Below, one piece after another: positions 1-64,000 of a DNA stretch of 64,000 nucleotides; positions within the stretch are counted from its first letter, which is position 1; the number at the start of each line of letters is the position of its first letter. Under the pieces are notes generated by a model, which saw only the letters and a list, made by a program, of their open reading frames with translations, was not told the DNA's origin and did not search any database. Position numbers and translations under genes: made by a program. The stretch is from Salinimicrobium catena (GTDB taxonomy: Bacteria; Bacteroidota; Bacteroidia; Flavobacteriales; Flavobacteriaceae): positions 523,097 through 587,096 of the forward strand of contig NZ_FNGG01000002.1 of the NCBI RefSeq assembly GCF_900102915.1, read 5' to 3'.

Positions 1-2
1 AA

Positions 3-923
3 TACCTGATCGGGGAAAGCTATGGAACCACCAGGGTTTCCGGATTAGCCCTGGAACTGCAAAACAGACAGTGGATGTATCTCAACGGAGTTATTTTGGT
101 TTCTCCTACCGAAATTGGGATAGACCGTGAAGGACCCGTAGAGGTCGCCAACCGTCTGCCTTATTTTACTGCCGCGGCATGGTATCATAAAGCCCTTCCG
201 GAAGAGCTTCAAAATAAAGACCTGGAGGAATTGCTGCCGGAGGTTGAAGAGTATGCCATAAACGAACTTTTACCTGCCCTGGCAAAGGGAGGATTCCTTC
301 CGGAGGAGAAAAGACAGGAGATCGCTTCAGAAATGGCGAGATACAGCGGCCTTTCAGAAAAGACTATTCTTCAGAACAACCTGGAAGTGCCCTATAGATA
401 TTTTTGGAAGGACTTGCTAAGGGATAAATCGGGAAACACTATTGGAAGGCTTGACTCCCGTTACCTGGGGCTGGATCGAAAAGAATCGGGAGATTCTCCA
501 GACTATAACTCAGAGCTAACCTCCTGGCTTCACTCCTTCACTCCTGCCATTAACTATTACCTGCAGAACGACCTGAAATTCGAGACAGACCTTACTTATT
601 TCATGTTCGGGCCGGTGCACCCGTGGGACCGCAGCGGAAACAAAACTGGTGAAAACCTGAGACAGGCCATGGCTCAAAACCCGAACCTGGACGTATTGAT
701 ACAGAGCGGGTATTTTGACGGTGCCACCACTTATTTTGATGCGAAATATACCATGTGGCAGCTTGACCCTAGCGGAAAAATGAAGGACAGACTTAATTTT
801 AAAGGCTATCGCAGCGGTCACATGATGTACCTGCGAAATGAGGACCTGCGCAAAGCGAATGATGATCTTCGGGAATTCATTCAGAGAACTCTGCCTAAAG
901 CCGGTGAACCTGCCATGTACTAG
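3..923 (+). CDS. Serine carboxypeptidase, S10 family (5' partial)
   Basis: The open frame is already running at base 3, so the N-terminal half lies outside the window; a Met at base 75 is internal, not the start. The visible part begins with the nucleophile motif GESYGTT (Ser in the first residues). Downstream are the other expected members of the S10 alpha/beta-hydrolase triad: an Asp in the GYFDGATTY segment and a His in GYRSGHMMY near the C-terminus. S10 enzymes remove C-terminal residues from peptides and are usually exported; the signal peptide cannot be seen here. The gene ends just before a strong hairpin shared with the convergent desaturase. Family assignment is firm; substrate is unknown. 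Confidence 0.88.
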   Translation, partial: YLIGESYGTTRVSGLALELQNRQWMYLNGVILVSPTEIGIDREGPVEVANRLPYFTAAAWYHKALPEELQNKDLEELLPEVEEYAINELLPALAKGGFLPEEKRQEIASEMARYSGLSEKTILQNNLEVPYRYFWKDLLRDKSGNTIGRLDSRYLGLDRKESGDSPDYNSELTSWLHSFTPAINYYLQNDLKFETDLTYFMFGPVHPWDRSGNKTGENLRQAMAQNPNLDVLIQSGYFDGATTYFDAKYTMWQLDPSGKMKDRLNFKGYRSGHMMYLRNEDLRKANDDLREFIQRTLPKAGEPAMY

Positions 924-948
924 AAAGCAGTGCTTCAGTTCAAAAGAG

Positions 949-983
949 TGCCCCGGAATTGAATTATTCCGGGGCATTTTTTT
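949..983. terminator. Bidirectional rho-independent terminator
   Basis: An 11-bp perfect stem (TGCCCCGGAAT / ATTCCGGGGCA) with a 6-nt loop is followed by seven T on the plus strand. It sits between the convergent S10 peptidase and desaturase genes; the T-tract touches the desaturase stop codon. Confidence 0.85.
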
Positions 984-2097
984 ACATGGTCTCTTCAAAA
1001 ATGTTCTCCTGCCGCGAATTCTGCTTCAGTAGAGCGAAATGATTCAAAAGCGACCTTTTAAGGCTTTCTTTCCTGTAAGGCAGAGAATGCCTGGCAGAAA
1101 AATCTTCAATAATGTGGCTTACCTCGGGATAATAGACGTGGTGAATGTAGGGGAACAAATGATGGGCAATGTGATAATTGAAGTTAGCCATAAAAAATCT
1201 GGTAAAAAGATTGTCGCTGCTCACATCATTCGTGCATACCAGTTGATGCATAAACCAGGTATGGGGAATGTTACCCGACTCATCGAGCTCGGGAAAATCA
1301 CTTTCTATACTGGCATGCGGAGAAAGCAGAACGATCAAAGAAGTTATGCTCGCAGTAAACATAAAAAGCATAAATCCCACAATGATCATTCCCCATGAAA
1401 ATTCCAGCACCACTTTAGGAATAACCAGAATGTACGTGAAAAACAGGATCTTGAAAAAGAAGAGTTTATAATACTCCTTCTTCGGAATCATGGTTACTTT
1501 ATGAACCGTACGCTCTTTACCAAAGAAATCCCGGAAATCCCTTACCATCAACCAATTGAACAGGTATAACGGATATAGAAAAGGAAGATAGATATGCTGA
1601 TATCGCTGAATTTTCTTCACTGGTGTCTGCGGAAAGATCCTCACCAGGGGACTTTGTTCCAGGTCACTGTCCCAGCCCATAATATTCGGAAAAGCGTGGT
1701 GCAGCCGTAAATGCCTTACTTTCCAGATGTAACTGTTGGCCCCTAGCAGGTCAAAAAAGTACAGGAACCCTTGGTTCAATTTTCCGTGGTTCTTAAATGT
1801 CACTCCGTGAACTGCATCATGTACAAGATTCAGGAAATTGAGCAGCAAAAAGAAGCCAAGAAATATGTAAGAAATAAAGAATATCAGAGGATCCTGTCCC
1901 TTGAGCAGCAGAAGTGCGTAGGTCGCAAAGTAAAGGCTGGGAAACAACAATATCTTGAACCAGATAATCTTTCGTCTCGAGGAAGAGAATTTTTTCACTA
2001 CCTCTTCTACCTCCTTTCGTAGTTCCAGAAATTCCGGTTCTACGGGAAGTTTAAATTTTGGCCTGTGAAATTCTCTTTGCGGTAAAGTTTCCCCCAT
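982..2097 (-). CDS. Membrane fatty acid desaturase
   Basis: A 371-residue integral membrane desaturase with the three histidine boxes that bind the di-iron centre: HDAVH (residues 93-97), HLRLHH (129-134) and HIAHH (309-313). Hydrophobic segments lie around residues 45-65, 68-92, 170-185 and 212-262. This is the linoleoyl-CoA/front-end desaturase family (PF00487); the third box is HxxHH, and no N-terminal cytochrome b5 domain is present, so electrons must come from a separate ferredoxin or cytochrome b5. It introduces a double bond into membrane acyl chains, typically for membrane fluidity. The ATG at 2097 is the only good start. It is a single gene convergent with the S10 peptidase. Confidence 0.9.
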   Translation of the reverse strand: MGETLPQREFHRPKFKLPVEPEFLELRKEVEEVVKKFSSSRRKIIWFKILLFPSLYFATYALLLLKGQDPLIFFISYIFLGFFLLLNFLNLVHDAVHGVTFKNHGKLNQGFLYFFDLLGANSYIWKVRHLRLHHAFPNIMGWDSDLEQSPLVRIFPQTPVKKIQRYQHIYLPFLYPLYLFNWLMVRDFRDFFGKERTVHKVTMIPKKEYYKLFFFKILFFTYILVIPKVVLEFSWGMIIVGFMLFMFTASITSLIVLLSPHASIESDFPELDESGNIPHTWFMHQLVCTNDVSSDNLFTRFFMANFNYHIAHHLFPYIHHVYYPEVSHIIEDFSARHSLPYRKESLKRSLLNHFALLKQNSRQENIFEETM

Positions 2098-2176
2098 TAC
2101 GTTAAGTTACGCAAGCAAAAAAAGAACCGCAAAATTTTTACAAGACATTAATAAACAGGCAGGTACATGTTTCCGT

Positions 2177-2995
2177 TCAAAGCATTGGTTTATCATGATG
2201 TGCCAAAAGCTCTTTGAGTATTTGTTCTACCCCCTGTTCATTGTTGCTTTTAGTTCTATATTTTGCAGCTTCCATGACTTCATTATGTGCATTTTCAACC
2301 GCAACACTAATAGCCGAATTTTCAAAGAGTTCCATATCATTGAGGTAATCCCCAAAAGTCATGGTGTTCTCCTTTTTTAGTCCGTGTAGTTTTTGAAGGG
2401 CTTTTAAAGCGTTTCCTTTGTGAGCTTCCTTGTGATTGAAGTCTATCCAGATCTTCCCCGAAAGTTTCACCTGCAGCTCTTTTTCGAAATGTTTCACCTT
2501 CGGCAGGGAATGCTCCTCGGCCCCCGAAAGGTCACAGATGGTAAGTTTCAAAAAAACATCGTCTTTTACTTCCAGGAGATCATCAACCACCTTATACTTC
2601 TCATAATGTTCAAGGAACGGCTTCATAAATTCAGGATCGGTGCTTTCAATGTAGGCTTGTTCCCTGCCGCACAGCACCAGGTACTTTCCTCCTATTGCCC
2701 TCACCTCTTTGATCACCTCCTGCACGATCTTCTCATCCATTGGCTGAATGAAAACCTGTTCGCCTTTTTCCATCACTATAGCGCCGTTTTCAGCAATAAA
2801 AGAAAGTTCATCCTTTAATGGTTCCAATCGCTCCATAAGGCTGTAATATTGCCTTCCGCTGGCCACGGCAAAGGTGATACCTCTTTGTTGCAGTTCTTTT
2901 TGAAGCCTGTAGAACTCCTCGCTCACCTCATGCTCACTGTTCAGAAGGGTGCCGTCCATGTCGCTAACAATAAGCTTTATCTTAGAAAAATCCAT
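2177..2995 (-). CDS. Cof-type HAD-IIB phosphatase
   Basis: A 272-residue haloacid-dehalogenase hydrolase. Motif I is SDMDGTLL with the nucleophile Asp12 and acid/base Asp14; motif II is the Ser in ASGRQ (about residue 46); motif III Lys193 lies in HKGNALKAL; motif IV is GDYLND (Asp216, Asp220). The roughly 100-residue insert between motifs II and III is the C2B cap typical of Cof/YbiV sugar-phosphate phosphatases. It is probably cytosolic and dephosphorylates sugar phosphates or a similar small metabolite; the exact substrate cannot be told. A 7-bp hairpin lies 16 nt upstream of the start codon. Confidence 0.88.
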   Translation of the reverse strand: MDFSKIKLIVSDMDGTLLNSEHEVSEEFYRLQKELQQRGITFAVASGRQYYSLMERLEPLKDELSFIAENGAIVMEKGEQVFIQPMDEKIVQEVIKEVRAIGGKYLVLCGREQAYIESTDPEFMKPFLEHYEKYKVVDDLLEVKDDVFLKLTICDLSGAEEHSLPKVKHFEKELQVKLSGKIWIDFNHKEAHKGNALKALQKLHGLKKENTMTFGDYLNDMELFENSAISVAVENAHNEVMEAAKYRTKSNNEQGVEQILKELLAHHDKPML

Positions 2996-3010
2996 AGCAT
3001 ATTTGTTGTA

Positions 3011-3030
3011 CTTCGGAAAAAAGTCCGAAG
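3011..3030 (-). other. Hairpin in the 5' leader of the HAD phosphatase gene
   Basis: A perfect 7-bp stem, CTTCGGA / TCCGAAG, with a 6-nt loop, 16 bases upstream of the ATG at 2995. On the minus strand the loop is T-rich. It may affect translation or be a relic terminator; function unknown. Confidence 0.5.
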
Positions 3031-3125
3031 GAGAGAAATTGTTCTTTAACCGGGAAAATTACATAAATCTTAAAGTCTTTTTCAACCTGAAATTGACCTT
3101 TTCACCTGAAGTTTGAAACAAAAAA

Positions 3126-3184
3126 GCCCCAAAGAAAAAATCACGTGTCCTATTTTGGGGGTAGTCCATGTAGATCTTTGGGGC
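3126..3184. repeat. Perfect 10-bp inverted repeat, 39-nt spacer
   Basis: GCCCCAAAGA at 3126-3135 is repeated inverted as TCTTTGGGGC at 3175-3184. No gene lies between the arms. It is part of the 551-base stretch (2996-3546) without a protein gene. It could be a decayed element end or a structured transcript. Confidence 0.55.
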
Positions 3185-3337
3185 AAACCTTATCAATTAT
3201 GATAGAGAACCAAAACTAAAGAAATTTCCCACAGTCATCTTGTAAGAATTTGTTAAAACACTATTTATTACCGTCAAGAGACTGAAATGCAAATAGTTGA
3301 ACTTGAGTTAATAATCGTAGCTTGCTTCAAAAACAAC

Positions 3338-3390
3338 AAACCACTTCTGCTGGGGACGTGGTTTTGTCTATTCAAATGATCCCGCCAAGG
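3338..3390 (-). repeat. Degenerate copy of tRNA-Arg 3' end plus terminator
   Basis: The stretch GGGGACGTGGTTTTGT (3352-3367), then 10 bases, then GATCCCGCCAAGG (3378-3390) parallels the intact tRNA tail at 3524-3560: GGGACGTGGTTTTGT, 9 bases, GATCGCGCCAGG. The copy also keeps a hairpin (AAACCAC 3338-3344 / GTGGTTT 3358-3364). Similarity stops inside the T-arm. This looks like a partial duplication of the tRNA tail. Confidence 0.5.
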
Positions 3391-3499
3391 ATGGTTTTCT
3401 CATTAAACTTCACCCACTCCTGCAAATTAAAAACCAGGGGCTTACGCCTTACTTTTCTTGTTTCCCTCCACACAGTTGAATTTCGATTCGGGTGCTTCG

Positions 3500-3538
3500 A
3501 AAAACAAAAAAACCACGCCCTTTGGGACGTGGTTTTGT
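3500..3538 (-). terminator. Terminator of the tRNA-Arg gene
   Basis: Read on the minus strand: a stem AACCACG / CGTGGTT with an inner CCC/GGG extension and an AAA loop, followed by a run of T. It begins about 10 bases after the tRNA discriminator base. Confidence 0.8.
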
Positions 3539-3546
3539 ACTTGATG

Positions 3547-3620
3547 TGATCGCGCCAGGATTCGAACCTGGGACCGTCTGCTTAGAAGGCAGATGCTCTA
3601 TCCAGCTGAGCTACGCGACC
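3547..3620 (-). tRNA. tRNA-Arg (anticodon TCT)
   Basis: The minus strand folds as a standard cloverleaf. The acceptor stem GGTCGCG pairs with CGCGATC (one G-T pair) and the discriminator is A. The D-arm contains GCTC AGCTGGAT AGAGC; the anticodon stem is TCTGC/GCAGA with loop CTTCTAA, so the anticodon is TCT, reading AGA/AGG. The T-arm is CCAGG TTCGAAT CCTGG. The 3' CCA is not encoded, as expected in Bacteroidota. A TATATTTG promoter element lies 13-20 bases upstream. Confidence 0.97.
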
Positions 3621-3632
3621 ATTAAAGCGGTG

Positions 3633-3668
3633 CAAATATAATGAGGTTTTCAATAATCACAAGCAAAA
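3633..3668 (-). promoter_or_regulatory. tRNA-Arg promoter
   Basis: On the minus strand TTTTG (3668-3664) is followed after 23 bases by TATATTTG (3640-3633), matching the Bacteroidota -33 TTTG / -7 TAnnTTTG promoter. The expected transcript start is a few bases before the tRNA. Confidence 0.65.
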
Positions 3669-3713
3669 TATAAATTTAATTCCCTCTCCATTTGTAATCC
3701 TATATTTTTCAAG

Positions 3714-3824
3714 CTTCTAGAAGAATAATTTTTTTAGGTTTAAAACCTTAACTATTCTTCGATCTACAGAGATACTGTGGGGCAGGATACCCTCTCGTTT
3801 TAGAAGCTTTTCCCTTTTCTAAAA
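3714..3824. other. Cluster of inverted repeats in the 3.6-4.0 kb noncoding stretch
   Basis: The 353 bases between the tRNA and the DUF1704 gene hold no convincing gene. They hold a 10-bp palindrome CTTCTAGAAG (3714-3723), an imperfect 39-nt hairpin with AAGAATA (3721-3727) facing TATTCTT (3753-3759) and AGGTTT facing AAACCT inside it, and a stem TTTTAGAA (3798-3805) / TTCTAAAA (3817-3824). They may be transcript structures or remnants of a small mobile element. Confidence 0.45.
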
Positions 3825-3908
3825 TTACTATTAAAGTATTGCTAATATTAGCCTAAGACCAACCGGCTAATTACCTAAAAAAACAATAATCCGTTACATT
3901 TACCTAAA

Positions 3909-3945
3909 TACCTTTTGGCAGGAAAATTCTCCCTTCAGTCGGGAG
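3909..3945 (+). promoter_or_regulatory. Probable promoter and leader hairpin of the DUF1704 operon
   Basis: TACCTTTTG (3909-3917) is one base from the TAnnTTTG consensus. It is followed by a leader hairpin CTCCC / GGGAG (3929-3933 / 3941-3945) about 28 bases before the ATG at 3974. Confidence 0.45.
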
Positions 3946-3973
3946 TTGCCAATCCAAAAACATTCAATTTTTT

Positions 3974-5854
3974 ATGGAAGTAAGCACATCTAATGAATTA
4001 CAACCTTTAGGCGAAGCCTCCATTCAGAAAATGATAGAAAAATTGCAGGAAGATTGTGAACTTGAACAACATCTTCCCGGCGGGGGGTATTTGCACATGA
4101 GCGATGAACTGCCTTATCTGGTGGTTTACCGGGTTAAGGACCAGGAAAAGGATGAAGACCGGGCTACTGTTCGCTTTGTACTAAGTGAAGCCTCTTTTCT
4201 TATCATAGGAGACGAAGAATGGGAAGGCTATCAAAGGCTCATTTATTCCCTGGGGGAAGCCATGTCATCTAAATTCAAATCTTTTTTATTGCTGGAGATC
4301 TTTTCGGGAGATGTTGAAAGCAACGAATTTAAAATAAAGGGACCGGCAGACCGTCTTCCGGCTACCTTAAAGATCCTGAAAAAGGAACTTGACAAACTTA
4401 ATAAGAATTACCAGGTGCTTGATCTTGATAGAGCAAAGATCGAGAATACAGAAGAAAGACAGCCAGAAGGGCAACGGCCATTACTGAGCATCTCCCAGTT
4501 AAAGGATGCAGGTTGCCTGCTTATAGGACTTGAAGTTCCCCCGGTTTACAGAAATTCGGAAGGAGAGGAATATCCTGTATTCTTCAGGAGTTTTAAAGAC
4601 GACCTGGTGGTAGCCTTACACAAGACAATTTATGAATTTATAAGGATTCAAACTTCGAGCGGAGTTAAAAGTTATCAGGCTTTGGGTCAAAAAAGCCTTC
4701 AGAAGAAAGTACTGGAAATTGACCGGCAGCTGGCTAGCATTGAAACCTCCTATCAATTTCTGTGGCTGGTTTCCCCGGCCAACATAAGACAGATCAAAAA
4801 CACCTTTTTTGAAACCAAATATGAAAAGGTGCTAAATTATCATTACCGGCTGTTACCCGTAGATCCTGACGTTTTGAAGCGCCGTTTATACAACCTTAAA
4901 ATGGAAGAGATCGATGATCCTGCCCTGTCCTATATTTTTAGGGAAAAACGGGAAGAGCTTGACCTGCAGATAAGCATGCTTACCGAGAGGGGCTCTAAAG
5001 ATTTCTTTTACAACAGTATGATGCTGTATGGGGATATCGAAAAAGACCTTCTAAAGGAAGCCGAAACCCTGTTGCGTGAAGTTGAGGAAGGAACTCCAAA
5101 AGAGGCCGAAAATATTATGAAGGCCGAAGATTTCAAATATCTGGCAGAATCAGAATTTGAATACTTCAGGTCGCAGGACAAAAATTTTTCGAGTAAGGTC
5201 CATGTCCGGGATGATGTCAACATCCTCATGGTATCACAGGGAGAGCTGTATATCCCCAGTGATTATAAGTTAAATTCCGAAGAGACTAAAGCCCTGGTAC
5301 AGCATGAGATAGGCACACATGTACTCACCTACTATAATGGGAAACAGCAGCCTTTGAACCTGCTATCCATAGGCTTAACAGATTATGACACCCTTCAGGA
5401 AGGCCTGGCGGTACTTTCAGAGTACCTGGTGGGAGGCCTCACCGGTAACCGAATGAGAACCCTGGCCGGCCGTGTTGTGGCTGCTTCGGCTAGAATGCAT
5501 GGCGCCGAATTTCAGGAGATCTTCAGGCTGCTGCACGAGGACTATGGATTTTCTCCGCAGCGCTCGTTCAACATCACTTCCCGCATCATGCAAGGTGGCG
5601 GTTTTACAAAAGATATTTCTTATCTAAAAGGCCTTTTTCAGCTGAATCAGCATCTTAGCGAAGGCGGGGAACTGGGGCCGTTACTCACGGGAAAATTTGC
5701 GCTGGAACATATGCCCATAATTACAGAGCTAAGGGAGCGTCGGGTACTAAAACCGGTCAACCTCATGCCACGATACCTGAATACCGAAGAAACCATTAAT
5801 AAATTACGTAAAATCCGGGAGGGTATGCCCCTTTCACAAATGATCAACACATGA
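3974..5854 (+). CDS. DUF1704 / QEGLA-motif metallocarboxypeptidase-like protein
   Basis: A 626-residue protein of the DUF1704 family (TIGR02421, often called flavohemoglobin expression-modulating QEGLA motif protein). It carries a gluzincin-type zinc signature HEIGTH (residues 444-449) and the glutamate motif QEGLA (475-479), which makes it a likely zinc peptidase. The eukaryotic relatives (KIAA0895/MATCAP) remove C-terminal tyrosine from tubulin; the bacterial substrate is unknown. The N-terminal 300 residues carry no motif I can name. There is no signal peptide, so it is probably cytosolic. Its last bases overlap the next start (ATGA), indicating translational coupling with the ATP-grasp gene. 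Confidence 0.85.
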   Translation: MEVSTSNELQPLGEASIQKMIEKLQEDCELEQHLPGGGYLHMSDELPYLVVYRVKDQEKDEDRATVRFVLSEASFLIIGDEEWEGYQRLIYSLGEAMSSKFKSFLLLEIFSGDVESNEFKIKGPADRLPATLKILKKELDKLNKNYQVLDLDRAKIENTEERQPEGQRPLLSISQLKDAGCLLIGLEVPPVYRNSEGEEYPVFFRSFKDDLVVALHKTIYEFIRIQTSSGVKSYQALGQKSLQKKVLEIDRQLASIETSYQFLWLVSPANIRQIKNTFFETKYEKVLNYHYRLLPVDPDVLKRRLYNLKMEEIDDPALSYIFREKREELDLQISMLTERGSKDFFYNSMMLYGDIEKDLLKEAETLLREVEEGTPKEAENIMKAEDFKYLAESEFEYFRSQDKNFSSKVHVRDDVNILMVSQGELYIPSDYKLNSEETKALVQHEIGTHVLTYYNGKQQPLNLLSIGLTDYDTLQEGLAVLSEYLVGGLTGNRMRTLAGRVVAASARMHGAEFQEIFRLLHEDYGFSPQRSFNITSRIMQGGGFTKDISYLKGLFQLNQHLSEGGELGPLLTGKFALEHMPIITELRERRVLKPVNLMPRYLNTEETINKLRKIREGMPLSQMINT

Positions 5855-6897
5855 AAATATGTTTTGTTGTAAACAGCATTGAAACTGAAAAATGCGGTAC
5901 CACGATGTACCTTGTTTACGAAGCCTGGAAGAGAAAACACGATGTCTATGTTATGGGCGTTGGAGATTTCTCTTTCACCAATACCGAAAAATTAACCATT
6001 AACAGCACCTACGTTTCCAAGAATGCGAGTGCAGAGTCCCCCTCAGAGTACCTTGAGTTGCTGAAGGGGGAGAAAGCCAAAGAAAGTCGCATTGTGGCTA
6101 AAGACCTTGATGTACTTTTCATTAGGAACAACCCAACCGAAGAAGGCAGCAGCCGGCAGTGGGCAGAACAGGCAGGTGTGGCCTTTGGAAGAATGATGCA
6201 ACAGGAAGGCGTCCTGGTGCTCAATGACGCCTATGCCCTCTCCCATGCGTTCATTGATAAACTTTACTTTGAAGAACTACCTAGTGAGATCAAACCTAAA
6301 TCTTTAATTACCAGAAGTAAAAAAGAAATCCTCGAGTTCTTTGAGGCCAATAAAAAGAAAATGGTTCTTAAGCCCCTGGAAGGTTCGGGAGGACGGGATG
6401 TTTACCTTATCGACAAGAACGAAAAGAACCTGAACCAGATCATAGAGAATATCATCAACAAAGGCTATGTGATTGCCCAGGAATTCCTTCCGGCGGCCAA
6501 AGAAGACGTACGGGTTCTTCTTCTGAATGGTCGTATAATGGAAAAAAAAGGGAAATATGGCATTATTCGCCGGGTAAGCGGCGAGGGAGAATTCCGAAGT
6601 AATTTTGCGCAAGGAGGCTCTGCAGATAAGAGTCCACTAACTGAAGGCATCCAGAAAGTAGTTAACGTGGTAGCACCTAAGCTAATCAAGGATGGCCTGT
6701 TTTTCGTTGGGCTTGACGTTGTAGAAGATAAATTGATCGAGATAAATGTACTTAGCCCCGGCGGGTTAGATCATTTTGGAGAGATAAATCTTCCCGATTT
6801 TTCAGATATGGTAATAGATTCCATTGAGAAAAAAGTAGAGTATAAAGAAATGTATGAAGGCCAGATAGAAAACAAGGTGCTGGCTACAATGGCTTAA
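5851..6897 (+). CDS. GshB-like ATP-grasp ligase
   Basis: A 348-residue ATP-grasp enzyme resembling prokaryotic glutathione synthetase/RimK. An N-terminal substrate domain (residues 1-140) precedes the ATP-grasp fold, with the phosphate-binding loop KPLEGSGGRDVYLI near residue 170, the DVRVLLL strand near 215 and the metal-binding LIEINVLSPGG near 295. Such enzymes join a carboxylate to an amine using ATP. No gamma-glutamylcysteine ligase is present in the window, so true glutathione synthesis is not implied. It starts inside the DUF1704 stop codon and is followed 16 bases later by an AspA/AstE-like gene, suggesting that ligase, peptidase and deacylase act on one small molecule or peptide modification. 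Confidence 0.82.
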   Translation: MKICFVVNSIETEKCGTTMYLVYEAWKRKHDVYVMGVGDFSFTNTEKLTINSTYVSKNASAESPSEYLELLKGEKAKESRIVAKDLDVLFIRNNPTEEGSSRQWAEQAGVAFGRMMQQEGVLVLNDAYALSHAFIDKLYFEELPSEIKPKSLITRSKKEILEFFEANKKKMVLKPLEGSGGRDVYLIDKNEKNLNQIIENIINKGYVIAQEFLPAAKEDVRVLLLNGRIMEKKGKYGIIRRVSGEGEFRSNFAQGGSADKSPLTEGIQKVVNVVAPKLIKDGLFFVGLDVVEDKLIEINVLSPGGLDHFGEINLPDFSDMVIDSIEKKVEYKEMYEGQIENKVLATMA

Positions 6898-6913
6898 AAA
6901 TACCAGACCAGCT

Positions 6914-7804
6914 ATGAAAGAAAGAATAATAGGAAATTATACCAGCAATATTGAAGGTCCGTTGCTGTTCGTTACGGGCGGAGTTCATGGAAATGAGCCC
7001 AGCGGAGTTAAGGCCCTGGAGAGGGTTTTTGAAGAGCTGAACAAGACAAAACCCCAAATTAAAGGCCGTATAGTGGGCGTGAAAGGAAATACTGCTGCCC
7101 TGAAAAAAGATCAACGGTTTATTGATGAAGACCTTAACCGTACCTGGACAGAGGAAAATGTACAAAAGGAAAATCCCGGTTCCCGGGAACAGCAGGAAAT
7201 GCACGAGATCATCAAGGCGCTGGAACATTATCCTGAAAAAGATTTCACCAAACGCTATTTTCTAGACTGTCATACCACATCATCGGCCAGTTTACCTTAC
7301 ATCTCTGTACAGGAAGTGAACGATAACGATGAATGGGCACACAAATTTCCCGGCTATAAGGTTCGTGGCTTTAGCGATATCGTCTACGGAGCCATTGATC
7401 ATTATATGAGTCGCACCGGCCTAACCGGATTTGTATTTGAAGCAGGACAGCATACCAGTGATGAATCTGTAGAGAACCATGAAGGAATGATATGGCTGGC
7501 TCTTGAAAAGGCCTGTGGCCTGGACCTCCAGGAATTATCTGGTCATCCGGAATGCGTTGAAAGATTCACCGTTAAAAATGCTCCAGATGATAAAACCTTT
7601 GAAATCGTGTACAGACATGAGATCAAGGATGGAGATGATTTTAAGATGGAACCGGGGTATAAAAACTTCCAAAAAATAGAAAAAGGAGAGCTTTTGGCTA
7701 GCAGCAATGGGGAAGAAATAAAAAGCGAATGGGATGCTTATATTTTTATGCCCCTTTACCAGTCACAAGGAAACGACGGATTTTTTGTTATCAAAGCAGT
7801 TTAG
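6914..7804 (+). CDS. Succinylglutamate desuccinylase/aspartoacylase family protein
   Basis: A 296-residue M14-superfamily zinc deacylase. Zinc ligands are visible as GGVHGNEPSG (His25, Glu28) and LDCHTT (His120); DEDLNRTW (71-78) supplies the substrate-binding Asn-Arg pair, and Glu176 in FEAGQH is the probable general base. Relatives cleave N-acyl amino acids (AstE, AspA) or small amides. It is the last gene of the three-gene operon and is closed by a strong terminator. It could hydrolyse the product of the ATP-grasp enzyme or release its building block; that is inference from context only. Confidence 0.85.
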   Translation: MKERIIGNYTSNIEGPLLFVTGGVHGNEPSGVKALERVFEELNKTKPQIKGRIVGVKGNTAALKKDQRFIDEDLNRTWTEENVQKENPGSREQQEMHEIIKALEHYPEKDFTKRYFLDCHTTSSASLPYISVQEVNDNDEWAHKFPGYKVRGFSDIVYGAIDHYMSRTGLTGFVFEAGQHTSDESVENHEGMIWLALEKACGLDLQELSGHPECVERFTVKNAPDDKTFEIVYRHEIKDGDDFKMEPGYKNFQKIEKGELLASSNGEEIKSEWDAYIFMPLYQSQGNDGFFVIKAV

Positions 7805-7826
7805 ATTTCCTCTTGAAAACATGAAA

Positions 7827-7860
7827 AGGCCCGGAAAAATACATTTCTCCGGGCTTTTTT
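7827..7860. terminator. Terminator after the DUF1704 operon
   Basis: A stem GCCCGGA (7829-7835) / TCCGGGC (7848-7854) is followed by six T. It lies between the operon and the convergent small lipoprotein gene and is A-rich on the other side, so it can serve both. Confidence 0.85.
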
Positions 7861-7882
7861 ATTTAGTTAAAGTGCTTGACAA

Positions 7883-8200
7883 CTATCGTTTTACTATCCC
7901 CACCACTTCGCCAGATTCACAATTCACCCTCAAAAGCTCGCTGCTTCCTACTCCATACTTGCCCTTAGGTACCTCATAATCGGCCATAGGCCAGGAAGCT
8001 CTTAAAAAGCTGATCTTTGTCCCGTCTCTCGGGTCGATCAACGGACTTTTACAGACCTTTTCCCCTGGAACTGCAGCCGGGTTTTCAAAATAAGCCGGAA
8101 TATCTGTGGCATCTCTCATCACTTCCTGTGAGTTAAAGGAGTTACTGGTAGTTCCGCAGCCTACCAGCAGCACGAAGAGCACTAAAATAATTGATCTCAT
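7883..8200 (-). CDS. Small hypothetical lipoprotein
   Basis: 105 residues with a short hydrophobic leader and the lipobox LLVGC (Cys15), so it should be an inner- or outer-membrane lipoprotein. The mature part is about 90 residues, holds two further Cys (around residues 49 and 94) that could form a disulfide, and contains the segment PRDGTKISFLRAS. I do not recognise a family. It lies 30 bases downstream of the larger lipoprotein gene on the same strand, so the two may be co-transcribed. Confidence 0.65.
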   Translation of the reverse strand: MRSIILVLFVLLVGCGTTSNSFNSQEVMRDATDIPAYFENPAAVPGEKVCKSPLIDPRDGTKISFLRASWPMADYEVPKGKYGVGSSELLRVNCESGEVVGIVKR

Positions 8201-8230
8201 AAGGTTGGTGGTTAGTTACATGATTTTCTT

Positions 8231-9748
8231 TTAATCAAAATTTACGAATAAATTTCCTTTGAATCTTACATAGTAAGGTGCAGATATTTCCTCAGGCATT
8301 TGAAATTTAAAAACACTATAAGCTCCACTAACTCCTTCACCAGGAACAATTTGAACAGGGTGTATTTTTTTACAAAAACTTTCAGAATCTAAATCATCTC
8401 TTATCTCAAGTACATGATCTTCGAGATATCTTCCTGCATCAATAAATACTTCCACCGTCAGCTCATTTGGCCCGGTCGTTTTTGCGTAAATACTTCCAAC
8501 AGTCAACTCCTTATGCAAAAACTCGACACTTCCAATAAAGTAGCTTGTGCTCTCAAACTGGATAAAATCATCTGTACCATTCATCGCTACTGCCAAATGA
8601 TCCTCCTCGTCTGTCTTTATTTTGCAGGGATCTGTACAAACATCCCCGAAGTAATCCACACCTCCTTGTGAAGGATTATACTGGTAAGGACAATTATCTT
8701 CAATATTCACGATCCCGTCCCCATCTGTATCAAGGTTTGGATCTACGCCATTGCCGTTTTCTTCAAATAATTGGGGAGAGTCTTCCATTCCGCAATTTCC
8801 TTCCCTAAAATGGTAATAATTGAGGGTATTACCTTCTGTAAAAAGATCCTTAACATCTTCATCTGTAAAAACTCCTTTTCTAATTACGGCCTCTTCGCTT
8901 TCGTAATCAAAAACCAGCAGTTTCAATTCAAGATAATATTCATCTGTTCCTTCCCTGTCCGGCAATACAAAGCATAACGGTTCCGCAGAGGTTTCAGATT
9001 CATCTTCAAAATCGGTAATTATTATACTGTTTTCTACATCTGTATAAAAGTTCGCTCCTTTAGGATCATCGGGATTGCCGCTATAGTCCCAAATGCTTAC
9101 ACTATACCTTGCCGCTTCGGCATGTCTACCGTTCTCCAGGCAATAATTTCCGAAAATGCAGAACTCTATAGCCTCTGTACCTTCTAGTTGAAAGAAACTA
9201 TATCCATATTGATTAACAAAACGATCATCAAAACTAAGAACATCTACTTCAACATATTTTTTCACCCCCGCACCAAGATTAATGGTCAATGGTAAGGGAG
9301 TGTCTACAAATTTGCCAAAACCCGTGGAATTGTTATCTAAAGGAGCTGTCCAGATCATATTTCCCTCCCCGTCAAAAACCTGAAAATAATCCAGCGTATA
9401 GGTGCCTGGTTCTAATTCAAGTTCAGATGATTCTTCAGTGAATATTTCACCAGCTCCATTTATATTATTTTGTAAAAGTGCTATTTGATAGGGGGAATCA
9501 ATGGTACCAACCACCGGGAGGCCATCCCTTGAGAGAACGAGTTCTGCAAAAGCAGCATCTGCATCACTGCAGGAAGGTATATTAGAAGTAGCTTGTTTAT
9601 CTTCGGAAGTGTTTAAAACAAAATCCTCTAAGAATATTCCGAAGGAAAGGGAAGAACGGCTATTTCCTTTGATCGAACTATCATCAGAACTACAGCCGGC
9701 AAGAAGGAACAACAAAATAAAGACCGGGATAATGCTACACTTTTTCAT
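8231..9748 (-). CDS. Lipoprotein with thrombospondin type 3 repeat
   Basis: 505 residues with a lipobox LLAGC (Cys19) and a Ser/Asp-rich linker. At roughly residues 340-375 is a calcium-binding thrombospondin type 3 segment: DTDGDGIVNIEDNCPYQYNP, then a second Cys-containing part ending FGDVC. The rest is beta-rich with many acidic residues and several Cys, typical of surface-exposed Bacteroidota lipoproteins. No enzyme motif is seen. It probably has an adhesive or structural role at the outer membrane, with calcium rigidifying the TSP3 segment. It is the upstream member of a two-lipoprotein unit. Confidence 0.75.
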   Translation of the reverse strand: MKKCSIIPVFILLFLLAGCSSDDSSIKGNSRSSLSFGIFLEDFVLNTSEDKQATSNIPSCSDADAAFAELVLSRDGLPVVGTIDSPYQIALLQNNINGAGEIFTEESSELELEPGTYTLDYFQVFDGEGNMIWTAPLDNNSTGFGKFVDTPLPLTINLGAGVKKYVEVDVLSFDDRFVNQYGYSFFQLEGTEAIEFCIFGNYCLENGRHAEAARYSVSIWDYSGNPDDPKGANFYTDVENSIIITDFEDESETSAEPLCFVLPDREGTDEYYLELKLLVFDYESEEAVIRKGVFTDEDVKDLFTEGNTLNYYHFREGNCGMEDSPQLFEENGNGVDPNLDTDGDGIVNIEDNCPYQYNPSQGGVDYFGDVCTDPCKIKTDEEDHLAVAMNGTDDFIQFESTSYFIGSVEFLHKELTVGSIYAKTTGPNELTVEVFIDAGRYLEDHVLEIRDDLDSESFCKKIHPVQIVPGEGVSGAYSVFKFQMPEEISAPYYVRFKGNLFVNFD

Positions 9749-9896
9749 AACAGATCAGTTGTATGGTTTAAAAATACAGGAGGCAGCTAATGATAGCCTT
9801 TCGGGGGGAAAGTTTGGTTAGTGTAGGATCTCCTAATATAAAAATCGCTTAACTGAAGAACAATAAGTGAAAACCCTGCTTTTTTCTTCAGAAGCA

Positions 9897-10763
9897 TCAG
9901 GATATGGCTATGATGTATAACCCTATCATGATCACAATGATTCCAATTATCCTGTTCCTGATGTTCTTTCTTTCGTTCAGAAATAGAAAGGCATATAAAA
10001 TTATAAAAACAGCACTCGACCTTTTGATAGAAATGACATAAGGAACCAGGATCAACTGAATGGCAAACATCTGGGCCAATACACTGGTGGTCTTGAAGAA
10101 TCCCACCATCAGTAACGGCCATTTTCGATTCCTTATTTGCAAACCTGGATTATTTGATTTCCTCCATAGGATAGGGATAAGATAAAACAGGATCACAAAA
10201 TCCTTGGAAAAAGCCCAGAATACCGGCGAAGTCTCCTCTACCCCAATTTTGTCAATGTTAGCCGTGATACTCCAGATAAATGCCACCAGCAACATATAGC
10301 GGGAACCCTGATTCTTCACCAGGGAAACAAAGGGCGCAAAGATCTTTTTTGGGTCTTCGCTCATGTTGGAAATATAGGTACCTATGACGATCGTGAGAAT
10401 ACCCAGTAAACCTAGAAAACTGGGGAATTCGCCTATCATGATCGGCGAGGTGATGAGCATGAACAGCGGAGTAAGGGTGATCAGCGGTAGCGTGACCGAG
10501 ATCTCAGAGCGTTTTATGGCTTTGAAGTACAGCAGGATCACACCCAGTTGTAACAGCGAACTGGCCAGAAGAGCCCAAAGGAACCGGGGGCTCATGGCTT
10601 CCAGTCCCACATACCATACCACCGGGATCAACAGCAGACTTTGCACCAGGTGCATGGAAAATGCAGCCGTATACTCATCTATATGATGAAGATTATGCTT
10701 ACTGGTAACATCTTTGAGGGCCTCTGAAATTGCCGTGCCAAAAGCCAGTAGAAATCCGAGCAT
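9897..10763 (-). CDS. EamA-family (DMT) transporter
   Basis: 288 residues with about ten hydrophobic segments in two five-helix halves, the hallmark of the drug/metabolite transporter superfamily (EamA, PF00892). The conserved GGSVLAQ-like region of the second half appears as TTSVLAQMFAIQL, and the C-terminus ends in a helix with almost no tail. These proteins export or import small metabolites. It is the last gene of a seven-gene operon that otherwise encodes sugar-active enzymes, starting 11 bases after the preceding gene, so it may move the operon's product or substrate across the inner membrane; this is inferred. Confidence 0.82.
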   Translation of the reverse strand: MLGFLLAFGTAISEALKDVTSKHNLHHIDEYTAAFSMHLVQSLLLIPVVWYVGLEAMSPRFLWALLASSLLQLGVILLYFKAIKRSEISVTLPLITLTPLFMLITSPIMIGEFPSFLGLLGILTIVIGTYISNMSEDPKKIFAPFVSLVKNQGSRYMLLVAFIWSITANIDKIGVEETSPVFWAFSKDFVILFYLIPILWRKSNNPGLQIRNRKWPLLMVGFFKTTSVLAQMFAIQLILVPYVISIKRSSAVFIILYAFLFLNERKNIRNRIIGIIVIMIGLYIIAIS

Positions 10764-10774
10764 CTCATCATTTT

Positions 10775-11152
10775 TTAAGGTTCAGCCGGGAAGGCCATCG
10801 AGCCCATATGGGCAGTTTCTTTGGAACCGGAGTCCAGTCTGCTGAATTGCACCACAACAGGCACATTGCTTCTAATGTAGCAGGAATAATTTCTTTCCAG
10901 ACGCATAGCCACAGGATCTATAAGATCATTGAACCGCACTTTTCGAAGCCTTTTCGGTTTGACTTCAATTTCATAAACTTCGGAAGGCTGCTCTTCTTCA
11001 TAAAAAATGAACAATTCTATTTCTGCTGCCTCTTCAGAAGTATTTAAAATGGCAATTTTATCGTGGCTTACAAAATCAGGTTCCTTTCCCGTGCTTCGGA
11101 AGGGGATCCGGCCGGCCGAAAAAGCCCAGTCCAGTTTACCGTAGGTTTTCAT
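10775..11152 (-). CDS. ASRT-family (PF07100) small protein, copy 1
   Basis: 125 residues starting MKTYGKLDW; the ATG at 11152 overlaps the TGA of the lactone oxidase (ATGA), and its paralogue starts the same way, which decides the start. The family is named after the Anabaena sensory rhodopsin transducer, a small tetrameric beta-sandwich protein; members without rhodopsin have been proposed to bind sugars or other small molecules. Shared blocks with copy 2 are ILNTS, FNDL-DP, VPVVVQ and RLDS. No rhodopsin gene is in the window. A ligand-binding or sugar-handling role inside this operon is inferred. Confidence 0.8.
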   Translation of the reverse strand: MKTYGKLDWAFSAGRIPFRSTGKEPDFVSHDKIAILNTSEEAAEIELFIFYEEEQPSEVYEIEVKPKRLRKVRFNDLIDPVAMRLERNYSCYIRSNVPVVVQFSRLDSGSKETAHMGSMAFPAEP

Positions 11153-12342
11153 AGCGTTATGTTTAGCAGTTCCTTTAAATATGGCGTCAGGAAAACTCCT
11201 TCGGGATCTAATTTTTGACGGATCTGCTGAAAATTTTCCCACTTGGGATACAGCTCCTGAAGTTCCTTCCCTTTCATGTAATGCTTTTTGCCCCAATGTG
11301 GCCGGCCGCCATACATTTTAAAAATAGGTTCTATGGCCTTGAAATAATCTTCAAACGGCAATCCCGCATTGTGATGCAGCGAAATGGTCACAGATTCGCG
11401 GTCATACATGGGGCTAATGAAAGCATCGTCTGCTTTTATGGTTCTGTAGAGCACTCTCCAGGCCACTTCCTTTCGCCATTTTTTCCGTACCTGTTCTCTT
11501 ACTTCCATAAAACATTCGGGGCCGTTCTCTTTAGGCAGGGCATATTCCATTTCGTCAAATTTGAGATGACGGGAACGTGGAAGGATCTCATGGCTATGCC
11601 CCTGCTGCTCCATTTCCAGGCTTCCGTAGGGGACCTCAGGCATTTTATGATCTTCTTCATTCATGACCCTGATCTTACAGAGATCTGTGCGCGGATACCA
11701 GTAAAAATCGAAATTGCGGTTATTATTCTGAAGCTCCTCCAGGTTCTCCAGACATTTCTCCAGTGGAATACACCACTCCTTTCTATGCAGATTATAGACT
11801 GGCTGCAGCTGAAGGCGCATCTTTAGAAACACGCCGCAGCTACCCAACGCCACCTGCAGGGCTTTTATCATTTGAGGATCTTTCATTTGAGAAACCTCTA
11901 TGATTTCCCCTTTTCCTGTGACCATTCTGGCGCCGATGAGCATGGAGGAAAGATTTTGTAAATTTTTCCCGGTACCATGAGTACCTGTGCCAATTGCGCC
12001 TGCCAGCGTCTGTATATCCACATCACCGGTGTTGTGCATGGCAAGACCATATCTAAAAAGGTCTTTGCCGGCTTCTTTTACGGTCATACCTGCAGGCACC
12101 GTAGCCTGTGCCGTTTCCCGATCTGGTGACTCTACACCGCGAAAATGCTTTAAAGACAACAGGAAATCTTCGGTCTTTACCAGGGGCGATGAGGAATGTC
12201 CTGCACCCACTACCCTTACTTTTTTCCCCTGCCTGGATGCTTTCCGAATTATATCACAAACCTCTTCTTCAGACTCGGGTTCAAAGACCTTTCCGGGCTG
12301 AAAAGCCATACTTCCACTCCAGTTTTTCCAGGTCGCCTCCAT
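11149..12342 (-). CDS. FAD-linked sugar-1,4-lactone oxidase (ALO/GLO family)
   Basis: 397 residues of the vanillyl-alcohol-oxidase superfamily. The FAD-binding PCMH domain spans about residues 10-190, with VRVVGAGHSSSP (His49 is at the position used for covalent FAD in many relatives) and the signature GAIGTGTHGTG. The C-terminal half is the D-arabinono-1,4-lactone oxidase domain ending in HWGKKHY and DPEGVFLTPYL. Such enzymes oxidise aldonolactones or alditols. It is flanked on both sides by ASRT-family genes, 3 bases from the upstream one and overlapping the downstream one, so the three are surely co-translated. Substrate is not predictable, though a sugar lactone or polyol fits the GH13 neighbours. 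Confidence 0.85.
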   Translation of the reverse strand: MEATWKNWSGSMAFQPGKVFEPESEEEVCDIIRKASRQGKKVRVVGAGHSSSPLVKTEDFLLSLKHFRGVESPDRETAQATVPAGMTVKEAGKDLFRYGLAMHNTGDVDIQTLAGAIGTGTHGTGKNLQNLSSMLIGARMVTGKGEIIEVSQMKDPQMIKALQVALGSCGVFLKMRLQLQPVYNLHRKEWCIPLEKCLENLEELQNNNRNFDFYWYPRTDLCKIRVMNEEDHKMPEVPYGSLEMEQQGHSHEILPRSRHLKFDEMEYALPKENGPECFMEVREQVRKKWRKEVAWRVLYRTIKADDAFISPMYDRESVTISLHHNAGLPFEDYFKAIEPIFKMYGGRPHWGKKHYMKGKELQELYPKWENFQQIRQKLDPEGVFLTPYLKELLNITL

Positions 12343-12345
12343 AGA

Positions 12346-12717
12346 CTATTCAGAATAAGCTATAGTGCTCAACAAGGCATTTTCAGCCTGCCTTGAGTCT
12401 AGCCTGGTGTGCTGTACCACCACAGGAATGTTAGACTCGATCACACAGGCATAATCTGTACCCCTTGGAATAGGCTCCGGATCCTGCAAATCATTAAACC
12501 TGAGATGTTTGGTTCGCTGTGCCTCAACAGTAACTTTGTACGGCCCCACGGGATCTTTATCTGAATAAAAAATTGTGATCTCGATATCCGCTTTTTGATT
12601 TGAGGTATTAAGGATGCAAGCAGTTTCGTGGCTCGTGAACTCAGGTTCTGGGCCCGTTCCATATTCAGGGATATAACCTTCGGCAATGATCCAGGCTTTT
12701 TTTCCAAATGTTTTCAT
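12346..12717 (-). CDS. ASRT-family (PF07100) small protein, copy 2
   Basis: 123 residues from the ATG at 12717 (a TTG at 12735 in frame is possible but the MKTFGKK start matches copy 1). It aligns with copy 1 along the whole length: TSHETACILNTS, LRFNDLQDP, SNIPVVVQHTRLDS. The N-terminus MKTFGKKAWIIAEGYIP is close to the classical ASRT consensus, so this copy is the less diverged one. It lies 22 bases after the GH13 gene and 3 bases before the lactone oxidase gene. It was probably duplicated within this operon. Confidence 0.82.
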   Translation of the reverse strand: MKTFGKKAWIIAEGYIPEYGTGPEPEFTSHETACILNTSNQKADIEITIFYSDKDPVGPYKVTVEAQRTKHLRFNDLQDPEPIPRGTDYACVIESNIPVVVQHTRLDSRQAENALLSTIAYSE

Positions 12718-12739
12718 AGTTGTTGTTTTTTTCAAGTAT

Positions 12740-14335
12740 TTAATCCAGTTCTATCACCAGGCCCAGGTTACCCTTAACCTGCAATTCTCCTCCCAGCTCC
12801 TCTCCTTCCATTTCAGGCTGGGTGGCGATTCTCACTTTTCCTCTCCAGTTAAAATCAGGTTTGAAATTTTCTTCGGAATCACTAAGGTTCAGGACCATTA
12901 AATATTTCCTATCCTTGTACTTTCTCATGTAAGAAAGCAGGTTGTTTTCAGTGTAGACCGGAATATGATCCCCTATATGTAATGCCGGTTCGCCGTTCCG
13001 AAGGTTTATGAGCCTGCGCTGAAAATGCAGCATACTTCCTTTTTTCTCCCACTGTTCTGTCACGTTAAGCTCTTGGTAGTTCTCCATTAATGGCAGCCAG
13101 GGTTCTCCGGTGGTAAATCCGGCGTTCCTGGTATCATCCCACTGCATGGGGGTGCGTTCGGGATCACGGCTTTTACCTACTCCGGGTTCGTTCAGAGCCT
13201 GTGGATCCTTAATTTTATTCTCGGGAATGTTCACGTCTTCCATGCCCAGTTCATCTCCGTAGTAAATAGTAGGAGTTCCCCGAAGGGTTAGCAACAACAT
13301 GGCGGCGATCCTTGCCTGTTCCTTACCCACCCTGGTGGCGACCCGGGATTTGTCGTGGTTGCCCAAAACCCAGTTAGGCCAGCCTTCATCTGGCAAAGCG
13401 CCTTCGTAATCATTAATGGCCGCTTCGATCTTTTTTGCTTCCCAGGGTAATTCCAGCAACTGAAAATTAAATGGCAAATGCGCACCCTGATTGTCTTCTC
13501 CGTAATACCTTACCAGTTTGCTGATGGGTAAATAGATCTCCCCGATCAACAAGCGGTCATCGAACTCATCAACCACTTTTCTCATTTTCCGGACTATATC
13601 ATGCACTTCATCCTGATCTGTGGAATATGCCGGAATATGACGGCTGTATGAGTTCATTTTCTCATTATAATCGGGGTTAGGCGGATTATCACGTAGCTTT
13701 TCATCTTTGATCATATGCCACATCACATCTACTCTAAAACCATCCACTCCTTTCTTCAGCCAAAAGCGCATTGCATCAAAAATGGCTTTTTGAACTTCAG
13801 GATTACGCCAGTTCAGGTCGGGTTGCTCTTTGAGAAAGGCATGATAATAATACTGTCCTGTTTGTTCATCGTATTCCCACGCACTGCCACCAAATACGCT
13901 AAGCCAGTTATTGGGAGGACCACCGTCTGGAGCAGGATCTTTCCAAATATACCAGTCTCTCTTCGGATCATCTTTCGACCTCCTGGATTCCCTGAACCAT
14001 TGATGTTCATTGGAGGAGTGATTAGGAACCAGGTCCAGGATGAGTTTCATATTCCTGTTATGGATCTCCTTTGTCAAAAGGTCAAAATCCTGCATGGTAC
14101 CGAACATGGAATGTATTCCGGTGTAATCGCTTACATCATACCCAAAATCGGCCATGGGAGACGGAAAAATGGGAGAGATCCACACACCCTTAATTCCCAG
14201 ATCCTTTAAATAATCCAGTTTACTGATGATCCCGTTTAGATCCCCAATCCCATCCCCGTCACTGTCCATAAAAGAACGGGGATAGACCTGGTAAATAATA
14301 TCTTTTTGCCACCACAAATATTCCTTTTCTTTCAT
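12740..14335 (-). CDS. GH13 alpha-glucosidase
   Basis: 531 residues of the oligo-1,6-glucosidase/alpha-glucosidase branch of GH13. The four conserved regions are present: DLVPNHSS (region I), GFRVDVMWH with the nucleophile Asp (II), LIGEIYLP with the acid/base Glu (III) and VLGNHDKSR with the transition-state Asp (IV). The calcium-like loop DSDGDGIGD near residue 25 and a C-terminal beta domain complete the usual architecture. There is no signal peptide, so it is a cytosolic enzyme hydrolysing short alpha-glucosides such as maltose, isomaltose or sucrose-like disaccharides. Its ATG overlaps the upstream TGA-type junction by four bases. Confidence 0.9.
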   Translation of the reverse strand: MKEKEYLWWQKDIIYQVYPRSFMDSDGDGIGDLNGIISKLDYLKDLGIKGVWISPIFPSPMADFGYDVSDYTGIHSMFGTMQDFDLLTKEIHNRNMKLILDLVPNHSSNEHQWFRESRRSKDDPKRDWYIWKDPAPDGGPPNNWLSVFGGSAWEYDEQTGQYYYHAFLKEQPDLNWRNPEVQKAIFDAMRFWLKKGVDGFRVDVMWHMIKDEKLRDNPPNPDYNEKMNSYSRHIPAYSTDQDEVHDIVRKMRKVVDEFDDRLLIGEIYLPISKLVRYYGEDNQGAHLPFNFQLLELPWEAKKIEAAINDYEGALPDEGWPNWVLGNHDKSRVATRVGKEQARIAAMLLLTLRGTPTIYYGDELGMEDVNIPENKIKDPQALNEPGVGKSRDPERTPMQWDDTRNAGFTTGEPWLPLMENYQELNVTEQWEKKGSMLHFQRRLINLRNGEPALHIGDHIPVYTENNLLSYMRKYKDRKYLMVLNLSDSEENFKPDFNWRGKVRIATQPEMEGEELGGELQVKGNLGLVIELD

Positions 14336-15975
14336 AAGTACATTTTTCTTTTGTGCAACCAGCGGTAGCCGTATGGGGTAAGGGTAATTTCTCCTTTTTC
14401 AGGATCGAAAGGATCATACCTCATGTTTCCGAAGATATCTATGATATTCTTGAGATCCTTCTCTCCTTCCAGCTGAAATTCTACGGTCATTTCCTTGTCT
14501 GAAAAATTGTGAAAGGCTATTCCTATTCCTTTATCAGACTTGGTAAAGTAGCCCAGAACTTTAGGATTAGCGGTATCAATAATTCGACACCTGCCCCACC
14601 CAAACTCCGGAAATTCCTTCCGGTAATCAATAGCCTTTGAGATCCAGTTGAGAAAAGAATCGGGATCCCTGTGCTGGTCGCTTACATTTACTTTTTCATA
14701 CCCAAATTCTCCACCTGAGATCACATTCCTAATAAGCTTCGCTTTAGGAGCATTTGAAAATCCGCCGTTCTTTTCACTTGACCACTGCATAACAGTTCTA
14801 ACACTGGAGCGGCCTTCCATGGAAAGGTCCTCACCCATACCTATTTCCTCACCGTATCTCAATACGGGAGTACCCGGGAGGGTAAAAAGAAGGCTGTGCG
14901 CGAGCTCCATTTTTTTGCGATCATTTCCCAGTATGGAAGCCAGTCTTCTCCTGATTCCCCTTCCAAAAATTCGCATGTTTTCCTTGGGAGCGAAGGCTTT
15001 AAAAACCTCTTCCCTTTCATTCTTCTTTAGTTTGTCTAAATTTAATTCATCGTGATTTCTAAGGAAAATGGCCAGCTGTTCTTTTTCAGTAATGCTTTCG
15101 GGCATTCTCTCCATAGCTTTGGCCAAAGGAGTGGCTTCTTCACGGGCAAATGCCAGATAGATAAAATTATTAACGTAAAAATTGAAGAGCATGTGCATCT
15201 GGTCTTCATTTCCTAGAAATTTATTATAGTCATTCGGGTCAAGGTCTACCTCTGCCAGAAGAATGGCATCGGGTTTTTGAGTTTCCACGAATTCTCTGAA
15301 ATTTCTAAAGATCTCGTGCGGATCACCATCAAAATCCATTCGTCCTTTTTCCTTGAACATGTGCGGGGCCGCATCTATTCGAAAACCTGATACACCCAGC
15401 TTTAACCAGAAATGCATGATCCTGAAGATCTCCTTTTGCACATCGGGATTGGATAGATTTAGATCTGGCTGATGCGGGTAAAAGGAGTGGTAATAATAGG
15501 CTTTAGCCTTACGGTCATACTTCCAGCTGGACCCGCTTTCCCCGTCACCGGCCATCATATTGGGCTCCGGATCTTCGGGCTTTTCGTCTACCCATATATA
15601 GTAATCCCGGTATCTGGATTTTTTGTCCTTTCGGGCCTCCTGGAACCAGAAGTGTTCGATAGAAGTATGGTTCACAGAAAGGTCGATGATCACTCGCATC
15701 CCTTCTTCCTCGGCAGCATCCAAAAGCTGTGCAAAATGTCCCAGATCACCCAGCCGCGGATCGATCTTATAGTAATCCCGAACATCATATCCATTGTCCC
15801 GGTTGGGGGTGTCAAAAATAGGCAATAACCAGAGGCAGGTCACTCCAAGGCTGGAAAGATAGGAAAGACCGTTCCTGAGCCCTTCAAAATCTCCCGTACC
15901 ATCATCATTGGAGTCTTTAAAAGTCTCCACATCGAGGGAATAAAAGATCGCATTTTTGTACCAGAACTTGTTCAT
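14332..15975 (-). CDS. GH13 trehalose synthase-like enzyme
   Basis: 547 residues of GH13. Regions: DLSVNHTS (I), GFRIDAAPHMF (II, nucleophile Asp), LLAEVDLDP (III, acid/base Glu) and IFLRNHDELNLDKL (IV). The LRNHDEL signature and the long insertion around the active site are as in trehalose synthase (TreS, maltose to trehalose isomerase) and its close relatives; the maltokinase domain fused in some TreS proteins is absent. It is cytosolic, without a signal peptide. Its gene begins 6 bases after the LLM gene and is coupled by a 4-base overlap to the GH13 alpha-glucosidase. TreS activity is likely but a glucosyltransferase or sucrose-type specificity cannot be excluded. Confidence 0.75.
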   Translation of the reverse strand: MNKFWYKNAIFYSLDVETFKDSNDDGTGDFEGLRNGLSYLSSLGVTCLWLLPIFDTPNRDNGYDVRDYYKIDPRLGDLGHFAQLLDAAEEEGMRVIIDLSVNHTSIEHFWFQEARKDKKSRYRDYYIWVDEKPEDPEPNMMAGDGESGSSWKYDRKAKAYYYHSFYPHQPDLNLSNPDVQKEIFRIMHFWLKLGVSGFRIDAAPHMFKEKGRMDFDGDPHEIFRNFREFVETQKPDAILLAEVDLDPNDYNKFLGNEDQMHMLFNFYVNNFIYLAFAREEATPLAKAMERMPESITEKEQLAIFLRNHDELNLDKLKKNEREEVFKAFAPKENMRIFGRGIRRRLASILGNDRKKMELAHSLLFTLPGTPVLRYGEEIGMGEDLSMEGRSSVRTVMQWSSEKNGGFSNAPKAKLIRNVISGGEFGYEKVNVSDQHRDPDSFLNWISKAIDYRKEFPEFGWGRCRIIDTANPKVLGYFTKSDKGIGIAFHNFSDKEMTVEFQLEGEKDLKNIIDIFGNMRYDPFDPEKGEITLTPYGYRWLHKRKMYL

Positions 15976-15981
15976 AGGAGA

Positions 15982-16941
15982 TCAATTATTTAAAGAAGGT
16001 AAAACCTCTTTTCCGAAGAACCTTATGTAATCCTCCTGCCCGTTATTGACATTATGAATGATGATCTTTTCAAACCCCAGATCTTTATAAGCTTTTATTT
16101 TTTCAATAAAATAAGAAGCCTCATTGCTGATCAACACGTGCTTTTCAAGATCCTCTGGCCTTACCTTTTCTCCCAGGGCATCGAACTGTTCAGGATTATT
16201 GATCTCAGAAATTAATTTACTGGGAAAGATGTTGTTCTTCCACTGTTCCCAGGCCCCTTGCAATGCCTCTTCTTTAGAGGCGGCATAAGAGATCTGCACT
16301 TTTAGGGCCATTGGTTTATCGTCTCCCTTTCCCCCTCTAAAAGCCCGTACCATTTTTTCAAGATCTTCCAGGGGTTTTGAGATGGTGATGAGTCCGTCTG
16401 CCCAGGAGGAAAGCCATCGGGCAGTCTTTTCTGTAATGGCCGCTCCATATACGGTGGGCACGGTTTTAGGCGGAGTGAATAATTTGGCTTTTTCCACTTT
16501 TATGATCCCGTGATGGGTAGTGTACTCTCCCGTCCATAACTGCCGCATAACGTCCACCGATTCTTTAAGACGGGCATTACGAATATCTTTTGAAGGCCAT
16601 TTCTCGCCGGTTATATTCTCATTAAGTGCCTGCCCGCTACCCGAGCAGAGAAAGAACCTTCCAGGAAACATTTCATCCAGGGTAGCCACTGCCTGCGCTA
16701 TTATCGCAGGATGATACCTCTGCCCTGGGGCGTTCACAATACCGAATTCCAGGGAAGTAGCATGCATGGCAGCGCCAAGCCAACTCCAGGCAAAGCCGCT
16801 TTCTCCCTGTAGATTGCTCCAGGGATGAAAATGATCTGAAGAAAGTACTGCTTCAAAGCCGGCCTGTTCGGCTTGCTGCACCAGGTTTAAAAGCTGACTT
16901 GGCGGAAATTGTTCGTGTGATGCGTGAAATCCTATTTTCAT
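15982..16941 (-). CDS. LLM-class flavin-dependent oxidoreductase (TIGR03885-like)
   Basis: 319 residues with the luciferase-like monooxygenase TIM barrel: an SSDHFHPW segment near residue 35, GSGQALNE near 105 and the ADGLIT strand near 190. It resembles the F420-dependent glucose-6-phosphate dehydrogenase-like subfamily, but Flavobacteriia generally lack F420 and the TIGR03885 group is thought to use FMN. It is the first gene of a seven-gene operon; the next starts 6 bases later. Oxidation of a sugar or lactone that feeds the other enzymes is plausible, but no substrate evidence is present. Confidence 0.82.
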   Translation of the reverse strand: MKIGFHASHEQFPPSQLLNLVQQAEQAGFEAVLSSDHFHPWSNLQGESGFAWSWLGAAMHATSLEFGIVNAPGQRYHPAIIAQAVATLDEMFPGRFFLCSGSGQALNENITGEKWPSKDIRNARLKESVDVMRQLWTGEYTTHHGIIKVEKAKLFTPPKTVPTVYGAAITEKTARWLSSWADGLITISKPLEDLEKMVRAFRGGKGDDKPMALKVQISYAASKEEALQGAWEQWKNNIFPSKLISEINNPEQFDALGEKVRPEDLEKHVLISNEASYFIEKIKAYKDLGFEKIIIHNVNNGQEDYIRFFGKEVLPSLNN

Positions 16942-17074
16942 TAAAATGAAATGTTTAGTTGGTCATTTTAGGAGCTATTCTTCTAAATTATAAAGGATTA
17001 AAGGATTGGAATGGATTTGTCATATTAAAAAAAAGATAAAATCTTGATACTCAATTCAACTGCAGTAAGAAATC

Positions 17075-17118
17075 ATGATACAGATCATATAATGGTCGTA
17101 GCCAGTATTTTAACTTTG
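17075..17118 (+). promoter_or_regulatory. Hemerythrin promoter with FNR/CRP-like box
   Basis: A perfect inverted repeat ATGAT-ACAG-ATCAT (17075-17088), which contains TGAT-N4-ATCA as in FNR-type sites, lies upstream of a perfect TAnnTTTG element, TAACTTTG (17111-17118). With a transcript start near 17123 the repeat is centred close to -41.5, the classical position for activation by a CRP/FNR-family protein. Confidence 0.6.
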
Positions 17119-17140
17119 AAGCATATCAATACGAGCAAAA

Positions 17141-17617
17141 ATGAATCATCCTTTAAAAAGACACGAAGCATTAAAACCATTGAGCAAAGACCATCACCAC
17201 GGCTTGTTGCTCTGTTGGAAAATAAGAGAAGGAAAGAAAAAGGACATCGCGCCGGAAAGGATCAAAGCCTACACCGATTTCTTTTTTAATTCACAATTGA
17301 AGCCTCACTTCAGGTTCGAAGAAAATGAGATCTTCAGCTTACTTGGAAAAGATCATCCTATGGTGAAAAAAGCAGAGACAGATCACCATCGGTTAAAACA
17401 GCTTTTCACAGAAGAACACAATCTTGAAAAATCGCTTTCAGATATTGAAAAAGAACTGGAAGAACATATCAGGTTTGAAGAAAGGGTTCTTTTCAGCGAG
17501 ATACAGCAGGAAGTTTCCGAAGAAAAACTCGAAGATCTTAAGAACAAGGAGGAAGAGATCAAAACTCCAGATCCTGACTCCTGGAATGACAAATTCTGGG
17601 CGAGGGAACGATCATAA
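17141..17617 (+). CDS. Hemerythrin HHE domain protein
   Basis: 158 residues, mostly one four-helix hemerythrin-like bundle. Candidate di-iron ligands are His18-20 (KDHHHG), His56 and Glu60 (PHFRFEENE), His82/83 (DHHRL), His109 and Glu113 (HIRFEERVLF). Bacterial proteins of this kind sense or bind O2 or NO, or repair iron-sulfur clusters. It is cytosolic, with a short acidic C-terminal tail. The FNR-like box upstream and the nos cluster elsewhere in the window suggest low-oxygen or nitrosative-stress expression. The last 6 bases overlap the convergent corA gene. Confidence 0.85.
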   Translation: MNHPLKRHEALKPLSKDHHHGLLLCWKIREGKKKDIAPERIKAYTDFFFNSQLKPHFRFEENEIFSLLGKDHPMVKKAETDHHRLKQLFTEEHNLEKSLSDIEKELEEHIRFEERVLFSEIQQEVSEEKLEDLKNKEEEIKTPDPDSWNDKFWARERS

Positions 17618-18694
17618 CCAGCGTTTTCTTTTAAAGTAGAGCATCATACCTATGAAAAGCACCAGCATGACCAGCCACACGGCAGGATAGCCGTATTTCC
17701 ATTCCAGCTCGGGCATGTTTTCAAAGTTCATCCCATACACGCCGGCCAAAAAGGTAAGAGGAATGAAAATAGAAGCCATGATGGTAAGCACCTTCATCAC
17801 CTCGTTCATCTTGTGACTAATGGTGGTCATATACATGTCCATAAGGCCCCAGGTCATTTCCCGATAGATCTCGATATTTTCGGAAACCTGTATCATATGG
17901 TCGTAGAGATCCCTGATGTAATTAATGGTATTTTCATGGATCAGTCCCTGATTGCCTTTTTCAAGTCGGCTTACCACCTCCCGAAGCGGAAAAACTGCCC
18001 TACGGATCCGTAACATGGTCCTTTTTAGTTCCTGAATTTCTAGGGTGGTATCTTTATGCGGTTCGGCGGTGATGAGCATTTCTTCCAGGGCCTCTATCCT
18101 GTCACTTATTTCATCTACCACGATGAAGTAATGATCTACAATGGCATCAAGAAGCGCAAATACAAGATAATCTGCTCCCCTGCTTCGAATTCTTCCTTTT
18201 CCTTTGGCCAGCCTCTCCCTGACTCCGTCAAAAACATCTCCCCCGGCTTCCTGGAAAGTGAGGACGTAATTCTTTCCAAGTACCATACTGATATGTTCAT
18301 TTTCCAGGTGCCCATCAGCTCTCCTGTACAACATTTTAGCCACTATGTAATAATAATCCTTATGCTCGTCTATTTTTGGCCGCTGGTTCGTATTCACAAT
18401 GTCCTCAATGATCAGCGGGTGAAGCTCATAATACTTCCCTACTTTTTCGATTTCGGTTGTATTGCTTAACCCGTCCAGGTTGAACCAGGTAACCCTGTCC
18501 TCTTCTTCGAATTTAAAAGCGTCTTCGGGAGTTGTAGAAATATACCTCTCGTAAAAATCAGCGTTGTAATCAATGACTTCCAGGGTGGTTTCGGCCTTTT
18601 CCTTACGGCCCACATAGGTCACCGTTCCGGGTGCCTGGTTAAGAGAAGTAGTGGATTTTGGCCTTTTTAAAAAATACCTTCTGTGCTTTGCCAT
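17612..18694 (-). CDS. corA: Magnesium/cobalt transport protein CorA
   Basis: 360 residues of the 2-TM-GxN family. The large N-terminal cytoplasmic funnel domain is followed by two C-terminal transmembrane helices; the selectivity motif YGMN (Gly321-Met322-Asn323) lies in the loop between them, and the protein ends in a basic tail KRKRWL. It forms a pentameric Mg2+ channel in the inner membrane. The gene stands alone, convergent with hemerythrin and divergent from recQ. Confidence 0.93.
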   Translation of the reverse strand: MAKHRRYFLKRPKSTTSLNQAPGTVTYVGRKEKAETTLEVIDYNADFYERYISTTPEDAFKFEEEDRVTWFNLDGLSNTTEIEKVGKYYELHPLIIEDIVNTNQRPKIDEHKDYYYIVAKMLYRRADGHLENEHISMVLGKNYVLTFQEAGGDVFDGVRERLAKGKGRIRSRGADYLVFALLDAIVDHYFIVVDEISDRIEALEEMLITAEPHKDTTLEIQELKRTMLRIRRAVFPLREVVSRLEKGNQGLIHENTINYIRDLYDHMIQVSENIEIYREMTWGLMDMYMTTISHKMNEVMKVLTIMASIFIPLTFLAGVYGMNFENMPELEWKYGYPAVWLVMLVLFIGMMLYFKRKRWL

Positions 18695-18790
18695 GTATTG
18701 CTTGATTTATGATAAATGTAAGAATAAAACATCTTATGGAGAACCCCCTTAGGGGTTGTGAATTGCGACAGCTTTGTTTTCCTTTGCAAA

Positions 18791-20899
18791 ATGGTGGAGG
18801 AAAAAGATTTACTGGGCGCTTTAAAGGAATATTTTGGTTATGACACCTTCAGGCCATTACAGAGGCAGATCATCGATTCGGTCTTTGCGGGTAATGATAA
18901 CATGGTGATCATGCCTACAGGTGGCGGAAAATCTATTTGTTACCAGCTTCCGGCTACTCTCCTGCCCGGAGTCACTTTAGTGATCTCTCCCCTGATCGCC
19001 CTGATGAAGGACCAGGTTGACGGATTAACCGCTAACGGCATTTCCGCGGCCTTTCTAAACAGCAGCCAGGCAGAAGATGTGCAACAGGAGATCTTTTCCA
19101 GGATCTCAAAGAACGAGATCAAATTGCTGTATGTCGCGCCTGAAAGTCTGCAGTACATAGACGCCGTATTTTCTTCGGGAAAGATAAGTTTGATTGCCAT
19201 TGATGAAGCACATTGCATCTCCAGCTGGGGCCACGACTTCAGGCCGGCCTATACCCAGCTTGGATACCTCAAAAGCCGGCATCCAGAAACTCCCATTATC
19301 GCTCTTACCGCCACAGCCGATAAAGCTACCCGAAAAGACATTTGTGACCAGCTCAATATTCCGGCGGCAAAACAATTCATAGCCTCTTTTGACAGGAAGA
19401 ACCTGAGCCTCGAAGTACGGCCGGGCAATAAAAAGCTGGACCAGATCATTGCCTTTCTGAAAAAACGGCCAGATCAAAGCGGGATCATTTACTGTCTAAG
19501 CCGAAAAAATACCGAAGAGCTTGCTGTAAAGCTCAAGAGCAAAGGCTTCGACGCCGAAGCCTATCATGCCGGCCTCTCCCACAGTGACCGGATAAAAATT
19601 CAGGAAGATTTCATTCAGGATAAGAACCAGATCATCTGTGCTACTGTCGCCTTCGGAATGGGGATCGATAAATCAAATGTGCGCTGGGTGATCCATTATA
19701 ACCTTCCTAAGAACCTGGAGGGATATTACCAGGAAATTGGCCGCGCCGGACGGGACGGGCTGCCCTCTTCTACCCTGCTTTTTCATAGTTATGCCGATGT
19801 GGTGCAGCTGCGGAAATTCGCTGTTAATTCAGGAAACAGTGAGGTACAGATGGCCAAACTGGACAGGATGAAGCAATATGCCGATGCCCTGAGCTGCCGC
19901 AGAAAGATCCTGCTAAGCTATTTTGGAGAGCTGATCTCTGAAGACTGTGGCAACTGCGATGTATGTAAAAATCCGCCCGAATTTTTTGACGGGACCATCC
20001 TGACTCAAAAGGCACTTTCTACCATTTTCAGGTTAAAAGGCCAGGAATCTATTTCTTTGGTCATTGATGTGTTGCGAGGAGCTCACAATGCCCAGGTCCT
20101 GGAAAAAGGATATCAGCAGCTCAAAACCTTCGGAATTGCCACAGATGTATCCTGGAGGGACTGGCAGCAGTATCTTATTCAGCTAATTAACCTTGGGTAT
20201 GTGGAGATCGCTTTTCACGACCAGAACAAACTTCGGTTAACCCCGCTGGCTAAAAAAGTTCTTTTTGAAAAGGAAAAAGTGAGGCTCGCTCATGTTATAC
20301 AAAGGGAGGCCGCAAAAGAACCGGTGGTTGCTGAAAAGAACTCAGAAAATACCCTTTTTGAAAAGCTACGGCAGTTGAGGCTTAAACTTGCAAGGGAAGA
20401 AGATATTCCGCCTTACCTCATTTTTAACGATGCCACTTTGAAGGAGATGGAAAAACACCGCCCCATGACCGATGAGGAATTCATGCAGATCAACGGGGTT
20501 GGAAGACAAAAACTTCAGAATTACGGGTATAACTTCATCAAGGAGATCATCGCCTTCAGCAAAGAGAAACGAGAAAAGAAGCCCCGCAAAAAGGGAAATA
20601 CTTACAAGGCCACTTTTGAACTTTACAAAGAAGGCCATAGTGTTGAAGAAATCTCAAAAAAGAGAAAGCTTTCACCCACTACGGTCTATTCTCACCTGGT
20701 AACCCTGTATGAAAAAGGGGAAGCTGTAGACCTGCGTCGGTTCGTTTCAAAAGCAGATCTTGTGGCGGTAAAAAAAGCAAAGGAAGTATTGGATGATCCG
20801 GCAACTCTAAAGGCGTATTTTGAACACTTTCAGGAAGCGATTGATTATACCAGCATTAAACTGGCTTTGAGCATACTGAAAAAGGAAGAAAACTCTTGA
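18791..20899 (+). CDS. recQ: ATP-dependent DNA helicase RecQ
   Basis: 702 residues from the ATG at 18791 (MVEEKDLLG); an in-frame upstream start at 18758 would add a sequence not typical of RecQ. Walker A is MPTGGGKS near residue 50, the DEAH box IDEAHCISSWGHDFRP near 140, and the helicase C motif VAFGMGIDKSNVRWVIH near 290. The RQC region holds the zinc cysteines CRRKI...CGNCDVC. An HRDC domain (LRLKLAREEDIPPYLIF) and a C-terminal helix-turn-helix extension (EEISKKRKLSPTTVYSH) follow. It unwinds recombination and replication intermediates. Confidence 0.95.
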   Translation: MVEEKDLLGALKEYFGYDTFRPLQRQIIDSVFAGNDNMVIMPTGGGKSICYQLPATLLPGVTLVISPLIALMKDQVDGLTANGISAAFLNSSQAEDVQQEIFSRISKNEIKLLYVAPESLQYIDAVFSSGKISLIAIDEAHCISSWGHDFRPAYTQLGYLKSRHPETPIIALTATADKATRKDICDQLNIPAAKQFIASFDRKNLSLEVRPGNKKLDQIIAFLKKRPDQSGIIYCLSRKNTEELAVKLKSKGFDAEAYHAGLSHSDRIKIQEDFIQDKNQIICATVAFGMGIDKSNVRWVIHYNLPKNLEGYYQEIGRAGRDGLPSSTLLFHSYADVVQLRKFAVNSGNSEVQMAKLDRMKQYADALSCRRKILLSYFGELISEDCGNCDVCKNPPEFFDGTILTQKALSTIFRLKGQESISLVIDVLRGAHNAQVLEKGYQQLKTFGIATDVSWRDWQQYLIQLINLGYVEIAFHDQNKLRLTPLAKKVLFEKEKVRLAHVIQREAAKEPVVAEKNSENTLFEKLRQLRLKLAREEDIPPYLIFNDATLKEMEKHRPMTDEEFMQINGVGRQKLQNYGYNFIKEIIAFSKEKREKKPRKKGNTYKATFELYKEGHSVEEISKKRKLSPTTVYSHLVTLYEKGEAVDLRRFVSKADLVAVKKAKEVLDDPATLKAYFEHFQEAIDYTSIKLALSILKKEENS

Positions 20900-20900
20900 T

Positions 20901-21686
20901 CTAGGGAAAATGTACCTTGTTCAGGATGAGTCCGCTGCCCGGTGCAATAAAGCTCATAGGCCTTTTTACTTCCGGCGAAAGGCTTTTTCGAATATCCTCT
21001 AGTGACAGTTCCCCGTTTCCTACCCTAACCAGAGCGCCCATCATCAATCTGATCTGATTCCGCAGAAATCCTGAGCCCTGAATCCTCAAAAGATAGGACC
21101 TGTCTGGAAAAAAACTGGCAGTGATCTCTTCATTTGGCTCAATGCGGCAAAGATCAATTTTTCGTTCAACAATGGTATGTTCGCTGGGTTTGGTACAATA
21201 GTTATGGAAGGAATGGGTTCCTTCAAAAAAGTTAGCCGCGGCCATCATCATCTCCACATCAAGCTTTTCATGAAAAGTGGCGAGCAAAGGCGCTGCAAAT
21301 GGATGACTCTTCTTTCCATGGGCAAAAAGGTAAATATATTCCTTCTTCTTGGGGTGCTGAATGATGTTAAATTTAGCGTCTACCTGTTTGATGCTCAAAG
21401 CCCTAATATCCTGCGGCAGGTTGTTATTGAAAAGCACCAGGAAATCGGCCATATTATTCAAAGGTTCATGATCAATGAAAAGCTCAAAGGCGGCTTGATG
21501 AGCAGAAACCATGGCATCTGTTCTACTGGCACCCAGAACCTTAAAGCGGGTCTCCCCCAGGACAAATTTGAGCGTTTTTTTTACCAGGCCTTCCACGGTC
21601 TTAAAACCCGGTTGCCGTTGCCAGCCGTGAAGGCGGTATCCCAGATACTGAATTTCAATGAGATAGTAATAACGTTGTGGTTGCAA
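20901..21686 (-). CDS. truA: tRNA pseudouridine synthase A
   Basis: 261 residues with the TruA fold: YLGYRLHGWQRQP near the N-terminus and the catalytic Asp57 in GASRTDAMVSA. TruA converts U38-40 in the tRNA anticodon stem-loop to pseudouridine. The usual Gly after DA is Met here and the His of GVHA is Ser, the latter as in Pus1/Pus3-type enzymes. The start appears to be TTG at 21686; no ATG is available upstream before a stop. Its end lies one base after the recQ stop in the opposite orientation. Confidence 0.87.
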   Translation of the reverse strand: MQPQRYYYLIEIQYLGYRLHGWQRQPGFKTVEGLVKKTLKFVLGETRFKVLGASRTDAMVSAHQAAFELFIDHEPLNNMADFLVLFNNNLPQDIRALSIKQVDAKFNIIQHPKKKEYIYLFAHGKKSHPFAAPLLATFHEKLDVEMMMAAANFFEGTHSFHNYCTKPSEHTIVERKIDLCRIEPNEEITASFFPDRSYLLRIQGSGFLRNQIRLMMGALVRVGNGELSLEDIRKSLSPEVKRPMSFIAPGSGLILNKVHFP

Positions 21687-21833
21687 GAAAAATTTTTCTC
21701 AAATCTATGACATTTCAGCCTGAAAAGCGGAATTCTGCCCTTGTTCTTGACCTTCGGACCAACCGCTTTAACTTTTAGTTAAAAACTTTTGGCTTGTGGT
21801 TTCGTATCTTCACTTACAACCAAAAAATGTGAT

Positions 21834-22901
21834 ATGGTATCAGGTAAAAGAATTCTGTACTACTCTACCCTTTCTGTTCTTTTCTTATACTTTTTGTTTG
21901 CAGGACTAATAGAGACGAAACCTTTTCTGGCTCCATTCACTGTTGCACTGGTCTTAGCTTTACTGGTTTACCCCTTGAGCCGAAAGATGGAAAAAAGTTT
22001 TTTCAACAGAAGCTGGGCTTCTATCGTCAATACTATCTTTATATTTCTTATTTCTTTAGGCTTTTTTGCTCTCTTTTCCATGCAGGTCAAAAATCTTGTA
22101 GATGACTGGCCAAAGATCAAGGAAACCATGAAACCAAAAATAGAGAAGCTAAAAGATTTTGTTTTTGAACACACTCCTCTTTCACAAAAGGACCTGGAAG
22201 AATCTTCCAAGGGAGGGCTTTCTGTACCTTTTTTAAGCACCGGTTCTCAACCGGGTAAAAAAGCAGCTTCCTTCTTTAGCAAAGCAATGAGCTTTTTTGG
22301 AAATTACCTGCTTACCTTCATTTACATCTTTTTTATGCTAAACTATCGTCAGCACTTTAGAAAATTCCTGCTGCGGCTGTTTCCAGATGAAGATAGGCAA
22401 CGACTTCAAAATGTTATTCTCAAATCGGCAAACGTGATACAGCAGTATTTAATTGGAAAATTGATCCTTATTGGATTCCTGTCGGTATTTTATGCAATAG
22501 GATTGGGGCTTTCGGGGGTAAGCAATTTTATTCTTGTAAGTGTTCTGGCGGCTGTCTTCAGCATAATTCCATACGTAGGAAATGTCATCGGTTTTGGTAT
22601 GGCTATGATCTTTGGCTATCTGGTTTCTGGAAATCCGGGAGTGCTTATCGGTATAAGTCTTACTTTTTTCATTGGCCAATTTGTAGAAAGTTACATTTTA
22701 CAGCCCTATATTGTTGGAGATAAAGTAGACCTGCATCCGTTCATTACCATCCTGGTAGTAGTGACAGGAAACCTGGTGTGGGGGCTTATAGGAATGATCC
22801 TGGCCATTCCGCTGCTAGCCATCGTAAATATTATCTTCTTAAATGTGCATTCTTTACATCCCTTTGGTTATCTTTTGAGCAAAGAGGAAAAGACAGGCTA
22901 A
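21834..22901 (+). CDS. AI-2E family (PerM) transporter
   Basis: 355 residues from the ATG at 21834 (MVSGKRILYYS); a TTG at 21789 is in frame but lies in the promoter-like region. About eight hydrophobic segments: two pairs near the N-terminus, a soluble loop with VDDWPKIKETMKPKIEKL (residues 80-150), then a C-terminal block with IPYVGNVIGFG and the GxLLAIP-like GMILAIPLLAI motif. The family is linked in some bacteria to autoinducer-2 export and in others to Na+/H+ exchange; no choice can be made here. The DUF1853 gene starts immediately after its stop codon. Confidence 0.85.
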   Translation: MVSGKRILYYSTLSVLFLYFLFAGLIETKPFLAPFTVALVLALLVYPLSRKMEKSFFNRSWASIVNTIFIFLISLGFFALFSMQVKNLVDDWPKIKETMKPKIEKLKDFVFEHTPLSQKDLEESSKGGLSVPFLSTGSQPGKKAASFFSKAMSFFGNYLLTFIYIFFMLNYRQHFRKFLLRLFPDEDRQRLQNVILKSANVIQQYLIGKLILIGFLSVFYAIGLGLSGVSNFILVSVLAAVFSIIPYVGNVIGFGMAMIFGYLVSGNPGVLIGISLTFFIGQFVESYILQPYIVGDKVDLHPFITILVVVTGNLVWGLIGMILAIPLLAIVNIIFLNVHSLHPFGYLLSKEEKTG

Positions 22902-23720
22902 ATGATGGAAAAGGCCCTCCTGCATCAGTTCTCCGGATTTTTGAATACTCCGCAAATATGGGAAATGGCAGGCCCTTTTCCATATAGCCCGTTTGAGGTG
23001 AGAAATATCGATCTTCAAAAAATGCCTGTAGAACTTCACTTTCCTCCTACCATGGTCCTGGGAAAACGAATGGAGCGGTTTTTCCACTTTTACGTCAGGC
23101 ATTTTTCCGAAGAAAAGATCATTGCTCATAATGAACAGATCATCCATGAAAAGAGAACCCTGGGCGAGCTTGATTTTCTTCTGAAAAATGAAAGATCAGG
23201 AAAGGTTTCCCATGTTGAGTTGGTATATAAATATTACCTGTATGATCCCGAAATTGCTTCGGAAGCAGAACGATGGACCGGGCCAAATCACCGGGATAAT
23301 CTTCTGCTGAAACTGGAGCGGCTACAACAGAAACAGTTCCCTCTTTTGTACAGAGAAGAAACCCGGCCTTTGCTGGAAAAATTGGGAATAACGGCTGAAG
23401 AAGTAGAGCAAAAAATATGCTTTAAAGCCAATTTTTTTCTGCCGTGGGACCATCCCTCCCAAAGAATTGATCTTCCAAATGATCTGGTGCAGGGACGTTG
23501 GTTGCGAAGGAAAGAATTTACTCCTGCACGCTTTGGCAGGGAAACATTCTTTTCGCCAAGAAAACCAAATTGGCCTATCCTCCCTCAACACAATACCCAC
23601 TGGCTCTCTTATGACGACCTTCAGGAACAAATAATGCCCCTGCTGGAAAAAGAACAATCCCCTCTTATTTGGATGAAAACCGGCAATGAATACCGGCGTT
23701 TCTTCCTGGTATGGTGGTAA
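22902..23720 (+). CDS. DUF1853 family protein, PD-(D/E)XK nuclease-like
   Basis: 272 residues. The family is DUF1853; the central segment TLGELDFLL ... HVELVYKYYLYD (about residues 85-117) has the spacing of a PD-(D/E)XK nuclease core (Glu, Asp, then E-x-K). The C-terminus is rich in Trp (PNWPIL, HWLSYDDL, IWMKT, VWW). Its ATG directly abuts the stop of the AI-2E permease, so the two are translated as a unit. The function of the family is unknown. The convergent 177-base gap that follows shows no clear terminator. Confidence 0.75.
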   Translation: MMEKALLHQFSGFLNTPQIWEMAGPFPYSPFEVRNIDLQKMPVELHFPPTMVLGKRMERFFHFYVRHFSEEKIIAHNEQIIHEKRTLGELDFLLKNERSGKVSHVELVYKYYLYDPEIASEAERWTGPNHRDNLLLKLERLQQKQFPLLYREETRPLLEKLGITAEEVEQKICFKANFFLPWDHPSQRIDLPNDLVQGRWLRRKEFTPARFGRETFFSPRKPNWPILPQHNTHWLSYDDLQEQIMPLLEKEQSPLIWMKTGNEYRRFFLVWW

Positions 23721-23897
23721 GCAGAAGCCTTTGCTCAATTAAGAGAAAATTAACTGCTACTTCCAGGTTAATTAAGGAAAAATTATGAGTGGCTTACCCG
23801 GTGTGCTTTTGTAAATCCTCTCATTTAAAGTAACTTAACTATCAAATTAATCAGGTGGATTTTCTTCTGAATCTCCGCCTAAAAAAATTGATGAACT

Positions 23898-25052
23898 ATG
23901 CCAATTCTCACGAAAGAACAATTTGAAAACTTAGCAAAATTTGATAATAACCCCTGCATATCCATATTTCTGCCCACGCAGCGCATAGGGAAAGATGTAC
24001 TGGAAGAAAAGGACAGGATCCAATTGAAAAGCCAGTGGAAAAAAGCTTCTGAGAAGCTGAAAGAAATGGGAGTGGAAAGGGAAAAAATTGAAAAAATTGG
24101 AGAACCTTTGAAAAACCTTCTTGAAGACCGGGATTTCTGGAGACACCAGTCAGACGGATTAGCGATCTTCCTTGCCGACGGATTCATGGAGAAATTCACT
24201 CTCCCCGTGAACTTTGAAGCCTTTACTTATATAGCCGATCACTTTTACCTTAAACCGCTGGTTCCGATGTTTTCGGGAGATACCAGGTTCTATTTGCTGT
24301 CCTTGCAAATGGACAACGTCGAGCTTTATGAAGCGAACCTTTACAGCATTGGAAAAGTAGAGATCAAAGATCTAGTTCCCGCACGTCTTGAAGACAGGGT
24401 TGGTTATGATTATGAAGAAAAGTCGCTTCAATACAGATCCCAGAATCCTGCTACCGGAGACACGATCATGCATGGACAGGGCGCTGCAGAAAGAGACAGA
24501 AAGAACGAATTTTTACGATTTTTCAGGGCTGTAGATAAGGGCCTTCATGAAATACTGAAAGATGAAAAGGTACCGCTGGTGGTAGCCTGCCAGGATTACC
24601 TTTTCCCTATTTACCAGGAAGCCAATACGTATAAAAAGCTTTATTCTGAACCTGTTCCCGGGAACCCTTCAGACTACGAGCACATGCTGGCCCTGCACGC
24701 GGCTGCATTGAACGTTCTTCAACCGCATTTTAACAAGGAAAAGGAAGAAAAAATGGTGCAGTTCAGGGAAATGACACCGGGCCGCACTTCTACTTCAGTA
24801 AGTGAGATCATCCCCGCCATTTATGAAGGCAAGGTGGATACGCTCTTTCTGCAGAACAGGGAAGATATCTGGGGTAACTATAACGAAAACATGGCCTCTG
24901 TTGACATTCAGGAGGAACAATCTTCGGCTAACTTATCGCTGATGAACCTCGCTGCCGTAAAAGTTATGGAACAGGGAGGAAAAGTTTACCTGATTGAAAA
25001 TGAATTCATGCCCGAGAAAAATTCAAAAATGAACGCGGTTTACAGGTATTAG
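23898..25052 (+). CDS. baeRF-family protein (bacterial release-factor-like)
   Basis: 384 residues beginning LTKEQFENLAKFDNNPCISIFLPT, the typical opening of the bacterial archaeo-eukaryotic-release-factor families (baeRF), which are related to eRF1/Pelota middle and C-terminal domains. The C-terminal third (GRTSTSVSEIIPAIYEGKVDTLFLQ) matches the Lsm/eL8-like part. Which baeRF subfamily it belongs to I cannot decide. These proteins are suspected to act on stalled or hibernating ribosomes; one group contains a ribosome hibernation factor. It is a single gene with its own terminator. Confidence 0.72.
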   Translation: MPILTKEQFENLAKFDNNPCISIFLPTQRIGKDVLEEKDRIQLKSQWKKASEKLKEMGVEREKIEKIGEPLKNLLEDRDFWRHQSDGLAIFLADGFMEKFTLPVNFEAFTYIADHFYLKPLVPMFSGDTRFYLLSLQMDNVELYEANLYSIGKVEIKDLVPARLEDRVGYDYEEKSLQYRSQNPATGDTIMHGQGAAERDRKNEFLRFFRAVDKGLHEILKDEKVPLVVACQDYLFPIYQEANTYKKLYSEPVPGNPSDYEHMLALHAAALNVLQPHFNKEKEEKMVQFREMTPGRTSTSVSEIIPAIYEGKVDTLFLQNREDIWGNYNENMASVDIQEEQSSANLSLMNLAAVKVMEQGGKVYLIENEFMPEKNSKMNAVYRY

Positions 25053-25069
25053 AGCAAATTAAGAGTACC

Positions 25070-25100
25070 AAAAAACCTCTGCAATTAGCAGAGGTTTTTT
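25070..25100. terminator. Bidirectional terminator
   Basis: A 13-bp perfect stem, AAAAAACCTCTGC / GCAGAGGTTTTTT, with loop AATTA, between the convergent baeRF and acyltransferase genes. Confidence 0.9.
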
Positions 25101-25101
25101 A

Positions 25102-25641
25102 TTAGGTGTAATGCGGTACCTTACCCGTTACATCTTTATAGAACTCCCTGATCTTTTGAAAATCAGTGTCTTTATCACCCGTCGTATATAAAGGGGGTGA
25201 AACTTTAACTTTTTTATTTCCAAAATCAAAAGCTATCATTACGATAGGCACATCGGCCAGCAGAGAGATGTAATAAAATCCGGTTTTCCAGTCCTTAACT
25301 TTTTTCCGGGTACCTTCAGGAGACATGGCCAGCCTGAATTCATCCTTACCCTTAAAGATATTCGCGATTGCCTCTACTTTTTTCTGTCCCGGTGTCCTGT
25401 CCAGAGGGGTTCCTCCCATCCACCTGAAATACCAGCCAAAAGGCGGCTTAAAAAGTTCCTTTTTGGCGAGGTATTTTATATCAACTCCGAGTATCCTTCT
25501 TACCAAAAGCCCAAGGTAAAAGTCGTGCCAGCTGGTATGCGGCACCACGATCACCACGCTTTTTTTAACTCCTTTGGGCCAGGAACCTTCAAATTTCCAG
25601 CCCATTATTCTGAAATAAATGAACCTAGCTAACCAATTCAC
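25102..25641 (-). CDS. PlsC-type 1-acyl-glycerol-3-phosphate acyltransferase-like protein
   Basis: 179 residues with the acyltransferase motif PHTSWHDF (His35, Asp40: H-x4-D) and the substrate-binding SPEGTR (108-112). It is shorter than typical PlsC (about 240) and lacks a long N-terminal membrane anchor, resembling the small acyltransferases common in Bacteroidota. It probably acylates lysophosphatidic acid or a related lipid at the inner membrane. The start is GTG at 25641, overlapping the 3' end of the proline dehydrogenase gene by 17 bases; an ATG at 25605 is the alternative but would cut conserved sequence. Confidence 0.82.
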   Translation of the reverse strand: MNWLARFIYFRIMGWKFEGSWPKGVKKSVVIVVPHTSWHDFYLGLLVRRILGVDIKYLAKKELFKPPFGWYFRWMGGTPLDRTPGQKKVEAIANIFKGKDEFRLAMSPEGTRKKVKDWKTGFYYISLLADVPIVMIAFDFGNKKVKVSPPLYTTGDKDTDFQKIREFYKDVTGKVPHYT

Positions 25642-26836
25642 TCTCCCGGTTGCTCTTCATGATTTCACCACCTCTTCTTTTTCTCTCTTCATAGAGCAGG
25701 GCCAGTTCCCTTCCGGTTTGACCTTTCACAGAAGTATTTTCTTCGGCCCTTCTTATAAGATAAGGCACCACCTCTTTCACCGGTCCAAAAGGCACAAGTT
25801 TGGCTACATTATAGCCTTCCTCGGCCAGGTTATAGCTTATATGCTCGCTCATTCCGAATAATTGAGAGAACCACACCCTGTCATCGTCTTTAGCGATTCC
25901 CTTATCTTCCATGATCTGCAGGGCGAGATAATTACTCATTTCATTGTGCGAGCCAATGAAAACAGAAATATCTTCTATATGAGCGAGACAATAGGTCACT
26001 GCCCCGTTGTAATTCACGTCTGTTGCTTCCTTATTCTCGCAAATTGGGGATAAATATCCCATTTTCGCGGCGCGGGCATTTTCTTTTTCAAGGTAAGCCC
26101 CTCTTACGATCTTTGCTCCTACTATGAATCCCTGTTCTTTAGCACGGCTGTGCAGGTCTTTCAGGTATTGCAGCCTGTCCCAGCGGTAACATTGAAGGGT
26201 GTTGTAAATAATTGCTCTTTCACGGTTGTACTTGAACATCATCTCCTCCATCAGCACATCGGCCGCATCCTGCATCCAGCTTTCTTCAGCATCGGCGAGA
26301 AGCCTTACATTATTGTTGTAAGCCGCCTCACAGATCTTATTGACCCTGTTCTTTACCCTTTGCCACTCCTCCTCTTCTTCCAAAGTAAGGCTGGCATTGG
26401 CAGAAACTTTTTGCCATATCTCAAACCTTCCGATTCCCGTAGGTTTAAAAACAGCAAAAGGAATAGCTTCTTTATCGGCCACGAACTTCACAATATTCGT
26501 CTTTCGTTCAATAGCCTTTTCAAACTCGCTTTCCTTCTCCTTTCCTTCTACGGAATAATCGAGGATGCTATGCAGATTTTTGGAGTACATCTTGTTGATG
26601 GTGGGCATGCAATCTTTCTCGGTCACACCTCCGCAGAACTGGTTGAAAATCGTCTTTTTGATGAGAGTTTCTACCGGAAGGTTGATCTTTAGGGCTACAT
26701 TGGTCAAAGCAGTGCCGGCCTTTACCAGTAAAGGCCTGTCTATCATCTCAAAAAGAAAGATAGCGCGGTTAAGTTCTGAATCTGTCTTCAGCTTGAAGGC
26801 AGTCTCAGTATCATTGAAAATTTTCTTTACGATCAT
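25625..26836 (-). CDS. Proline dehydrogenase
   Basis: 403 residues of the monofunctional PRODH family (TIM barrel, FAD). Landmarks are LLADAEESWMQD near residue 175, the FAD/substrate motif KIVRGAYLEKEN near 245, IGSHNE near 293 and the C-terminal YLIRRAEENTSV that binds the proline carboxylate. It oxidises L-proline to pyrroline-5-carboxylate and passes electrons to the quinone pool. The separate P5C dehydrogenase is not in the window. It overlaps the acyltransferase start and is divergent from aroB. Confidence 0.92.
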   Translation of the reverse strand: MIVKKIFNDTETAFKLKTDSELNRAIFLFEMIDRPLLVKAGTALTNVALKINLPVETLIKKTIFNQFCGGVTEKDCMPTINKMYSKNLHSILDYSVEGKEKESEFEKAIERKTNIVKFVADKEAIPFAVFKPTGIGRFEIWQKVSANASLTLEEEEEWQRVKNRVNKICEAAYNNNVRLLADAEESWMQDAADVLMEEMMFKYNRERAIIYNTLQCYRWDRLQYLKDLHSRAKEQGFIVGAKIVRGAYLEKENARAAKMGYLSPICENKEATDVNYNGAVTYCLAHIEDISVFIGSHNEMSNYLALQIMEDKGIAKDDDRVWFSQLFGMSEHISYNLAEEGYNVAKLVPFGPVKEVVPYLIRRAEENTSVKGQTGRELALLYEERKRRGGEIMKSNRESELVS

Positions 26837-26937
26837 GAGTGTAGATTAGTTCCACAAAGATACTTATTGACTAAGAAATTTTTAGAATAATTCTCCTTAT
26901 TTTCGGCCTTTAAAAGCATCTTTTTTAATACAAAAGC

Positions 26938-28005
26938 ATGAATCTATCACAACTTGAAAACGGGGTATTTTTTAATGAAGAAGGATATCGGCAATTGAAC
27001 CTGTTTCTTGCGGAAAAAAACTTCTCAAAGATCTTTATCCTGGTGGACCAAAACACTCATCTTCATTGCCTATCCAGCTTTCTTCCGAAGTTGGAAACCT
27101 CCATTCCTATCGAGGTTTTGGAAATGGAGGCCGGGGAAGCCAACAAGACCATTGAAACCTGCAACGGAATTTGGCAGGTTCTTTCTGAATTGGGTGCCGA
27201 CAGAAAAAGTGTCATGATCAATCTAGGCGGCGGCGTGGTGACAGATCTTGGAGGATTTGTAGCGGCAACCTTCAAAAGGGGCATTTCCTGCATACATTTC
27301 CCCACTACCCTTTTAGGGATGGTAGATGCCGCGATTGGTGGAAAAAATGGAGTGAACCTTGATGGCTTGAAAAATCAGATAGGTGTGATTCGTCCTCCGG
27401 AAATGGTGGTTTTGGATACCTCCTTCCTGCAAACCCTTCCTGCCGCAGAGATGCGCAGCGGACTTGCTGAAATGTTGAAACATGGACTAATTCAGAATGA
27501 AGATTACTGGGATAGATTATCAGATCTTAGCAACCTTGACCTGAGTGATCTGGATTCGCTTATTGAAGAGTCCATAGAAATCAAGGAAAATGTGGTGCAA
27601 CAGGACCCTACGGAACAAAACCTCAGGAAAAGTCTGAATTTTGGGCATACCTTGGGACATGCCATTGAATCTTACTTTTTAGAAGCTTCGGAAAAACAGA
27701 AGTTATTGCACGGTGAGGCAGTGGCCGTAGGGATGGTTCTCGCCGCATATTTATCCTTCAGAACAGAATCTTTTCCGCAGGAAAAACTTCAGGAAATTAA
27801 AGAAACCATAGTTTCTATGTACGGGCAGATCGAAATATCAAGAGAGGACCAGGAAAAGATCATCGAGCTGCTAAAATTTGATAAAAAAAATGAGGCCGGG
27901 AAGATTAATTTTGTTCTTTTGCGCAGAATTGGAGAACCGGTGATGGACCGGCAGGTAACGAACGAACTCATTTACGATGCGTTTTCGTATTACCTTGACA
28001 ACTAA
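26938..28005 (+). CDS. aroB: 3-dehydroquinate synthase
   Basis: 355 residues. The NAD-binding stretch NLGGGVVTDLGGFVA lies near residue 95, FPTTLLGMVDAAIGGKNGVN near 120, and the zinc ligands are supplied by the segments LAEMLKHG, NFGHTLGHAIES and LLHGEAVAVGM. AroB converts DAHP to 3-dehydroquinate, the second step of the shikimate pathway. It is cytosolic. The promoter must lie in the 101-base divergent region with the proline dehydrogenase gene. Confidence 0.96.
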   Translation: MNLSQLENGVFFNEEGYRQLNLFLAEKNFSKIFILVDQNTHLHCLSSFLPKLETSIPIEVLEMEAGEANKTIETCNGIWQVLSELGADRKSVMINLGGGVVTDLGGFVAATFKRGISCIHFPTTLLGMVDAAIGGKNGVNLDGLKNQIGVIRPPEMVVLDTSFLQTLPAAEMRSGLAEMLKHGLIQNEDYWDRLSDLSNLDLSDLDSLIEESIEIKENVVQQDPTEQNLRKSLNFGHTLGHAIESYFLEASEKQKLLHGEAVAVGMVLAAYLSFRTESFPQEKLQEIKETIVSMYGQIEISREDQEKIIELLKFDKKNEAGKINFVLLRRIGEPVMDRQVTNELIYDAFSYYLDN

Positions 28006-28116
28006 ATAGTTGCAGTTTCTAGTTAAGAAAAAAGAGATTAAATTTTTTATTTAATTTAACGCCGGCGGAAAAATGAATTACTATTTTCGCTTTGATGCAT
28101 GACCAAAGAATTACTT

Positions 28117-28422
28117 ATGAAAAGAATCATTGTTGATTACAAAAAACTTACTCCGGAGATCCTAAGTCTGTTAGTCGAAAAATATCCTGACGGGTATGAT
28201 GATGACCAGATCATTTCATTTAAGAACGCGAAAAATGAAACGGTAGATGCGGTGGAAGTGAGAACTGAAGACAGCATTTACCTGGTTAAGGTGAGTACAA
28301 GACTAGAGAACACCATGGCCAACTACGATGAAGACGATTATGATGATGCCGATTTCAATGAGCCAATCGTAGAAATTCCAGAAAAGACCGATGACGAAAA
28401 CGAAGACGAGGAAGAAGACTAG
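28117..28422 (+). CDS. Small acidic conserved protein
   Basis: 101 residues from MKRIIVDYKKLTPEIL (an in-frame ATG at 28099 would add six residues). An alpha/beta N-terminal part of about 75 residues (FPDGYDDDQI-like, EVRTEDSIYLVKVS) is followed by a very acidic tail of Asp/Glu from residue 75 onward. Homologues occur across Flavobacteriia and are sometimes mislabelled 'DNA primase'; no primase motif is visible. The acidic tail suggests binding to a basic partner such as a nucleic-acid-binding protein. It is monocistronic with a strong terminator. Confidence 0.75.
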   Translation: MKRIIVDYKKLTPEILSLLVEKYPDGYDDDQIISFKNAKNETVDAVEVRTEDSIYLVKVSTRLENTMANYDEDDYDDADFNEPIVEIPEKTDDENEDEEED

Positions 28423-28444
28423 ATAAAATCAACCATATAAATGC

Positions 28445-28473
28445 AAAGGAACCCTTATTGGGTTCCTTTTTTT
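28445..28473. terminator. Terminator after the small acidic protein gene
   Basis: A 10-bp stem AAAGGAACCC / GGGTTCCTTT, loop TTATT, followed by a run of T; the opposite strand also ends in several T, so it may serve the convergent PfpI-like gene. Confidence 0.9.
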
Positions 28474-28494
28474 GTTTGATGAAACAGCTAAATG

Positions 28495-29046
28495 TTACGC
28501 GTGCTGCTCTTTATGTTTGCCTTCCTTGATCTCCTCGATCAATTTAGAATTAAAAGCAGGAAGATCTCCGGGATTTCGGCTGGTCACGAAACCTTCATCT
28601 ACAACCACTTCTTTGTCTACCCAGTTCGCTCCAGCATTTTTGAGGTCATCCTTAATGGAGTTATAAGAAGTCATGGTCCTGCCCTTCACTACTCCGGCAC
28701 TTATGAGTGTCCACGGGCCGTGGCAAATGGCTGCAACAGGTTTTTTCTGTTCAAAAAAATCACGAACGAATTTTAAGGCATTCTCATCTGTTCGCAGGTG
28801 ATCCGGATTGATAACGCCACCCGGAAGCACCAGGGCATTGTAATCTTTGGCAGATACCTCTTTCACATTCTTATCTACTGGATATTCCTTTGACCAGTCT
28901 CCTTTGTTCCAGGCTTTGATCTTTCCGGTCTCCGGGCTAACTATATGCACTTCAAAACCCTCCTTTTCCATAGCTTCTTTAGGAGAGGTCAATTCGCTTT
29001 CTTCAAATCCGTTGGTGGCCAAGATGGCTATTGTCTTCTTCATCAT
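28495..29046 (-). CDS. DJ-1/PfpI family protein (YhbO-like)
   Basis: 183 residues of the DJ-1/PfpI superfamily. The nucleophile elbow is AICHGPW with Cys108 and His109; the conserved acidic residue Glu16 is in GFEESEL. It resembles E. coli YhbO/YajL and PfpI, described as glyoxalase III-like or protein deglycase enzymes that repair or detoxify carbonyl damage. The C-terminus ends KHKEQHA. Cytosolic, single gene; Met1 or Met2 could be the start. Confidence 0.9.
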   Translation of the reverse strand: MMKKTIAILATNGFEESELTSPKEAMEKEGFEVHIVSPETGKIKAWNKGDWSKEYPVDKNVKEVSAKDYNALVLPGGVINPDHLRTDENALKFVRDFFEQKKPVAAICHGPWTLISAGVVKGRTMTSYNSIKDDLKNAGANWVDKEVVVDEGFVTSRNPGDLPAFNSKLIEEIKEGKHKEQHA

Positions 29047-29173
29047 TCAGGTTTTTTAGTTAAACATTTCTACTAAGAATATACCGACTATAATTCAGGG
29101 GTTGTATTAAGAAGGCGGTAAAATATTCAAGGGCTTCGTTAAAGATTTCTGAAGCAGATGTAAGAATACTATG

Positions 29174-30187
29174 CTATTTTTTCTTCTTTTTTTCTTCTGA
29201 AGGAGCAGAATCTTCTTCAGTGTGGGATTGAAGGGTATCCAGGATGCGTTTTTCATCTATCAGCTGACCTCTTTTTTGCTCCAGCCTCTCCAATTCCTGA
29301 TATATAGCGGGCTCAGCATACTCGTTTGGCTCTACCCTGTCCCGCCGATGCAGCGCATATTGAACGGTGAATTCAGCTCCAAAGAAAACGATCATGCAGG
29401 TATAATAGACCCATAAAAGTATAAGTACTACCGATGATGCCCCTCCATACACCGACCCCGGATTGCTTTGGCCAAAGTAGAAGCCAATGACATATTCGGC
29501 TATTAGGAAAAGTACCGTGGTAAGCATGGCTCCCAGGTAAGTGGTCTTCCAACGCAGTTTCACATCGGGCAGCCATTTAAAGATGGCGGCGAAGAGTGAG
29601 GTAATGATGAGGAAAGAAATAAGAAAATTCAGCACATTGATCATAAATGTTGTGATGATGGGCGCAATAGAAGCGAGATAATCACTCAATGCTTTGATAA
29701 CCGTATTGATTAGTAAGGAGATCAGCAACAATAACCCCAGAACGAAGACCATTCCTAAAGAAATGATCCTGTTAATAATGATCCTTTTAACGGTGTTTTT
29801 CTTAGCGGTAACATTCCAGATATTGTTCATGGCGGCTTTGAGCTGAAAGAAAACTCCCGTGGCTCCGAAAATGAGGAAGGCCAATCCAAAGATCACCGCC
29901 AGGGTGGAACTTTCATTAAGGGCAGCATTTGCGATCATATTTTCTATAGCCGCGGCTGACTCTGTTCCTATAAAATCTCCTATTTCAGTAGTGATCCTGC
30001 CCTGGACCGCTTTGCGACCAAAAAAATATCCTGCAACGGTGACCACGATGATCATTAAAGAAGGTAATGAGAACAAGGCGTAATAGGCTATGGTAGCACT
30101 TCGGGCCCAGGGATCATTCCTGTTCCAGTTAAAATATGCTCTTTTGAGAAGATTCCAGAAAGAAGTTAATTTGTGTTTTATATTCAT
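29174..30187 (-). CDS. YihY/BrkB family membrane protein
   Basis: 337 residues with about six transmembrane helices in the Virul_fac_BrkB pattern: helix 1 around residues 30-55 (TIAYYALFSLPSLMIIVVTV), then FLIFGATGVFFQLKAAMNNIW near 105 and the C-terminal pair ending CMIVFFGAEFTVQYA. A long charged cytoplasmic tail of about 60 residues ends in a Lys run. The family was once misnamed ribonuclease BN; the function is uncertain (export or envelope role). It follows the Lrp gene but is separated by a terminator. Confidence 0.85.
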   Translation of the reverse strand: MNIKHKLTSFWNLLKRAYFNWNRNDPWARSATIAYYALFSLPSLMIIVVTVAGYFFGRKAVQGRITTEIGDFIGTESAAAIENMIANAALNESSTLAVIFGLAFLIFGATGVFFQLKAAMNNIWNVTAKKNTVKRIIINRIISLGMVFVLGLLLLISLLINTVIKALSDYLASIAPIITTFMINVLNFLISFLIITSLFAAIFKWLPDVKLRWKTTYLGAMLTTVLFLIAEYVIGFYFGQSNPGSVYGGASSVVLILLWVYYTCMIVFFGAEFTVQYALHRRDRVEPNEYAEPAIYQELERLEQKRGQLIDEKRILDTLQSHTEEDSAPSEEKKKKK

Positions 30188-30218
30188 CTCAATGCCCCTA
30201 TCTCATATTAATGTATAA

Positions 30219-30254
30219 AAAAACCCTTTAAACACAGCAGTTTAAAGGGTTTTT
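30219..30254. terminator. Terminator after the Lrp gene
   Basis: A 13-bp perfect stem AAACCCTTTAAAC (30221-30233) / GTTTAAAGGGTTT (30240-30252), 6-nt loop, with T-runs on both strands. Confidence 0.9.
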
Positions 30255-30273
30255 AATAAGATTTTAGGAGAGA

Positions 30274-30753
30274 CTACAGATTCTCAAAAATGGAATGCAT
30301 CAGGCGTTTTTTATCATTGATGCTTTCTTCAAGAGAGATCATGGTCTCTGTTCTGTAAACACCTTCAATGTCATCTAATTGAAAGATGATCTCTTTTGCA
30401 TGCTGAGTATCACGTGCTCTTATCTTGCAGAAAACATTGAATTTGCCAGTAGTTACGTGAGCTACTGTCACAAATGGAATTTCGTTGATCCTTTCCAGAA
30501 CAAATTTGGTCTGAGAAGTGTTTTGCAGAAATATGCCCACATAAGCAATGAACGCATATCCTAGCTTCTCATAATTAAGGGTAAGAGAAGAACCAAGTAT
30601 AATTCCTGCCTCTTCCATTTTCTTCACCCTCACGTGAACCGTACCTGCCGAAATACTCAATTTTTTAGCTATATCGGTGAACGGGGTCCTGGTATTATCA
30701 ATCAACATATTCAGGATCTGGTGATCGGTCTCATCTAATCTAAACTTTGCCAT
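30274..30753 (-). CDS. Lrp/AsnC family transcriptional regulator
   Basis: 159 residues. The N-terminal winged helix-turn-helix (residues 5-60, DETDHQILNMLIDNTRTPFTD ... ISAGTVHVRVKKMEEAG) is followed by a C-terminal RAM ligand-binding domain (65-145) with the usual VTTGKFNVFCKI strand. Such regulators respond to amino acids. A 9-bp direct repeat overlaps its own promoter, which fits autoregulation. The neighbouring M14 carboxypeptidase (downstream in coordinate, upstream in transcription) could supply free amino acids, but a link is only suggested. Confidence 0.92.
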   Translation of the reverse strand: MAKFRLDETDHQILNMLIDNTRTPFTDIAKKLSISAGTVHVRVKKMEEAGIILGSSLTLNYEKLGYAFIAYVGIFLQNTSQTKFVLERINEIPFVTVAHVTTGKFNVFCKIRARDTQHAKEIIFQLDDIEGVYRTETMISLEESINDKKRLMHSIFENL

Positions 30754-30793
30754 ATCTTTTGTCTTTTCAAAAATTCTCCACTATTTTAAATGA

Positions 30794-30813
30794 ACTACAA
30801 AATTACTACAAAA
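30794..30813 (-). promoter_or_regulatory. Direct repeat over the Lrp promoter
   Basis: On the plus strand ACTACAAAA occurs at 30794-30802 and again at 30805-30813, an 11-base period (one helical turn). On the minus strand the overlap contains TAATTTTG (30805-30798), a TAnnTTTG promoter element about 45 bases before the lrp start. This is a candidate autoregulatory site. Confidence 0.5.
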
Positions 30814-30834
30814 TGATTAGATTATAAATAATAT

Positions 30835-32007
30835 TTACGGAATATCCTGTGATATTATTGATAACTTCTCGTTATTTAACAGAATTTGAGTGACTATATC
30901 GTTTTCGTTAATATCTTTTCCTGAAATATCCTTAACTTCCATCCCTTCACAATCTATTTCCTTATGACCGAAATATGAAAGATTTTCAGCCATTGTCTGC
31001 ACCACCGGTTCAAAATGAACTTCATTACCCCTAACCTTTTCCTCATATTGAATGGCTATATCGACATTTTCTCCTTTTACAGCAGCATTTCTTAGAATTA
31101 TATCAAAAAAATTCTTTTTATTTTCCGGAATTTGAAAATAATCCGCAGCCTCGCAAAACCTGAAATTTCCATTGGCTATAGAATGTAAACCGGTGAATAT
31201 TGCAAGACCGATATATTTGCGGGTCTCTTCTCTCAAATAGTCATTGGGAAAATGACCGGCTTCAAATAAAATGGTTGGCACTTGCAGGCTTTGAAAGGTA
31301 TCTCCCGTGCAATTGATATTAAAAGCGTCATCATAGCGCCCAATCATCCCCGGCAGGTACTCCTGCAATACTTTATTCATTTCCACAATTATCTTCATGG
31401 AGCGTTTCCGGGATTCTGTTATTGATCTTTCCGGATCCATAGACGGAGTAAGAAAAGAGATTGTAGCCGGTTTGTCAGTGTCCCCAGCACTAAAGATGGT
31501 ACGCTGATCGTGGAGGTTGAAACAAAAATCTGGTTGAAAATCATCATAACACCTCTTCAACACCCGGCTTTCCACTTCTTTTAATTCCTGAGCATCCCGG
31601 TTAAGATCTACCTTGTTCACATTTGTACGGGTGTAGCGTACGGCACCATCTGGATTTAACATAGGGATCACCAGGAAAGTACATTTCTCCAGCACTTCTT
31701 TGACATCATTCACCTCCTTATGATTTTTAAAAAGGTTTAGAAGGTCAAGCACCGCTTTGGTCGTTGTACTTTCGTTGCCATGCATCTGAGACCATCCCAT
31801 GATCTTAACAGGACCTGTGCCTATTTTTATGCTGTGTATAGGAACATTTAAAAAAGATCTTCCGATTTCTTCTATATAAAAATGATCCCTCAGCTTTTCC
31901 AGCTGAGGAGAAAGTTCATTGCAAGAAAGGAACCTTCCGGAAATAGCTGAGTTTTTAAAATTAGGATAGAGGGTCAAAAATGTATCGGCTTGAACGGTTT
32001 TTTTCAT
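30835..32007 (-). CDS. M14-family zinc carboxypeptidase
   Basis: 390 residues from the ATG at 32007 (MKKTVQADTF); a GTG at 32037 is less likely because the intervening bases are operator-like. Zinc ligands: QMHGNES (His76, Glu79) and NLHDQ (His166). Substrate-binding NPDGAVRYTRTN (118-129) and DLNRD (134-138), and the catalytic Glu in ILFEAGH near residue 260, complete the M14 set. There is no signal peptide, so it is cytosolic and may trim peptides or a murein-like or modified peptide. It is divergent from an XRE regulator over a region with repeated palindromes. Confidence 0.85.
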   Translation of the reverse strand: MKKTVQADTFLTLYPNFKNSAISGRFLSCNELSPQLEKLRDHFYIEEIGRSFLNVPIHSIKIGTGPVKIMGWSQMHGNESTTTKAVLDLLNLFKNHKEVNDVKEVLEKCTFLVIPMLNPDGAVRYTRTNVNKVDLNRDAQELKEVESRVLKRCYDDFQPDFCFNLHDQRTIFSAGDTDKPATISFLTPSMDPERSITESRKRSMKIIVEMNKVLQEYLPGMIGRYDDAFNINCTGDTFQSLQVPTILFEAGHFPNDYLREETRKYIGLAIFTGLHSIANGNFRFCEAADYFQIPENKKNFFDIILRNAAVKGENVDIAIQYEEKVRGNEVHFEPVVQTMAENLSYFGHKEIDCEGMEVKDISGKDINENDIVTQILLNNEKLSIISQDIP

Positions 32008-32295
32008 GTTTACAAAAGTAAATAATCCATAATTCACATTTGTAAATCACAATAATATACACTTTTGTTTCAGATTGTAAACAAATAAAGAACTGGTAGC
32101 TCTACACCTCATGGAATCATTCCTACATACTCAAATAAGTTCCTTAAAATTCTGTTTTTTAGTTATTTGTAGTCATTTACTTAAATAAAAAAGTAAGCTG
32201 TATTAATCCGTTTACAAATGTAATTTGGTGGATTGTAAACATTATTTTACTTTTGTAAACAACATTATTCGCTCAAACTGTTTACAATGGTGAAC
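32008..32295. promoter_or_regulatory. Operator array GTTTAC-N4-GTAAAC between M14 peptidase and XRE genes
   Basis: A 16-bp palindrome is repeated across the region: GTTTAC-AAAA-GTAAAT (32008-32023), ATTCAC-ATTT-GTAAAT (32032-32047), GTTTCA-GATT-GTAAAC (32067-32082), GTTTAC-AAAT-GTAATT (32210-32225), TTTTAC-TTTT-GTAAAC (32245-32260), GTTTAC-AATG-GTGAAC (32280-32295), plus a half-site GTAAAC (32235-32240). The fifth contains TACTTTTG, a TAnnTTTG promoter element for the regulator; the sixth spans the regulator's ATG. The array suggests cooperative binding and autorepression. Confidence 0.75.
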
Positions 32296-32697
32296 ACTGA
32301 AGATTTTACAAAACGGCTCCACAAGATCATGGAGTATCATGAGCTTTCCGCAGCTTCTTTTGCCGACAAGATCGATGTTGGCCGCTCCTCTATTTCCCAT
32401 TTACTTTCCGGAAGGAATAAACCCAGTCTGGATTTTGTAATGAAGATCGTGAGTGCTTTTCCCGATGTGGAATTATACTGGCTTCTAAATGGCAAGGGAA
32501 GTTTTCCGAAGAAAGAAGATAACGCTCTTGCCCCTGTTGCTCAGAAACAGGTTTCTGCGTCACAACCTCAGGCCAGAGATCTTTTTAGTAATTCTGATGA
32601 GGTGGCCACGGCAATGGCAGCCGGTGATAGCCGGAAGGAAATTCGCCGAATCGTTCTATTTTACAGCGACGGCACTTTTGAGGCATTTGAAAATTGA
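32287..32697 (+). CDS. XRE-family transcriptional regulator
   Basis: 136 residues. Residues 5-65 form a lambda-repressor-type helix-turn-helix (LSAASFADKIDVGRSSISHLLSGR...), followed by YWLLNGKGSFPKKE as in Bacteroidota XRE regulators; the C-terminal half is a Gln/Ala-rich linker and a short strand-rich end (KEIRRIVLFYSDGTFEAFEN) that may dimerise or sense a ligand. The start codon lies inside one of the palindromes of the upstream array, strongly suggesting that the protein controls itself and the divergent M14 gene. Confidence 0.88.
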   Translation: MVNTEDFTKRLHKIMEYHELSAASFADKIDVGRSSISHLLSGRNKPSLDFVMKIVSAFPDVELYWLLNGKGSFPKKEDNALAPVAQKQVSASQPQARDLFSNSDEVATAMAAGDSRKEIRRIVLFYSDGTFEAFEN

Positions 32698-32728
32698 CCG
32701 TGATCCAAAAAAGGCTTTAATTTGCAGT

Positions 32729-33103
32729 ATGCGACATGCCTACATTATATTGCTTCTTTTGCTGAGTTTCACTTCCTGTTATCAGCCGGAAAGAAACTGC
32801 AGCGATTTTAAGACCGGTACCTTCGAGTTTGAATCCTATTTGAATGGAGAACTAGTCAAGACCCGGTTTGTGAGAAATGACAGTATTGAAATCGATTATT
32901 TCCGCGGCAAAGCAGATACTTCTACAGTTCGCTGGATCAATGACTGCGAATACCTGGTTAAAAATAAGAATCCAAAGAATCGTGCCGAAGAGAAACCCAT
33001 TCATATGAAGATCCTCACCACTAAAGGCAATTCTTATACTTTTGAATATGGTTTGGTAGGGGAAACGCAAAAACAGCGGGGTACGGCTGTGAAAGTGGAG
33101 TAA
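32729..33103 (+). CDS. Small lipoprotein, conserved beside the topoisomerase IV genes
   Basis: 124 residues from the ATG at 32729 (MRHAYIILLL); a longer frame upstream overlaps the XRE gene and is not coding. Signal peptide with lipobox SFTSC (Cys17). The mature part contains NCSDFKTGTFEF, VRNDSIEIDYFRGKAD, RWINDCEYLVK and a GTAVKVE end. Homologues next to parC in Flavobacteriia are often labelled 'DNA topoisomerase IV' by mistake; nothing here resembles a topoisomerase. Two Cys (about 24 and 72) may pair. Function unknown. Confidence 0.78.
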   Translation: MRHAYIILLLLLSFTSCYQPERNCSDFKTGTFEFESYLNGELVKTRFVRNDSIEIDYFRGKADTSTVRWINDCEYLVKNKNPKNRAEEKPIHMKILTTKGNSYTFEYGLVGETQKQRGTAVKVE

Positions 33104-33133
33104 AATTACTCTAGATCTTTTCCGAAGAGAAAA

Positions 33134-33574
33134 TTATTTTTTTCTGAGCAGGTCATTCTGCTCCTCTATCAATTTATTGATGTTTTCCAGGAGTTGGACA
33201 TTCCTTGCCGGTGCCACGGTCTTATTGTTAGGATCTTCTGCTTTTCTCCTGAACCGGTTCATGAACTTCACCACCAGGAAAACAGTAAACCCTATTACCA
33301 GAAAATCGATCAGCACCTCGATCAGCATTCCATAGCCTACCGCCACTTCCTCAACTGCCGGACTACCGTCCAATTCGGGAGCGGCCTCTCTGAGCACGTA
33401 CTTTCTGTCAGCGTAATTTATTCCGGCTGTCAACATGGACAAGGGAGGCATGATCACCTGCTTCACCAGAACATCTACCACCTTGTTAAAGGCTGTTCCA
33501 ATGATGATCCCAACCGCCATGTCTATCATGTTGCCCTTTACGGCAAACTCCTTAAATTCCTTGAACAATCCCAT
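33134..33574 (-). CDS. mscL: Large-conductance mechanosensitive channel
   Basis: 146 residues: an N-terminal amphipathic helix (FKEFAVKGNMIDMAVGIIIG), TM1 with the pore-lining AVGIIIGTAF, a periplasmic loop of about 45 residues, TM2 (EVLIDFLVIGFTVFLVVKFM) and a C-terminal coiled helix. It forms a pentameric safety valve opened by membrane tension. Its start overlaps the parC stop by one base (TAATG), so it is the last gene of the topoisomerase IV operon. Confidence 0.95.
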   Translation of the reverse strand: MGLFKEFKEFAVKGNMIDMAVGIIIGTAFNKVVDVLVKQVIMPPLSMLTAGINYADRKYVLREAAPELDGSPAVEEVAVGYGMLIEVLIDFLVIGFTVFLVVKFMNRFRRKAEDPNNKTVAPARNVQLLENINKLIEEQNDLLRKK

Positions 33575-36270
33575 TACTCATCAAAAAGCTTGATCTGCGC
33601 CTTGTCTGTTTCGGTTGTTTTCTTGTTGATCTTTCCTTCGGAAAAATCAGGAGAATTTGCTTTTTTCTCTTCGGAAGCAGTGTTTTCTACAGCCTCTTCT
33701 TCCACTACCTCCATCTCCTCTGGCCTTGTCTCTTCAGGCTCCACATAAGGTTTCGGGTCGAGCAGATTTATCTGTTTTACCTTGTCTGTAGTAAGCTGAT
33801 TTCCAAGAGCCTTAATTCCTTTTACCGAAATAAATTCTTCAAGTTCAACAGTGTCGTTTGGTTTCTGGTCTTTACCCCTTATTTTTGAGTATACCACTTC
33901 GGCTACCGGCAAATAATCTGTAGAAACAATTTCGAGATACGACTTCGGATTGTCTCCTATGAAATTCTCTTCTTTTTCTTCATTTTCTATCAGGAAACGC
34001 TTCACATAGAAACGTTCTTTTTCGGCTTCCCAATAAATGGCCGAGATGGGCTTTTTTGGAACCCATTTCTCCAGCACCACAATATCTTCATCAAACCTGG
34101 TGGTAAGCTCAGGTTTGATCGTTTTGGCAATTCCGTTTTGGGTAATGATCAAAAGACGATCTTCTCCTTTGAATTCTCCCAGCAGCTCTCCTCTTTCATC
34201 AACATTCAACCTTTTCACTGTCTCATCAAACCAGATTCGGCGTGGTTTTAAAGTGGAAACCCCTTCCTCCTTCAGTTCAATACGTTTTACCGGATATTTG
34301 GTGACAATATTTCCTTTTACCCCACGGCCTTTAATGGCCATATCGGCAAAATCCACATCAAATTTTAGTTTTTTGATACTTCCCACCTGTCTAAGGTAAA
34401 CCATCACCACTTCGGCCTCCCCGTTTGGATTTGCTGAAAAATAGGATATTTCTGAACCTTTTTTACCCTGGGTCACATCGTACTCCCGATCTCGCGTAAT
34501 GGAAGTAACGGCAAAACGCTTGATGTAAGAAGCCCCGCCTTTCCCATCCTTATAAATAAGGTTATAAATGGTTCTTTTGTCTTTTTTCTTAAAAATGGCG
34601 ACGTGTATGATATCTTTCCCGATAAAGGTTTTGGTATCGACCTTGGTCACCATCATTTTACCTTCTTTCGTAAAGCAAATGACATCATCAATATCTGAAC
34701 AGTCGGTAACGTATTCGTCCCTCTTAAGAGAAGTTCCCACGAAACCTTCCTTCCTGTTCACATACAACTTGGTGTTGCGAATTACCACCTTGGTGGCTTC
34801 TATATCTTCGAATAATCTAAGCTCTGTTTTTCTTTCTTTTCCTGCGCCGTAATCTTTCTTCAGGCGCTTGAAATAAGCTATTGCATACTCTACCAGATTA
34901 TCCAGATGATGTTTGATCTGCGCGATCTCACCTTCCAGAGCTTCAATCTTTTGCTGTGCCTTATCTAAATCAAACTTTGAAATACGTTTGATCCTTATTT
35001 CTGTAAGGCGAACAATATCTTCTTCGGTCACCGCTCGCTTAAGATGTGTGATGTGCGGCTGTAATCCTTTATCAATGGCTTTGATCACCCCTTCCCAGGA
35101 TTCTTCTTCTTCTATATCACGATAGATCCTGTTTTCAATAAAGATCCTCTCGAGCGAAGCGAAATGCCACTGCTCCTGAAATTCCTCAAGTTTGATCTCC
35201 AGGTCACTTTTTAGAAGCTCAACCGTGTGATCTGTTGATCTTCGCAAAATTTCGGAAACCCCTAAAAACGCAGGTTTATTGTCAATAATGACACAGCTTA
35301 GCGGCGATATTGATACTTCACAATTCGTAAAAGCATATAGGGCATCGATCGTTTTGTCGGGAGAAATATTTCCTGGTAAGTGGATAAGGATCTCTACTTC
35401 GCTGGAAGTATTATCCTCAATTCTCTTGATCTTGATCTTTCCTTTTTCGTTGGCTTTAAGGATAGAATCAATTAAAGTAGAGGTGTTGGTGCTAAAGGGT
35501 ATCTCCTTTATTACCAGAGTGTTCTTATCAAGCTGAGAAATTTTTGCGCGTACCCTCACACGGCCACCACGCATCCCGTCATTGTAGTTGGTGATGTCGG
35601 CAATTCCCCCTGTCGCAAAATCTGGAAATAACTTGAATTTTTTCCCCTGCAGGTGTTTGATGCTCGCCTCGATCAATTCGTGAAAATTATGAGGCAGGAT
35701 CTTCGTACTCAATCCAACGGCAATACCTTCGGCACCCTGGGCAAGCAAAAGCGGGAACATTACCGGAAGGTTTACCGGTTCTTTTTTTCTTCCGTCATAA
35801 GAAAGCTGCCATTCTGTGATCTTTGGGTTATAGACCACATCAAGGGCGAATTTTGACAATCTCGCCTCAATATAACGCGCGGCAGCTGCTCCGTCCCCTG
35901 TCAAAATGTTCCCCCAGTTTCCCTGGGTATCTATCAGCAGGTCCTTTTGCCCCACCTGCACCATGGCGTCCCCAATACTGGCATCTCCGTGCGGATGGTA
36001 CTGCATGGTATGCCCCACAATATTGGCCACCTTGTTGTAACGACCATCATCCAGGTCTTTCATGGAATGCATGATCCTGCGCTGTACAGGTTTGAATCCG
36101 TCTTCAATAGCCGGAACCGCCCTTTCCAGGATCACATAAGAAGCATAATCTAAAAACCAGTCTTTATACATGCCGGTAACCCGGGTTAGAACCTCCTGGC
36201 CTTCCCCTTGCAGCTCCTGGTTTTGCTCAAACTGTTCCTCTTGAGGATCTTTTTGATTTTCGTTCTCCAT
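33574..36270 (-). CDS. parC: DNA topoisomerase IV subunit A
   Basis: 898 residues. The GyrA/ParC breakage-reunion domain starts near residue 35 (FLDYASYVILERAVP) and includes the quinolone region YHPHGDASIGDAM and the active-site Tyr in GAAAARYIEARLS. A coiled coil follows around 400-460 and a C-terminal beta-pinwheel. The last 100 residues are acidic and low-complexity. It is the A subunit of the enzyme that decatenates daughter chromosomes; its partner ParE lies upstream in the same operon, and the assignment to Topo IV rather than gyrase rests on this linkage. Confidence 0.93.
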   Translation of the reverse strand: MENENQKDPQEEQFEQNQELQGEGQEVLTRVTGMYKDWFLDYASYVILERAVPAIEDGFKPVQRRIMHSMKDLDDGRYNKVANIVGHTMQYHPHGDASIGDAMVQVGQKDLLIDTQGNWGNILTGDGAAAARYIEARLSKFALDVVYNPKITEWQLSYDGRKKEPVNLPVMFPLLLAQGAEGIAVGLSTKILPHNFHELIEASIKHLQGKKFKLFPDFATGGIADITNYNDGMRGGRVRVRAKISQLDKNTLVIKEIPFSTNTSTLIDSILKANEKGKIKIKRIEDNTSSEVEILIHLPGNISPDKTIDALYAFTNCEVSISPLSCVIIDNKPAFLGVSEILRRSTDHTVELLKSDLEIKLEEFQEQWHFASLERIFIENRIYRDIEEEESWEGVIKAIDKGLQPHITHLKRAVTEEDIVRLTEIRIKRISKFDLDKAQQKIEALEGEIAQIKHHLDNLVEYAIAYFKRLKKDYGAGKERKTELRLFEDIEATKVVIRNTKLYVNRKEGFVGTSLKRDEYVTDCSDIDDVICFTKEGKMMVTKVDTKTFIGKDIIHVAIFKKKDKRTIYNLIYKDGKGGASYIKRFAVTSITRDREYDVTQGKKGSEISYFSANPNGEAEVVMVYLRQVGSIKKLKFDVDFADMAIKGRGVKGNIVTKYPVKRIELKEEGVSTLKPRRIWFDETVKRLNVDERGELLGEFKGEDRLLIITQNGIAKTIKPELTTRFDEDIVVLEKWVPKKPISAIYWEAEKERFYVKRFLIENEEKEENFIGDNPKSYLEIVSTDYLPVAEVVYSKIRGKDQKPNDTVELEEFISVKGIKALGNQLTTDKVKQINLLDPKPYVEPEETRPEEMEVVEEEAVENTASEEKKANSPDFSEGKINKKTTETDKAQIKLFDE

Positions 36271-36753
36271 TTAAGCCTTTGCTTTGTTTTTTTCGATCAC
36301 CTTATCCAGAGATAATTTTAAAGCCCGGGTCTTATTCCCGGTCAATAAAGTGATGTTGTATTTATAATGACGAAATCCTTTCCTGTTTCTAGAATTGATG
36401 AAAATGTGCAGTCTTTTGTAAAAAAAATAATTTTCCACCCTGTATCCCTGCAACTTTGATTTAGGCACTTCTGTTCGTTGATCGCGATAGCGCAAAAAAT
36501 TGGATAGCAATAGCCCACTGCTCTTAAATATCACGGCCTCGCCGTCACTATCAAATTCAAATGACCTGCCCACAATAAAAACGTAAACACCTACCAGGAG
36601 CGCAACAGCACTGGGAATTAAGCTATTGTAATTAAAAGGGACATCGTCGTACTTCAATTCTATAGATGCGAAAGTATTGGTAATGAACACCGCTACCACA
36701 ATAATATATATTGAAGGGACGATCTTTGTCTCCTTTTTATTCTTGAATTTCAT
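36271..36753 (-). CDS. Small membrane protein between parE and parC
   Basis: 160 residues: two N-terminal transmembrane segments (residues 12-32 and 46-62), then a basic cytoplasmic domain with a PH-like look (FEFDSDGEAVIFKSSG, LRYRDQRTEVPKSKLQGY). Not a known family to me. It is separated from parE by one base and ends directly before the parC start, so it must be co-translated with both topoisomerase subunits. A membrane-linked role around decatenation or simply position in the operon are both possible. Confidence 0.7.
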   Translation of the reverse strand: MKFKNKKETKIVPSIYIIVVAVFITNTFASIELKYDDVPFNYNSLIPSAVALLVGVYVFIVGRSFEFDSDGEAVIFKSSGLLLSNFLRYRDQRTEVPKSKLQGYRVENYFFYKRLHIFINSRNRKGFRHYKYNITLLTGNKTRALKLSLDKVIEKNKAKA

Positions 36754-36754
36754 C

Positions 36755-38608
36755 CTATTCCTCTACCAGGTCAAGTTCTACTTTCAAATTGTCAATGATG
36801 AACTCCTGCCTGTCGGGCGTATTTTTTCCCATATAAAAATTCAACAGCTCCTCTATAGACATATCTTTATCCAGCATTACCGGATCTAATCTGATATCCT
36901 CGCCAATGAAATGCTTGAACTCATCAGGCGATATTTCCCCCAGCCCCTTAAATCGGGTGATCTCGGGTTTACCCGAAAGCTTTGCCACCGCCTGCTGTCT
37001 TTCATATTCGCTATAGCAGTAAATGGTCTCTTTTTTGTTTCTTACACGGAATAATGGAGTTTGCAGGATATACAAATGGTTTTCCTTGATCAATTCAGGA
37101 AAGAACTGCAAAAAGAAAGTGATCAGCAAGAGCCTGATGTGCATTCCATCCACGTCGGCATCGGTGGCGATCACAATGTTGTTATACCGAAGGTCTTCCA
37201 TGGACTCTTCAATATTTAAAGCCGCCTGAAGGAGGTTGAATTCCTCGTTCTCGTACACGATCTTTTTGGACATTCCGTAGGAATTCAGCGGTTTTCCACG
37301 CAAACTGAACACCGCCTGGGTATTCACATCCCGCGATTTGGTGATAGATCCACTCGCGGAGTCTCCCTCGGTGATGAAAAGTGTGCTTTCAAGATACCTT
37401 TCCTTTTTACTGTCCCCCAGGTGAATACGGCAGTCACGCAATTTTTTGTTGTGCAGACTGGCCTTTTTAGCCCTGTCCTTTGCGAGTTTCCTGATTCCGG
37501 AAAGCTCTTTTCGCTCCCTTTCGGCCTGCAGGATCTTGCGTTGAAGCAATTCTGCGGTCTCAGGATTCTTATGCAAATAGTTATCTAAATGCGTCTTTAG
37601 AAAATCATTGATGTAGGTACGCACCGTAGGCAGGTTACCACCCATATCTGTAGAACCCAGCTTGGTTTTCGTCTGACTCTCAAAAACCGGTTCCATCACT
37701 TTTATACTAATGGCGGAAACTACAGACTTTCTAACATCGCTCGCCTCAAAATTCTTTCCGTAGAATTCTCTTACGGTTTTCACCAGGGCCTCACGAAAAG
37801 CAGATTGATGGGTACCTCCCTGGGAAGTGTTCTGCCCGTTGACGAAAGAGTGATATTCTTCACTGTACTGGGTTTTGCTGTGCGTAATAGCTACTTCGAT
37901 ATCATCACCTCTCAGGTGAATGATAGGATATAACCGGTCTTCCTCATTAATGCTGTCCGCCAAGAGATCGGCAAGACCATTCTCGGAATAGAATTTTTCT
38001 CCATTGTAAACTATGGTCAACCCCGGATTAAGGTACACATAGTTCTTGAGCATTTTTTCAATATACTCAGACCGGAATTTATAATGTTTAAAGATCAGCT
38101 CATCCGGAGTAAAAGAAACCTTGGTACCCCGCCTCCTGGAAGTTTCCGAAAGTTCCTCCTCGTTCACCAGGTTTCCTTTTTCAAACTCAGCCGACTTCGA
38201 TTTGCCATCCCTGGTAGACTCTACTCTAAAGCTGGATGAGAGAGCATTCACCGCCTTGGTACCTACCCCGTTAAGACCGACAGATTTCTTAAAGGCCCGG
38301 GTATCGTATTTCCCCCCGGTATTCATTTTAGAAACCACGTCCACTACCTTTCCTAAAGGAATTCCGCGGCCGTAATCCCGTACGATCACTTTTTGATTCT
38401 GAACAGAGATCTCAATGGTCTTCCCTGCTCCCATAACAAATTCATCGATACAGTTATCGATGACTTCCTTTAACAGGATATAGATCCCGTCATCGGCGCT
38501 GGAGCCGTCACCAAGTTTCCCAATATACATTCCGGGACGCATTCTAATATGCTCCTTCCAATCGAGGGACCGTATATTGTCCTCGGTATATTTTGTTTCT
38601 TCGCTCAT
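36755..38608 (-). CDS. parE: DNA topoisomerase IV subunit B
   Basis: 617 residues. The GHKL ATPase core has [21 protein letters not shown] and [14 protein letters not shown] (written here [12 protein letters not shown]); the transducer domain ends around residue 380, and the TOPRIM domain holds [14 protein letters not shown] and DADVDGMHI with the metal-binding Asp residues. It lacks the long insert seen in many GyrB proteins. It is the ATPase and cleavage subunit, first gene of the operon parE-membrane protein-parC-mscL. Confidence 0.93.
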
Positions 38609-38638
38609 AGGTTTTTCCTGCGGTTATGTGGCTAATAT

Positions 38639-38666
38639 AAGGTTTCCAACAAAAAGTTGAAACCTT
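38639..38666 (-). other. Hairpin upstream of parE
   Basis: AAGGTTTC (38639-38646) and GAAACCTT (38659-38666) form an 8-bp perfect stem, extended inward by AAC/GTT with one bulged base. It lies about 30 bases upstream of the parE start, probably in the leader or promoter region, and could influence expression of the operon. Confidence 0.5.
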
Positions 38667-38811
38667 CCACTCACAAAATAATTAACAAATGTTTCACAAA
38701 AATTCGGGAGCACCTCATTTAGAGTGTGTAAGAAATACCCTTCAGATGTTTCTGCGGAAAAACTCTTCGGCGCCCCAAAAACCTCTCCGAAGAAGAGAAT
38801 TTGGAAACTGA

Positions 38812-38846
38812 AGTAAAAAAGATTCGGGGACATTCAATTCCCCGGA
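38812..38846 (-). terminator. Terminator of ychF
   Basis: Read on the minus strand: CGGGGA / TCCCCG stem with an 8-base loop, then a run of six T, just after the ychF stop. Confidence 0.75.
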
Positions 38847-38857
38847 AGAATTTTCAG

Positions 38858-39952
38858 TTAAACGTTGAATCTGAAGTGCATCACATCTCCATCTTTCACG
38901 ATATACTCCTTTCCTTCAACCCTCATTTTTCCGGCTTCTTTCACCTTCGCCTCACTTCCTAAAGAAACATAATCGTCATAGGCTATTACTTCAGCCCGAA
39001 TAAATCCTTTTTCAAAATCGGTATGAATGACACCTGCTGCCTGTGGCGCAGTAGCTCCCACCGGAATGGTCCAGGCGCGAACCTCTTTCACCCCGGCTGT
39101 AAAATAGGTTTGCAGGTTAAGCAGTTTATATGCCCCGCGAATAAGTTTGGCAGATCCCGGTTCATCCAGCCCTATATCCTGAAGGAACATTTGGCGCTCC
39201 TCGTAATCTTCAAGTTCTGTAATATCAGCCTCGGTCCCCACAGCAAGTACCAGTACCTCTGCCCCTTCGCCTTTCACAGCTTCTTTTACCTGCTCTACGT
39301 ACTCATTTCCTGAGACCGCGTCAGATTCGTTGACATTACATACATACATCACCGGTTTGTCTGTGATAAACTGTAAAGGTTTTATGAATTCTTCCCTTTC
39401 AGCCTCGGTAAGATCAATGGCCCTAACAGAGATACCTGCTTCCAGACCTTGCTTTACTTTAAGCAGGGCAGCCTCTTCTTTCTGGGCTTCCTTATTTCCG
39501 GTTTTTGCGGCGCGTTTTACTTTGTCAAGCTTCTTTTCGGCTGTTTCAAGGTCCTTCAGCTGCAATTCCATATCAATGGTTTCCTTGTCCCGCACGGGAT
39601 CAATAGAACCGTCAACGTGTACGATATTATCATTTTGAAAACAGCGCAGCACATGCAGAATGGCATCTGTCTCGCGAATGTTACCCAAAAACTGGTTTCC
39701 AAGCCCTTCTCCTTTACTAGCTCCTTTCACAAGCCCTGCGATATCCACTATTTCTACGGTCGCAGGCAGTACCCGCTCAGGATGCACCAGGCTTTCCAGC
39801 TTTTCCAGCCTTCTGTCAGGAACATTTACCACTCCAATGTTAGGCTCAATGGTACAAAATGGGAAGTTTGCGCTCTGTGCCTTGGCATTGGACAAACAAT
39901 TGAATAAGGTTGATTTTCCTACGTTGGGTAATCCTACAATTCCGGCTTTCAT
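38858..39952 (-). CDS. ychF: Redox-regulated ATPase YchF (Obg-family)
   Basis: 364 residues from [15 protein letters not shown] (ATG at 39952; a longer in-frame extension upstream is hydrophobic and not part of YchF). P-loop GLPNVGKS; Walker [11 protein letters not shown]; the NxxE-type G4 motif NVNESD explains ATP rather than GTP preference. A helical insert (residues 130-195) and a C-terminal TGS domain ([22 protein letters not shown]) are present. It binds ribosomes and influences stress responses. Cytosolic, single gene. Confidence 0.95.
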
Positions 39953-40148
39953 AAAATAAGATTTGCTGCTGTTTTTTGCGGCTGCAAAGATAATGATAAG
40001 TATCGAGAAAAAAGACACCCGTCATCCCATATTGAAAACCAACGATTTTGGCATTTTTCAAATCAGCTTTAGGAAAATTGTAACGTAGCTTTATCAGGAC
40101 TTAACAGTAGATAGGGCTACTTTTATAAATACCTGAAAAACAGTATTT

Positions 40149-40556
40149 ATGAAACCCATTCTAATCCTACTTTCTCTTTTATTCTTTACTTCGGGCTTTG
40201 CTCAGGTAAATTCGGGAACCGATTCTCTAAACCAGAAAGGTCTTCCTTATTTCAAATTGCGTGAACCTGCCGGTTATACTCTTGAAAAACAGGAATTCAC
40301 CTTCTCTCCTGAACAGGGTCGTATCCACATAAAAAAACTGCAGGACGAAGAAGAGGTTGATTTTGGCGACCTTCGGCGTACTACCGATGACGGGCTGTAT
40401 ATCATGACCTCTACCATTAATGAGGATGTTTCCTTCGGAAGATTCGATTCCATAGGCAACTTCAGGACATTGAGATATGATAAGGAAACAGACAGTGTTA
40501 TCGAGGAAAGATACATGATCAGAAAAACTGAAAATGAGGAGCCTGAACCGAAGTAA
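40149..40556 (+). CDS. Hypothetical secreted protein
   Basis: 135 residues with a clear signal peptide: MKPILILLSLLFFTSGFAQ, cleavage after Ala-Gln-like AQ. The mature protein is about 115 residues, charged, without Cys, with repeated acidic turns (DEEEVDFGDLRR, DSVIEERYMI). I recognise no family. It is probably periplasmic. It stands alone between the divergent ychF gene and the convergent methyltransferase gene. Confidence 0.65.
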   Translation: MKPILILLSLLFFTSGFAQVNSGTDSLNQKGLPYFKLREPAGYTLEKQEFTFSPEQGRIHIKKLQDEEEVDFGDLRRTTDDGLYIMTSTINEDVSFGRFDSIGNFRTLRYDKETDSVIEERYMIRKTENEEPEPK

Positions 40557-40644
40557 TTTCCGGAAGAGAAAAGAGAAGTAGGGCTGGTTTCTCTTAAAAA
40601 CACTCCATATACCCTACACCTGAGGCGTTTAAAGTTCATTCTTT

Positions 40645-41379
40645 TTACGCCTCTTTTTTTCCTAGTCGCAGCAGGAGCGGAAACTCCACCACACCTCTCT
40701 CACCAAACTCTTCAAAAAGGATACTTTCTATTAGACTTACCGGGTCTTTTCCATTTTTCTCTTTGTAATGTTTGACAGCAGACCAGGTTCTTAAATACCC
40801 TGTTAATCGTTCAAAAGACCACTCCTCATTTATAATTAACTCAGGTGCCGGGATTTCTTTAAAAGGAAAAGGGATGGTCTGGTACCGCTCCTCCAGGTAT
40901 CTTCGTTCCTCATCCCAATAGGAACCAATAATTTTTTGGTAAAAATGATCAATGATCTTATCTGTTCCGGCATTGCTTCGGAAAAGGGAGTAACCAATAA
41001 CAGCTAATACCCCCGAAGGTTTCAACACTCTTTTAACTTCACTGAAAAATCTGTCCATATTAAACCAGTGCACTGCCTGGGCAACGGTAACCAGGTCAAA
41101 AAAGTCTTTAGGAAAATCGGTGTTTTCGGCCGGTTGTACAGAATACCTGATGTTCGGTTTCTTTATCGCATTTTGCAATTGCTGGCGGCTGATATCGGTG
41201 GCTTCCACCTGCTGCATAAAGCCTGAGAGAGAAGCTGCTACCTGTCCGTTTCCGGTAGCACAATCCCATACTATATTCTTCTCCGTAAGAATGCTCTCCA
41301 GGAATTCAAAGAGTTCTTCAGGATAGCGTGGCCTGAACTGCGCGTACTGCTCTGCGCCTGTTGAAAAAAGATCTTTCAT
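40645..41379 (-). CDS. Class I SAM-dependent methyltransferase
   Basis: 244 residues with the methyltransferase_11-type fold: motif I VWDCATGNGQVAASL near residue 37, acidic motif II EATDISRQQLQNA near 58, and the LVTVAQAVHWFNMDRFFSE segment near 97, typical of the trans-aconitate/ubiE-like group in fungi and bacteria. The N-terminal YAQFRPRYPEELFEFL is the family signature. The substrate is unknown. Cytosolic, divergent from nhaA. Confidence 0.85.
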   Translation of the reverse strand: MKDLFSTGAEQYAQFRPRYPEELFEFLESILTEKNIVWDCATGNGQVAASLSGFMQQVEATDISRQQLQNAIKKPNIRYSVQPAENTDFPKDFFDLVTVAQAVHWFNMDRFFSEVKRVLKPSGVLAVIGYSLFRSNAGTDKIIDHFYQKIIGSYWDEERRYLEERYQTIPFPFKEIPAPELIINEEWSFERLTGYLRTWSAVKHYKEKNGKDPVSLIESILFEEFGERGVVEFPLLLRLGKKEA

Positions 41380-41517
41380 AACCTTCTCAATTTACGGAAA
41401 AAACTTTCCGGCTGACCGTTGTCATATTTTCTTCTTCGGGTTACGGTTAAATTGTTGGGCTAAAAAGAGGAATTTTCGGGAAAACATTATATAAAAATGA
41501 ATTAACCATACAAGAAG

Positions 41518-42921
41518 ATGAGAAAATCTGGCCTGGATGTCTATCTGCTGCTCCCTATCAAGAACTTCATAGAAAAACAAACCTCTGTGGGTTTGCTGCT
41601 TATTTTTTCGGCGACCCTGGCCGTCCTCTTTGCCAATTCTCCCTGGCGCAGCCTTTATCACGAATTCTGGGAACAACACCTTTATATAGGTATTAATGAC
41701 CTAGAACTTGAAAAAAGCCTGCTTCACTGGATCAATGACGGACTCATGTCCATTTTCTTTTTCATGGTGGGTCTGGAGTTAAAAAGAGAGATCATAGACG
41801 GCCACCTGGCCAGTGTTCGCGGAGCGGTTTTGCCTATTGCCGCCGCCCTGGGAGGAATGATCTTTCCTGCCCTCATTTATTTTGGCTTTAATACCGGAAC
41901 CGGATCTATTTCTGGATGGGGAATTCCCATGGCCACAGATATCGCCTTTGCCCTTGGGATCCTGTTCCTACTGGGCAAAAGAGTGCCGTTATCCTTAAAA
42001 GTCTTCCTTACTGCCATCGCCATTGTAGACGATATGGGTGCGGTTTTGGTGATCGCCCTCTTTTATACTGCCGACCTTGCCATTGAAAACCTGGTTTTAG
42101 CCGGTTTCTTTCTTCTAATATTGATGACCGCCAACCAAATGGGCATCAGGAGCACCTGGTTCTATGCCATTATGGGAATTGGAGGCTTGTGGATGGCCAT
42201 TATGCTCTCGGGCGTTCATGCCACGATCGCTGCTGTTTTGGTGGCTTTCACCATTCCTAATTCCAAAAAGATCAATACTCCGGTTTTTCTTCGGAAGGTC
42301 AGATGGCTTACCAACGAGGTAAGAAATAAGTACATTCGTTCCGTAAAAGAGGAGGAAGAGGAAACTGAAGAAGATGTGATCAGCAGCATTGAAAAGTTCA
42401 CTTCCCTGGCACAGGACGCCACTCCCCCGTTGCAGCGCCTGGAACATGCACTTTACCCGTTCGTGAGTTTTGTCGTACTTCCTTTATTCGCCTTTGCCAA
42501 TGCGGGAGTGACCATAGATACAGGTTCATTTAATGCCATTTTCAACCCCGTGACCATTGGAGTTGTTCTGGGGCTTATTGCCGGTAAATTCATTGGGATC
42601 GTCCTTTTCACCAGGCTCATGGTCTCATTGAAGATCTCTGAACTGCCTACGGAAGTTACCTGGAAACACATCTACGGAATCGGTTTTTTGGGCGCGATAG
42701 GTTTTACCATGTCCCTGTTCATCACAGAACTGGCCTTTGAGGACGAATTATTTATGACCCAGGCCAAGATAGGTATCTTACTGGCCTCGGTCATTGCGGG
42801 AACCATTGGGTTCTTCTATCTTAAAGGAGCCTCCAGAAGACCACGGGTATCTACAGCTTTTATCAGGCCTGAAGGGAAATTGAAGAAGGTAGAACGCGAA
42901 CCACAGAAGGCCGGCCTATAG
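41518..42921 (+). CDS. nhaA: Na+/H+ antiporter NhaA
   Basis: 467 residues with about twelve transmembrane helices. The transport-site pair of Asp is in AIAIVDDMGAVLVIAL, and the unwound-helix signature TDIAFALGILFLLGKRVP is intact. The loop around residues 255-300 is unusually long and acidic (EEEEETEEDVISS). The C-terminal tail is basic. It exchanges Na+ for H+ in the inner membrane, useful in seawater. Monocistronic. Confidence 0.95.
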   Translation: MRKSGLDVYLLLPIKNFIEKQTSVGLLLIFSATLAVLFANSPWRSLYHEFWEQHLYIGINDLELEKSLLHWINDGLMSIFFFMVGLELKREIIDGHLASVRGAVLPIAAALGGMIFPALIYFGFNTGTGSISGWGIPMATDIAFALGILFLLGKRVPLSLKVFLTAIAIVDDMGAVLVIALFYTADLAIENLVLAGFFLLILMTANQMGIRSTWFYAIMGIGGLWMAIMLSGVHATIAAVLVAFTIPNSKKINTPVFLRKVRWLTNEVRNKYIRSVKEEEEETEEDVISSIEKFTSLAQDATPPLQRLEHALYPFVSFVVLPLFAFANAGVTIDTGSFNAIFNPVTIGVVLGLIAGKFIGIVLFTRLMVSLKISELPTEVTWKHIYGIGFLGAIGFTMSLFITELAFEDELFMTQAKIGILLASVIAGTIGFFYLKGASRRPRVSTAFIRPEGKLKKVEREPQKAGL

Positions 42922-43058
42922 CTTTCTACTGCTCAAAATTAGCGAAATGGTTTTCGCCTTTTCCTCCTGCTGATCTTCATCAGATTTCACCATTTTTTAA
43001 CCCGGTACTGTCCGCTAACTTTTGAAATAGCTATACTTTTGTATCAGAATTCAAGATT

Positions 43059-45152
43059 ATGAACAAAGGACTATATATTGCTACTTTAGAGCCGCACAGC
43101 GGAAAATCTCTTATCACCCTCGGCCTCATGAGGGCCTTATTGGGAAAAACAGTTAAGGTTGGTTACTTCCGTCCGATCATTGGGGATACCAAACCGGGAA
43201 AAAGGGATAATCACATCGATACGGTTCTTAAATATTTTGACCTCAAGCTTGATTATGAAGACACTTTCGCCTACACCCGTAGCGAGGTCATTCAAAAGAA
43301 GAATGAAGGAAAAAGCGGTGAGATCCTGGATACCATCATCAGGAAATACAAAAAACTGGAAGACAGCTTTGATTTTGTACTGGTAGAAGGAAGTGATTTT
43401 TCGGGAGAAGGCAGCGTTTTTGAGTTTGATGAAAACGTACTTATCGCCAAGAACCTGGGATTACCGGTGATCATCATCGCCAGCGGAAAAGGTAAAACCA
43501 AAGAAGCTTTGATGGGCAGCATGCAAATGGCTTATCAGACCTTTGTGAATCGGGATGTACGTGTTCTGGCCATGGTAAGCAATAAAATAGAGTTGGACAA
43601 CCTGCCTATCGCCACCAATGGCATGCGTGAATTCCTGCCCGACGATGTGGCGGTTTTTGCCATTCCCCTCATCGACACCCTTGGCAATCCAACCCTTAAG
43701 GAAATTACTGAAGCCCTTGACGGAAAGATCCTATTTGGAGCAGAATTCCTGGATAACCAGTCGGGTAGTTTCAACGTGGGAGCCATGCAGCTTCGCAATT
43801 ACCTGAAACACCTCAAAAATGAAAGTTTGGTGATCACCCCGGGAGACAGGGCAGACATAATTTTGGGAGCTTTACAGGCCAATATTTCCTCTAACTATCC
43901 GCGCATTTCGGGAATAATCCTCACCGGAGGGCTGGTTCCCGAAGACTCCATTATCAAACTCATAGAGGGGCTTTCGCAGGTGGTACCCATCATTTCTGTT
44001 GAGGACGGAACCTTTAATGTCACCAACAAAGTGGGCGCAATAAAATCGAATATTTATGCTGACAGCACCCAGAAGATAGAGACCTCTGTAAGCACTTTTG
44101 AGAAATATATTTCCATAGATCCTTTAATTGAAAGGTTTGTGAACTTCCAGCCACGCGGAATCACGCCACGGATGTTCCAGTACAGCCTCATCAAAAGGGC
44201 GCAACAGGAAAAGAAGCATATCGTTCTGCCGGAAGGTACAGATGACAGAATACTTACAGCTGCTTCACGCCTGCTGGAAATGGACCTGGTTGACCTTACC
44301 ATTTTAGGAGATGAGGAAACCATCAGGAAAAAGATCCAGAAGCTTGCCCTTCCAATGGACTTTGACAAGCTGGAGATCATCAACCCCACCACTTCTGTGT
44401 ACTTTGATGATTACGTGAAGACCTTCTATGAATTGCGCAAGCACAAGAACATCAATATGGATATCGCGAGAGATCTAATGAGCGATGTTTCCTATTTTGG
44501 AACCATGATGATCTACAAAGGTCATGCAGACGGAATGGTTTCTGGTGCGGCCCATACTACCCAGCATACCATTCGCCCTGCCCTACAGTTCATCAAGACC
44601 AAACCGGGGGTTTCTGTAGTTTCATCGGTTTTCTTCATGTGCCTGGAAGACAGGGTTTCTGTATTTGGTGATTGCGCGATCAATCCTAATCCTACTGCGG
44701 AAGAACTCGCCGAGATCTGTATCTCTTCGGCCGAAAGCAGTAAGGCTTTTGGAATTGAACCTAAGATCGCGATGCTTTCCTACTCTTCCGGAAGTTCTGG
44801 AAAAGGTGAAGATGTTGACCGTGTAAGGGAAGCCACCGAAATTGTGAAAAGAAAACGTCCGGACCTTAAGATCGAAGGCCCCATTCAGTATGATGCCGCT
44901 GTTGACCTTAATGTGGGGAAAAGCAAATTACCCGACTCTGAAGTTGCAGGACAGGCCAGTGTACTGATCTTCCCCGATCTTAACACCGGAAACAATACTT
45001 ACAAGGCAGTACAAAGGGAAACAGGAGCTTTGGCTATTGGACCTATGCTGCAAGGACTTAACAAACCGGTCAACGACCTAAGCCGTGGCTGTACCGTAGA
45101 TGACGTTTTCAACACCGTGATCCTAACGGCTATCCAGGCGCAGGGAATTTAA
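43059..45152 (+). CDS. pta: Phosphate acetyltransferase
   Basis: 697 residues in the long three-domain form: an N-terminal CobB-like P-loop domain (LEPHSGKSLITLG), a DRTGG domain (about 215-330), and the catalytic PTA_PTB domain from residue 365 (IKRAQQEKKHIVLPEGTDDRI ... GPMLQGLNKPVNDLSRG). It interconverts acetyl-CoA and acetyl phosphate. It is followed 88 bases later by ackA, giving the standard acetate pathway pair. TACTTTTG (43034-43041) is a good promoter element just upstream. Confidence 0.95.
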   Translation: MNKGLYIATLEPHSGKSLITLGLMRALLGKTVKVGYFRPIIGDTKPGKRDNHIDTVLKYFDLKLDYEDTFAYTRSEVIQKKNEGKSGEILDTIIRKYKKLEDSFDFVLVEGSDFSGEGSVFEFDENVLIAKNLGLPVIIIASGKGKTKEALMGSMQMAYQTFVNRDVRVLAMVSNKIELDNLPIATNGMREFLPDDVAVFAIPLIDTLGNPTLKEITEALDGKILFGAEFLDNQSGSFNVGAMQLRNYLKHLKNESLVITPGDRADIILGALQANISSNYPRISGIILTGGLVPEDSIIKLIEGLSQVVPIISVEDGTFNVTNKVGAIKSNIYADSTQKIETSVSTFEKYISIDPLIERFVNFQPRGITPRMFQYSLIKRAQQEKKHIVLPEGTDDRILTAASRLLEMDLVDLTILGDEETIRKKIQKLALPMDFDKLEIINPTTSVYFDDYVKTFYELRKHKNINMDIARDLMSDVSYFGTMMIYKGHADGMVSGAAHTTQHTIRPALQFIKTKPGVSVVSSVFFMCLEDRVSVFGDCAINPNPTAEELAEICISSAESSKAFGIEPKIAMLSYSSGSSGKGEDVDRVREATEIVKRKRPDLKIEGPIQYDAAVDLNVGKSKLPDSEVAGQASVLIFPDLNTGNNTYKAVQRETGALAIGPMLQGLNKPVNDLSRGCTVDDVFNTVILTAIQAQGI

Positions 45153-45190
45153 TTAAACGTCTAAGGTTTAAGATTTAAGGTTTAAATAAG

Positions 45191-45244
45191 ATGCTGAAAA
45201 TGTCTTTTTTGAAAGGTTTATTCAGAAACAAAAAAATGAAATGA
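45191..45244 (+). CDS. 17-codon leader ORF coupled to ackA
   Basis: ATG at 45191 opens a 17-residue frame encoding MLKMSFLKGLFRNKKMK, a short hydrophobic-basic peptide. Its TGA (45242-45244) overlaps the ackA ATG (45241-45243) as ATGA, the arrangement used for translational coupling. It is preceded by a repetitive AT-rich stretch (TAAGGTTTAAGATTTAAGG, 45163-45181). Whether it is translated is unknown; it would be missed by any length cut-off. Confidence 0.4.
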   Translation: MLKMSFLKGLFRNKKMK

Positions 45245-46428
45245 AAAACATATTAGTAATAAATTCAGGAAGTTCATCTTTAAAATTTCAGTTGATCGAA
45301 ATGCCTTCAGAGAAGGTATTGGCATCAGGCCTTGTAGAACGCATAGGTCTGGAGACGGGGAAAGTTCACTATAAATCTGAAAAATTCTCCACTTCCGAAG
45401 AAATGCAGGTAAAAAACCATTCCGTAGCATTGAAAAAAGTGACCAAATATCTCATGGATCCCGAAAATGGTGTGATCAGTGATCCTTCAGAAATTCCCGC
45501 CATCGGGCACCGGGTGGTGCACGGGGGGGATGCGTTTTCTGATACTGTGGTGATAGACGAGAAAGTAAAAGCTACCGTAAAAGAGCTTTTTTCGCTGGCG
45601 CCACTTCACAATCCGCCTAACCTGAACGGAATAGAAGTTGCCGAAGAGATCTTCCCGCAAGCCAAACAGGTAGCGGTATTTGACACTGCATTTCACCAAA
45701 GCATTCCTTCCGAAGCAAACAGGTATGCCATCCCCAATGAATTCTACGAAAAACATCATATCCAGGTTTACGGTTTTCACGGTACCAGCCATAAGTACGT
45801 TTCAGAAAAGGCCACGGAAATGCTTTCTAAGGCAAATTCCAAACTCATCACCGTCCATCTTGGAAACGGATGTAGTATCACGGCTGTCAAAAATGGCAAA
45901 AGTGTGGACCATTCCCTTGGTTTTGGCCCGGTGAACGGACTCATTATGGGAACCCGAAGCGGCGATATAGACCAGTCGGTGATCTTTTACCTTATCGAAC
46001 AGCTGGGGTATACGGCGAAAGAAGTGAGCGACCTGCTGCACCATAAAAGCGGGATGCTTGGGTTGACCGGTTACAGCGATCTTAGGGACATTGAAGAGCA
46101 AGCCGAAAAAGGCAACCGCGAATGCCAGCTTGCCCTCGACATGAATGCTTACAGGATAAAAAAATATATTGGCGCCTATGCAGCCGCGATGAACGGACTT
46201 GACGCTGTGGTTTTCACTGCGGGGATCGGAGAAAACAGCAATGTGATAAGGAAACTGGTTTGCAGCGACATGGACTACCTGGGAATTGAACTTGACCTTG
46301 AAAAGAACGATGAGCGCTCTAAAGAAAACAGGGAGATCTCTAAACTGGATTCTAAAGTAAAGGTTCTGGTGATACCAACCAATGAGGAGTTGGAGATCGC
46401 GAAACAGACCTTCGCCATGATCTCATAA
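45241..46428 (+). CDS. ackA: Acetate kinase
   Basis: 395 residues of the ASKHA fold: N-terminal VINSGSSSLKFQ, GHRVVHGG near residue 86, FDTAFHQS near 145, GFHGTSHKYVS near 178 and HLGNGCSI near 205, GTRSGDIDQS near 237, and AGIGENS near 325, all signature positions. It makes ATP from acetyl phosphate. The paired pta lies upstream; the terminator after it reaches into the end of the convergent Rrf2 gene. Confidence 0.97.
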   Translation: MKNILVINSGSSSLKFQLIEMPSEKVLASGLVERIGLETGKVHYKSEKFSTSEEMQVKNHSVALKKVTKYLMDPENGVISDPSEIPAIGHRVVHGGDAFSDTVVIDEKVKATVKELFSLAPLHNPPNLNGIEVAEEIFPQAKQVAVFDTAFHQSIPSEANRYAIPNEFYEKHHIQVYGFHGTSHKYVSEKATEMLSKANSKLITVHLGNGCSITAVKNGKSVDHSLGFGPVNGLIMGTRSGDIDQSVIFYLIEQLGYTAKEVSDLLHHKSGMLGLTGYSDLRDIEEQAEKGNRECQLALDMNAYRIKKYIGAYAAAMNGLDAVVFTAGIGENSNVIRKLVCSDMDYLGIELDLEKNDERSKENREISKLDSKVKVLVIPTNEELEIAKQTFAMIS

Positions 46429-46450
46429 AATAGTTTTAAAAGGACGATTC

Positions 46451-46492
46451 AGGGAGAGGTACTATATGAATAAATAGGCCTCTCCCTTTTTT
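46451..46492 (+). terminator. Terminator of ackA
   Basis: Stem AGGGAGAGG (46451-46459) / CCTCTCCCT (46479-46487) with a 19-base loop and a run of T. It lies inside the last codons of the convergent Rrf2 gene. Confidence 0.75.
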
Positions 46493-46893
46493 ACTTTTTC
46501 GGCAAAATGTTCTATCGTATTTTCCTCAAGCTCCTGTAAGAATTTGTTCTTAAACGGCTGTACAGCGAAATGAACCGGACAAGGCTGTTCAGAACTGCAT
46601 TTCTTAAGTCCTAATACACAATCTTCCAGGCGGTCTACCCCGTCTATACTTTTCACCACCTCTATTAAATGAAGTTGCTTTTCTTCATCGGTTAGATAAA
46701 ATCCTCCTTTTGGACCTTTAGAAGAGGAAAGTTTACGCTCTCTTGACAAGATCTGTAAGAGCTTTGACAAAAATGGGGATGGTACCCCTATAGCCTCTGC
46801 AATTTCGGTGGCCCTGATCTTTTTATCTACACTCGCATTCACCGCCAGATATAACACGGCATTGATAGCATACTTACTGGAACTTGACAGCAT
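46462..46893 (-). CDS. Rrf2-family regulator with Fe-S-type cysteines
   Basis: 143 residues. The winged helix-turn-helix (residues 5-65) has the classical ATEIAEAIGVPSPFLSKLLQILSR pattern. Three cysteines, Cys92, Cys99 and Cys105 (DCVLGLKKCSSEQPCPVHF), match the cluster-binding spacing of IscR/NsrR-type sensors. NsrR-like members sense NO. It is divergent from the nos cluster across 226 bases, so it is the natural candidate regulator. It could instead be an IscR-like or cysteine-metabolism regulator; no suf genes are nearby. Confidence 0.85.
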   Translation of the reverse strand: MLSSSSKYAINAVLYLAVNASVDKKIRATEIAEAIGVPSPFLSKLLQILSRERKLSSSKGPKGGFYLTDEEKQLHLIEVVKSIDGVDRLEDCVLGLKKCSSEQPCPVHFAVQPFKNKFLQELEENTIEHFAEKVKKGEAYLFI

Positions 46894-46946
46894 ACTGGTG
46901 GTTTTAAAATTGGACTTCCACTACCCTTCCTGAGCACGGAATAGCG

Positions 46947-47094
46947 CAAATATAGCAAATACTGATGTTGGTCATAATTTCTGAAATGGTATTAGGATAC
47001 TTTTGTCTTAATAAAGCTCATGCGATTCACAATACAAGTTAAAAAATATTTAAAGACCCTTTTATCTTTTATTAATTTAAATATCGTAATTTTG
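46947..47094. promoter_or_regulatory. Divergent promoters between Rrf2 and the nos cluster
   Basis: On the minus strand TATATTTG (46954-46947) is a TAnnTTTG element for the Rrf2 gene. Towards nos there are two: TACTTTTG (46998-47005), overlapped by the perfect inverted repeat GTAT-TAGG-ATAC (46989-47000), and TAATTTTG (47087-47094), 26 bases before the cytochrome start. The inverted repeat is a possible regulator site. Confidence 0.5.
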
Positions 47095-47119
47095 CAGCAT
47101 AACATTAATAACCATTATC

Positions 47120-47620
47120 ATGAAATTAACATTTAAAATTTTCGCAGTTTTTCTAATCTTCCTTGCAATTGGATGTGGAGAAAAGGAAGAAAAAGAAAAG
47201 ATCAAATTAACCGAACAGCCAGAGCAAAGAAAAGAAACAGTAGAAGAAGCAGTAACCACCACTGCCGAAGCAGATGCTATGGACAATAAAGGGATCGGCC
47301 CTGTAAAATCTGTGGAGCTTGGTGACATAGATGCTGCCATGGCCACTAAGGGTGCCGACCTGTTCAAGAACATGTGCTCTGCTTGTCACAAAATGGATAA
47401 AAAATTCATTGGTCCAGCTTTAGCCGATGTTACAGAGAGGCGTTCACCAGAATGGATCATGAACATGATCCTTAACCCTGAACAGATGATCAAGGAAGAT
47501 CCTATCGCTAAGAAGCTCCTGGTAGAATCAAACATGGCCGTGATGGCAAACCAGGGCCTTTCTGAAGAAGAAGCACGAGCTATTCTTGAATATTTCAGAC
47601 AATACGATACAGAAAATTAA
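47120..47620 (+). CDS. Monoheme cytochrome c lipoprotein of the nos cluster
   Basis: 166 residues with a lipobox AIGC (Cys19), an acidic Glu/Lys linker, and one class I cytochrome c domain: CSACH at residues 86-90 and a Met-rich loop (MAVMANQG) that can give the axial Met. Typical of periplasmic electron donors attached to the membrane. It is the first gene of the nos cluster and so is the likely donor to NosZ in an organism that uses no NosR. Confidence 0.85.
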   Translation: MKLTFKIFAVFLIFLAIGCGEKEEKEKIKLTEQPEQRKETVEEAVTTTAEADAMDNKGIGPVKSVELGDIDAAMATKGADLFKNMCSACHKMDKKFIGPALADVTERRSPEWIMNMILNPEQMIKEDPIAKKLLVESNMAVMANQGLSEEEARAILEYFRQYDTEN

Positions 47621-47670
47621 ACTCCCCTTCTCTATCATGACCGGCGTGAACTAATCAAATCCAAATATTT

Positions 47671-48261
47671 ATGAAAACAATTCAAATCTTCATGGGTCTT
47701 GCTATTGCCGCATCCCTTCTTTTAACATCCTGTAAGGATAACGCTACCTCTGCAGAAGCTACTTCATCTACTGAAGAAGAAAGCGTACAGGTGGAATCGA
47801 ACAAAGGACAGGCATATATTGAAGACGAAAGTGAAACTCCAAACGCTCTTCGCATCGCACTGGGTTCAGAAGACCACACTACCCTGGTAACCGCAGTTGA
47901 AGCTGCCGAAGTTCAAAATGCTTTGGTTAATGTTGGTCCGTTAACAGTTTTTGCTCCTACCAATGCAGCTTTTGATGCGTTACCCGAAGGAACCGTAGAA
48001 GACCTTCTAAAGCCCGAAAACAAAGAAAAGCTTGCTTATATCCTTACCAATCATGTTGCTCCAAGTAACTATCCTATTGATATGCTTGAGAAGAACATTA
48101 AAAAAGGGCGTACTCTTTACATGGCCTCTGGGGAGAATGTGGAAGTGAGCCGCGATGGAGAGGATATTCTTGTTGGGGAAGCCAGGATTTTAGGTACCGT
48201 AAAAGCCAGCAATGGATGGGTACATATTGTAGATGCAGTCATTTTACCAAAAAATAAATAA
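47671..48261 (+). CDS. Fasciclin-domain lipoprotein
   Basis: 196 residues: lipobox LLTSC (Cys21), a Ser/Thr/Glu-rich linker, then one FAS1 domain from residue 65: HTTLVTAVEAAEVQNALV, LTVFAPTNAAFDALP, YILTNHVAPSN and NGWVHIVDAVIL. FAS1 domains mediate adhesion or binding at the cell envelope. The pattern cytochrome-fasciclin-NosZ recurs in Bacteroidota nos clusters as far as I recall. Its role in N2O reduction is unknown; a copper or docking function has been guessed by position only. Confidence 0.85.
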   Translation: MKTIQIFMGLAIAASLLLTSCKDNATSAEATSSTEEESVQVESNKGQAYIEDESETPNALRIALGSEDHTTLVTAVEAAEVQNALVNVGPLTVFAPTNAAFDALPEGTVEDLLKPENKEKLAYILTNHVAPSNYPIDMLEKNIKKGRTLYMASGENVEVSRDGEDILVGEARILGTVKASNGWVHIVDAVILPKNK

Positions 48262-48271
48262 TTACAAACCA

Positions 48272-50239
48272 ATGAAAAAAATAAGTTCTTTTTTATCAAT
48301 TACCCTTCTGTCTCTGCTAATGATAAGTTGCGGAGAGGATGACACCAAGACCAAGCAAAGTAAAACAGGTGGTGCCATGGCCTCCAACGCTGCAGAAAGG
48401 GTTTATGTAGCACCGGGTGAACACGATGAATTCTACGCATTCATTTCAGGTGGTTATAGCGGTAACCTTACGGTGTACGGACTTCCTTCAGGAAGGATGC
48501 TTAAGGAGATCCCTGTATTCTCTCAGTTCCCAACTTCAGGATATGGTTATTCTGAAGAAACAAAACCAATGCTGAACACTTCCTTCGGATTTGTGCCCTG
48601 GGGAGATTCTCACCACCCTGATATTTCCCAAACAAATGGAGAGACAGATGGTCGCTGGGTTTTCATCAATGAGAACAACACCCCGAGGATCGCCCGTATT
48701 AGCCTGGAGACGTTTGAGACCGAAGAGATCATTGAAGTTCCGCACAGTGCAGGAAACCACTCTTCTTCTTTCGTGACCGAAAATACCGAGTATGTTGTGG
48801 CAGGTACCCGTTTCTCTGTTCCTTATCCTCAGGAAGATGTGGCTATTGAGAATATGAAAGGTAACTTCAAAGGCCCTCTTACTTTTATCGCTGTTGACGA
48901 TGAAGGCCACATGAAGATCGATTTCCAGCTGAAAATGCCAGGTTTCAACTATGACCTTTCTCACCCAGGGCGTGGGGATTCTCACGGATGGTTCTTCTTC
49001 ACCACCTACAATACTGAAGAAGCCCATACCCTACAGGAGGTGAATGCTTCTCAAAATGACAAGGATTTCATTGCTGCCGTGAACTGGAAAAAGATCCAGG
49101 AATATGTAGCCAATGGCGGAGGTGAAGAGATCGATGCTGAGTATGCCCATAACGTGTATGACCACGAAACGCATACTGCCACTTCTACCATGATGAACAA
49201 AGTGCTTACAGTTGATCCAAGAGACGTGGAAGGAGCTGTATACTTTATGCCTACTCCTAAATCTCCACACGGTTGTGATGTAGATCCTTCTGGAGAATAT
49301 ATAGTGGGTAACGGAAAACTTTCTACAGACCTTACCGTTCACTCTTTCTCTAAAATGCTGAAAGCCATCGAAAACAAAGAATTCGACGGAGAAGCATACG
49401 GCATTCCTATCCTTAACTTTGAATCTACTTTGGCAGGAACTGTTAAAGAAGGAGGTCTTGGACCACTGCACACTGAGTTTGACGGACAAGGAAACGCTTA
49501 CACCACTTTCTTCATCTCTTCTGAAGTTGTGAAGTGGAAATTAGGAACCTGGGAAGTACTGGACAGACAGCCAAGTTATTACTCTGTAGGTCACTTGATG
49601 ATCCCTGGAGGTAACTCGAGAAAACCTGAAGGTAAATACCTTATCTCCATGAACAAGATCACCAAAGACCGTTACCTGCCAACAGGTCCTGAATTAGAGC
49701 ACTCTGCACAGTTGTATGACATCTCTGGTGACAAAATGGAACTGCTTCTGGATTTCCCAACTCACGGGGAGCCTCACTACGCGGCCGGTATCTCTGCTGA
49801 TAAGGTGAAAGCGAATTCCAGAAAGATCTATCGTTTGGATGAGAACAAGCACGAGTACGCTGCACTAAGCGAAGACGATACTAAAATGGTACGTAATGGA
49901 AACGAAGTACACATCTACATGACCACTGTAAGAAGCCACTTCTCTCCAGATAACCTTGAGGGAATTAAAGTGGGCGATAAAGTTTACTTCCACGTGACCA
50001 ACCTTGAGCAGGATTTTGATGTACCACACGGCTTTGCAATGATCGGTGCGAACACTTCAGAGTTGTTGATCATGCCGGGACAAACCAAAACAGTTACCTG
50101 GGAACCTAAGAAAGAAGGAGTTTGGCCATTCTATTGTACAGATTTCTGTTCTGCGCTTCACCAGGAAATGCAGGGATACGTGAGAGTATCCGGAAAAAAT
50201 TCCAATGTACCGCTTAAATGGACGCTGGACGGAGAGTAG
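48272..50239 (+). CDS. nosZ: Nitrous-oxide reductase, clade II (Sec-type lipoprotein)
   Basis: 655 residues from the ATG at 48272. The signal ends in LLMISC, so it is a Sec-exported lipoprotein, as in Bacteroidota clade II NosZ, without the twin-arginine signal of clade I. The seven-blade propeller with CuZ histidines is recognised by GDSHHPD, GNHSSSF, HPGRGDSHGW, YAHNVYDHE, SPHGCDVDPSG and LGPLHTEFDGQGN. The cupredoxin domain carries the CuA motif Cys622-x3-Cys626-x3-His630-x2-Met633. It reduces N2O to N2 at the membrane surface. It is followed by a terminator. Confidence 0.97.
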   Translation: MKKISSFLSITLLSLLMISCGEDDTKTKQSKTGGAMASNAAERVYVAPGEHDEFYAFISGGYSGNLTVYGLPSGRMLKEIPVFSQFPTSGYGYSEETKPMLNTSFGFVPWGDSHHPDISQTNGETDGRWVFINENNTPRIARISLETFETEEIIEVPHSAGNHSSSFVTENTEYVVAGTRFSVPYPQEDVAIENMKGNFKGPLTFIAVDDEGHMKIDFQLKMPGFNYDLSHPGRGDSHGWFFFTTYNTEEAHTLQEVNASQNDKDFIAAVNWKKIQEYVANGGGEEIDAEYAHNVYDHETHTATSTMMNKVLTVDPRDVEGAVYFMPTPKSPHGCDVDPSGEYIVGNGKLSTDLTVHSFSKMLKAIENKEFDGEAYGIPILNFESTLAGTVKEGGLGPLHTEFDGQGNAYTTFFISSEVVKWKLGTWEVLDRQPSYYSVGHLMIPGGNSRKPEGKYLISMNKITKDRYLPTGPELEHSAQLYDISGDKMELLLDFPTHGEPHYAAGISADKVKANSRKIYRLDENKHEYAALSEDDTKMVRNGNEVHIYMTTVRSHFSPDNLEGIKVGDKVYFHVTNLEQDFDVPHGFAMIGANTSELLIMPGQTKTVTWEPKKEGVWPFYCTDFCSALHQEMQGYVRVSGKNSNVPLKWTLDGE

Positions 50240-50275
50240 TATGTTTAATTAGTTAATAATGTAACTCTTCATTTA

Positions 50276-50314
50276 CAAGAAAGCGGGTTGGGTAAACTAC
50301 CCGCTTTCTTTTCT
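50276..50314 (+). terminator. Hairpin terminator after nosZ
   Basis: An 11-bp stem AGAAAGCGGGT / ACCCGCTTTCT, loop of 10, followed by T-rich sequence, between nosZ and the accessory genes. It would make nosZ and the genes upstream more abundant than nosL-D-F-Y. Confidence 0.75.
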
Positions 50315-50329
50315 AAAAAAAGTTTTAAT

Positions 50330-50944
50330 ATGAAACTATCTGGAATCTTAATGGTCATTGGTTCTGCTTTGTTGCTCGGGCTCTTCTTATATCCGTTATG
50401 GAATATACGCCTTGAAGCCCCTCAGTATCCAGACCCTCTTGGGATGGATATCTATATTGCGGGGATTGAAGGCGAGGAAGAATTTGACATCCAGAACATT
50501 GACGGGATCAATCACTATATTGGGATGAAAAAGATCCCTAAACCCTCAGAAATGTGGGAATTTAATGTTTTTCCACTCGTGATTGGCGGAATGGCCGGCC
50601 TTGGTATTCTCCTGGGAGCTTTAGGTTTCTTCGGAAAGATAAGCCCAAACTGGTTTTTAGCCTGGCTGGTTCTAATGGCGATCCTGGGATTGTTAGGAAT
50701 GTATGACTTCAACAGCTGGCTGCTGGAGTACGGTACAGACCTGGACCCTAAAGCCATCATCAAACTTACCGATGCCGAAGGAAATCCATTGAGCTATAAG
50801 CCGCCGCTTTTAGGCTCTGAAAGAATTTTGAACTTTACAGCACATTCCTATCCCGAAACCGGCGCCTACATGATGTTTACGGGAATGTTTTTAACGTTGG
50901 TTGCCTGGTTTACAGGAAGAAAAGCCAAAAAGAATAGAATTTAA
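50330..50944 (+). CDS. nos-cluster membrane protein
   Basis: 204 residues from the ATG at 50330. Four predicted transmembrane segments: residues 2-21, 83-105, 112-132 and 180-196, with extracytoplasmic loops that contain no Cys and few His. No named family. It occupies the position of the NosB-type protein of clade II clusters (between nosZ and nosL/D), but I cannot show homology. It lies 5 bases before nosL, so it belongs to the accessory operon. Confidence 0.7.
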   Translation: MKLSGILMVIGSALLLGLFLYPLWNIRLEAPQYPDPLGMDIYIAGIEGEEEFDIQNIDGINHYIGMKKIPKPSEMWEFNVFPLVIGGMAGLGILLGALGFFGKISPNWFLAWLVLMAILGLLGMYDFNSWLLEYGTDLDPKAIIKLTDAEGNPLSYKPPLLGSERILNFTAHSYPETGAYMMFTGMFLTLVAWFTGRKAKKNRI

Positions 50945-50949
50945 AACCA

Positions 50950-51390
50950 ATGAAAAAGATCATTTACCTTGTTTTTCTAACGATACTGGTCTCTTGCAGC
51001 CAGGAACCCGAACCCATTGATTACGGGAACGAAGCCTGTCACTTTTGTGAAATGACCATAGTCAATCCTGCTTTTTCTGCACAGGCAGTGAGCACCAAAG
51101 GAAAGCAGTATAAATATGATGCAATTGAATGCATGGTAAATGATCTTCTTCAAAAAGACATTGAAATGGCTGTTTTAAAGGTGGCAGATCACTCCCGCCC
51201 CGGAAGTATGATAGACGCTGAAAAAGCTGCTTTTATCATTAACGACAGCATAAAAAGTCCCATGGGCGCCAACCTGGCTGCTCTGAAAAGATCAGAAGTT
51301 TCACCAAATAACGAATCCGGGATGGTTCTGACCTGGGCAGAATTAAACGATCACTTTCTTCAAAAGGATTCTGTGATCACCAATTACTAA
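50950..51390 (+). CDS. nosL: Copper chaperone NosL
   Basis: 146 residues: lipobox ILVSC (Cys16) and the copper-binding motif ACHFCEMTI (about residues 34-42) typical of NosL, plus the conserved YDAIECMVND segment with a second Cys and Met. NosL delivers Cu(I) for CuZ maturation. It overlaps neither neighbour; nosD starts 4 bases later. Confidence 0.93.
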   Translation: MKKIIYLVFLTILVSCSQEPEPIDYGNEACHFCEMTIVNPAFSAQAVSTKGKQYKYDAIECMVNDLLQKDIEMAVLKVADHSRPGSMIDAEKAAFIINDSIKSPMGANLAALKRSEVSPNNESGMVLTWAELNDHFLQKDSVITNY

Positions 51391-51394
51391 GATA

Positions 51395-52630
51395 ATGAGG
51401 AAGTTTTCTTTTCTCCTCTTTTTCTTCTTTTGTTTCTCATCCTTACAGGCCAAAGAGATCCAGGTCTGCACGAGTTGTGAAGTAAACTCTTTGCAACAGG
51501 CCGTGGATATGGCTGTGGACGGGGATGTCATTAGAATAAAAAGCGGAATTTATAAAGAGCATGGTGTAGAGATCCTGAACAAATCCATCAAGATCATTGG
51601 GGAGGGATACCCGGTCATTGATGCCGAAATGCAGGGAACTGCCATTACGGTAAAGGCCGAAAATTTTTCAATAGAAGGCATTAAGATCATAAACATTGGC
51701 ACCAGCCATACCAATGATTTTGCGGCCATCCTGGTCTCCAGGTCAAAGAACTTCAGGATCGTCAATAACAGATTCGAAAATATCTTTTTCGGGATACTGA
51801 TAGAACGTTCTTCGGCCGGAACCATTTCAGGAAACAAAATGAAAAGCAAATCCAGGATTCAGGCGAAGTCAGGAAATGGTATCCATATGTGGCATTCCGA
51901 AGACCTTACGGTAAAGAACAACGAGATAATTGGCGTGCGGGATGGGATCTACCTGGAATTCGTCAATAATTGTGTGATAAAGGAAAACCTGTGCAAAGAT
52001 AACCTGCGGTACGGTTTGCATTTCATGTTCTCAGACCACAACGAATATCTCGGGAACACTTTCGAGAATAATGGCGCTGGCGTAGCGGTAATGTATTCCA
52101 AGTTCATTGAGATGCGCAGAAACCTTTTTAGAAAGAACTGGGGCAGCGCTTCTTATGGACTGTTGCTGAAAGAAATAAGCGATTCTGAGTTGATCAACAA
52201 TACTTTTGAAGACAATACCATCGCCATTAGCGCAGACAATACCAACAGGATCAATTACAGACATAACGATTTCATCAGTAATGGATATGCTGTGAGAATA
52301 CGCGGAGCCTGTTACAAAAATGTGTTTACAGAGAACAACTTCCTGGCAAACTCTTTTGATGTTGCCTATACCGGAAATATCAATGAGAACGAGTTTCTTA
52401 AAAACTACTGGAGTGAATACACGGGTTATGATCTGGACAAGGACGGGACGGGAGATGTTCCCTATCGCCCGGTAAAGTTGTTTTCATACCTTGTGAACAG
52501 AACCCCCGAAGCGATCATCCTGTTAAGAAGCATATTTATTGGGCTGCTGGATTTCTCAGAAAAAGTATCTCCGATCTTTACCCCTGCAGAACTCATCGAC
52601 CCACAACCGCAAATGAGAAAAATCAAATGA
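51395..52630 (+). CDS. nosD: Nitrous-oxide reductase maturation protein NosD
   Basis: 411 residues with a signal peptide (MRKFSFLLFFFFCFSSLQA) and a right-handed beta-helix of carbohydrate-binding/periplasmic copper type: repeated NNxF/NxxxGI turns, for example NNRFENIFFGILIER and NNEIIGVRDGIYLEF. The C-terminal segment (NYWSEYTGYDLDKDGTGD) is the NosD signature. It assists CuZ assembly in the periplasm with the NosFY transporter. It overlaps nosF by four bases (ATGA). Confidence 0.93.
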   Translation: MRKFSFLLFFFFCFSSLQAKEIQVCTSCEVNSLQQAVDMAVDGDVIRIKSGIYKEHGVEILNKSIKIIGEGYPVIDAEMQGTAITVKAENFSIEGIKIINIGTSHTNDFAAILVSRSKNFRIVNNRFENIFFGILIERSSAGTISGNKMKSKSRIQAKSGNGIHMWHSEDLTVKNNEIIGVRDGIYLEFVNNCVIKENLCKDNLRYGLHFMFSDHNEYLGNTFENNGAGVAVMYSKFIEMRRNLFRKNWGSASYGLLLKEISDSELINNTFEDNTIAISADNTNRINYRHNDFISNGYAVRIRGACYKNVFTENNFLANSFDVAYTGNINENEFLKNYWSEYTGYDLDKDGTGDVPYRPVKLFSYLVNRTPEAIILLRSIFIGLLDFSEKVSPIFTPAELIDPQPQMRKIK

Positions 52631-53349
52631 TAAGAATTAAAGACCTGCATAAAAAATTTGGTTCCCAGGTGGTGCTGAACGGTTTGGACCTTGATATTGA
52701 AGAGCAGGGAATTATTGCCGTGCTGGGTCCTAACGGCTCCGGAAAGACCACTCTCATAAAAAGCATTTTAGGAATGGTAGTTCCAGATAAAGGCCAGATC
52801 GACCTTTATGAAGAAATCGTGATCAAACGCTGGAAATACCGCCAAAACATCGATTATTTACCACAGATCGCCAACTTTCCCGGTAACCTGAAGGTGATGG
52901 AGCTTATAACCATGATCAAAGACCTTAGAGGCAAGGAAGCGCGGGACCAGGAGCTTATTGAGTTCTTCAAACTGCAGCCTTACCTGGATAAAAAGCTGAA
53001 CAAACTCTCCGGTGGTACAAAACAGAAAGTGAACCTGGTACTTTGCTTCATGTTTGACAGCCCGCTGATCATTTTGGATGAGCCGACTTCGGGCCTTGAT
53101 CCCATTTCCCTTTTACACCTCAGGGACCTGATACAGCAGGAAAAGGAGAAAGGAAAGACCATTCTCATCACCTCCCATATAATGAACTTTGTGGAAGAGG
53201 TCGCAGACAGGATCGTCTTTCTGCTTGAAGGAAAGATCTATTTTGACGGAACGGTTTCCCAGCTTAAGACCAACACCCGCCAACAGGATTTTGAACGTGC
53301 CATCGCCAATCTTTTATCTGAAGAATATGTACAAGATTTTAAAATATAG
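52627..53349 (+). CDS. nosF: ABC transporter ATP-binding protein NosF
   Basis: 240 residues: Walker A GPNGSGKTT, signature LSGGTKQKVNL, Walker B LIILDEPTSGLDP, and the H-loop TSHIM. It is the ATPase of the NosFY exporter, which is thought to move a sulfur or other species needed for CuZ. It starts in the nosD stop and overlaps the nosY start by 23 bases. Confidence 0.94.
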   Translation: MIRIKDLHKKFGSQVVLNGLDLDIEEQGIIAVLGPNGSGKTTLIKSILGMVVPDKGQIDLYEEIVIKRWKYRQNIDYLPQIANFPGNLKVMELITMIKDLRGKEARDQELIEFFKLQPYLDKKLNKLSGGTKQKVNLVLCFMFDSPLIILDEPTSGLDPISLLHLRDLIQQEKEKGKTILITSHIMNFVEEVADRIVFLLEGKIYFDGTVSQLKTNTRQQDFERAIANLLSEEYVQDFKI

Positions 53350-54109
53350 TTTTTTCGACCTTACAAGAAGTAGCTGGAGCTATGTTTACTTCTTCTTCTA
53401 TCTTCTTTTAGGCATCACACTGTTATTCCTTAACAATGACCTTTCTACGGCCGTGATCACCCTTATGAACGTGATCATCATGATCGTGCCGCTCATTGGG
53501 ACTATTTTTGGCGTTATGTACTATTATAACTCTAGAGAATTTACCGAACTCCTTCTAGCCCAGCCTGTAAAACGTAGTTCGATATTTTTGGGGCAGTACT
53601 TTGGAGTGGCCATTTCCCTTTCCTTAAGTCTTATTCTGGGACTGGGAATTCCCTTTGTGGCCTATGGTCTTTTCAAATCTGCGGTCATATGGGATTTTGT
53701 GATGTTGCTGATCACTGGACTGTTCCTAACCCTGATCTTCTCTGCTTTGGCTTTTAATATTGCCCTTTCGCACGAGAACAAGATAAAAGGATTTGGATAT
53801 GCCATTTTACTCTGGTTATTTCTGGCAGTGATCTATGACGGACTTTTCCTTCTGAGCCTGGTATATTTTCAGGATTATCCATTAGATAAGTTTTCCCTCA
53901 TCGCGACCATGTTCAATCCTATTGATCTTTCCCGAATTCTTATCCTTCTAAAACTGGATATTTCGGCCTTGTTAAGTTACACCGGGGCGGTCTTTAAAGA
54001 ATTCTTCGGCACACCATTGGGAGCCGTTACTTCCATGGGTATGCTCATCCTTTGGGTAGTATTCCCCCTGTTACGAATGAGGCAAGTGATCAGGAAAAAA
54101 GATTTTTAA
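53327..54109 (+). CDS. nosY: ABC transporter permease NosY
   Basis: 260 residues from the ATG at 53327; the longer in-frame upstream part overlaps nosF out of frame and is not used. Six transmembrane segments in the ABC-2 pattern (NosY, PF12679-like), with the signature YYYNSREFTELLLAQPVKR after helix 2. It pairs with NosF. It is the last gene of the nos accessory operon before a terminator. Confidence 0.9.
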   Translation: MYKILKYSFFDLTRSSWSYVYFFFYLLLGITLLFLNNDLSTAVITLMNVIIMIVPLIGTIFGVMYYYNSREFTELLLAQPVKRSSIFLGQYFGVAISLSLSLILGLGIPFVAYGLFKSAVIWDFVMLLITGLFLTLIFSALAFNIALSHENKIKGFGYAILLWLFLAVIYDGLFLLSLVYFQDYPLDKFSLIATMFNPIDLSRILILLKLDISALLSYTGAVFKEFFGTPLGAVTSMGMLILWVVFPLLRMRQVIRKKDF

Positions 54110-54147
54110 ACATCTCCCTGTTTAACAGCATTTTACACAACTAAAAT

Positions 54148-54181
54148 AAAAATCCTTCTTATCTTGAAGAAAAGGATTTTT
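54148..54181. terminator. Terminator between nosY and the copper-protein gene
   Basis: A 10-bp stem AAAAATCCTT / AAGGATTTTT with a 14-base loop; ends in T on both strands. Confidence 0.75.
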
Positions 54182-54200
54182 AACCAAAAAATTGTGAAAA

Positions 54201-54521
54201 ATGAAAAATCAGGAAATGCTTAAAAGCTTATCGAATTGTATCAATTACTGCAACTGGTGTGCAGATGCCTGTCTTGATGAAGACAATGTAAAGGACATGG
54301 TAAAATGCATTAGGTTAGATCGCGCCTGCTCCTATGTTTGCGCGGCCACAGCTAACATTCTGGATACGAAGTATGAAAATATCCAGGGGCTCATAGATTA
54401 TTGCATCAAGATCTGTGAAGACTGTGCAGAAGAATGTGAGAAGTTTGATTCAGACCATTGTCAGCAGTGTGCAAAAGCCTGCAGGGAATGTGCAGCTGCA
54501 TGCAGAAAATATTCAGCTTAA
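54201..54521 (+). CDS. Four-helix-bundle copper-binding protein (Csp-like, DUF326)
   Basis: 106 residues with about fifteen Cys and a four-helix DUF326 layout: CINYCNWCADACL, KCIRLDRACSYVC, YCIKICEDCAEEC, HCQQCAKACRECAAAC. Proteins of this kind (Csp3 type when cytosolic) store many Cu(I) ions on Cys facing the bundle core. There is no signal peptide, which fits a cytosolic store. Placed directly after the nos accessory operon it may buffer copper for NosZ maturation; separate transcription is likely because of the terminator. Confidence 0.85.
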   Translation: MKNQEMLKSLSNCINYCNWCADACLDEDNVKDMVKCIRLDRACSYVCAATANILDTKYENIQGLIDYCIKICEDCAEECEKFDSDHCQQCAKACRECAAACRKYSA

Positions 54522-54528
54522 ATGCTTC

Positions 54529-54564
54529 AAAGGGGATGGTCTATTTATCATCCCCTTTTTCTTT
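54529..54564 (+). terminator. Terminator of the copper-protein gene
   Basis: Stem AAAGGGGATG / CATCCCCTTT, loop of ten, followed by T. It overlaps the 3' end of the convergent malQ gene. Confidence 0.8.
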
Positions 54565-56076
54565 TTCCTCCTCTTCCTGAACTACCCTTCCATAAAGCTC
54601 ATTCAACTTAAATACTTCTTCGATCTCGGAATCCTTTGGAAGTTCCTCTTCTTTGACCCGCCAGGTCCAGTTGCCTTCCGTGCTGCCGGGAATGTTCATA
54701 AGAGCCTCCTCTCCCAGCCCAATTATATCCTGAAAAGGCGCTATCGCCAGATCGCAAACCGATTGCAGTGCAAGCCTATAGAGAACCTTATGGGCATTTT
54801 TGGGCGTAACTTTCATACCTGTATATTCCTTTAAATGCTCTTTCTCCTCCTTACCGGCATTTGAAAACCAGCCAATGGAAGTATTATTGTCATGAGTACC
54901 GGTGTACACTACATCGTTCGGGAGGTGGTTGAACGGCAGGTAAGGATTCTCCCGGTAATGGTCTCCAAAAGCGAATTGCAGCACTTTCATTCTGGGAAAA
55001 TTGAATTTTTCCAGAAGATCATACACCGGCTGGTCCAGGGATCCCAGGTCTTCAGCTATAAAAGGCATTTCGGGAAATTCTTTTTTCAGGGAATTGAAGA
55101 AATCAACCCCCGGCGTTTTCACCCATTTTCCGCGGATAGCTGTTTTTTCTGAAGCCTCTACTTCCCAGTAAGCTGAAAAGGCCCTAAAATGATCTAAACG
55201 CACCACATCGAACAAGAGCAGATTCTGCCTCAACCGGGAGATCCACCATTCGTAATCATTCTTCTTCATCTCCTTCCAGTCATAGACCGGCGTGCCCCAC
55301 AACTGCCCGGTCTTGCTGAAAAGATCAGGTGGCACTCCGGAAACGTGGGTGGGCTTTTTTTCTTCATCCAGCTTGAACAACGAAGGATTCACCCAGCAAT
55401 CTACACTATCGTGATTGATGTAAAATGGAACATCCCCAAAGAATTTCACTCCCCGGTGATGGGCTTCAGCCATTAACCGGGACCATTGAGAAAAGAAAAG
55501 GAACTGAATGAACTTTTCCTTTTCCACAGGCTCCTGCAGTTCTTTTTCGGCAGTCGTAAGGGCTTCCTCTTCGCGGTCCCTTAGCTCTGCCGGCCAGTCG
55601 ATCCAGTTGATATTCCCGAACTTTTCCCGCAGGGCAAGATAAATGCAGTAGTCATCAAGCCAGTGGGCATGTTCCTTTTTAAAGTTTTCAAAATCAGGTT
55701 CTGAAGACTTCTTTTTTTTATGTTGCTTCCAAGCCAGACTCAGCACTTCTTCTTTATATTCTTCTGCAGGACCAAAAATGACTTTGTCTTCCCTAATCCC
55801 TTTTGGCAACGGTACCTCCTTGAGGTCCACATAGCCATCTTTTTCTAGTAACTCCGGACTTATCAGTAAAGGATTGCCCGCAAAGGCGGAATGTGTGCTG
55901 TAAGGTGAATGTTTGTAGATCTTGTCTGTAGGATTGAGCGGCAACAATTGCCAGTAAGAATGCCCGGTTCGCTTTAAAAAGTCAAGGAAATCATAGGCGT
56001 TTTGCCCAAGATCGCCCATTCCGTAAGGTCCCCACAAGGAGGTTATATGCATAAGAATTCCACTGCTCCTTTCCAT
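54541..56076 (-). CDS. malQ: 4-alpha-glucanotransferase
   Basis: 511 residues of GH77. Motifs: WQLLPLNPTD near the N-terminus, VRLDHFRAF with the nucleophile Asp, FIAEDLG with the acid/base Glu and YTGTHDNNT with the third catalytic Asp. It transfers glucan segments between maltodextrins. It is the last gene of the minus-strand operon treZ-GH57-treY-malQ, 6 bases after treY. The basic-acidic C-terminus (EEEEKEKGDDK) extends past the domain. Confidence 0.95.
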   Translation of the reverse strand: MERSSGILMHITSLWGPYGMGDLGQNAYDFLDFLKRTGHSYWQLLPLNPTDKIYKHSPYSTHSAFAGNPLLISPELLEKDGYVDLKEVPLPKGIREDKVIFGPAEEYKEEVLSLAWKQHKKKKSSEPDFENFKKEHAHWLDDYCIYLALREKFGNINWIDWPAELRDREEEALTTAEKELQEPVEKEKFIQFLFFSQWSRLMAEAHHRGVKFFGDVPFYINHDSVDCWVNPSLFKLDEEKKPTHVSGVPPDLFSKTGQLWGTPVYDWKEMKKNDYEWWISRLRQNLLLFDVVRLDHFRAFSAYWEVEASEKTAIRGKWVKTPGVDFFNSLKKEFPEMPFIAEDLGSLDQPVYDLLEKFNFPRMKVLQFAFGDHYRENPYLPFNHLPNDVVYTGTHDNNTSIGWFSNAGKEEKEHLKEYTGMKVTPKNAHKVLYRLALQSVCDLAIAPFQDIIGLGEEALMNIPGSTEGNWTWRVKEEELPKDSEIEEVFKLNELYGRVVQEEEEKEKGDDK

Positions 56077-56082
56077 TATTGA

Positions 56083-58722
56083 TCAATATTTATTGGTTAA
56101 CAAAACAACCGGATAACTCCCAAAAAGTTGGTTTACGGTCCACTTTTCCGAAGTCTCAAGAATTTCTTCCGTATAAAGGTTTTTCCAGTTCCCAGGAAAC
56201 TCGTTTGGCAGCTCTAAGACCGGTTCGTCCAAAAATTGTTCTTTCGGCTGTAGTTGTTCATTAAAAAGATCGGTTACCATCACCGGAACTACTGCAAGAT
56301 ACCAGTGATCCTGGAATTTTCGGGCATAGGCGAGCACTTTGTCCCTTAAAGGCTCTTTAAGCTTTAAAGCCAGGTATTCTCCTTGTTCAAAAACCCCCGG
56401 AAATTGCCTTCTTTCCTTTAAAGCTTTAAAAAGGCAATACATTTTTATCTTTCCCGAAGAGTACCGTTTTTTTAAGTTCTGAAGATACTCCCGTGTATCC
56501 TCTGATCCCAACCCGCTGATCTCTGAGAGGTATTTCTTCCGAAGTTCATAGTCAACGGGGCGCCTGTTATCCGGGTCAACATAGCTTAGGTCCCACAATT
56601 CGGTGCCCTGATAGATATCCGGAATGCCCGGAGCGGTCACTTTTATGAGACACTGTCCCAATGACTTCAAAACTCCGTAAGCCATCACCTTCTTCTGAAA
56701 TGGTAAAAATGATGACAAAAATTTTTCCTCCCGTAAAAGGCATTTCAGGAAATCGAAGACAGCTGTTTCATAATCTGTATTAGGTTCGGCCCAGGAGGAA
56801 TGAACTTTTGCTTCGCGCAAAGCCTTTTGCAGGTAGGCCTCAGATCTTTCCACGAATTCCTGGCCAATTTCCAGATCATAGGGAAAAGCCCCCACCAACA
56901 TCTGGAAAATGAAATATTTTTCATTCATGTCAGGAGTAAAATCCTGGTCCCTTTGTTCGCAGATCCCTTTCCATTCTTCCACTTTTTGGAACCATTCGTT
57001 TCCCAATTCGCTCACCACATTGATCCTCATGCGGGCATCCTCCCCCCGCTTGGTATCGTGCGTTGCCGTAGCGTTTATAGATAACGGAAAATCGTTTAAT
57101 CTCATTTCCATTCGCTGATGGAATCCGGGGACGGACAGGCCGAAATTTTCGGGAGAATCTCCCACCTCGTTATGAGAGATCAGCCGGTTGAAAATGTAAA
57201 AAGTAGTATCCTCTACTCCTTTTGCGGCCAATGGCCCTGTATATTGCTGGCATCTCTGGAGGAAATGGAACATGTTTTCCCTGTCTTTATTGGCTTCGCC
57301 CAGGAAAAGTTCCTTCAGCAGGCCAAGTTCGGCTTCCAGATGCTGCCCATGTTCCAATGCTGTTTGGTATGCCTGCTCAATGATCTTCTTTTGCTTTTTT
57401 TTCAGCGGAAATTCTTCCGGATAGATACGGTAAACCGGAAAAGCCGCTAAAAAGGCACCCAGGGCGTTCTTATGATTGGTGGTGTTTTCTTTTGAAGTAA
57501 GCAGTTCCAGCTGAAAAGCCAGCTGCCATAGATTATTGAACTCCCCTCCCATTCTTTCCCACAGAATGAATAGTTTTTGATGGTAAACCAGGTCTTCATA
57601 CTCTTCTTTTACCGGATTGATATTGTGGTAATTTTCAGTAAACAATTCGTCAGCATTACTTTGGGTAAAAAGTTGATTCACTTCAGCCAGGAAGCCATAC
57701 CCGCTGGTACCCTGTACCGGCCAATGTTTTGGCAGTTTTTCATCCCATTCCAGGATCTTCTCAATGATGATATAATAATCCTTTCCCACCATTTCCCGAA
57801 GCTGCTCCAGGTATCCCGGTGGATCAAACAGTCCGTCGATATGGTCTATTCGCAATCCGTTGATGAGGCCCTCGTCCACCAGTTCCTTTATAAAGCCGTG
57901 GTAGGTACGAAATACCTCCTGTTTTTCCATTTTTAAGCAGATAAGGCCATTAATGGTGAAGAACCTCCTGTAATTGATCTTTTCTTCGGTCTTTTTCCAA
58001 TGAACGGGTTCAAAGTATTGGAGCTTAAGGATCTTTTTGAGTTCTGCTTCAGTAGCATTGATCTTTCGTATCGCTGCAGCAATAGAATCCTTCAGATCCT
58101 CATTTTCCTGAACCTCTTTTAAAAAAGAAGTTTTCAGTTCTTTCCAATTTTGCCGCTGACCTGAAAATTTTTCCTGCCAGTCCTTTTGATTTGCCTCAGC
58201 AAAGATCGCCGCATAAGATCTTACGGAAAGCGGATAAGAGTTGTCGTAGTATTTCAGGCTAAAACCAGATTCATTCAAAGATATGGTTAGTTCTTTATTC
58301 TGAAGCACCTCGTCCAGCGGATCTCCTAAAAAAGCGGCCATCACCTTCTCTTCCTGCCAGTCTATATCAAAGTATCCATAGTACGGTGACTCCGGTCCCA
58401 GTTCCAGGATATTCTTAAGCCATTTATTGCTGCCGTCATAGGCCATATGATTGGGAACGATATCCTGCAACCAGCTCATTTTATTTTTCCGAAGCCATTC
58501 TCCTATCACCTTAAAGGTTTCTAGTTTTCCTATTTCAGGGTTCAGCAAAAAAGGGTCGGTAATGTCATACCCGTGTGTGCTTCCTTTCCGGGCTTTAAAA
58601 AAAGGTGCGGAATAGATCGTGGAGACGCCCAATTGCTCCAGGTAATCCAGGATCCCTTTAAGGTCTTCAAAAGTGAATTCCGGGGAAAGCTGGATGCGAT
58701 ATGTGGAAGCAGGACATTTCAT
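56083..58722 (-). CDS. treY: Malto-oligosyltrehalose synthase
   Basis: 879 residues from the ATG at 58722, which overlaps the GH57 stop (ATGA). GH13_26: STYRIQLSPEFTF at the N-terminus, DIVPNHMA (I), GLRIDHIDGLFDP (II, nucleophile Asp), IIIEKILEWDEKLP (III, acid/base Glu) and ATHDTKRGED (IV). TreY turns the reducing-end maltose unit of a maltodextrin into a trehalose unit; TreZ, encoded upstream, then releases trehalose. Cytosolic. Confidence 0.95.
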   Translation of the reverse strand: MKCPASTYRIQLSPEFTFEDLKGILDYLEQLGVSTIYSAPFFKARKGSTHGYDITDPFLLNPEIGKLETFKVIGEWLRKNKMSWLQDIVPNHMAYDGSNKWLKNILELGPESPYYGYFDIDWQEEKVMAAFLGDPLDEVLQNKELTISLNESGFSLKYYDNSYPLSVRSYAAIFAEANQKDWQEKFSGQRQNWKELKTSFLKEVQENEDLKDSIAAAIRKINATEAELKKILKLQYFEPVHWKKTEEKINYRRFFTINGLICLKMEKQEVFRTYHGFIKELVDEGLINGLRIDHIDGLFDPPGYLEQLREMVGKDYYIIIEKILEWDEKLPKHWPVQGTSGYGFLAEVNQLFTQSNADELFTENYHNINPVKEEYEDLVYHQKLFILWERMGGEFNNLWQLAFQLELLTSKENTTNHKNALGAFLAAFPVYRIYPEEFPLKKKQKKIIEQAYQTALEHGQHLEAELGLLKELFLGEANKDRENMFHFLQRCQQYTGPLAAKGVEDTTFYIFNRLISHNEVGDSPENFGLSVPGFHQRMEMRLNDFPLSINATATHDTKRGEDARMRINVVSELGNEWFQKVEEWKGICEQRDQDFTPDMNEKYFIFQMLVGAFPYDLEIGQEFVERSEAYLQKALREAKVHSSWAEPNTDYETAVFDFLKCLLREEKFLSSFLPFQKKVMAYGVLKSLGQCLIKVTAPGIPDIYQGTELWDLSYVDPDNRRPVDYELRKKYLSEISGLGSEDTREYLQNLKKRYSSGKIKMYCLFKALKERRQFPGVFEQGEYLALKLKEPLRDKVLAYARKFQDHWYLAVVPVMVTDLFNEQLQPKEQFLDEPVLELPNEFPGNWKNLYTEEILETSEKWTVNQLFGSYPVVLLTNKY

Positions 58723-61145
58723 TCCACCACCAGGTTTACAGACTCTTCCAGGTGCCTGAAGGCTTCTACCCATTGGGTCGCATCCTCATCACCTGCCGCG
58801 CTTTTTTCGGTCATCTGGGTGTAATATTTTTCTTTGATCCCAAAAATGATGTTCTGGGATTCCCATTTTTCAGGGTTCAATGGGGACTCATCAATTAGCT
58901 TGATCAGTCGGTTGCTGAAATGCAACTGTTCCAGATCCTCAGGGCTTTCCTTAAAATTTTTCATCAACTCGGTAAGCCTTTGATCTACAAGAAAGTCAAG
59001 GGTAACCAGATCCAGGTTGGCACCTATGGCCACAGCAGATTTCAACTGTTTTTCAAGTTCCCTGAAGTTGAGCTCCTCTTTTTTGAGCTCTTTGACCAGC
59101 CGGTTGTTCACGGCCATTTCCACCGGCAGTTTTAGCCGGGCGGGCACGTTCATGTTGATCTCCTGAAAAGTCTTCAACAACGGATAGGTGTTGTCGTACA
59201 GCTGCTGCATGGCCCCCTCGGCGCCGGTAAGATTGTTTTCCATTACCAGTTTCATTATATGGTGCTGCTCATCCCTGAACAAATGCCAGAAGGAATAATT
59301 GTGGTTCCCAAAATGAGTATCCATTAGATTGAAGATCTCGTAAACATTCCCTTTTTCAAAATATTCGGCGATCTGCGTATGCAGACCTTCCAGGGCTTCT
59401 GCCCCCATATATTTACGCACGCCGCCAAAAAGATGTTGGTCACCCATGTGCAGAACGGCATAAGAAATATCCACTTTTTCCCAGGTAATGTCCGATCTGA
59501 ACTCAGTGCGGCCAATGATCAGTTTCTGTTTTCCTGCTTCATAATAATGACTGGATTTAACGGTAGCACTGAAGTTGTAAAGGGTGACCTCTTCCGGAAA
59601 CTCCTCAAAAAGAGAAGAAATCGCATAGTGAGCTCCGATACGTATCATGTCCAGCTCCATCGGTTTTACCACCTTTTCATAAGCAGCATAGGCATTTCCA
59701 TACTCAGGAAGGTTGCTGGGGATCTTTTTGAGCGATTCAATAAAATCGGGTTCGTACTTGTTCCCGCTCACCTCTTCGGCCAGCTGCACGGCCCGTGTGG
59801 CATAGAAAATATCCTGCATGCTTTCAATCCCGGTAACTTCATCAAAGAACCATCCGCAGCTGGTGTACATGAGCATTGTATGGTATTGCATTTCCAGAAG
59901 TTTTAGCAGTTTCACCTTGTCATCTTCGGAAAGCTGATCTCCAAAATTTTCCTTTAAAAAGTTAGCGACATTTTCATTATCCCTGTTAAGGACCACCTTG
60001 ATATACCTGTTCCTTACTTCCCATGGCTCTGACGTGTAAGGTTGCATTTGCTCTTCATACAGCGTGATGAGCTTCTCCCGCACCTTATCAAAGGCTTCCC
60101 GAAGAGGCGCGCGCCATTTCTGGTTCCAATCATCATGACCCCCGGTGTTACAGCCACAGTCACTGCGCCAGCGTTCCACCCCGTGATAACAGCTCCAGGA
60201 AGTGTTTTCAATGATCTCTGCTTCATATTCGGGTGGAAATTTTTCCAGGAATTCGCCATAAATGGTCAGATTGATCCCCTCCTGTTTCTCCAGGTGGTCC
60301 AGGCAGTAAGAAAGGGCCATTTCGCCGAGTTTGTGATGGTGCCCGTAACTTTCTCCGTCGGTGGCAATGTGCGCCAGTTCCAGATCCTGGTTGTTCGAGA
60401 ACAGGCCTTGCAGCCTTTCGGCAAAACGAACCCCGTTGTTCAACAGCCCTTCAAAAGCGACCCCCTGGGAAGCCGGACCATCATAAAAGAAAAGGCCGAT
60501 CTCGTTGCCAGAAGGAAGCTTGCATTTATAAGCCTTTTTGGCATCTACTTTAGCATGGGTGGCATCTTTCCATTCTTTAGTTCCTATTTTTCGCACCCTT
60601 TTTGCCTGGTAAGGGCTCAGGATAGTAAATTTAATGCCGTGTTTGGCCAGCATCTCCAGGGTACTAGTATTTACCGCGGTTTCCCCCAGCCACATACCTT
60701 CAGGCTCTCTTTTATAACGAGACCTGAAATCCTCAATTCCCCAAATAACCTGGGTCTCCTGGTCCCGCTCATTGGCGAGAGGCATGATGAGATGATTGTA
60801 GGCCTGTGCCAGTGCCGATCCGTGGCCTGAAAATAGTTCCATGCTTTCCTTATCGGCCTCAAGGATCGCCTTATAGGTTTCCGGCGTTTCGTTCTCCATC
60901 CATGCCAGAAGGGTGGGCCCAATGTTAAAGCTCATCCAGGCATAGTTGTTCATAATGGCTTCGATCTTTCCATCCTCATCGAGAATTCGGGAAGCCGAAT
61001 TTCTCACATAACATTCCGCGTTGATGCGGTGGTTCCAATCGTGGTATGGGTAAGCAGATTCCTGCAGCTCTACCTTGTTAAGCCATGGGTTTTCCCGTGG
61101 AGGTTGATAAAAATGTCCGTGAATGCATATGTATTTTCTACTCAT
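58719..61145 (-). CDS. GH57 glycoside hydrolase with DUF3536
   Basis: 808 residues. The N-terminal GH57 domain has the opening HGHFYQPPRENPW, MWLGETAVN near residue 175 (conserved Glu) and ATDGESYGHHHKLGE near 267 (Asp, His). The C-terminal 400 residues match DUF3536, with helical repeats. Members act on alpha-1,4/1,6-glucans such as amylopullulanase-type or branching reactions. Between treZ and treY in one operon, it probably shortens, branches or debranches the glucan chains for TreY/TreZ. The exact reaction is not visible. Confidence 0.88.
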   Translation of the reverse strand: MSRKYICIHGHFYQPPRENPWLNKVELQESAYPYHDWNHRINAECYVRNSASRILDEDGKIEAIMNNYAWMSFNIGPTLLAWMENETPETYKAILEADKESMELFSGHGSALAQAYNHLIMPLANERDQETQVIWGIEDFRSRYKREPEGMWLGETAVNTSTLEMLAKHGIKFTILSPYQAKRVRKIGTKEWKDATHAKVDAKKAYKCKLPSGNEIGLFFYDGPASQGVAFEGLLNNGVRFAERLQGLFSNNQDLELAHIATDGESYGHHHKLGEMALSYCLDHLEKQEGINLTIYGEFLEKFPPEYEAEIIENTSWSCYHGVERWRSDCGCNTGGHDDWNQKWRAPLREAFDKVREKLITLYEEQMQPYTSEPWEVRNRYIKVVLNRDNENVANFLKENFGDQLSEDDKVKLLKLLEMQYHTMLMYTSCGWFFDEVTGIESMQDIFYATRAVQLAEEVSGNKYEPDFIESLKKIPSNLPEYGNAYAAYEKVVKPMELDMIRIGAHYAISSLFEEFPEEVTLYNFSATVKSSHYYEAGKQKLIIGRTEFRSDITWEKVDISYAVLHMGDQHLFGGVRKYMGAEALEGLHTQIAEYFEKGNVYEIFNLMDTHFGNHNYSFWHLFRDEQHHIMKLVMENNLTGAEGAMQQLYDNTYPLLKTFQEINMNVPARLKLPVEMAVNNRLVKELKKEELNFRELEKQLKSAVAIGANLDLVTLDFLVDQRLTELMKNFKESPEDLEQLHFSNRLIKLIDESPLNPEKWESQNIIFGIKEKYYTQMTEKSAAGDEDATQWVEAFRHLEESVNLVVE

Positions 61146-61241
61146 GTTCTCAAAATTAGATTTCGCAGCTAACCCTTTGCTGCTCAGGTTGAAAAGTCTT
61201 TAGAATATAGGACTTAATCCTGCACTCCGCAAAGACTTTAA

Positions 61242-63053
61242 TTATATTTTAATGATCATGAACGATTTTGGAGGAACTTCAGTTTCTTTGATCCTTTCCT
61301 TCGGAAATTCTTCTTCTCCCAGCCATTTTTTATCGGCCGAGGCTATAAGGATCTCGCCTTTTTTCTCTGCGGAAAAAGTCACTCTAAAAGGCATTTTTCC
61401 GAAGTTATATATTCCCATAAGGTTCGTCTCCTTATCGGAAGCGATCACCTGCAGTACCTTATTTTCTTCGTCAAATTTTGTCTGAGTATCTTCAGCCCCA
61501 AAAAGGTGGAATGCGCCTTCTTTTTTCATTTTCAGCAGAAGCTTATACATTTCAAAAAGGGTGTTTTTTGACTGATCTTCTTTAAAGTTCCAGTTTGGGC
61601 GGGACTCCTCAAAGGTTTTTTTGGACTGCGGATCAGGAAATTCCTCTGCCTTCTGATCAAAGTACTCAAATTCCCTTTTTCTCCCCTCCTGCACCGCTTT
61701 TACCAGTTCCGGATCACCGTGGCTAATGAAATATCTAAAGGGATTCGTCTCTCCAAACTCCTCTCCCATGAACAACAATGGCACAAAGGGAGAAGTGAGC
61801 AAAGTACCGGCAGCCAGTTTCTGTTCTTCGAAAGTGATCAACTGGCCAAGCCGTTCTCCCAGCACCCGGTTTCCCACCTGGTCATGGTTCTGAATACAGG
61901 CGACGAATTTATTTTTTGCTATTCCCTTCGGGCTGTTCCCCACTCTTCTTTTCCTGAATTTAGAATATATGCCGTCGTAAATGAAACCCTGCTCAAAGGT
62001 CTTTGCCAGGTACTCCGCTTTTCCGTAATCCTGATAATAGCCGGCATCTTCCCCTGTAAGCAGCGTATGCACTGCATGATGAAAGTCGTCGATCCACTGG
62101 CCCTCAAGACCGTAACCGCCCTTTGAATAATCAGTCACAAGACGGTTATCGTTCAGATCGCTTTCGGCGATAAGTACATAATGTTTTCCCGTCTTCTTTT
62201 CCAGTGCATCCACTTCTTCGCTCAATTCTTTTAAAAAGTGCCTGGCCCCGCGATCTATTATCTCATGCACGGCATCAAGACGCAGGCCATCAAAATGAAA
62301 TTCTTCAAGCCACATGATCGCATTCTGGATAAAGAAATTCCTCACGTGATCGCTGTATTTGTCATCGAGATTAATGGCACTGCCCCAGGGAGTATGATAC
62401 TTATCGGTAAAATAAGGTCCGAACTGCGAGAGGTAATTCCCCTCCGGCCCCATGTGGTTATAAACCACATCAAGCAGGATTGAAAAACCCATTTGATGAC
62501 AGACCTCAATCAGCTTCTTTAGACCGGTAGCCCCGCCATAGCTATCCTGCGCGGCATAAGGATAGACCCCGTCATAACCCCAGTTTCGATCTCCCGGAAA
62601 TTGTGCAATAGGCATTATTTCCAGAGTATTAACCCCCAGCTCCTCAAGATGTGGTAGCTTCTCAATAATGCCTTCAAATGTTCCTTCAGAAGTAAATGTT
62701 CCTACGTGCAGCTCATATATGACCATGTCCTCCAGGTTTCGGCTTTCATGGCCTTGGTCCTGCCAATCGTGGGAATAATGATTTATTACCTGTGACCAGG
62801 AATGAACGCCTTCAGGCTGAGAGCGCGAGGCAGGATCTGGAAATTCATCCTCTTCATCAAGACGTATCTTATATAAAGAACCCGGTGGTACTTCAGGCAC
62901 TTCTGCCTCCCAGTAGCCTTGGGTATCTTTGATTAAGGAAACAGGTTCATTTCTATCTTTTAAAACCACCTCTACCTTTTCGGCTAAAGGTGACCAAACC
63001 GTGAACTGGCAGGTATCGTTCTTCAAATATTCAGCCCCTACTTTTCTTCCCAT
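61242..63053 (-). CDS. treZ: Malto-oligosyltrehalose trehalohydrolase
   Basis: 603 residues from the ATG at 63053 (MGRKVGAEY); a TTG 13 codons upstream is in frame but adds no family sequence. An N-terminal carbohydrate-binding module 48 (residues 1-90) precedes GH13_10: DVVYNHMGPEGNY (I), GLRLDAVHEIID (II), LIAESDLNDNR (III) and CIQNHDQVGNR (IV). It hydrolyses the bond next to the terminal trehalose unit. It is the first gene of the four-gene operon and is divergent from glgE. Confidence 0.95.
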   Translation of the reverse strand: MGRKVGAEYLKNDTCQFTVWSPLAEKVEVVLKDRNEPVSLIKDTQGYWEAEVPEVPPGSLYKIRLDEEDEFPDPASRSQPEGVHSWSQVINHYSHDWQDQGHESRNLEDMVIYELHVGTFTSEGTFEGIIEKLPHLEELGVNTLEIMPIAQFPGDRNWGYDGVYPYAAQDSYGGATGLKKLIEVCHQMGFSILLDVVYNHMGPEGNYLSQFGPYFTDKYHTPWGSAINLDDKYSDHVRNFFIQNAIMWLEEFHFDGLRLDAVHEIIDRGARHFLKELSEEVDALEKKTGKHYVLIAESDLNDNRLVTDYSKGGYGLEGQWIDDFHHAVHTLLTGEDAGYYQDYGKAEYLAKTFEQGFIYDGIYSKFRKRRVGNSPKGIAKNKFVACIQNHDQVGNRVLGERLGQLITFEEQKLAAGTLLTSPFVPLLFMGEEFGETNPFRYFISHGDPELVKAVQEGRKREFEYFDQKAEEFPDPQSKKTFEESRPNWNFKEDQSKNTLFEMYKLLLKMKKEGAFHLFGAEDTQTKFDEENKVLQVIASDKETNLMGIYNFGKMPFRVTFSAEKKGEILIASADKKWLGEEEFPKERIKETEVPPKSFMIIKI

Positions 63054-63253
63054 ATTTCCTATGCCTTTTTCCTTCAAAATCAACACTTTCAAAGCTAAGA
63101 AGGATAAGACGGAAGATTGAATGTTTAATAGTTTTTTAACTAAGCTTGTCCCTCTACTTGTCTAAATTTAAGTGATTTAGATTACCATAACACCTGTAGT
63201 TACCAACCAGCGCAGGTAATAATCAACATAGATTTTTTAAAAAACAAAGATGT
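63054..63253. promoter_or_regulatory. Divergent treZ-glgE intergenic region
   Basis: 200 bases must contain both promoters. An imperfect inverted pair CCTG ... CAGG (about 63191-63214) and a TTTTTTAAAAAA palindrome (63233-63244) before glgE are seen. No clear TAnnTTTG was assigned, so this is a location only. Confidence 0.35.
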
Positions 63254-64000
63254 ATGAAGTTGGACGGTCATAAGCGAGTGAGTATTAGAAATGTTTCCCC
63301 CGAAATAGATTGTGGAAAATACCCCATAAAAAGAGTAATAGACGAAAAAGTGGAAGTTCATGCCGATATCTTTGGCGATGGACATGATAAAGTAGACGCG
63401 GTGCTGCTTACCAGACCCAAAAAGAAAGGTCGCGGGCGCGAGAAGAAATGGCAGGAACAGCATATGGAATTCCAGGGAAATGACCACTGGACCTCTACTT
63501 TTAGTTTTGACGAGACCGGCCTCTACGAGTACACTATTGAATCATGGGTAGACCACTTCACCACCTGGCAGGAAGATCTTAAGAAGAAGGCGGCCGCGAA
63601 TCAAAATCTTAAGACGGAACTACTCATAGGAGCGCAGTTCATGGAAGCAGCCCTGCCACAAGCTACAGCCGCTAACAAGAAAAAACTGAATACCTGGATC
63701 GAATTATTGAGGGATGAGGAAAAAGAAGGGCAGGCAATTTCTGAAGCCCTGAGCGATAGCGCATCCAGGGTGATGTATGAATCAAGAGACCGCTCCAAAG
63801 CTTATAAATATGACAGGATCCTGGAGGTTCGGGTAGAACGGAAAAAGACCCTTTTCAGCGCCTGGTATGAATTCTTTCCGCGTTCAGCCTCTCCCGAAAA
63901 AGGCCGTCACGGTACTTTTAAAGATTGTGAGAACGTGCTTACGGAGGTGGCAAAAATGGGCTTTGACGTCATCTATTTTCCGCCCATTCATCCCATTGGA
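63254..64000 (+). CDS. glgE: Maltose-1-phosphate maltosyltransferase GlgE (3' partial)
   Basis: The frame from the ATG at 63254 (MKLDGHKRVSIRN) runs off the right end after 249 codons. The N-terminal beta-sandwich domain and the start of the GH13_3 catalytic barrel are seen, with KKTLFSAWYEFFPRSA, HGTFKDCENVL and MGFDVIYFPPIHPIG, all typical GlgE landmarks. GlgE elongates alpha-1,4-glucan with maltose-1-phosphate. It is divergent from the treZ operon. No maltokinase is visible before the edge, but it could follow. Confidence 0.92.
   Translation, partial: MKLDGHKRVSIRNVSPEIDCGKYPIKRVIDEKVEVHADIFGDGHDKVDAVLLTRPKKKGRGREKKWQEQHMEFQGNDHWTSTFSFDETGLYEYTIESWVDHFTTWQEDLKKKAAANQNLKTELLIGAQFMEAALPQATAANKKKLNTWIELLRDEEKEGQAISEALSDSASRVMYESRDRSKAYKYDRILEVRVERKKTLFSAWYEFFPRSASPEKGRHGTFKDCENVLTEVAKMGFDVIYFPPIHPIG

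Follow-up and report, generated by a model that had tools for sequence, protein, structure and literature searches.

What could two glycoside hydrolases, two flavin-type oxidoreductases, two proteins of the ASRT family and a membrane transporter be doing in a single array of genes? The question arises from a locus of Salinimicrobium catena, where seven open reading frames run on the minus strand from 16941 to 9897 in the order LLM, GH13a, GH13b, ASRT1, ALO, ASRT2, EamA (see table; positions refer to the window, i.e. the whole analysed stretch of 64,000 nucleotides). LLM and GH13a are 6 bases apart, as read off the sequence, GH13a and GH13b share a 4-base ATGA overlap, and GH13b is separated from ASRT1 by 22 bases if the latter starts at the ATG at 12717 (there is an in-frame TTG at 12735). 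ALO follows after 3 bases and overlaps ASRT2 (ATG at 11152) by another 4-base ATGA, and 11 bases separate ASRT2 from EamA. The sequence thus bears out the original prediction of seven close-packed genes with all junctions of 22 bases or less and two ATGA overlaps. The presumed promoter site lies between LLM and a divergent gene for a hemerythrin-domain protein; the single match there to the Bacteroidetes-type promoter TAnnTTTG is oriented to the hemerythrin gene, and none was found towards LLM. Neither promoter-like sites (15, vs 13.4 in shuffled sequences) nor terminator-like sites (7, vs 8.0) are in excess between 9700 and 17300.

Table. Features of the locus, in window coordinates
Feature	Position	Strand	Characteristics
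Intergenic gap between LLM and the divergent hemerythrin-domain gene	16942..17140		199 bases; presumed operon promoter site
LLM oxidoreductase	15982..16941	-	Bac_luciferase and TIGR03885; FGD residues H40 and W44 kept, E109 replaced by Q, phosphate-site K259 and R283 lost
GH13a, stand-alone GH13 of a clade beside trehalose synthase	14332..15975	-	Alpha-amylase; GH13 catalytic motifs present
GH13b, alpha-glucosidase-type GH13	12740..14335	-	Alpha-amylase; closest solved structures 3wy1 and 7voh
ASRT1	12346..12717	-	PF07100; 85/120 residues identical to Anabaena ASRT (2ii7); SHExxC and RQxxN kept
ALO, FAD alditol/lactone-oxidase type	11149..12342	-	GHS (position of the FAD-linking His) and HWGK retained; L-x-R vs E-x-R
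ASRT2, diverged PF07100 paralog	10775..11152	-	SHDKIA replaces SHExxC
EamA-type membrane transporter	9897..10763	-	PF00892

All seven genes are present in six of the ten congeneric genomes examined. The remaining four have only LLM-GH13a-GH13b-ASRT1, with ALO, ASRT2 and EamA all missing beside this core and a single ASRT in each genome, and the operon is therefore best described as a core to which the module ALO-ASRT2-EamA is added either whole or not at all. That the seven genes form a single inseparable pathway is rejected on the same grounds. Gene order is kept among the congeners at 66–88% protein identity, which indicates that the arrangement is more than chance. Parts of it extend far beyond the genus: LLM adjoins GH13a in at least five phyla, and the triplet ASRT1-ALO-ASRT2 recurs in alphaproteobacteria (Sinorhizobium), gammaproteobacteria (Lysobacter, Vulcaniibacterium) and one haloarchaeon (Natrononativus). 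Within 4 kb of LLM, the best 80 loci contain GH13a in 27 cases, ASRT in 16 and ALO in 8; without the four Salinimicrobium loci the numbers are 23, 12 and 5 (n=76). No GH13a lies within this distance in 53 of the 80, some of which are on short contigs, and other alpha-glucan enzymes stand next to LLM where GH13a is absent, namely GH15 (6/80) and a GDE-type debranching enzyme (8/80). Outside the genus, GH13b was met in the neighbourhood on only one Streptomyces plasmid (0/76 in the 4-kb count), and EamA lies near LLM in 1/76 loci outside Salinimicrobium. Elsewhere, ASRT is accompanied by genes for TPP enzymes, gluconate 2-dehydrogenase and GH15. The original prediction of a functional gene grouping is upheld by these conserved neighbours, since the order is shared by congeners and other phyla rather than being unique to the strain; what does not stand is one seven-gene unit, the core being LLM-GH13a with ASRT1 (here also GH13b), from which the ALO block is separable.

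LLM scores 485.4 bits against TIGR03885 (FMN-dependent LLM class oxidoreductase; cut-off 398.7). Its closest relative is a sugar-lactone-forming dehydrogenase: the predicted structure (pLDDT 94.0) superimposes on Fgd of T. roseum with a TM-score of 0.94 at 41–42% identity, and the two have the fold, H40 and W44 in common. They differ in that E109 is Q in the window protein and the phosphate-site positions K259 and R283, both retained in the T. roseum enzyme, are I and H (letters verified in the 3b4y chain). Nor was a match to CofE (F420; TIGR01916) found in the S. catena genome, in a search with a control that was positive in three archaea only. Among 96 LLM rows (102 less the F420-type row L028 and 5 duplicate genomes), K259 is kept in none, R283 in one and E109 in 23. 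The missing phosphate site speaks for a substrate without phosphate. A glucose-6-phosphate dehydrogenase is rejected both by score (159.2 bits, cut-off 420) and by these residues, with the caution that K198 is absent from the T. roseum enzyme too, so that this position alone is uninformative.

GH13a resembles trehalose synthase (TreS) over its full length and has the GH13 catalytic motifs in common with it, but scores only 569.6 bits against TIGR02456, under the curated cut-off of 678.35, while a separate TreS fusion in the same genome reaches 916.3 bits. In a tree whose comparison set was only three TreS and one outgroup row, 47 GH13a rows, including at least two genomes that occur twice (L020/L040 and L056/L165), form one clade apart from TreS with support of 97/98. 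GH13a as TreS proper is rejected on these three counts, and its clade is a sister of trehalose synthase. For GH13b, no NCBIfam model exceeds its cut-off among the matches listed, only the Alpha-amylase domain being recognized, and its nearest solved chains are both alpha-glucosidases.

ALO contains PF04030 and PF01565 and scores 371.2 bits against TIGR01679 (cut-off 292.25). The nearest solved structures are alditol oxidase (8ot8, 2vfr) and L-galactono-1,4-lactone dehydrogenase (8qnb), with which it shares the fold and the FAD-site His; it differs in having Leu for the Glu of E-x-R, and the identity in structural alignment is only 20–25%. E-x-R is presumably the substrate motif of alditol and aldonolactone oxidases. 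All 13 distinct ASRT-linked ALO sequences (16 rows) have L-x-R at this position, whereas the three controls have Glu. ALO would accordingly be a variant alditol/lactone oxidase, judged from sequence, and as it lacks the Glu used by these enzymes, its substrate may differ from theirs.

Both ASRT proteins are well above the PF07100 cut-off of 25 bits (ASRT1 191.5, ASRT2 139). The ligand-cleft signature SHExxC is found in ASRT1 as SHETAC; it is missing from ASRT2 and is retained in only one of 15 rows of copies downstream of ALO, so the predicted ligand pair is gone from ASRT2. Similarly, RQxxN is kept in the window ASRT1 and in 21/22 GH/LLM-linked, 8/9 ALO-upstream and 5/5 rhodopsin-linked rows, and in only 4/15 of the ALO-downstream copies; these counts are grouped by position before or behind ALO, not by motif, and the window ASRT1 is labelled GHLLM although it also adjoins ALO. 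Rhodopsin-linked ASRTs, including that of Anabaena (71% identical to ASRT1), form one clade that is nested among the GH13a/LLM-linked ASRTs. Orthologs of the Anabaena sensory rhodopsin (ASR) stand next to LLM in 6 and next to ASRT in 3 of 18 genomes, one sample of a cyanobacterial order. Fisher tests on genome counts take no account of relatedness and are indicative only. Taken together, this hints at an older role in sugar chemistry for ASRT, the light-sensor partner of Anabaena. There is, in contrast to Anabaena, no rhodopsin gene inside or near the window operon, and none was found in the S. catena genome by a search whose positive control also gave no match; a role of ASRT as rhodopsin transducer in this organism is not supported.

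The operon is probably a modular unit for releasing and then oxidizing an alpha-linked glucose sugar. In its fuller form, which has somewhat less than an even chance, this reading has an unphosphorylated alpha-glucoside oxidized by a flavin-based, stress-associated route in which ASRT serves as a sugar-binding partner; the RpoE2-like site of S. meliloti described below also counts in its favour. Judging from its family and its three catalytic motifs, GH13a, here with GH13b, would act on an alpha-glucoside (trehalose or maltose, for example), freeing its glucosyl units or transferring them. LLM, as its nearest relatives and the kept H40 and W44 suggest, may oxidize a glucose-type ring to the lactone, the hydride leaving C1 for a flavin carrier. 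A downstream polyol, lactone or acid could then be oxidized by ALO, probably with oxygen, as its fold and FAD-site His would allow, and EamA would move product or substrate. ASRT1 might bind the sugar or its oxidized product as a sensor or partner, while ASRT2, always the copy behind ALO, may be a partner that has diverged and that perhaps joins ASRT1 in mixed oligomers. An oxidized glucose derivative had been guessed at originally, and the nearest relatives of LLM (sugar-lactone-forming) and ALO (alditol/lactone oxidases) fit that guess; a trehalose synthase in the strict sense is not part of it.

Rather unlikely, though with several observations on its side, is that the locus serves turnover of trehalose or glycogen in times of stress, GH13a and GH13b tuning compatible-solute pools, and LLM and ALO being redox enzymes with housekeeping roles, linked to them only by a stress promoter in common. 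In Spirosoma, LLM lies beside TreY/TreZ-type genes with treY immediately before it, and in Agrobacterium fabrum GlgX and TreZ are near LLM; a GGAAC-N16-GGTT site 37 bases upstream of ASRT1 in S. meliloti resembles the RpoE2 general-stress motif; and a Bradyrhizobium mutant of a gene named treS is reported to contain more trehalose (PMC3518184). Against this stand the full TreS fusion that the genome carries besides GH13a, the placement of all 47 linked GH13a rows apart from the three TreS, and the persistence across phyla of the pairs ALO-ASRT2 and LLM-GH13a, which common stress control does not require. An unlikely alternative makes ASRT1 a DNA-binding regulator of the operon that answers to a sugar, the enzymes being an ordinary catabolic set. 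Anabaena ASRT is reported to bind and loop DNA, with contacts at R109, Q110 and N113 (PMC8660804), an activity more expected of a regulator than of a protein that partners an enzyme, and RQxxN is retained in ASRT1 and in most rows outside the ALO-downstream group. The same source, however, reports weak sequence preference, random sequence being looped more than the pec fragment; the C-terminal RQxxN stretch may instead serve assembly or ligand binding; and it is the ASRT2 copies, genetically tied to ALO, that mostly lack it.

That chance or horizontal transfer keeps seven genes with unrelated substrates side by side is very improbable. Their spread is patchy: in a Bacteroidota sample that includes S. 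catena itself, LLM occurs in 4/296 and ASRT in 2/296 genomes, too few positives for statistics. The three other genomes with LLM are all without ASRT (one has GH13a beside LLM), and the sole other genome with ASRT has neither LLM nor GH13a beside it, which also counts against the oxidative route. Yet the associations recur independently in several phyla, in differing orders and strands, and ALO-ASRT2-EamA is cleanly gained or lost as a block. Of the route from alpha-glucoside to oxidized sugar there is also a bolder version, which is doubtful at best: ASR and ASRT would belong to the module by descent and neighbourhood (LLM and ASRT being the shared parts), rhodopsin having replaced the sugar enzymes in some cyanobacteria so that light gates oxidation at sugar C1, and the window route with ALO would make an ascorbate-type oxidized sugar, e.g. 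an erythorbate-like lactone, that is exported as a stress protectant.

The combination of genes, for which no pathway could at first be named, has a precedent in part. In 2009, De Souza, Iyer and Aravind (PMC2739507) described ASRT-like (ASRAH) genes with amylases, naming Sinorhizobium, as well as with pyruvate decarboxylase/oxidase and with an FAD oxidoreductase akin to glycolate oxidase, and proposed sugar binding via H25 and C29 of TM1070. An amylase and an FAD oxidoreductase beside ASRT are likewise found in the window. In contrast, the accessible parts of that paper were not found to mention LLM as a partner, the triplet ASRT1-ALO-ASRT2, the missing H/C pair in the ASRT copy next to ALO, a GH13a clade distinct from TreS or a link between LLM and rhodopsin. 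A literature search on PF07100 and TIGR03885 found no paper; among titles and abstracts that mention ASRT with trehalose synthase or the LLM class, none describes the operon, and the accessible literature on SMb20094-SMb20100 and on SMb20099 has none on its function.

The analysis sets a GH13 clade that is annotated as trehalose synthase apart from true TreS, and delimits an ALO subfamily with a predicted altered active site. ASR orthologs beside LLM point to LLM as a new candidate for the output of this rhodopsin, and since the operon of S. catena is rhodopsin-free, with an ASRT1 so close to that of Anabaena and with defined candidate enzymes, the ligand and partner of ASRT become directly testable.

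The operon is read in the order LLM (a TIGR03885-type oxidoreductase), GH13a (resembling trehalose synthase, TreS), GH13b (alpha-glucosidase-type), ASRT1, ALO (an alditol/lactone-oxidase-type FAD protein), ASRT2 and EamA; ASRT1 and ASRT2 are PF07100 proteins, named after the transducer (ASRT) of Anabaena sensory rhodopsin (ASR). The original prediction of seven tightly joined genes is borne out, each family by Pfam and NCBIfam matches and the junctions by the sequence (6, -4, 22, 3, -4 and 11 bases in transcription order). Both GH13 proteins match NCBIfam NF051899 (504.5 bits for GH13b), a model called beta-galactosidase BglA, which looks odd as the name of a GH13 family. ASRT occurs in 10 of 12 genomes of the genus, the two without it being 74-75% complete, and the comparison covered the own genome and the nine others carrying ASRT. 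All seven genes keep their order in the own genome and five further congeners (G001, G002, G003, G010, G011), so that the gene order is conserved outside the strain. All 10 genomes in this comparison also keep the hemerythrin-domain/CorA pair next to the operon. In G004, G005, G007 and G009 only LLM-GH13a-GH13b-ASRT1 is present; because these four congeners lack ALO, ASRT2 and EamA from the stretch and have a single ASRT genome-wide, ALO-ASRT2-EamA acts like a module. In Algoriphagus the same split takes another form, ALO-ASRT-EamA being encoded on the strand opposite to LLM-GH13a. The proposed single pathway is partly supported: the genes are conserved neighbours, with ALO-ASRT2-EamA separable from the rest.

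Positions of the features discussed (window positions unless another record is named)
Feature	Position	Strand or orientation	Content
Seven-gene operon	16941-9897	minus	seven ORFs
Flank of operon start	17141-18694	divergent from operon	hemerythrin-domain gene, CorA gene
Second alpha-glucan cluster	54541-63092		GH77, GH13 enzyme, GH57 with DUF3536, CBM48-GH13 enzyme
TreS fusion, own genome	G000 C14:588375, ~1.3 kb past window end		1107 residues, separate from GH13a
Decayed Scytonema cluster	L162 6960-10163		ASR, ASRT, lipoprotein, Nramp-like gene with stops, short LLM remnant
Cyanobacterial loci, many with an Nramp-like gene near LLM or GH13a	L056, L060, L072, L076, L161, L165, L177, L179		

The predicted co-occurrence of PF07100, GH13, ALO and TIGR03885 genes recurs beyond the genus. 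Of the genome collection, 567 candidates encode a relative; in the 80 best LLM loci, the 4 kb around LLM include GH13a in 27 cases, ASRT in 16 and ALO in 8 (23, 12 and 5 of 76 without the four Salinimicrobium loci), and these counts are lower bounds because several contigs stop close to LLM. LLM-GH13a pairs come from Bacteroidota, Cyanobacteriota, Pseudomonadota and Myxococcota; GH13b and EamA are uncommon partners outside the genus. Where GH13a does not adjoin LLM, the neighbours can be other alpha-glucan enzymes: GH15 with a trehalase-like N-terminal domain (6/80 best loci), a GDE-type debranching enzyme (8/80), or TreY on a Spirosoma plasmid. LLM is matched in 103 plasmid records, and in the eight examined GH13a adjoins LLM in three (S. 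meliloti, A. vitis and Streptomyces, the last with GH13b-LLM-GH13a consecutive) and ASRT in S. meliloti only, and neither is beside LLM in the Paracoccus, Skermanella and Thermomicrobium plasmids, the Thermomicrobium match being an F420-type enzyme. A sample of 296 Bacteroidota genomes holds LLM in four and ASRT in two, own genome included; ASRT was not found in the three other LLM-bearing genomes, one of which has GH13a adjoining LLM.

The S. meliloti order is pyruvate oxidase-ASRT-ALO-ASRT-GH13a-LLM, headed by a TPP enzyme; by its pSymB position, the GH13a gene would be smb20099, called treS in the available text of PMC4960864. ASRT-ALO-ASRT also adjoins LLM in Lysobacter and Vulcaniibacterium, and it is present in the haloarchaeon Natrononativus, with no LLM within the 19 kb examined; Natrialba has ALO-ASRT. 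When 63 distinct ASRT rows are placed in a tree, the 15 located behind ALO group as a single clade (99/98). According to the accessible part of PMC2739507, the His and Cys of the motif SHExxC face the predicted ligand cleft; the motif is kept in 9/9 copies upstream of ALO and 1/15 downstream, which amounts to a conserved division of labour between the two paralogs. ASRT1 and ASRT2 of the window share 85 and 47 of 120 aligned residues with Anabaena ASRT, respectively.

Structures matched by the ALO model (pLDDT 84.2) are 8ot8, an alditol oxidase in complex with D-xylulose, and an ancestral L-galactono-1,4-lactone dehydrogenase. All 16 aligned rows have the FAD-site His and HW[GA]K (HWGK or HWAK). 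The E-x-R substrate motif is replaced by L-x-R in all 13 distinct ASRT-linked sequences and intact in three of three controls (8ot8 and paralogs from Paracoccus and Sinorhizobium, these two with no ASRT alongside in the stretches examined). Oxidase chemistry is therefore likely, on a substrate that may differ. GH13a retains all three GH13 catalytic regions, and 47 linked rows form a single branch (97/98) separate from TreS, in a tree holding only three TreS and rooted with GH13b as outgroup.

The AlphaFold model of LLM (pLDDT 94.0) matches structures of Fgd, its T. roseum relative, one entry of which has glucose bound (background in the available part of PMC12750041). The T. roseum enzyme has K259 and R283 and lacks K198. 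In the 96 LLM family rows left once duplicates and one F420-type row were taken out, H40 and W44 are invariant, E109 is kept in 23 and replaced by Q in 73, and of the phosphate-site residues K259 occurs in none and R283 in one; the letters of these five positions were verified in the 3b4y chain. A search of the own genome for the F420 enzyme CofE found nothing, its control being positive in three archaea only. The substrate would be an unphosphorylated sugar and the cofactor FMN or another flavin.

Together with one other row, the five rhodopsin-linked ASRT rows, among them that of Anabaena, make up a clade (99/94) nested in a larger group of mostly GH13a/LLM-linked rows, the forks placing it having modest support (80/82 and 83/83) in a tree rooted only for drawing. 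Among 291 cyanobacterial genomes of one order, ASRT occurs in 15, LLM (E <= 1e-90) in 42 and an ASR ortholog (E <= 1e-60) in 18; LLM is present in 12/18 of the ASR genomes versus 30/273 of the remainder, with relatedness uncontrolled. GH13a adjoins 9 of 16 ASRT loci, LLM 8, either 10, ASR 3, and none of these 3. LLM lies 813-1134 bases from ASR on the same strand in 6 of the 18 ASR genomes, and ASRT 51-262 bases away in 3. In L063, L078, L089 and L091 the ASR ortholog has LLM and a GDE-type debranching enzyme as neighbours, the rhodopsin of L091 matching ASR structure 1xio (9.7e-110). The genes of the decayed Scytonema cluster follow one another directly, and that genome has a second locus, ASRT-GH13a-LLM. 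Many of the cyanobacterial loci tabulated above carry, near LLM or GH13a, a gene for a distant Nramp-like transporter (58.8 bits, PF01566), often accompanied by a HAD-like gene. The available text of the xenorhodopsin paper PMC3198991 lacks the terms amylase and oxidoreductase and does not mention LLM.

Elsewhere, 4/7 ASRT plasmid loci have an annotated TPP enzyme (Natrialba, ~7 kb off, Deinococcus, Nitrobacter and Croceicoccus), and 3/7 have a gluconate 2-dehydrogenase subunit, neighbours that point to sugar acids or lactones as candidate ASRT ligands. In L133, L134 and L135, ASRT stands beside TPP enzymes, gluconate 2-dehydrogenase subunits and GMC or dehydratase-type genes, with GH15 in two; on a Klebsiella pneumoniae plasmid its neighbours are genes for a sugar porter, an SDR and a mandelate-racemase-type protein, with insertion sequences on either side. 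The S. meliloti locus has four copies of GGAAC-N16-GGTT (0.14 expected; 0/100 shuffles reach four), one 37 bases upstream of the first ASRT and the others preceding PepSY, ferritin-like and small-protein genes; strain 1021 has two (0.12 expected; 2/100 shuffles reach two). The motif resembles the RpoE2 motif GGAACN16-17cgTT in the accessible text of PMC6011840, which warns that such a motif precedes 469 genes in another rhizobium.

The combination is partly known already, since a 2009 report (PMC2739507, available part) tied ASRT to amylases and an FAD oxidoreductase; as far as the literature examined goes, what is new is LLM as a partner, the tie to ASR, and the modular triplet in which the ASRT paralogs are split. 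The case for a conserved functional unit is much stronger than the case for any particular product. The most likely reading, at somewhat short of an even chance, is that the genes oxidise an unphosphorylated alpha-glucoside by a flavin-based, stress-associated route in which ASRT1 and ASRT2 are sugar-binding partners.
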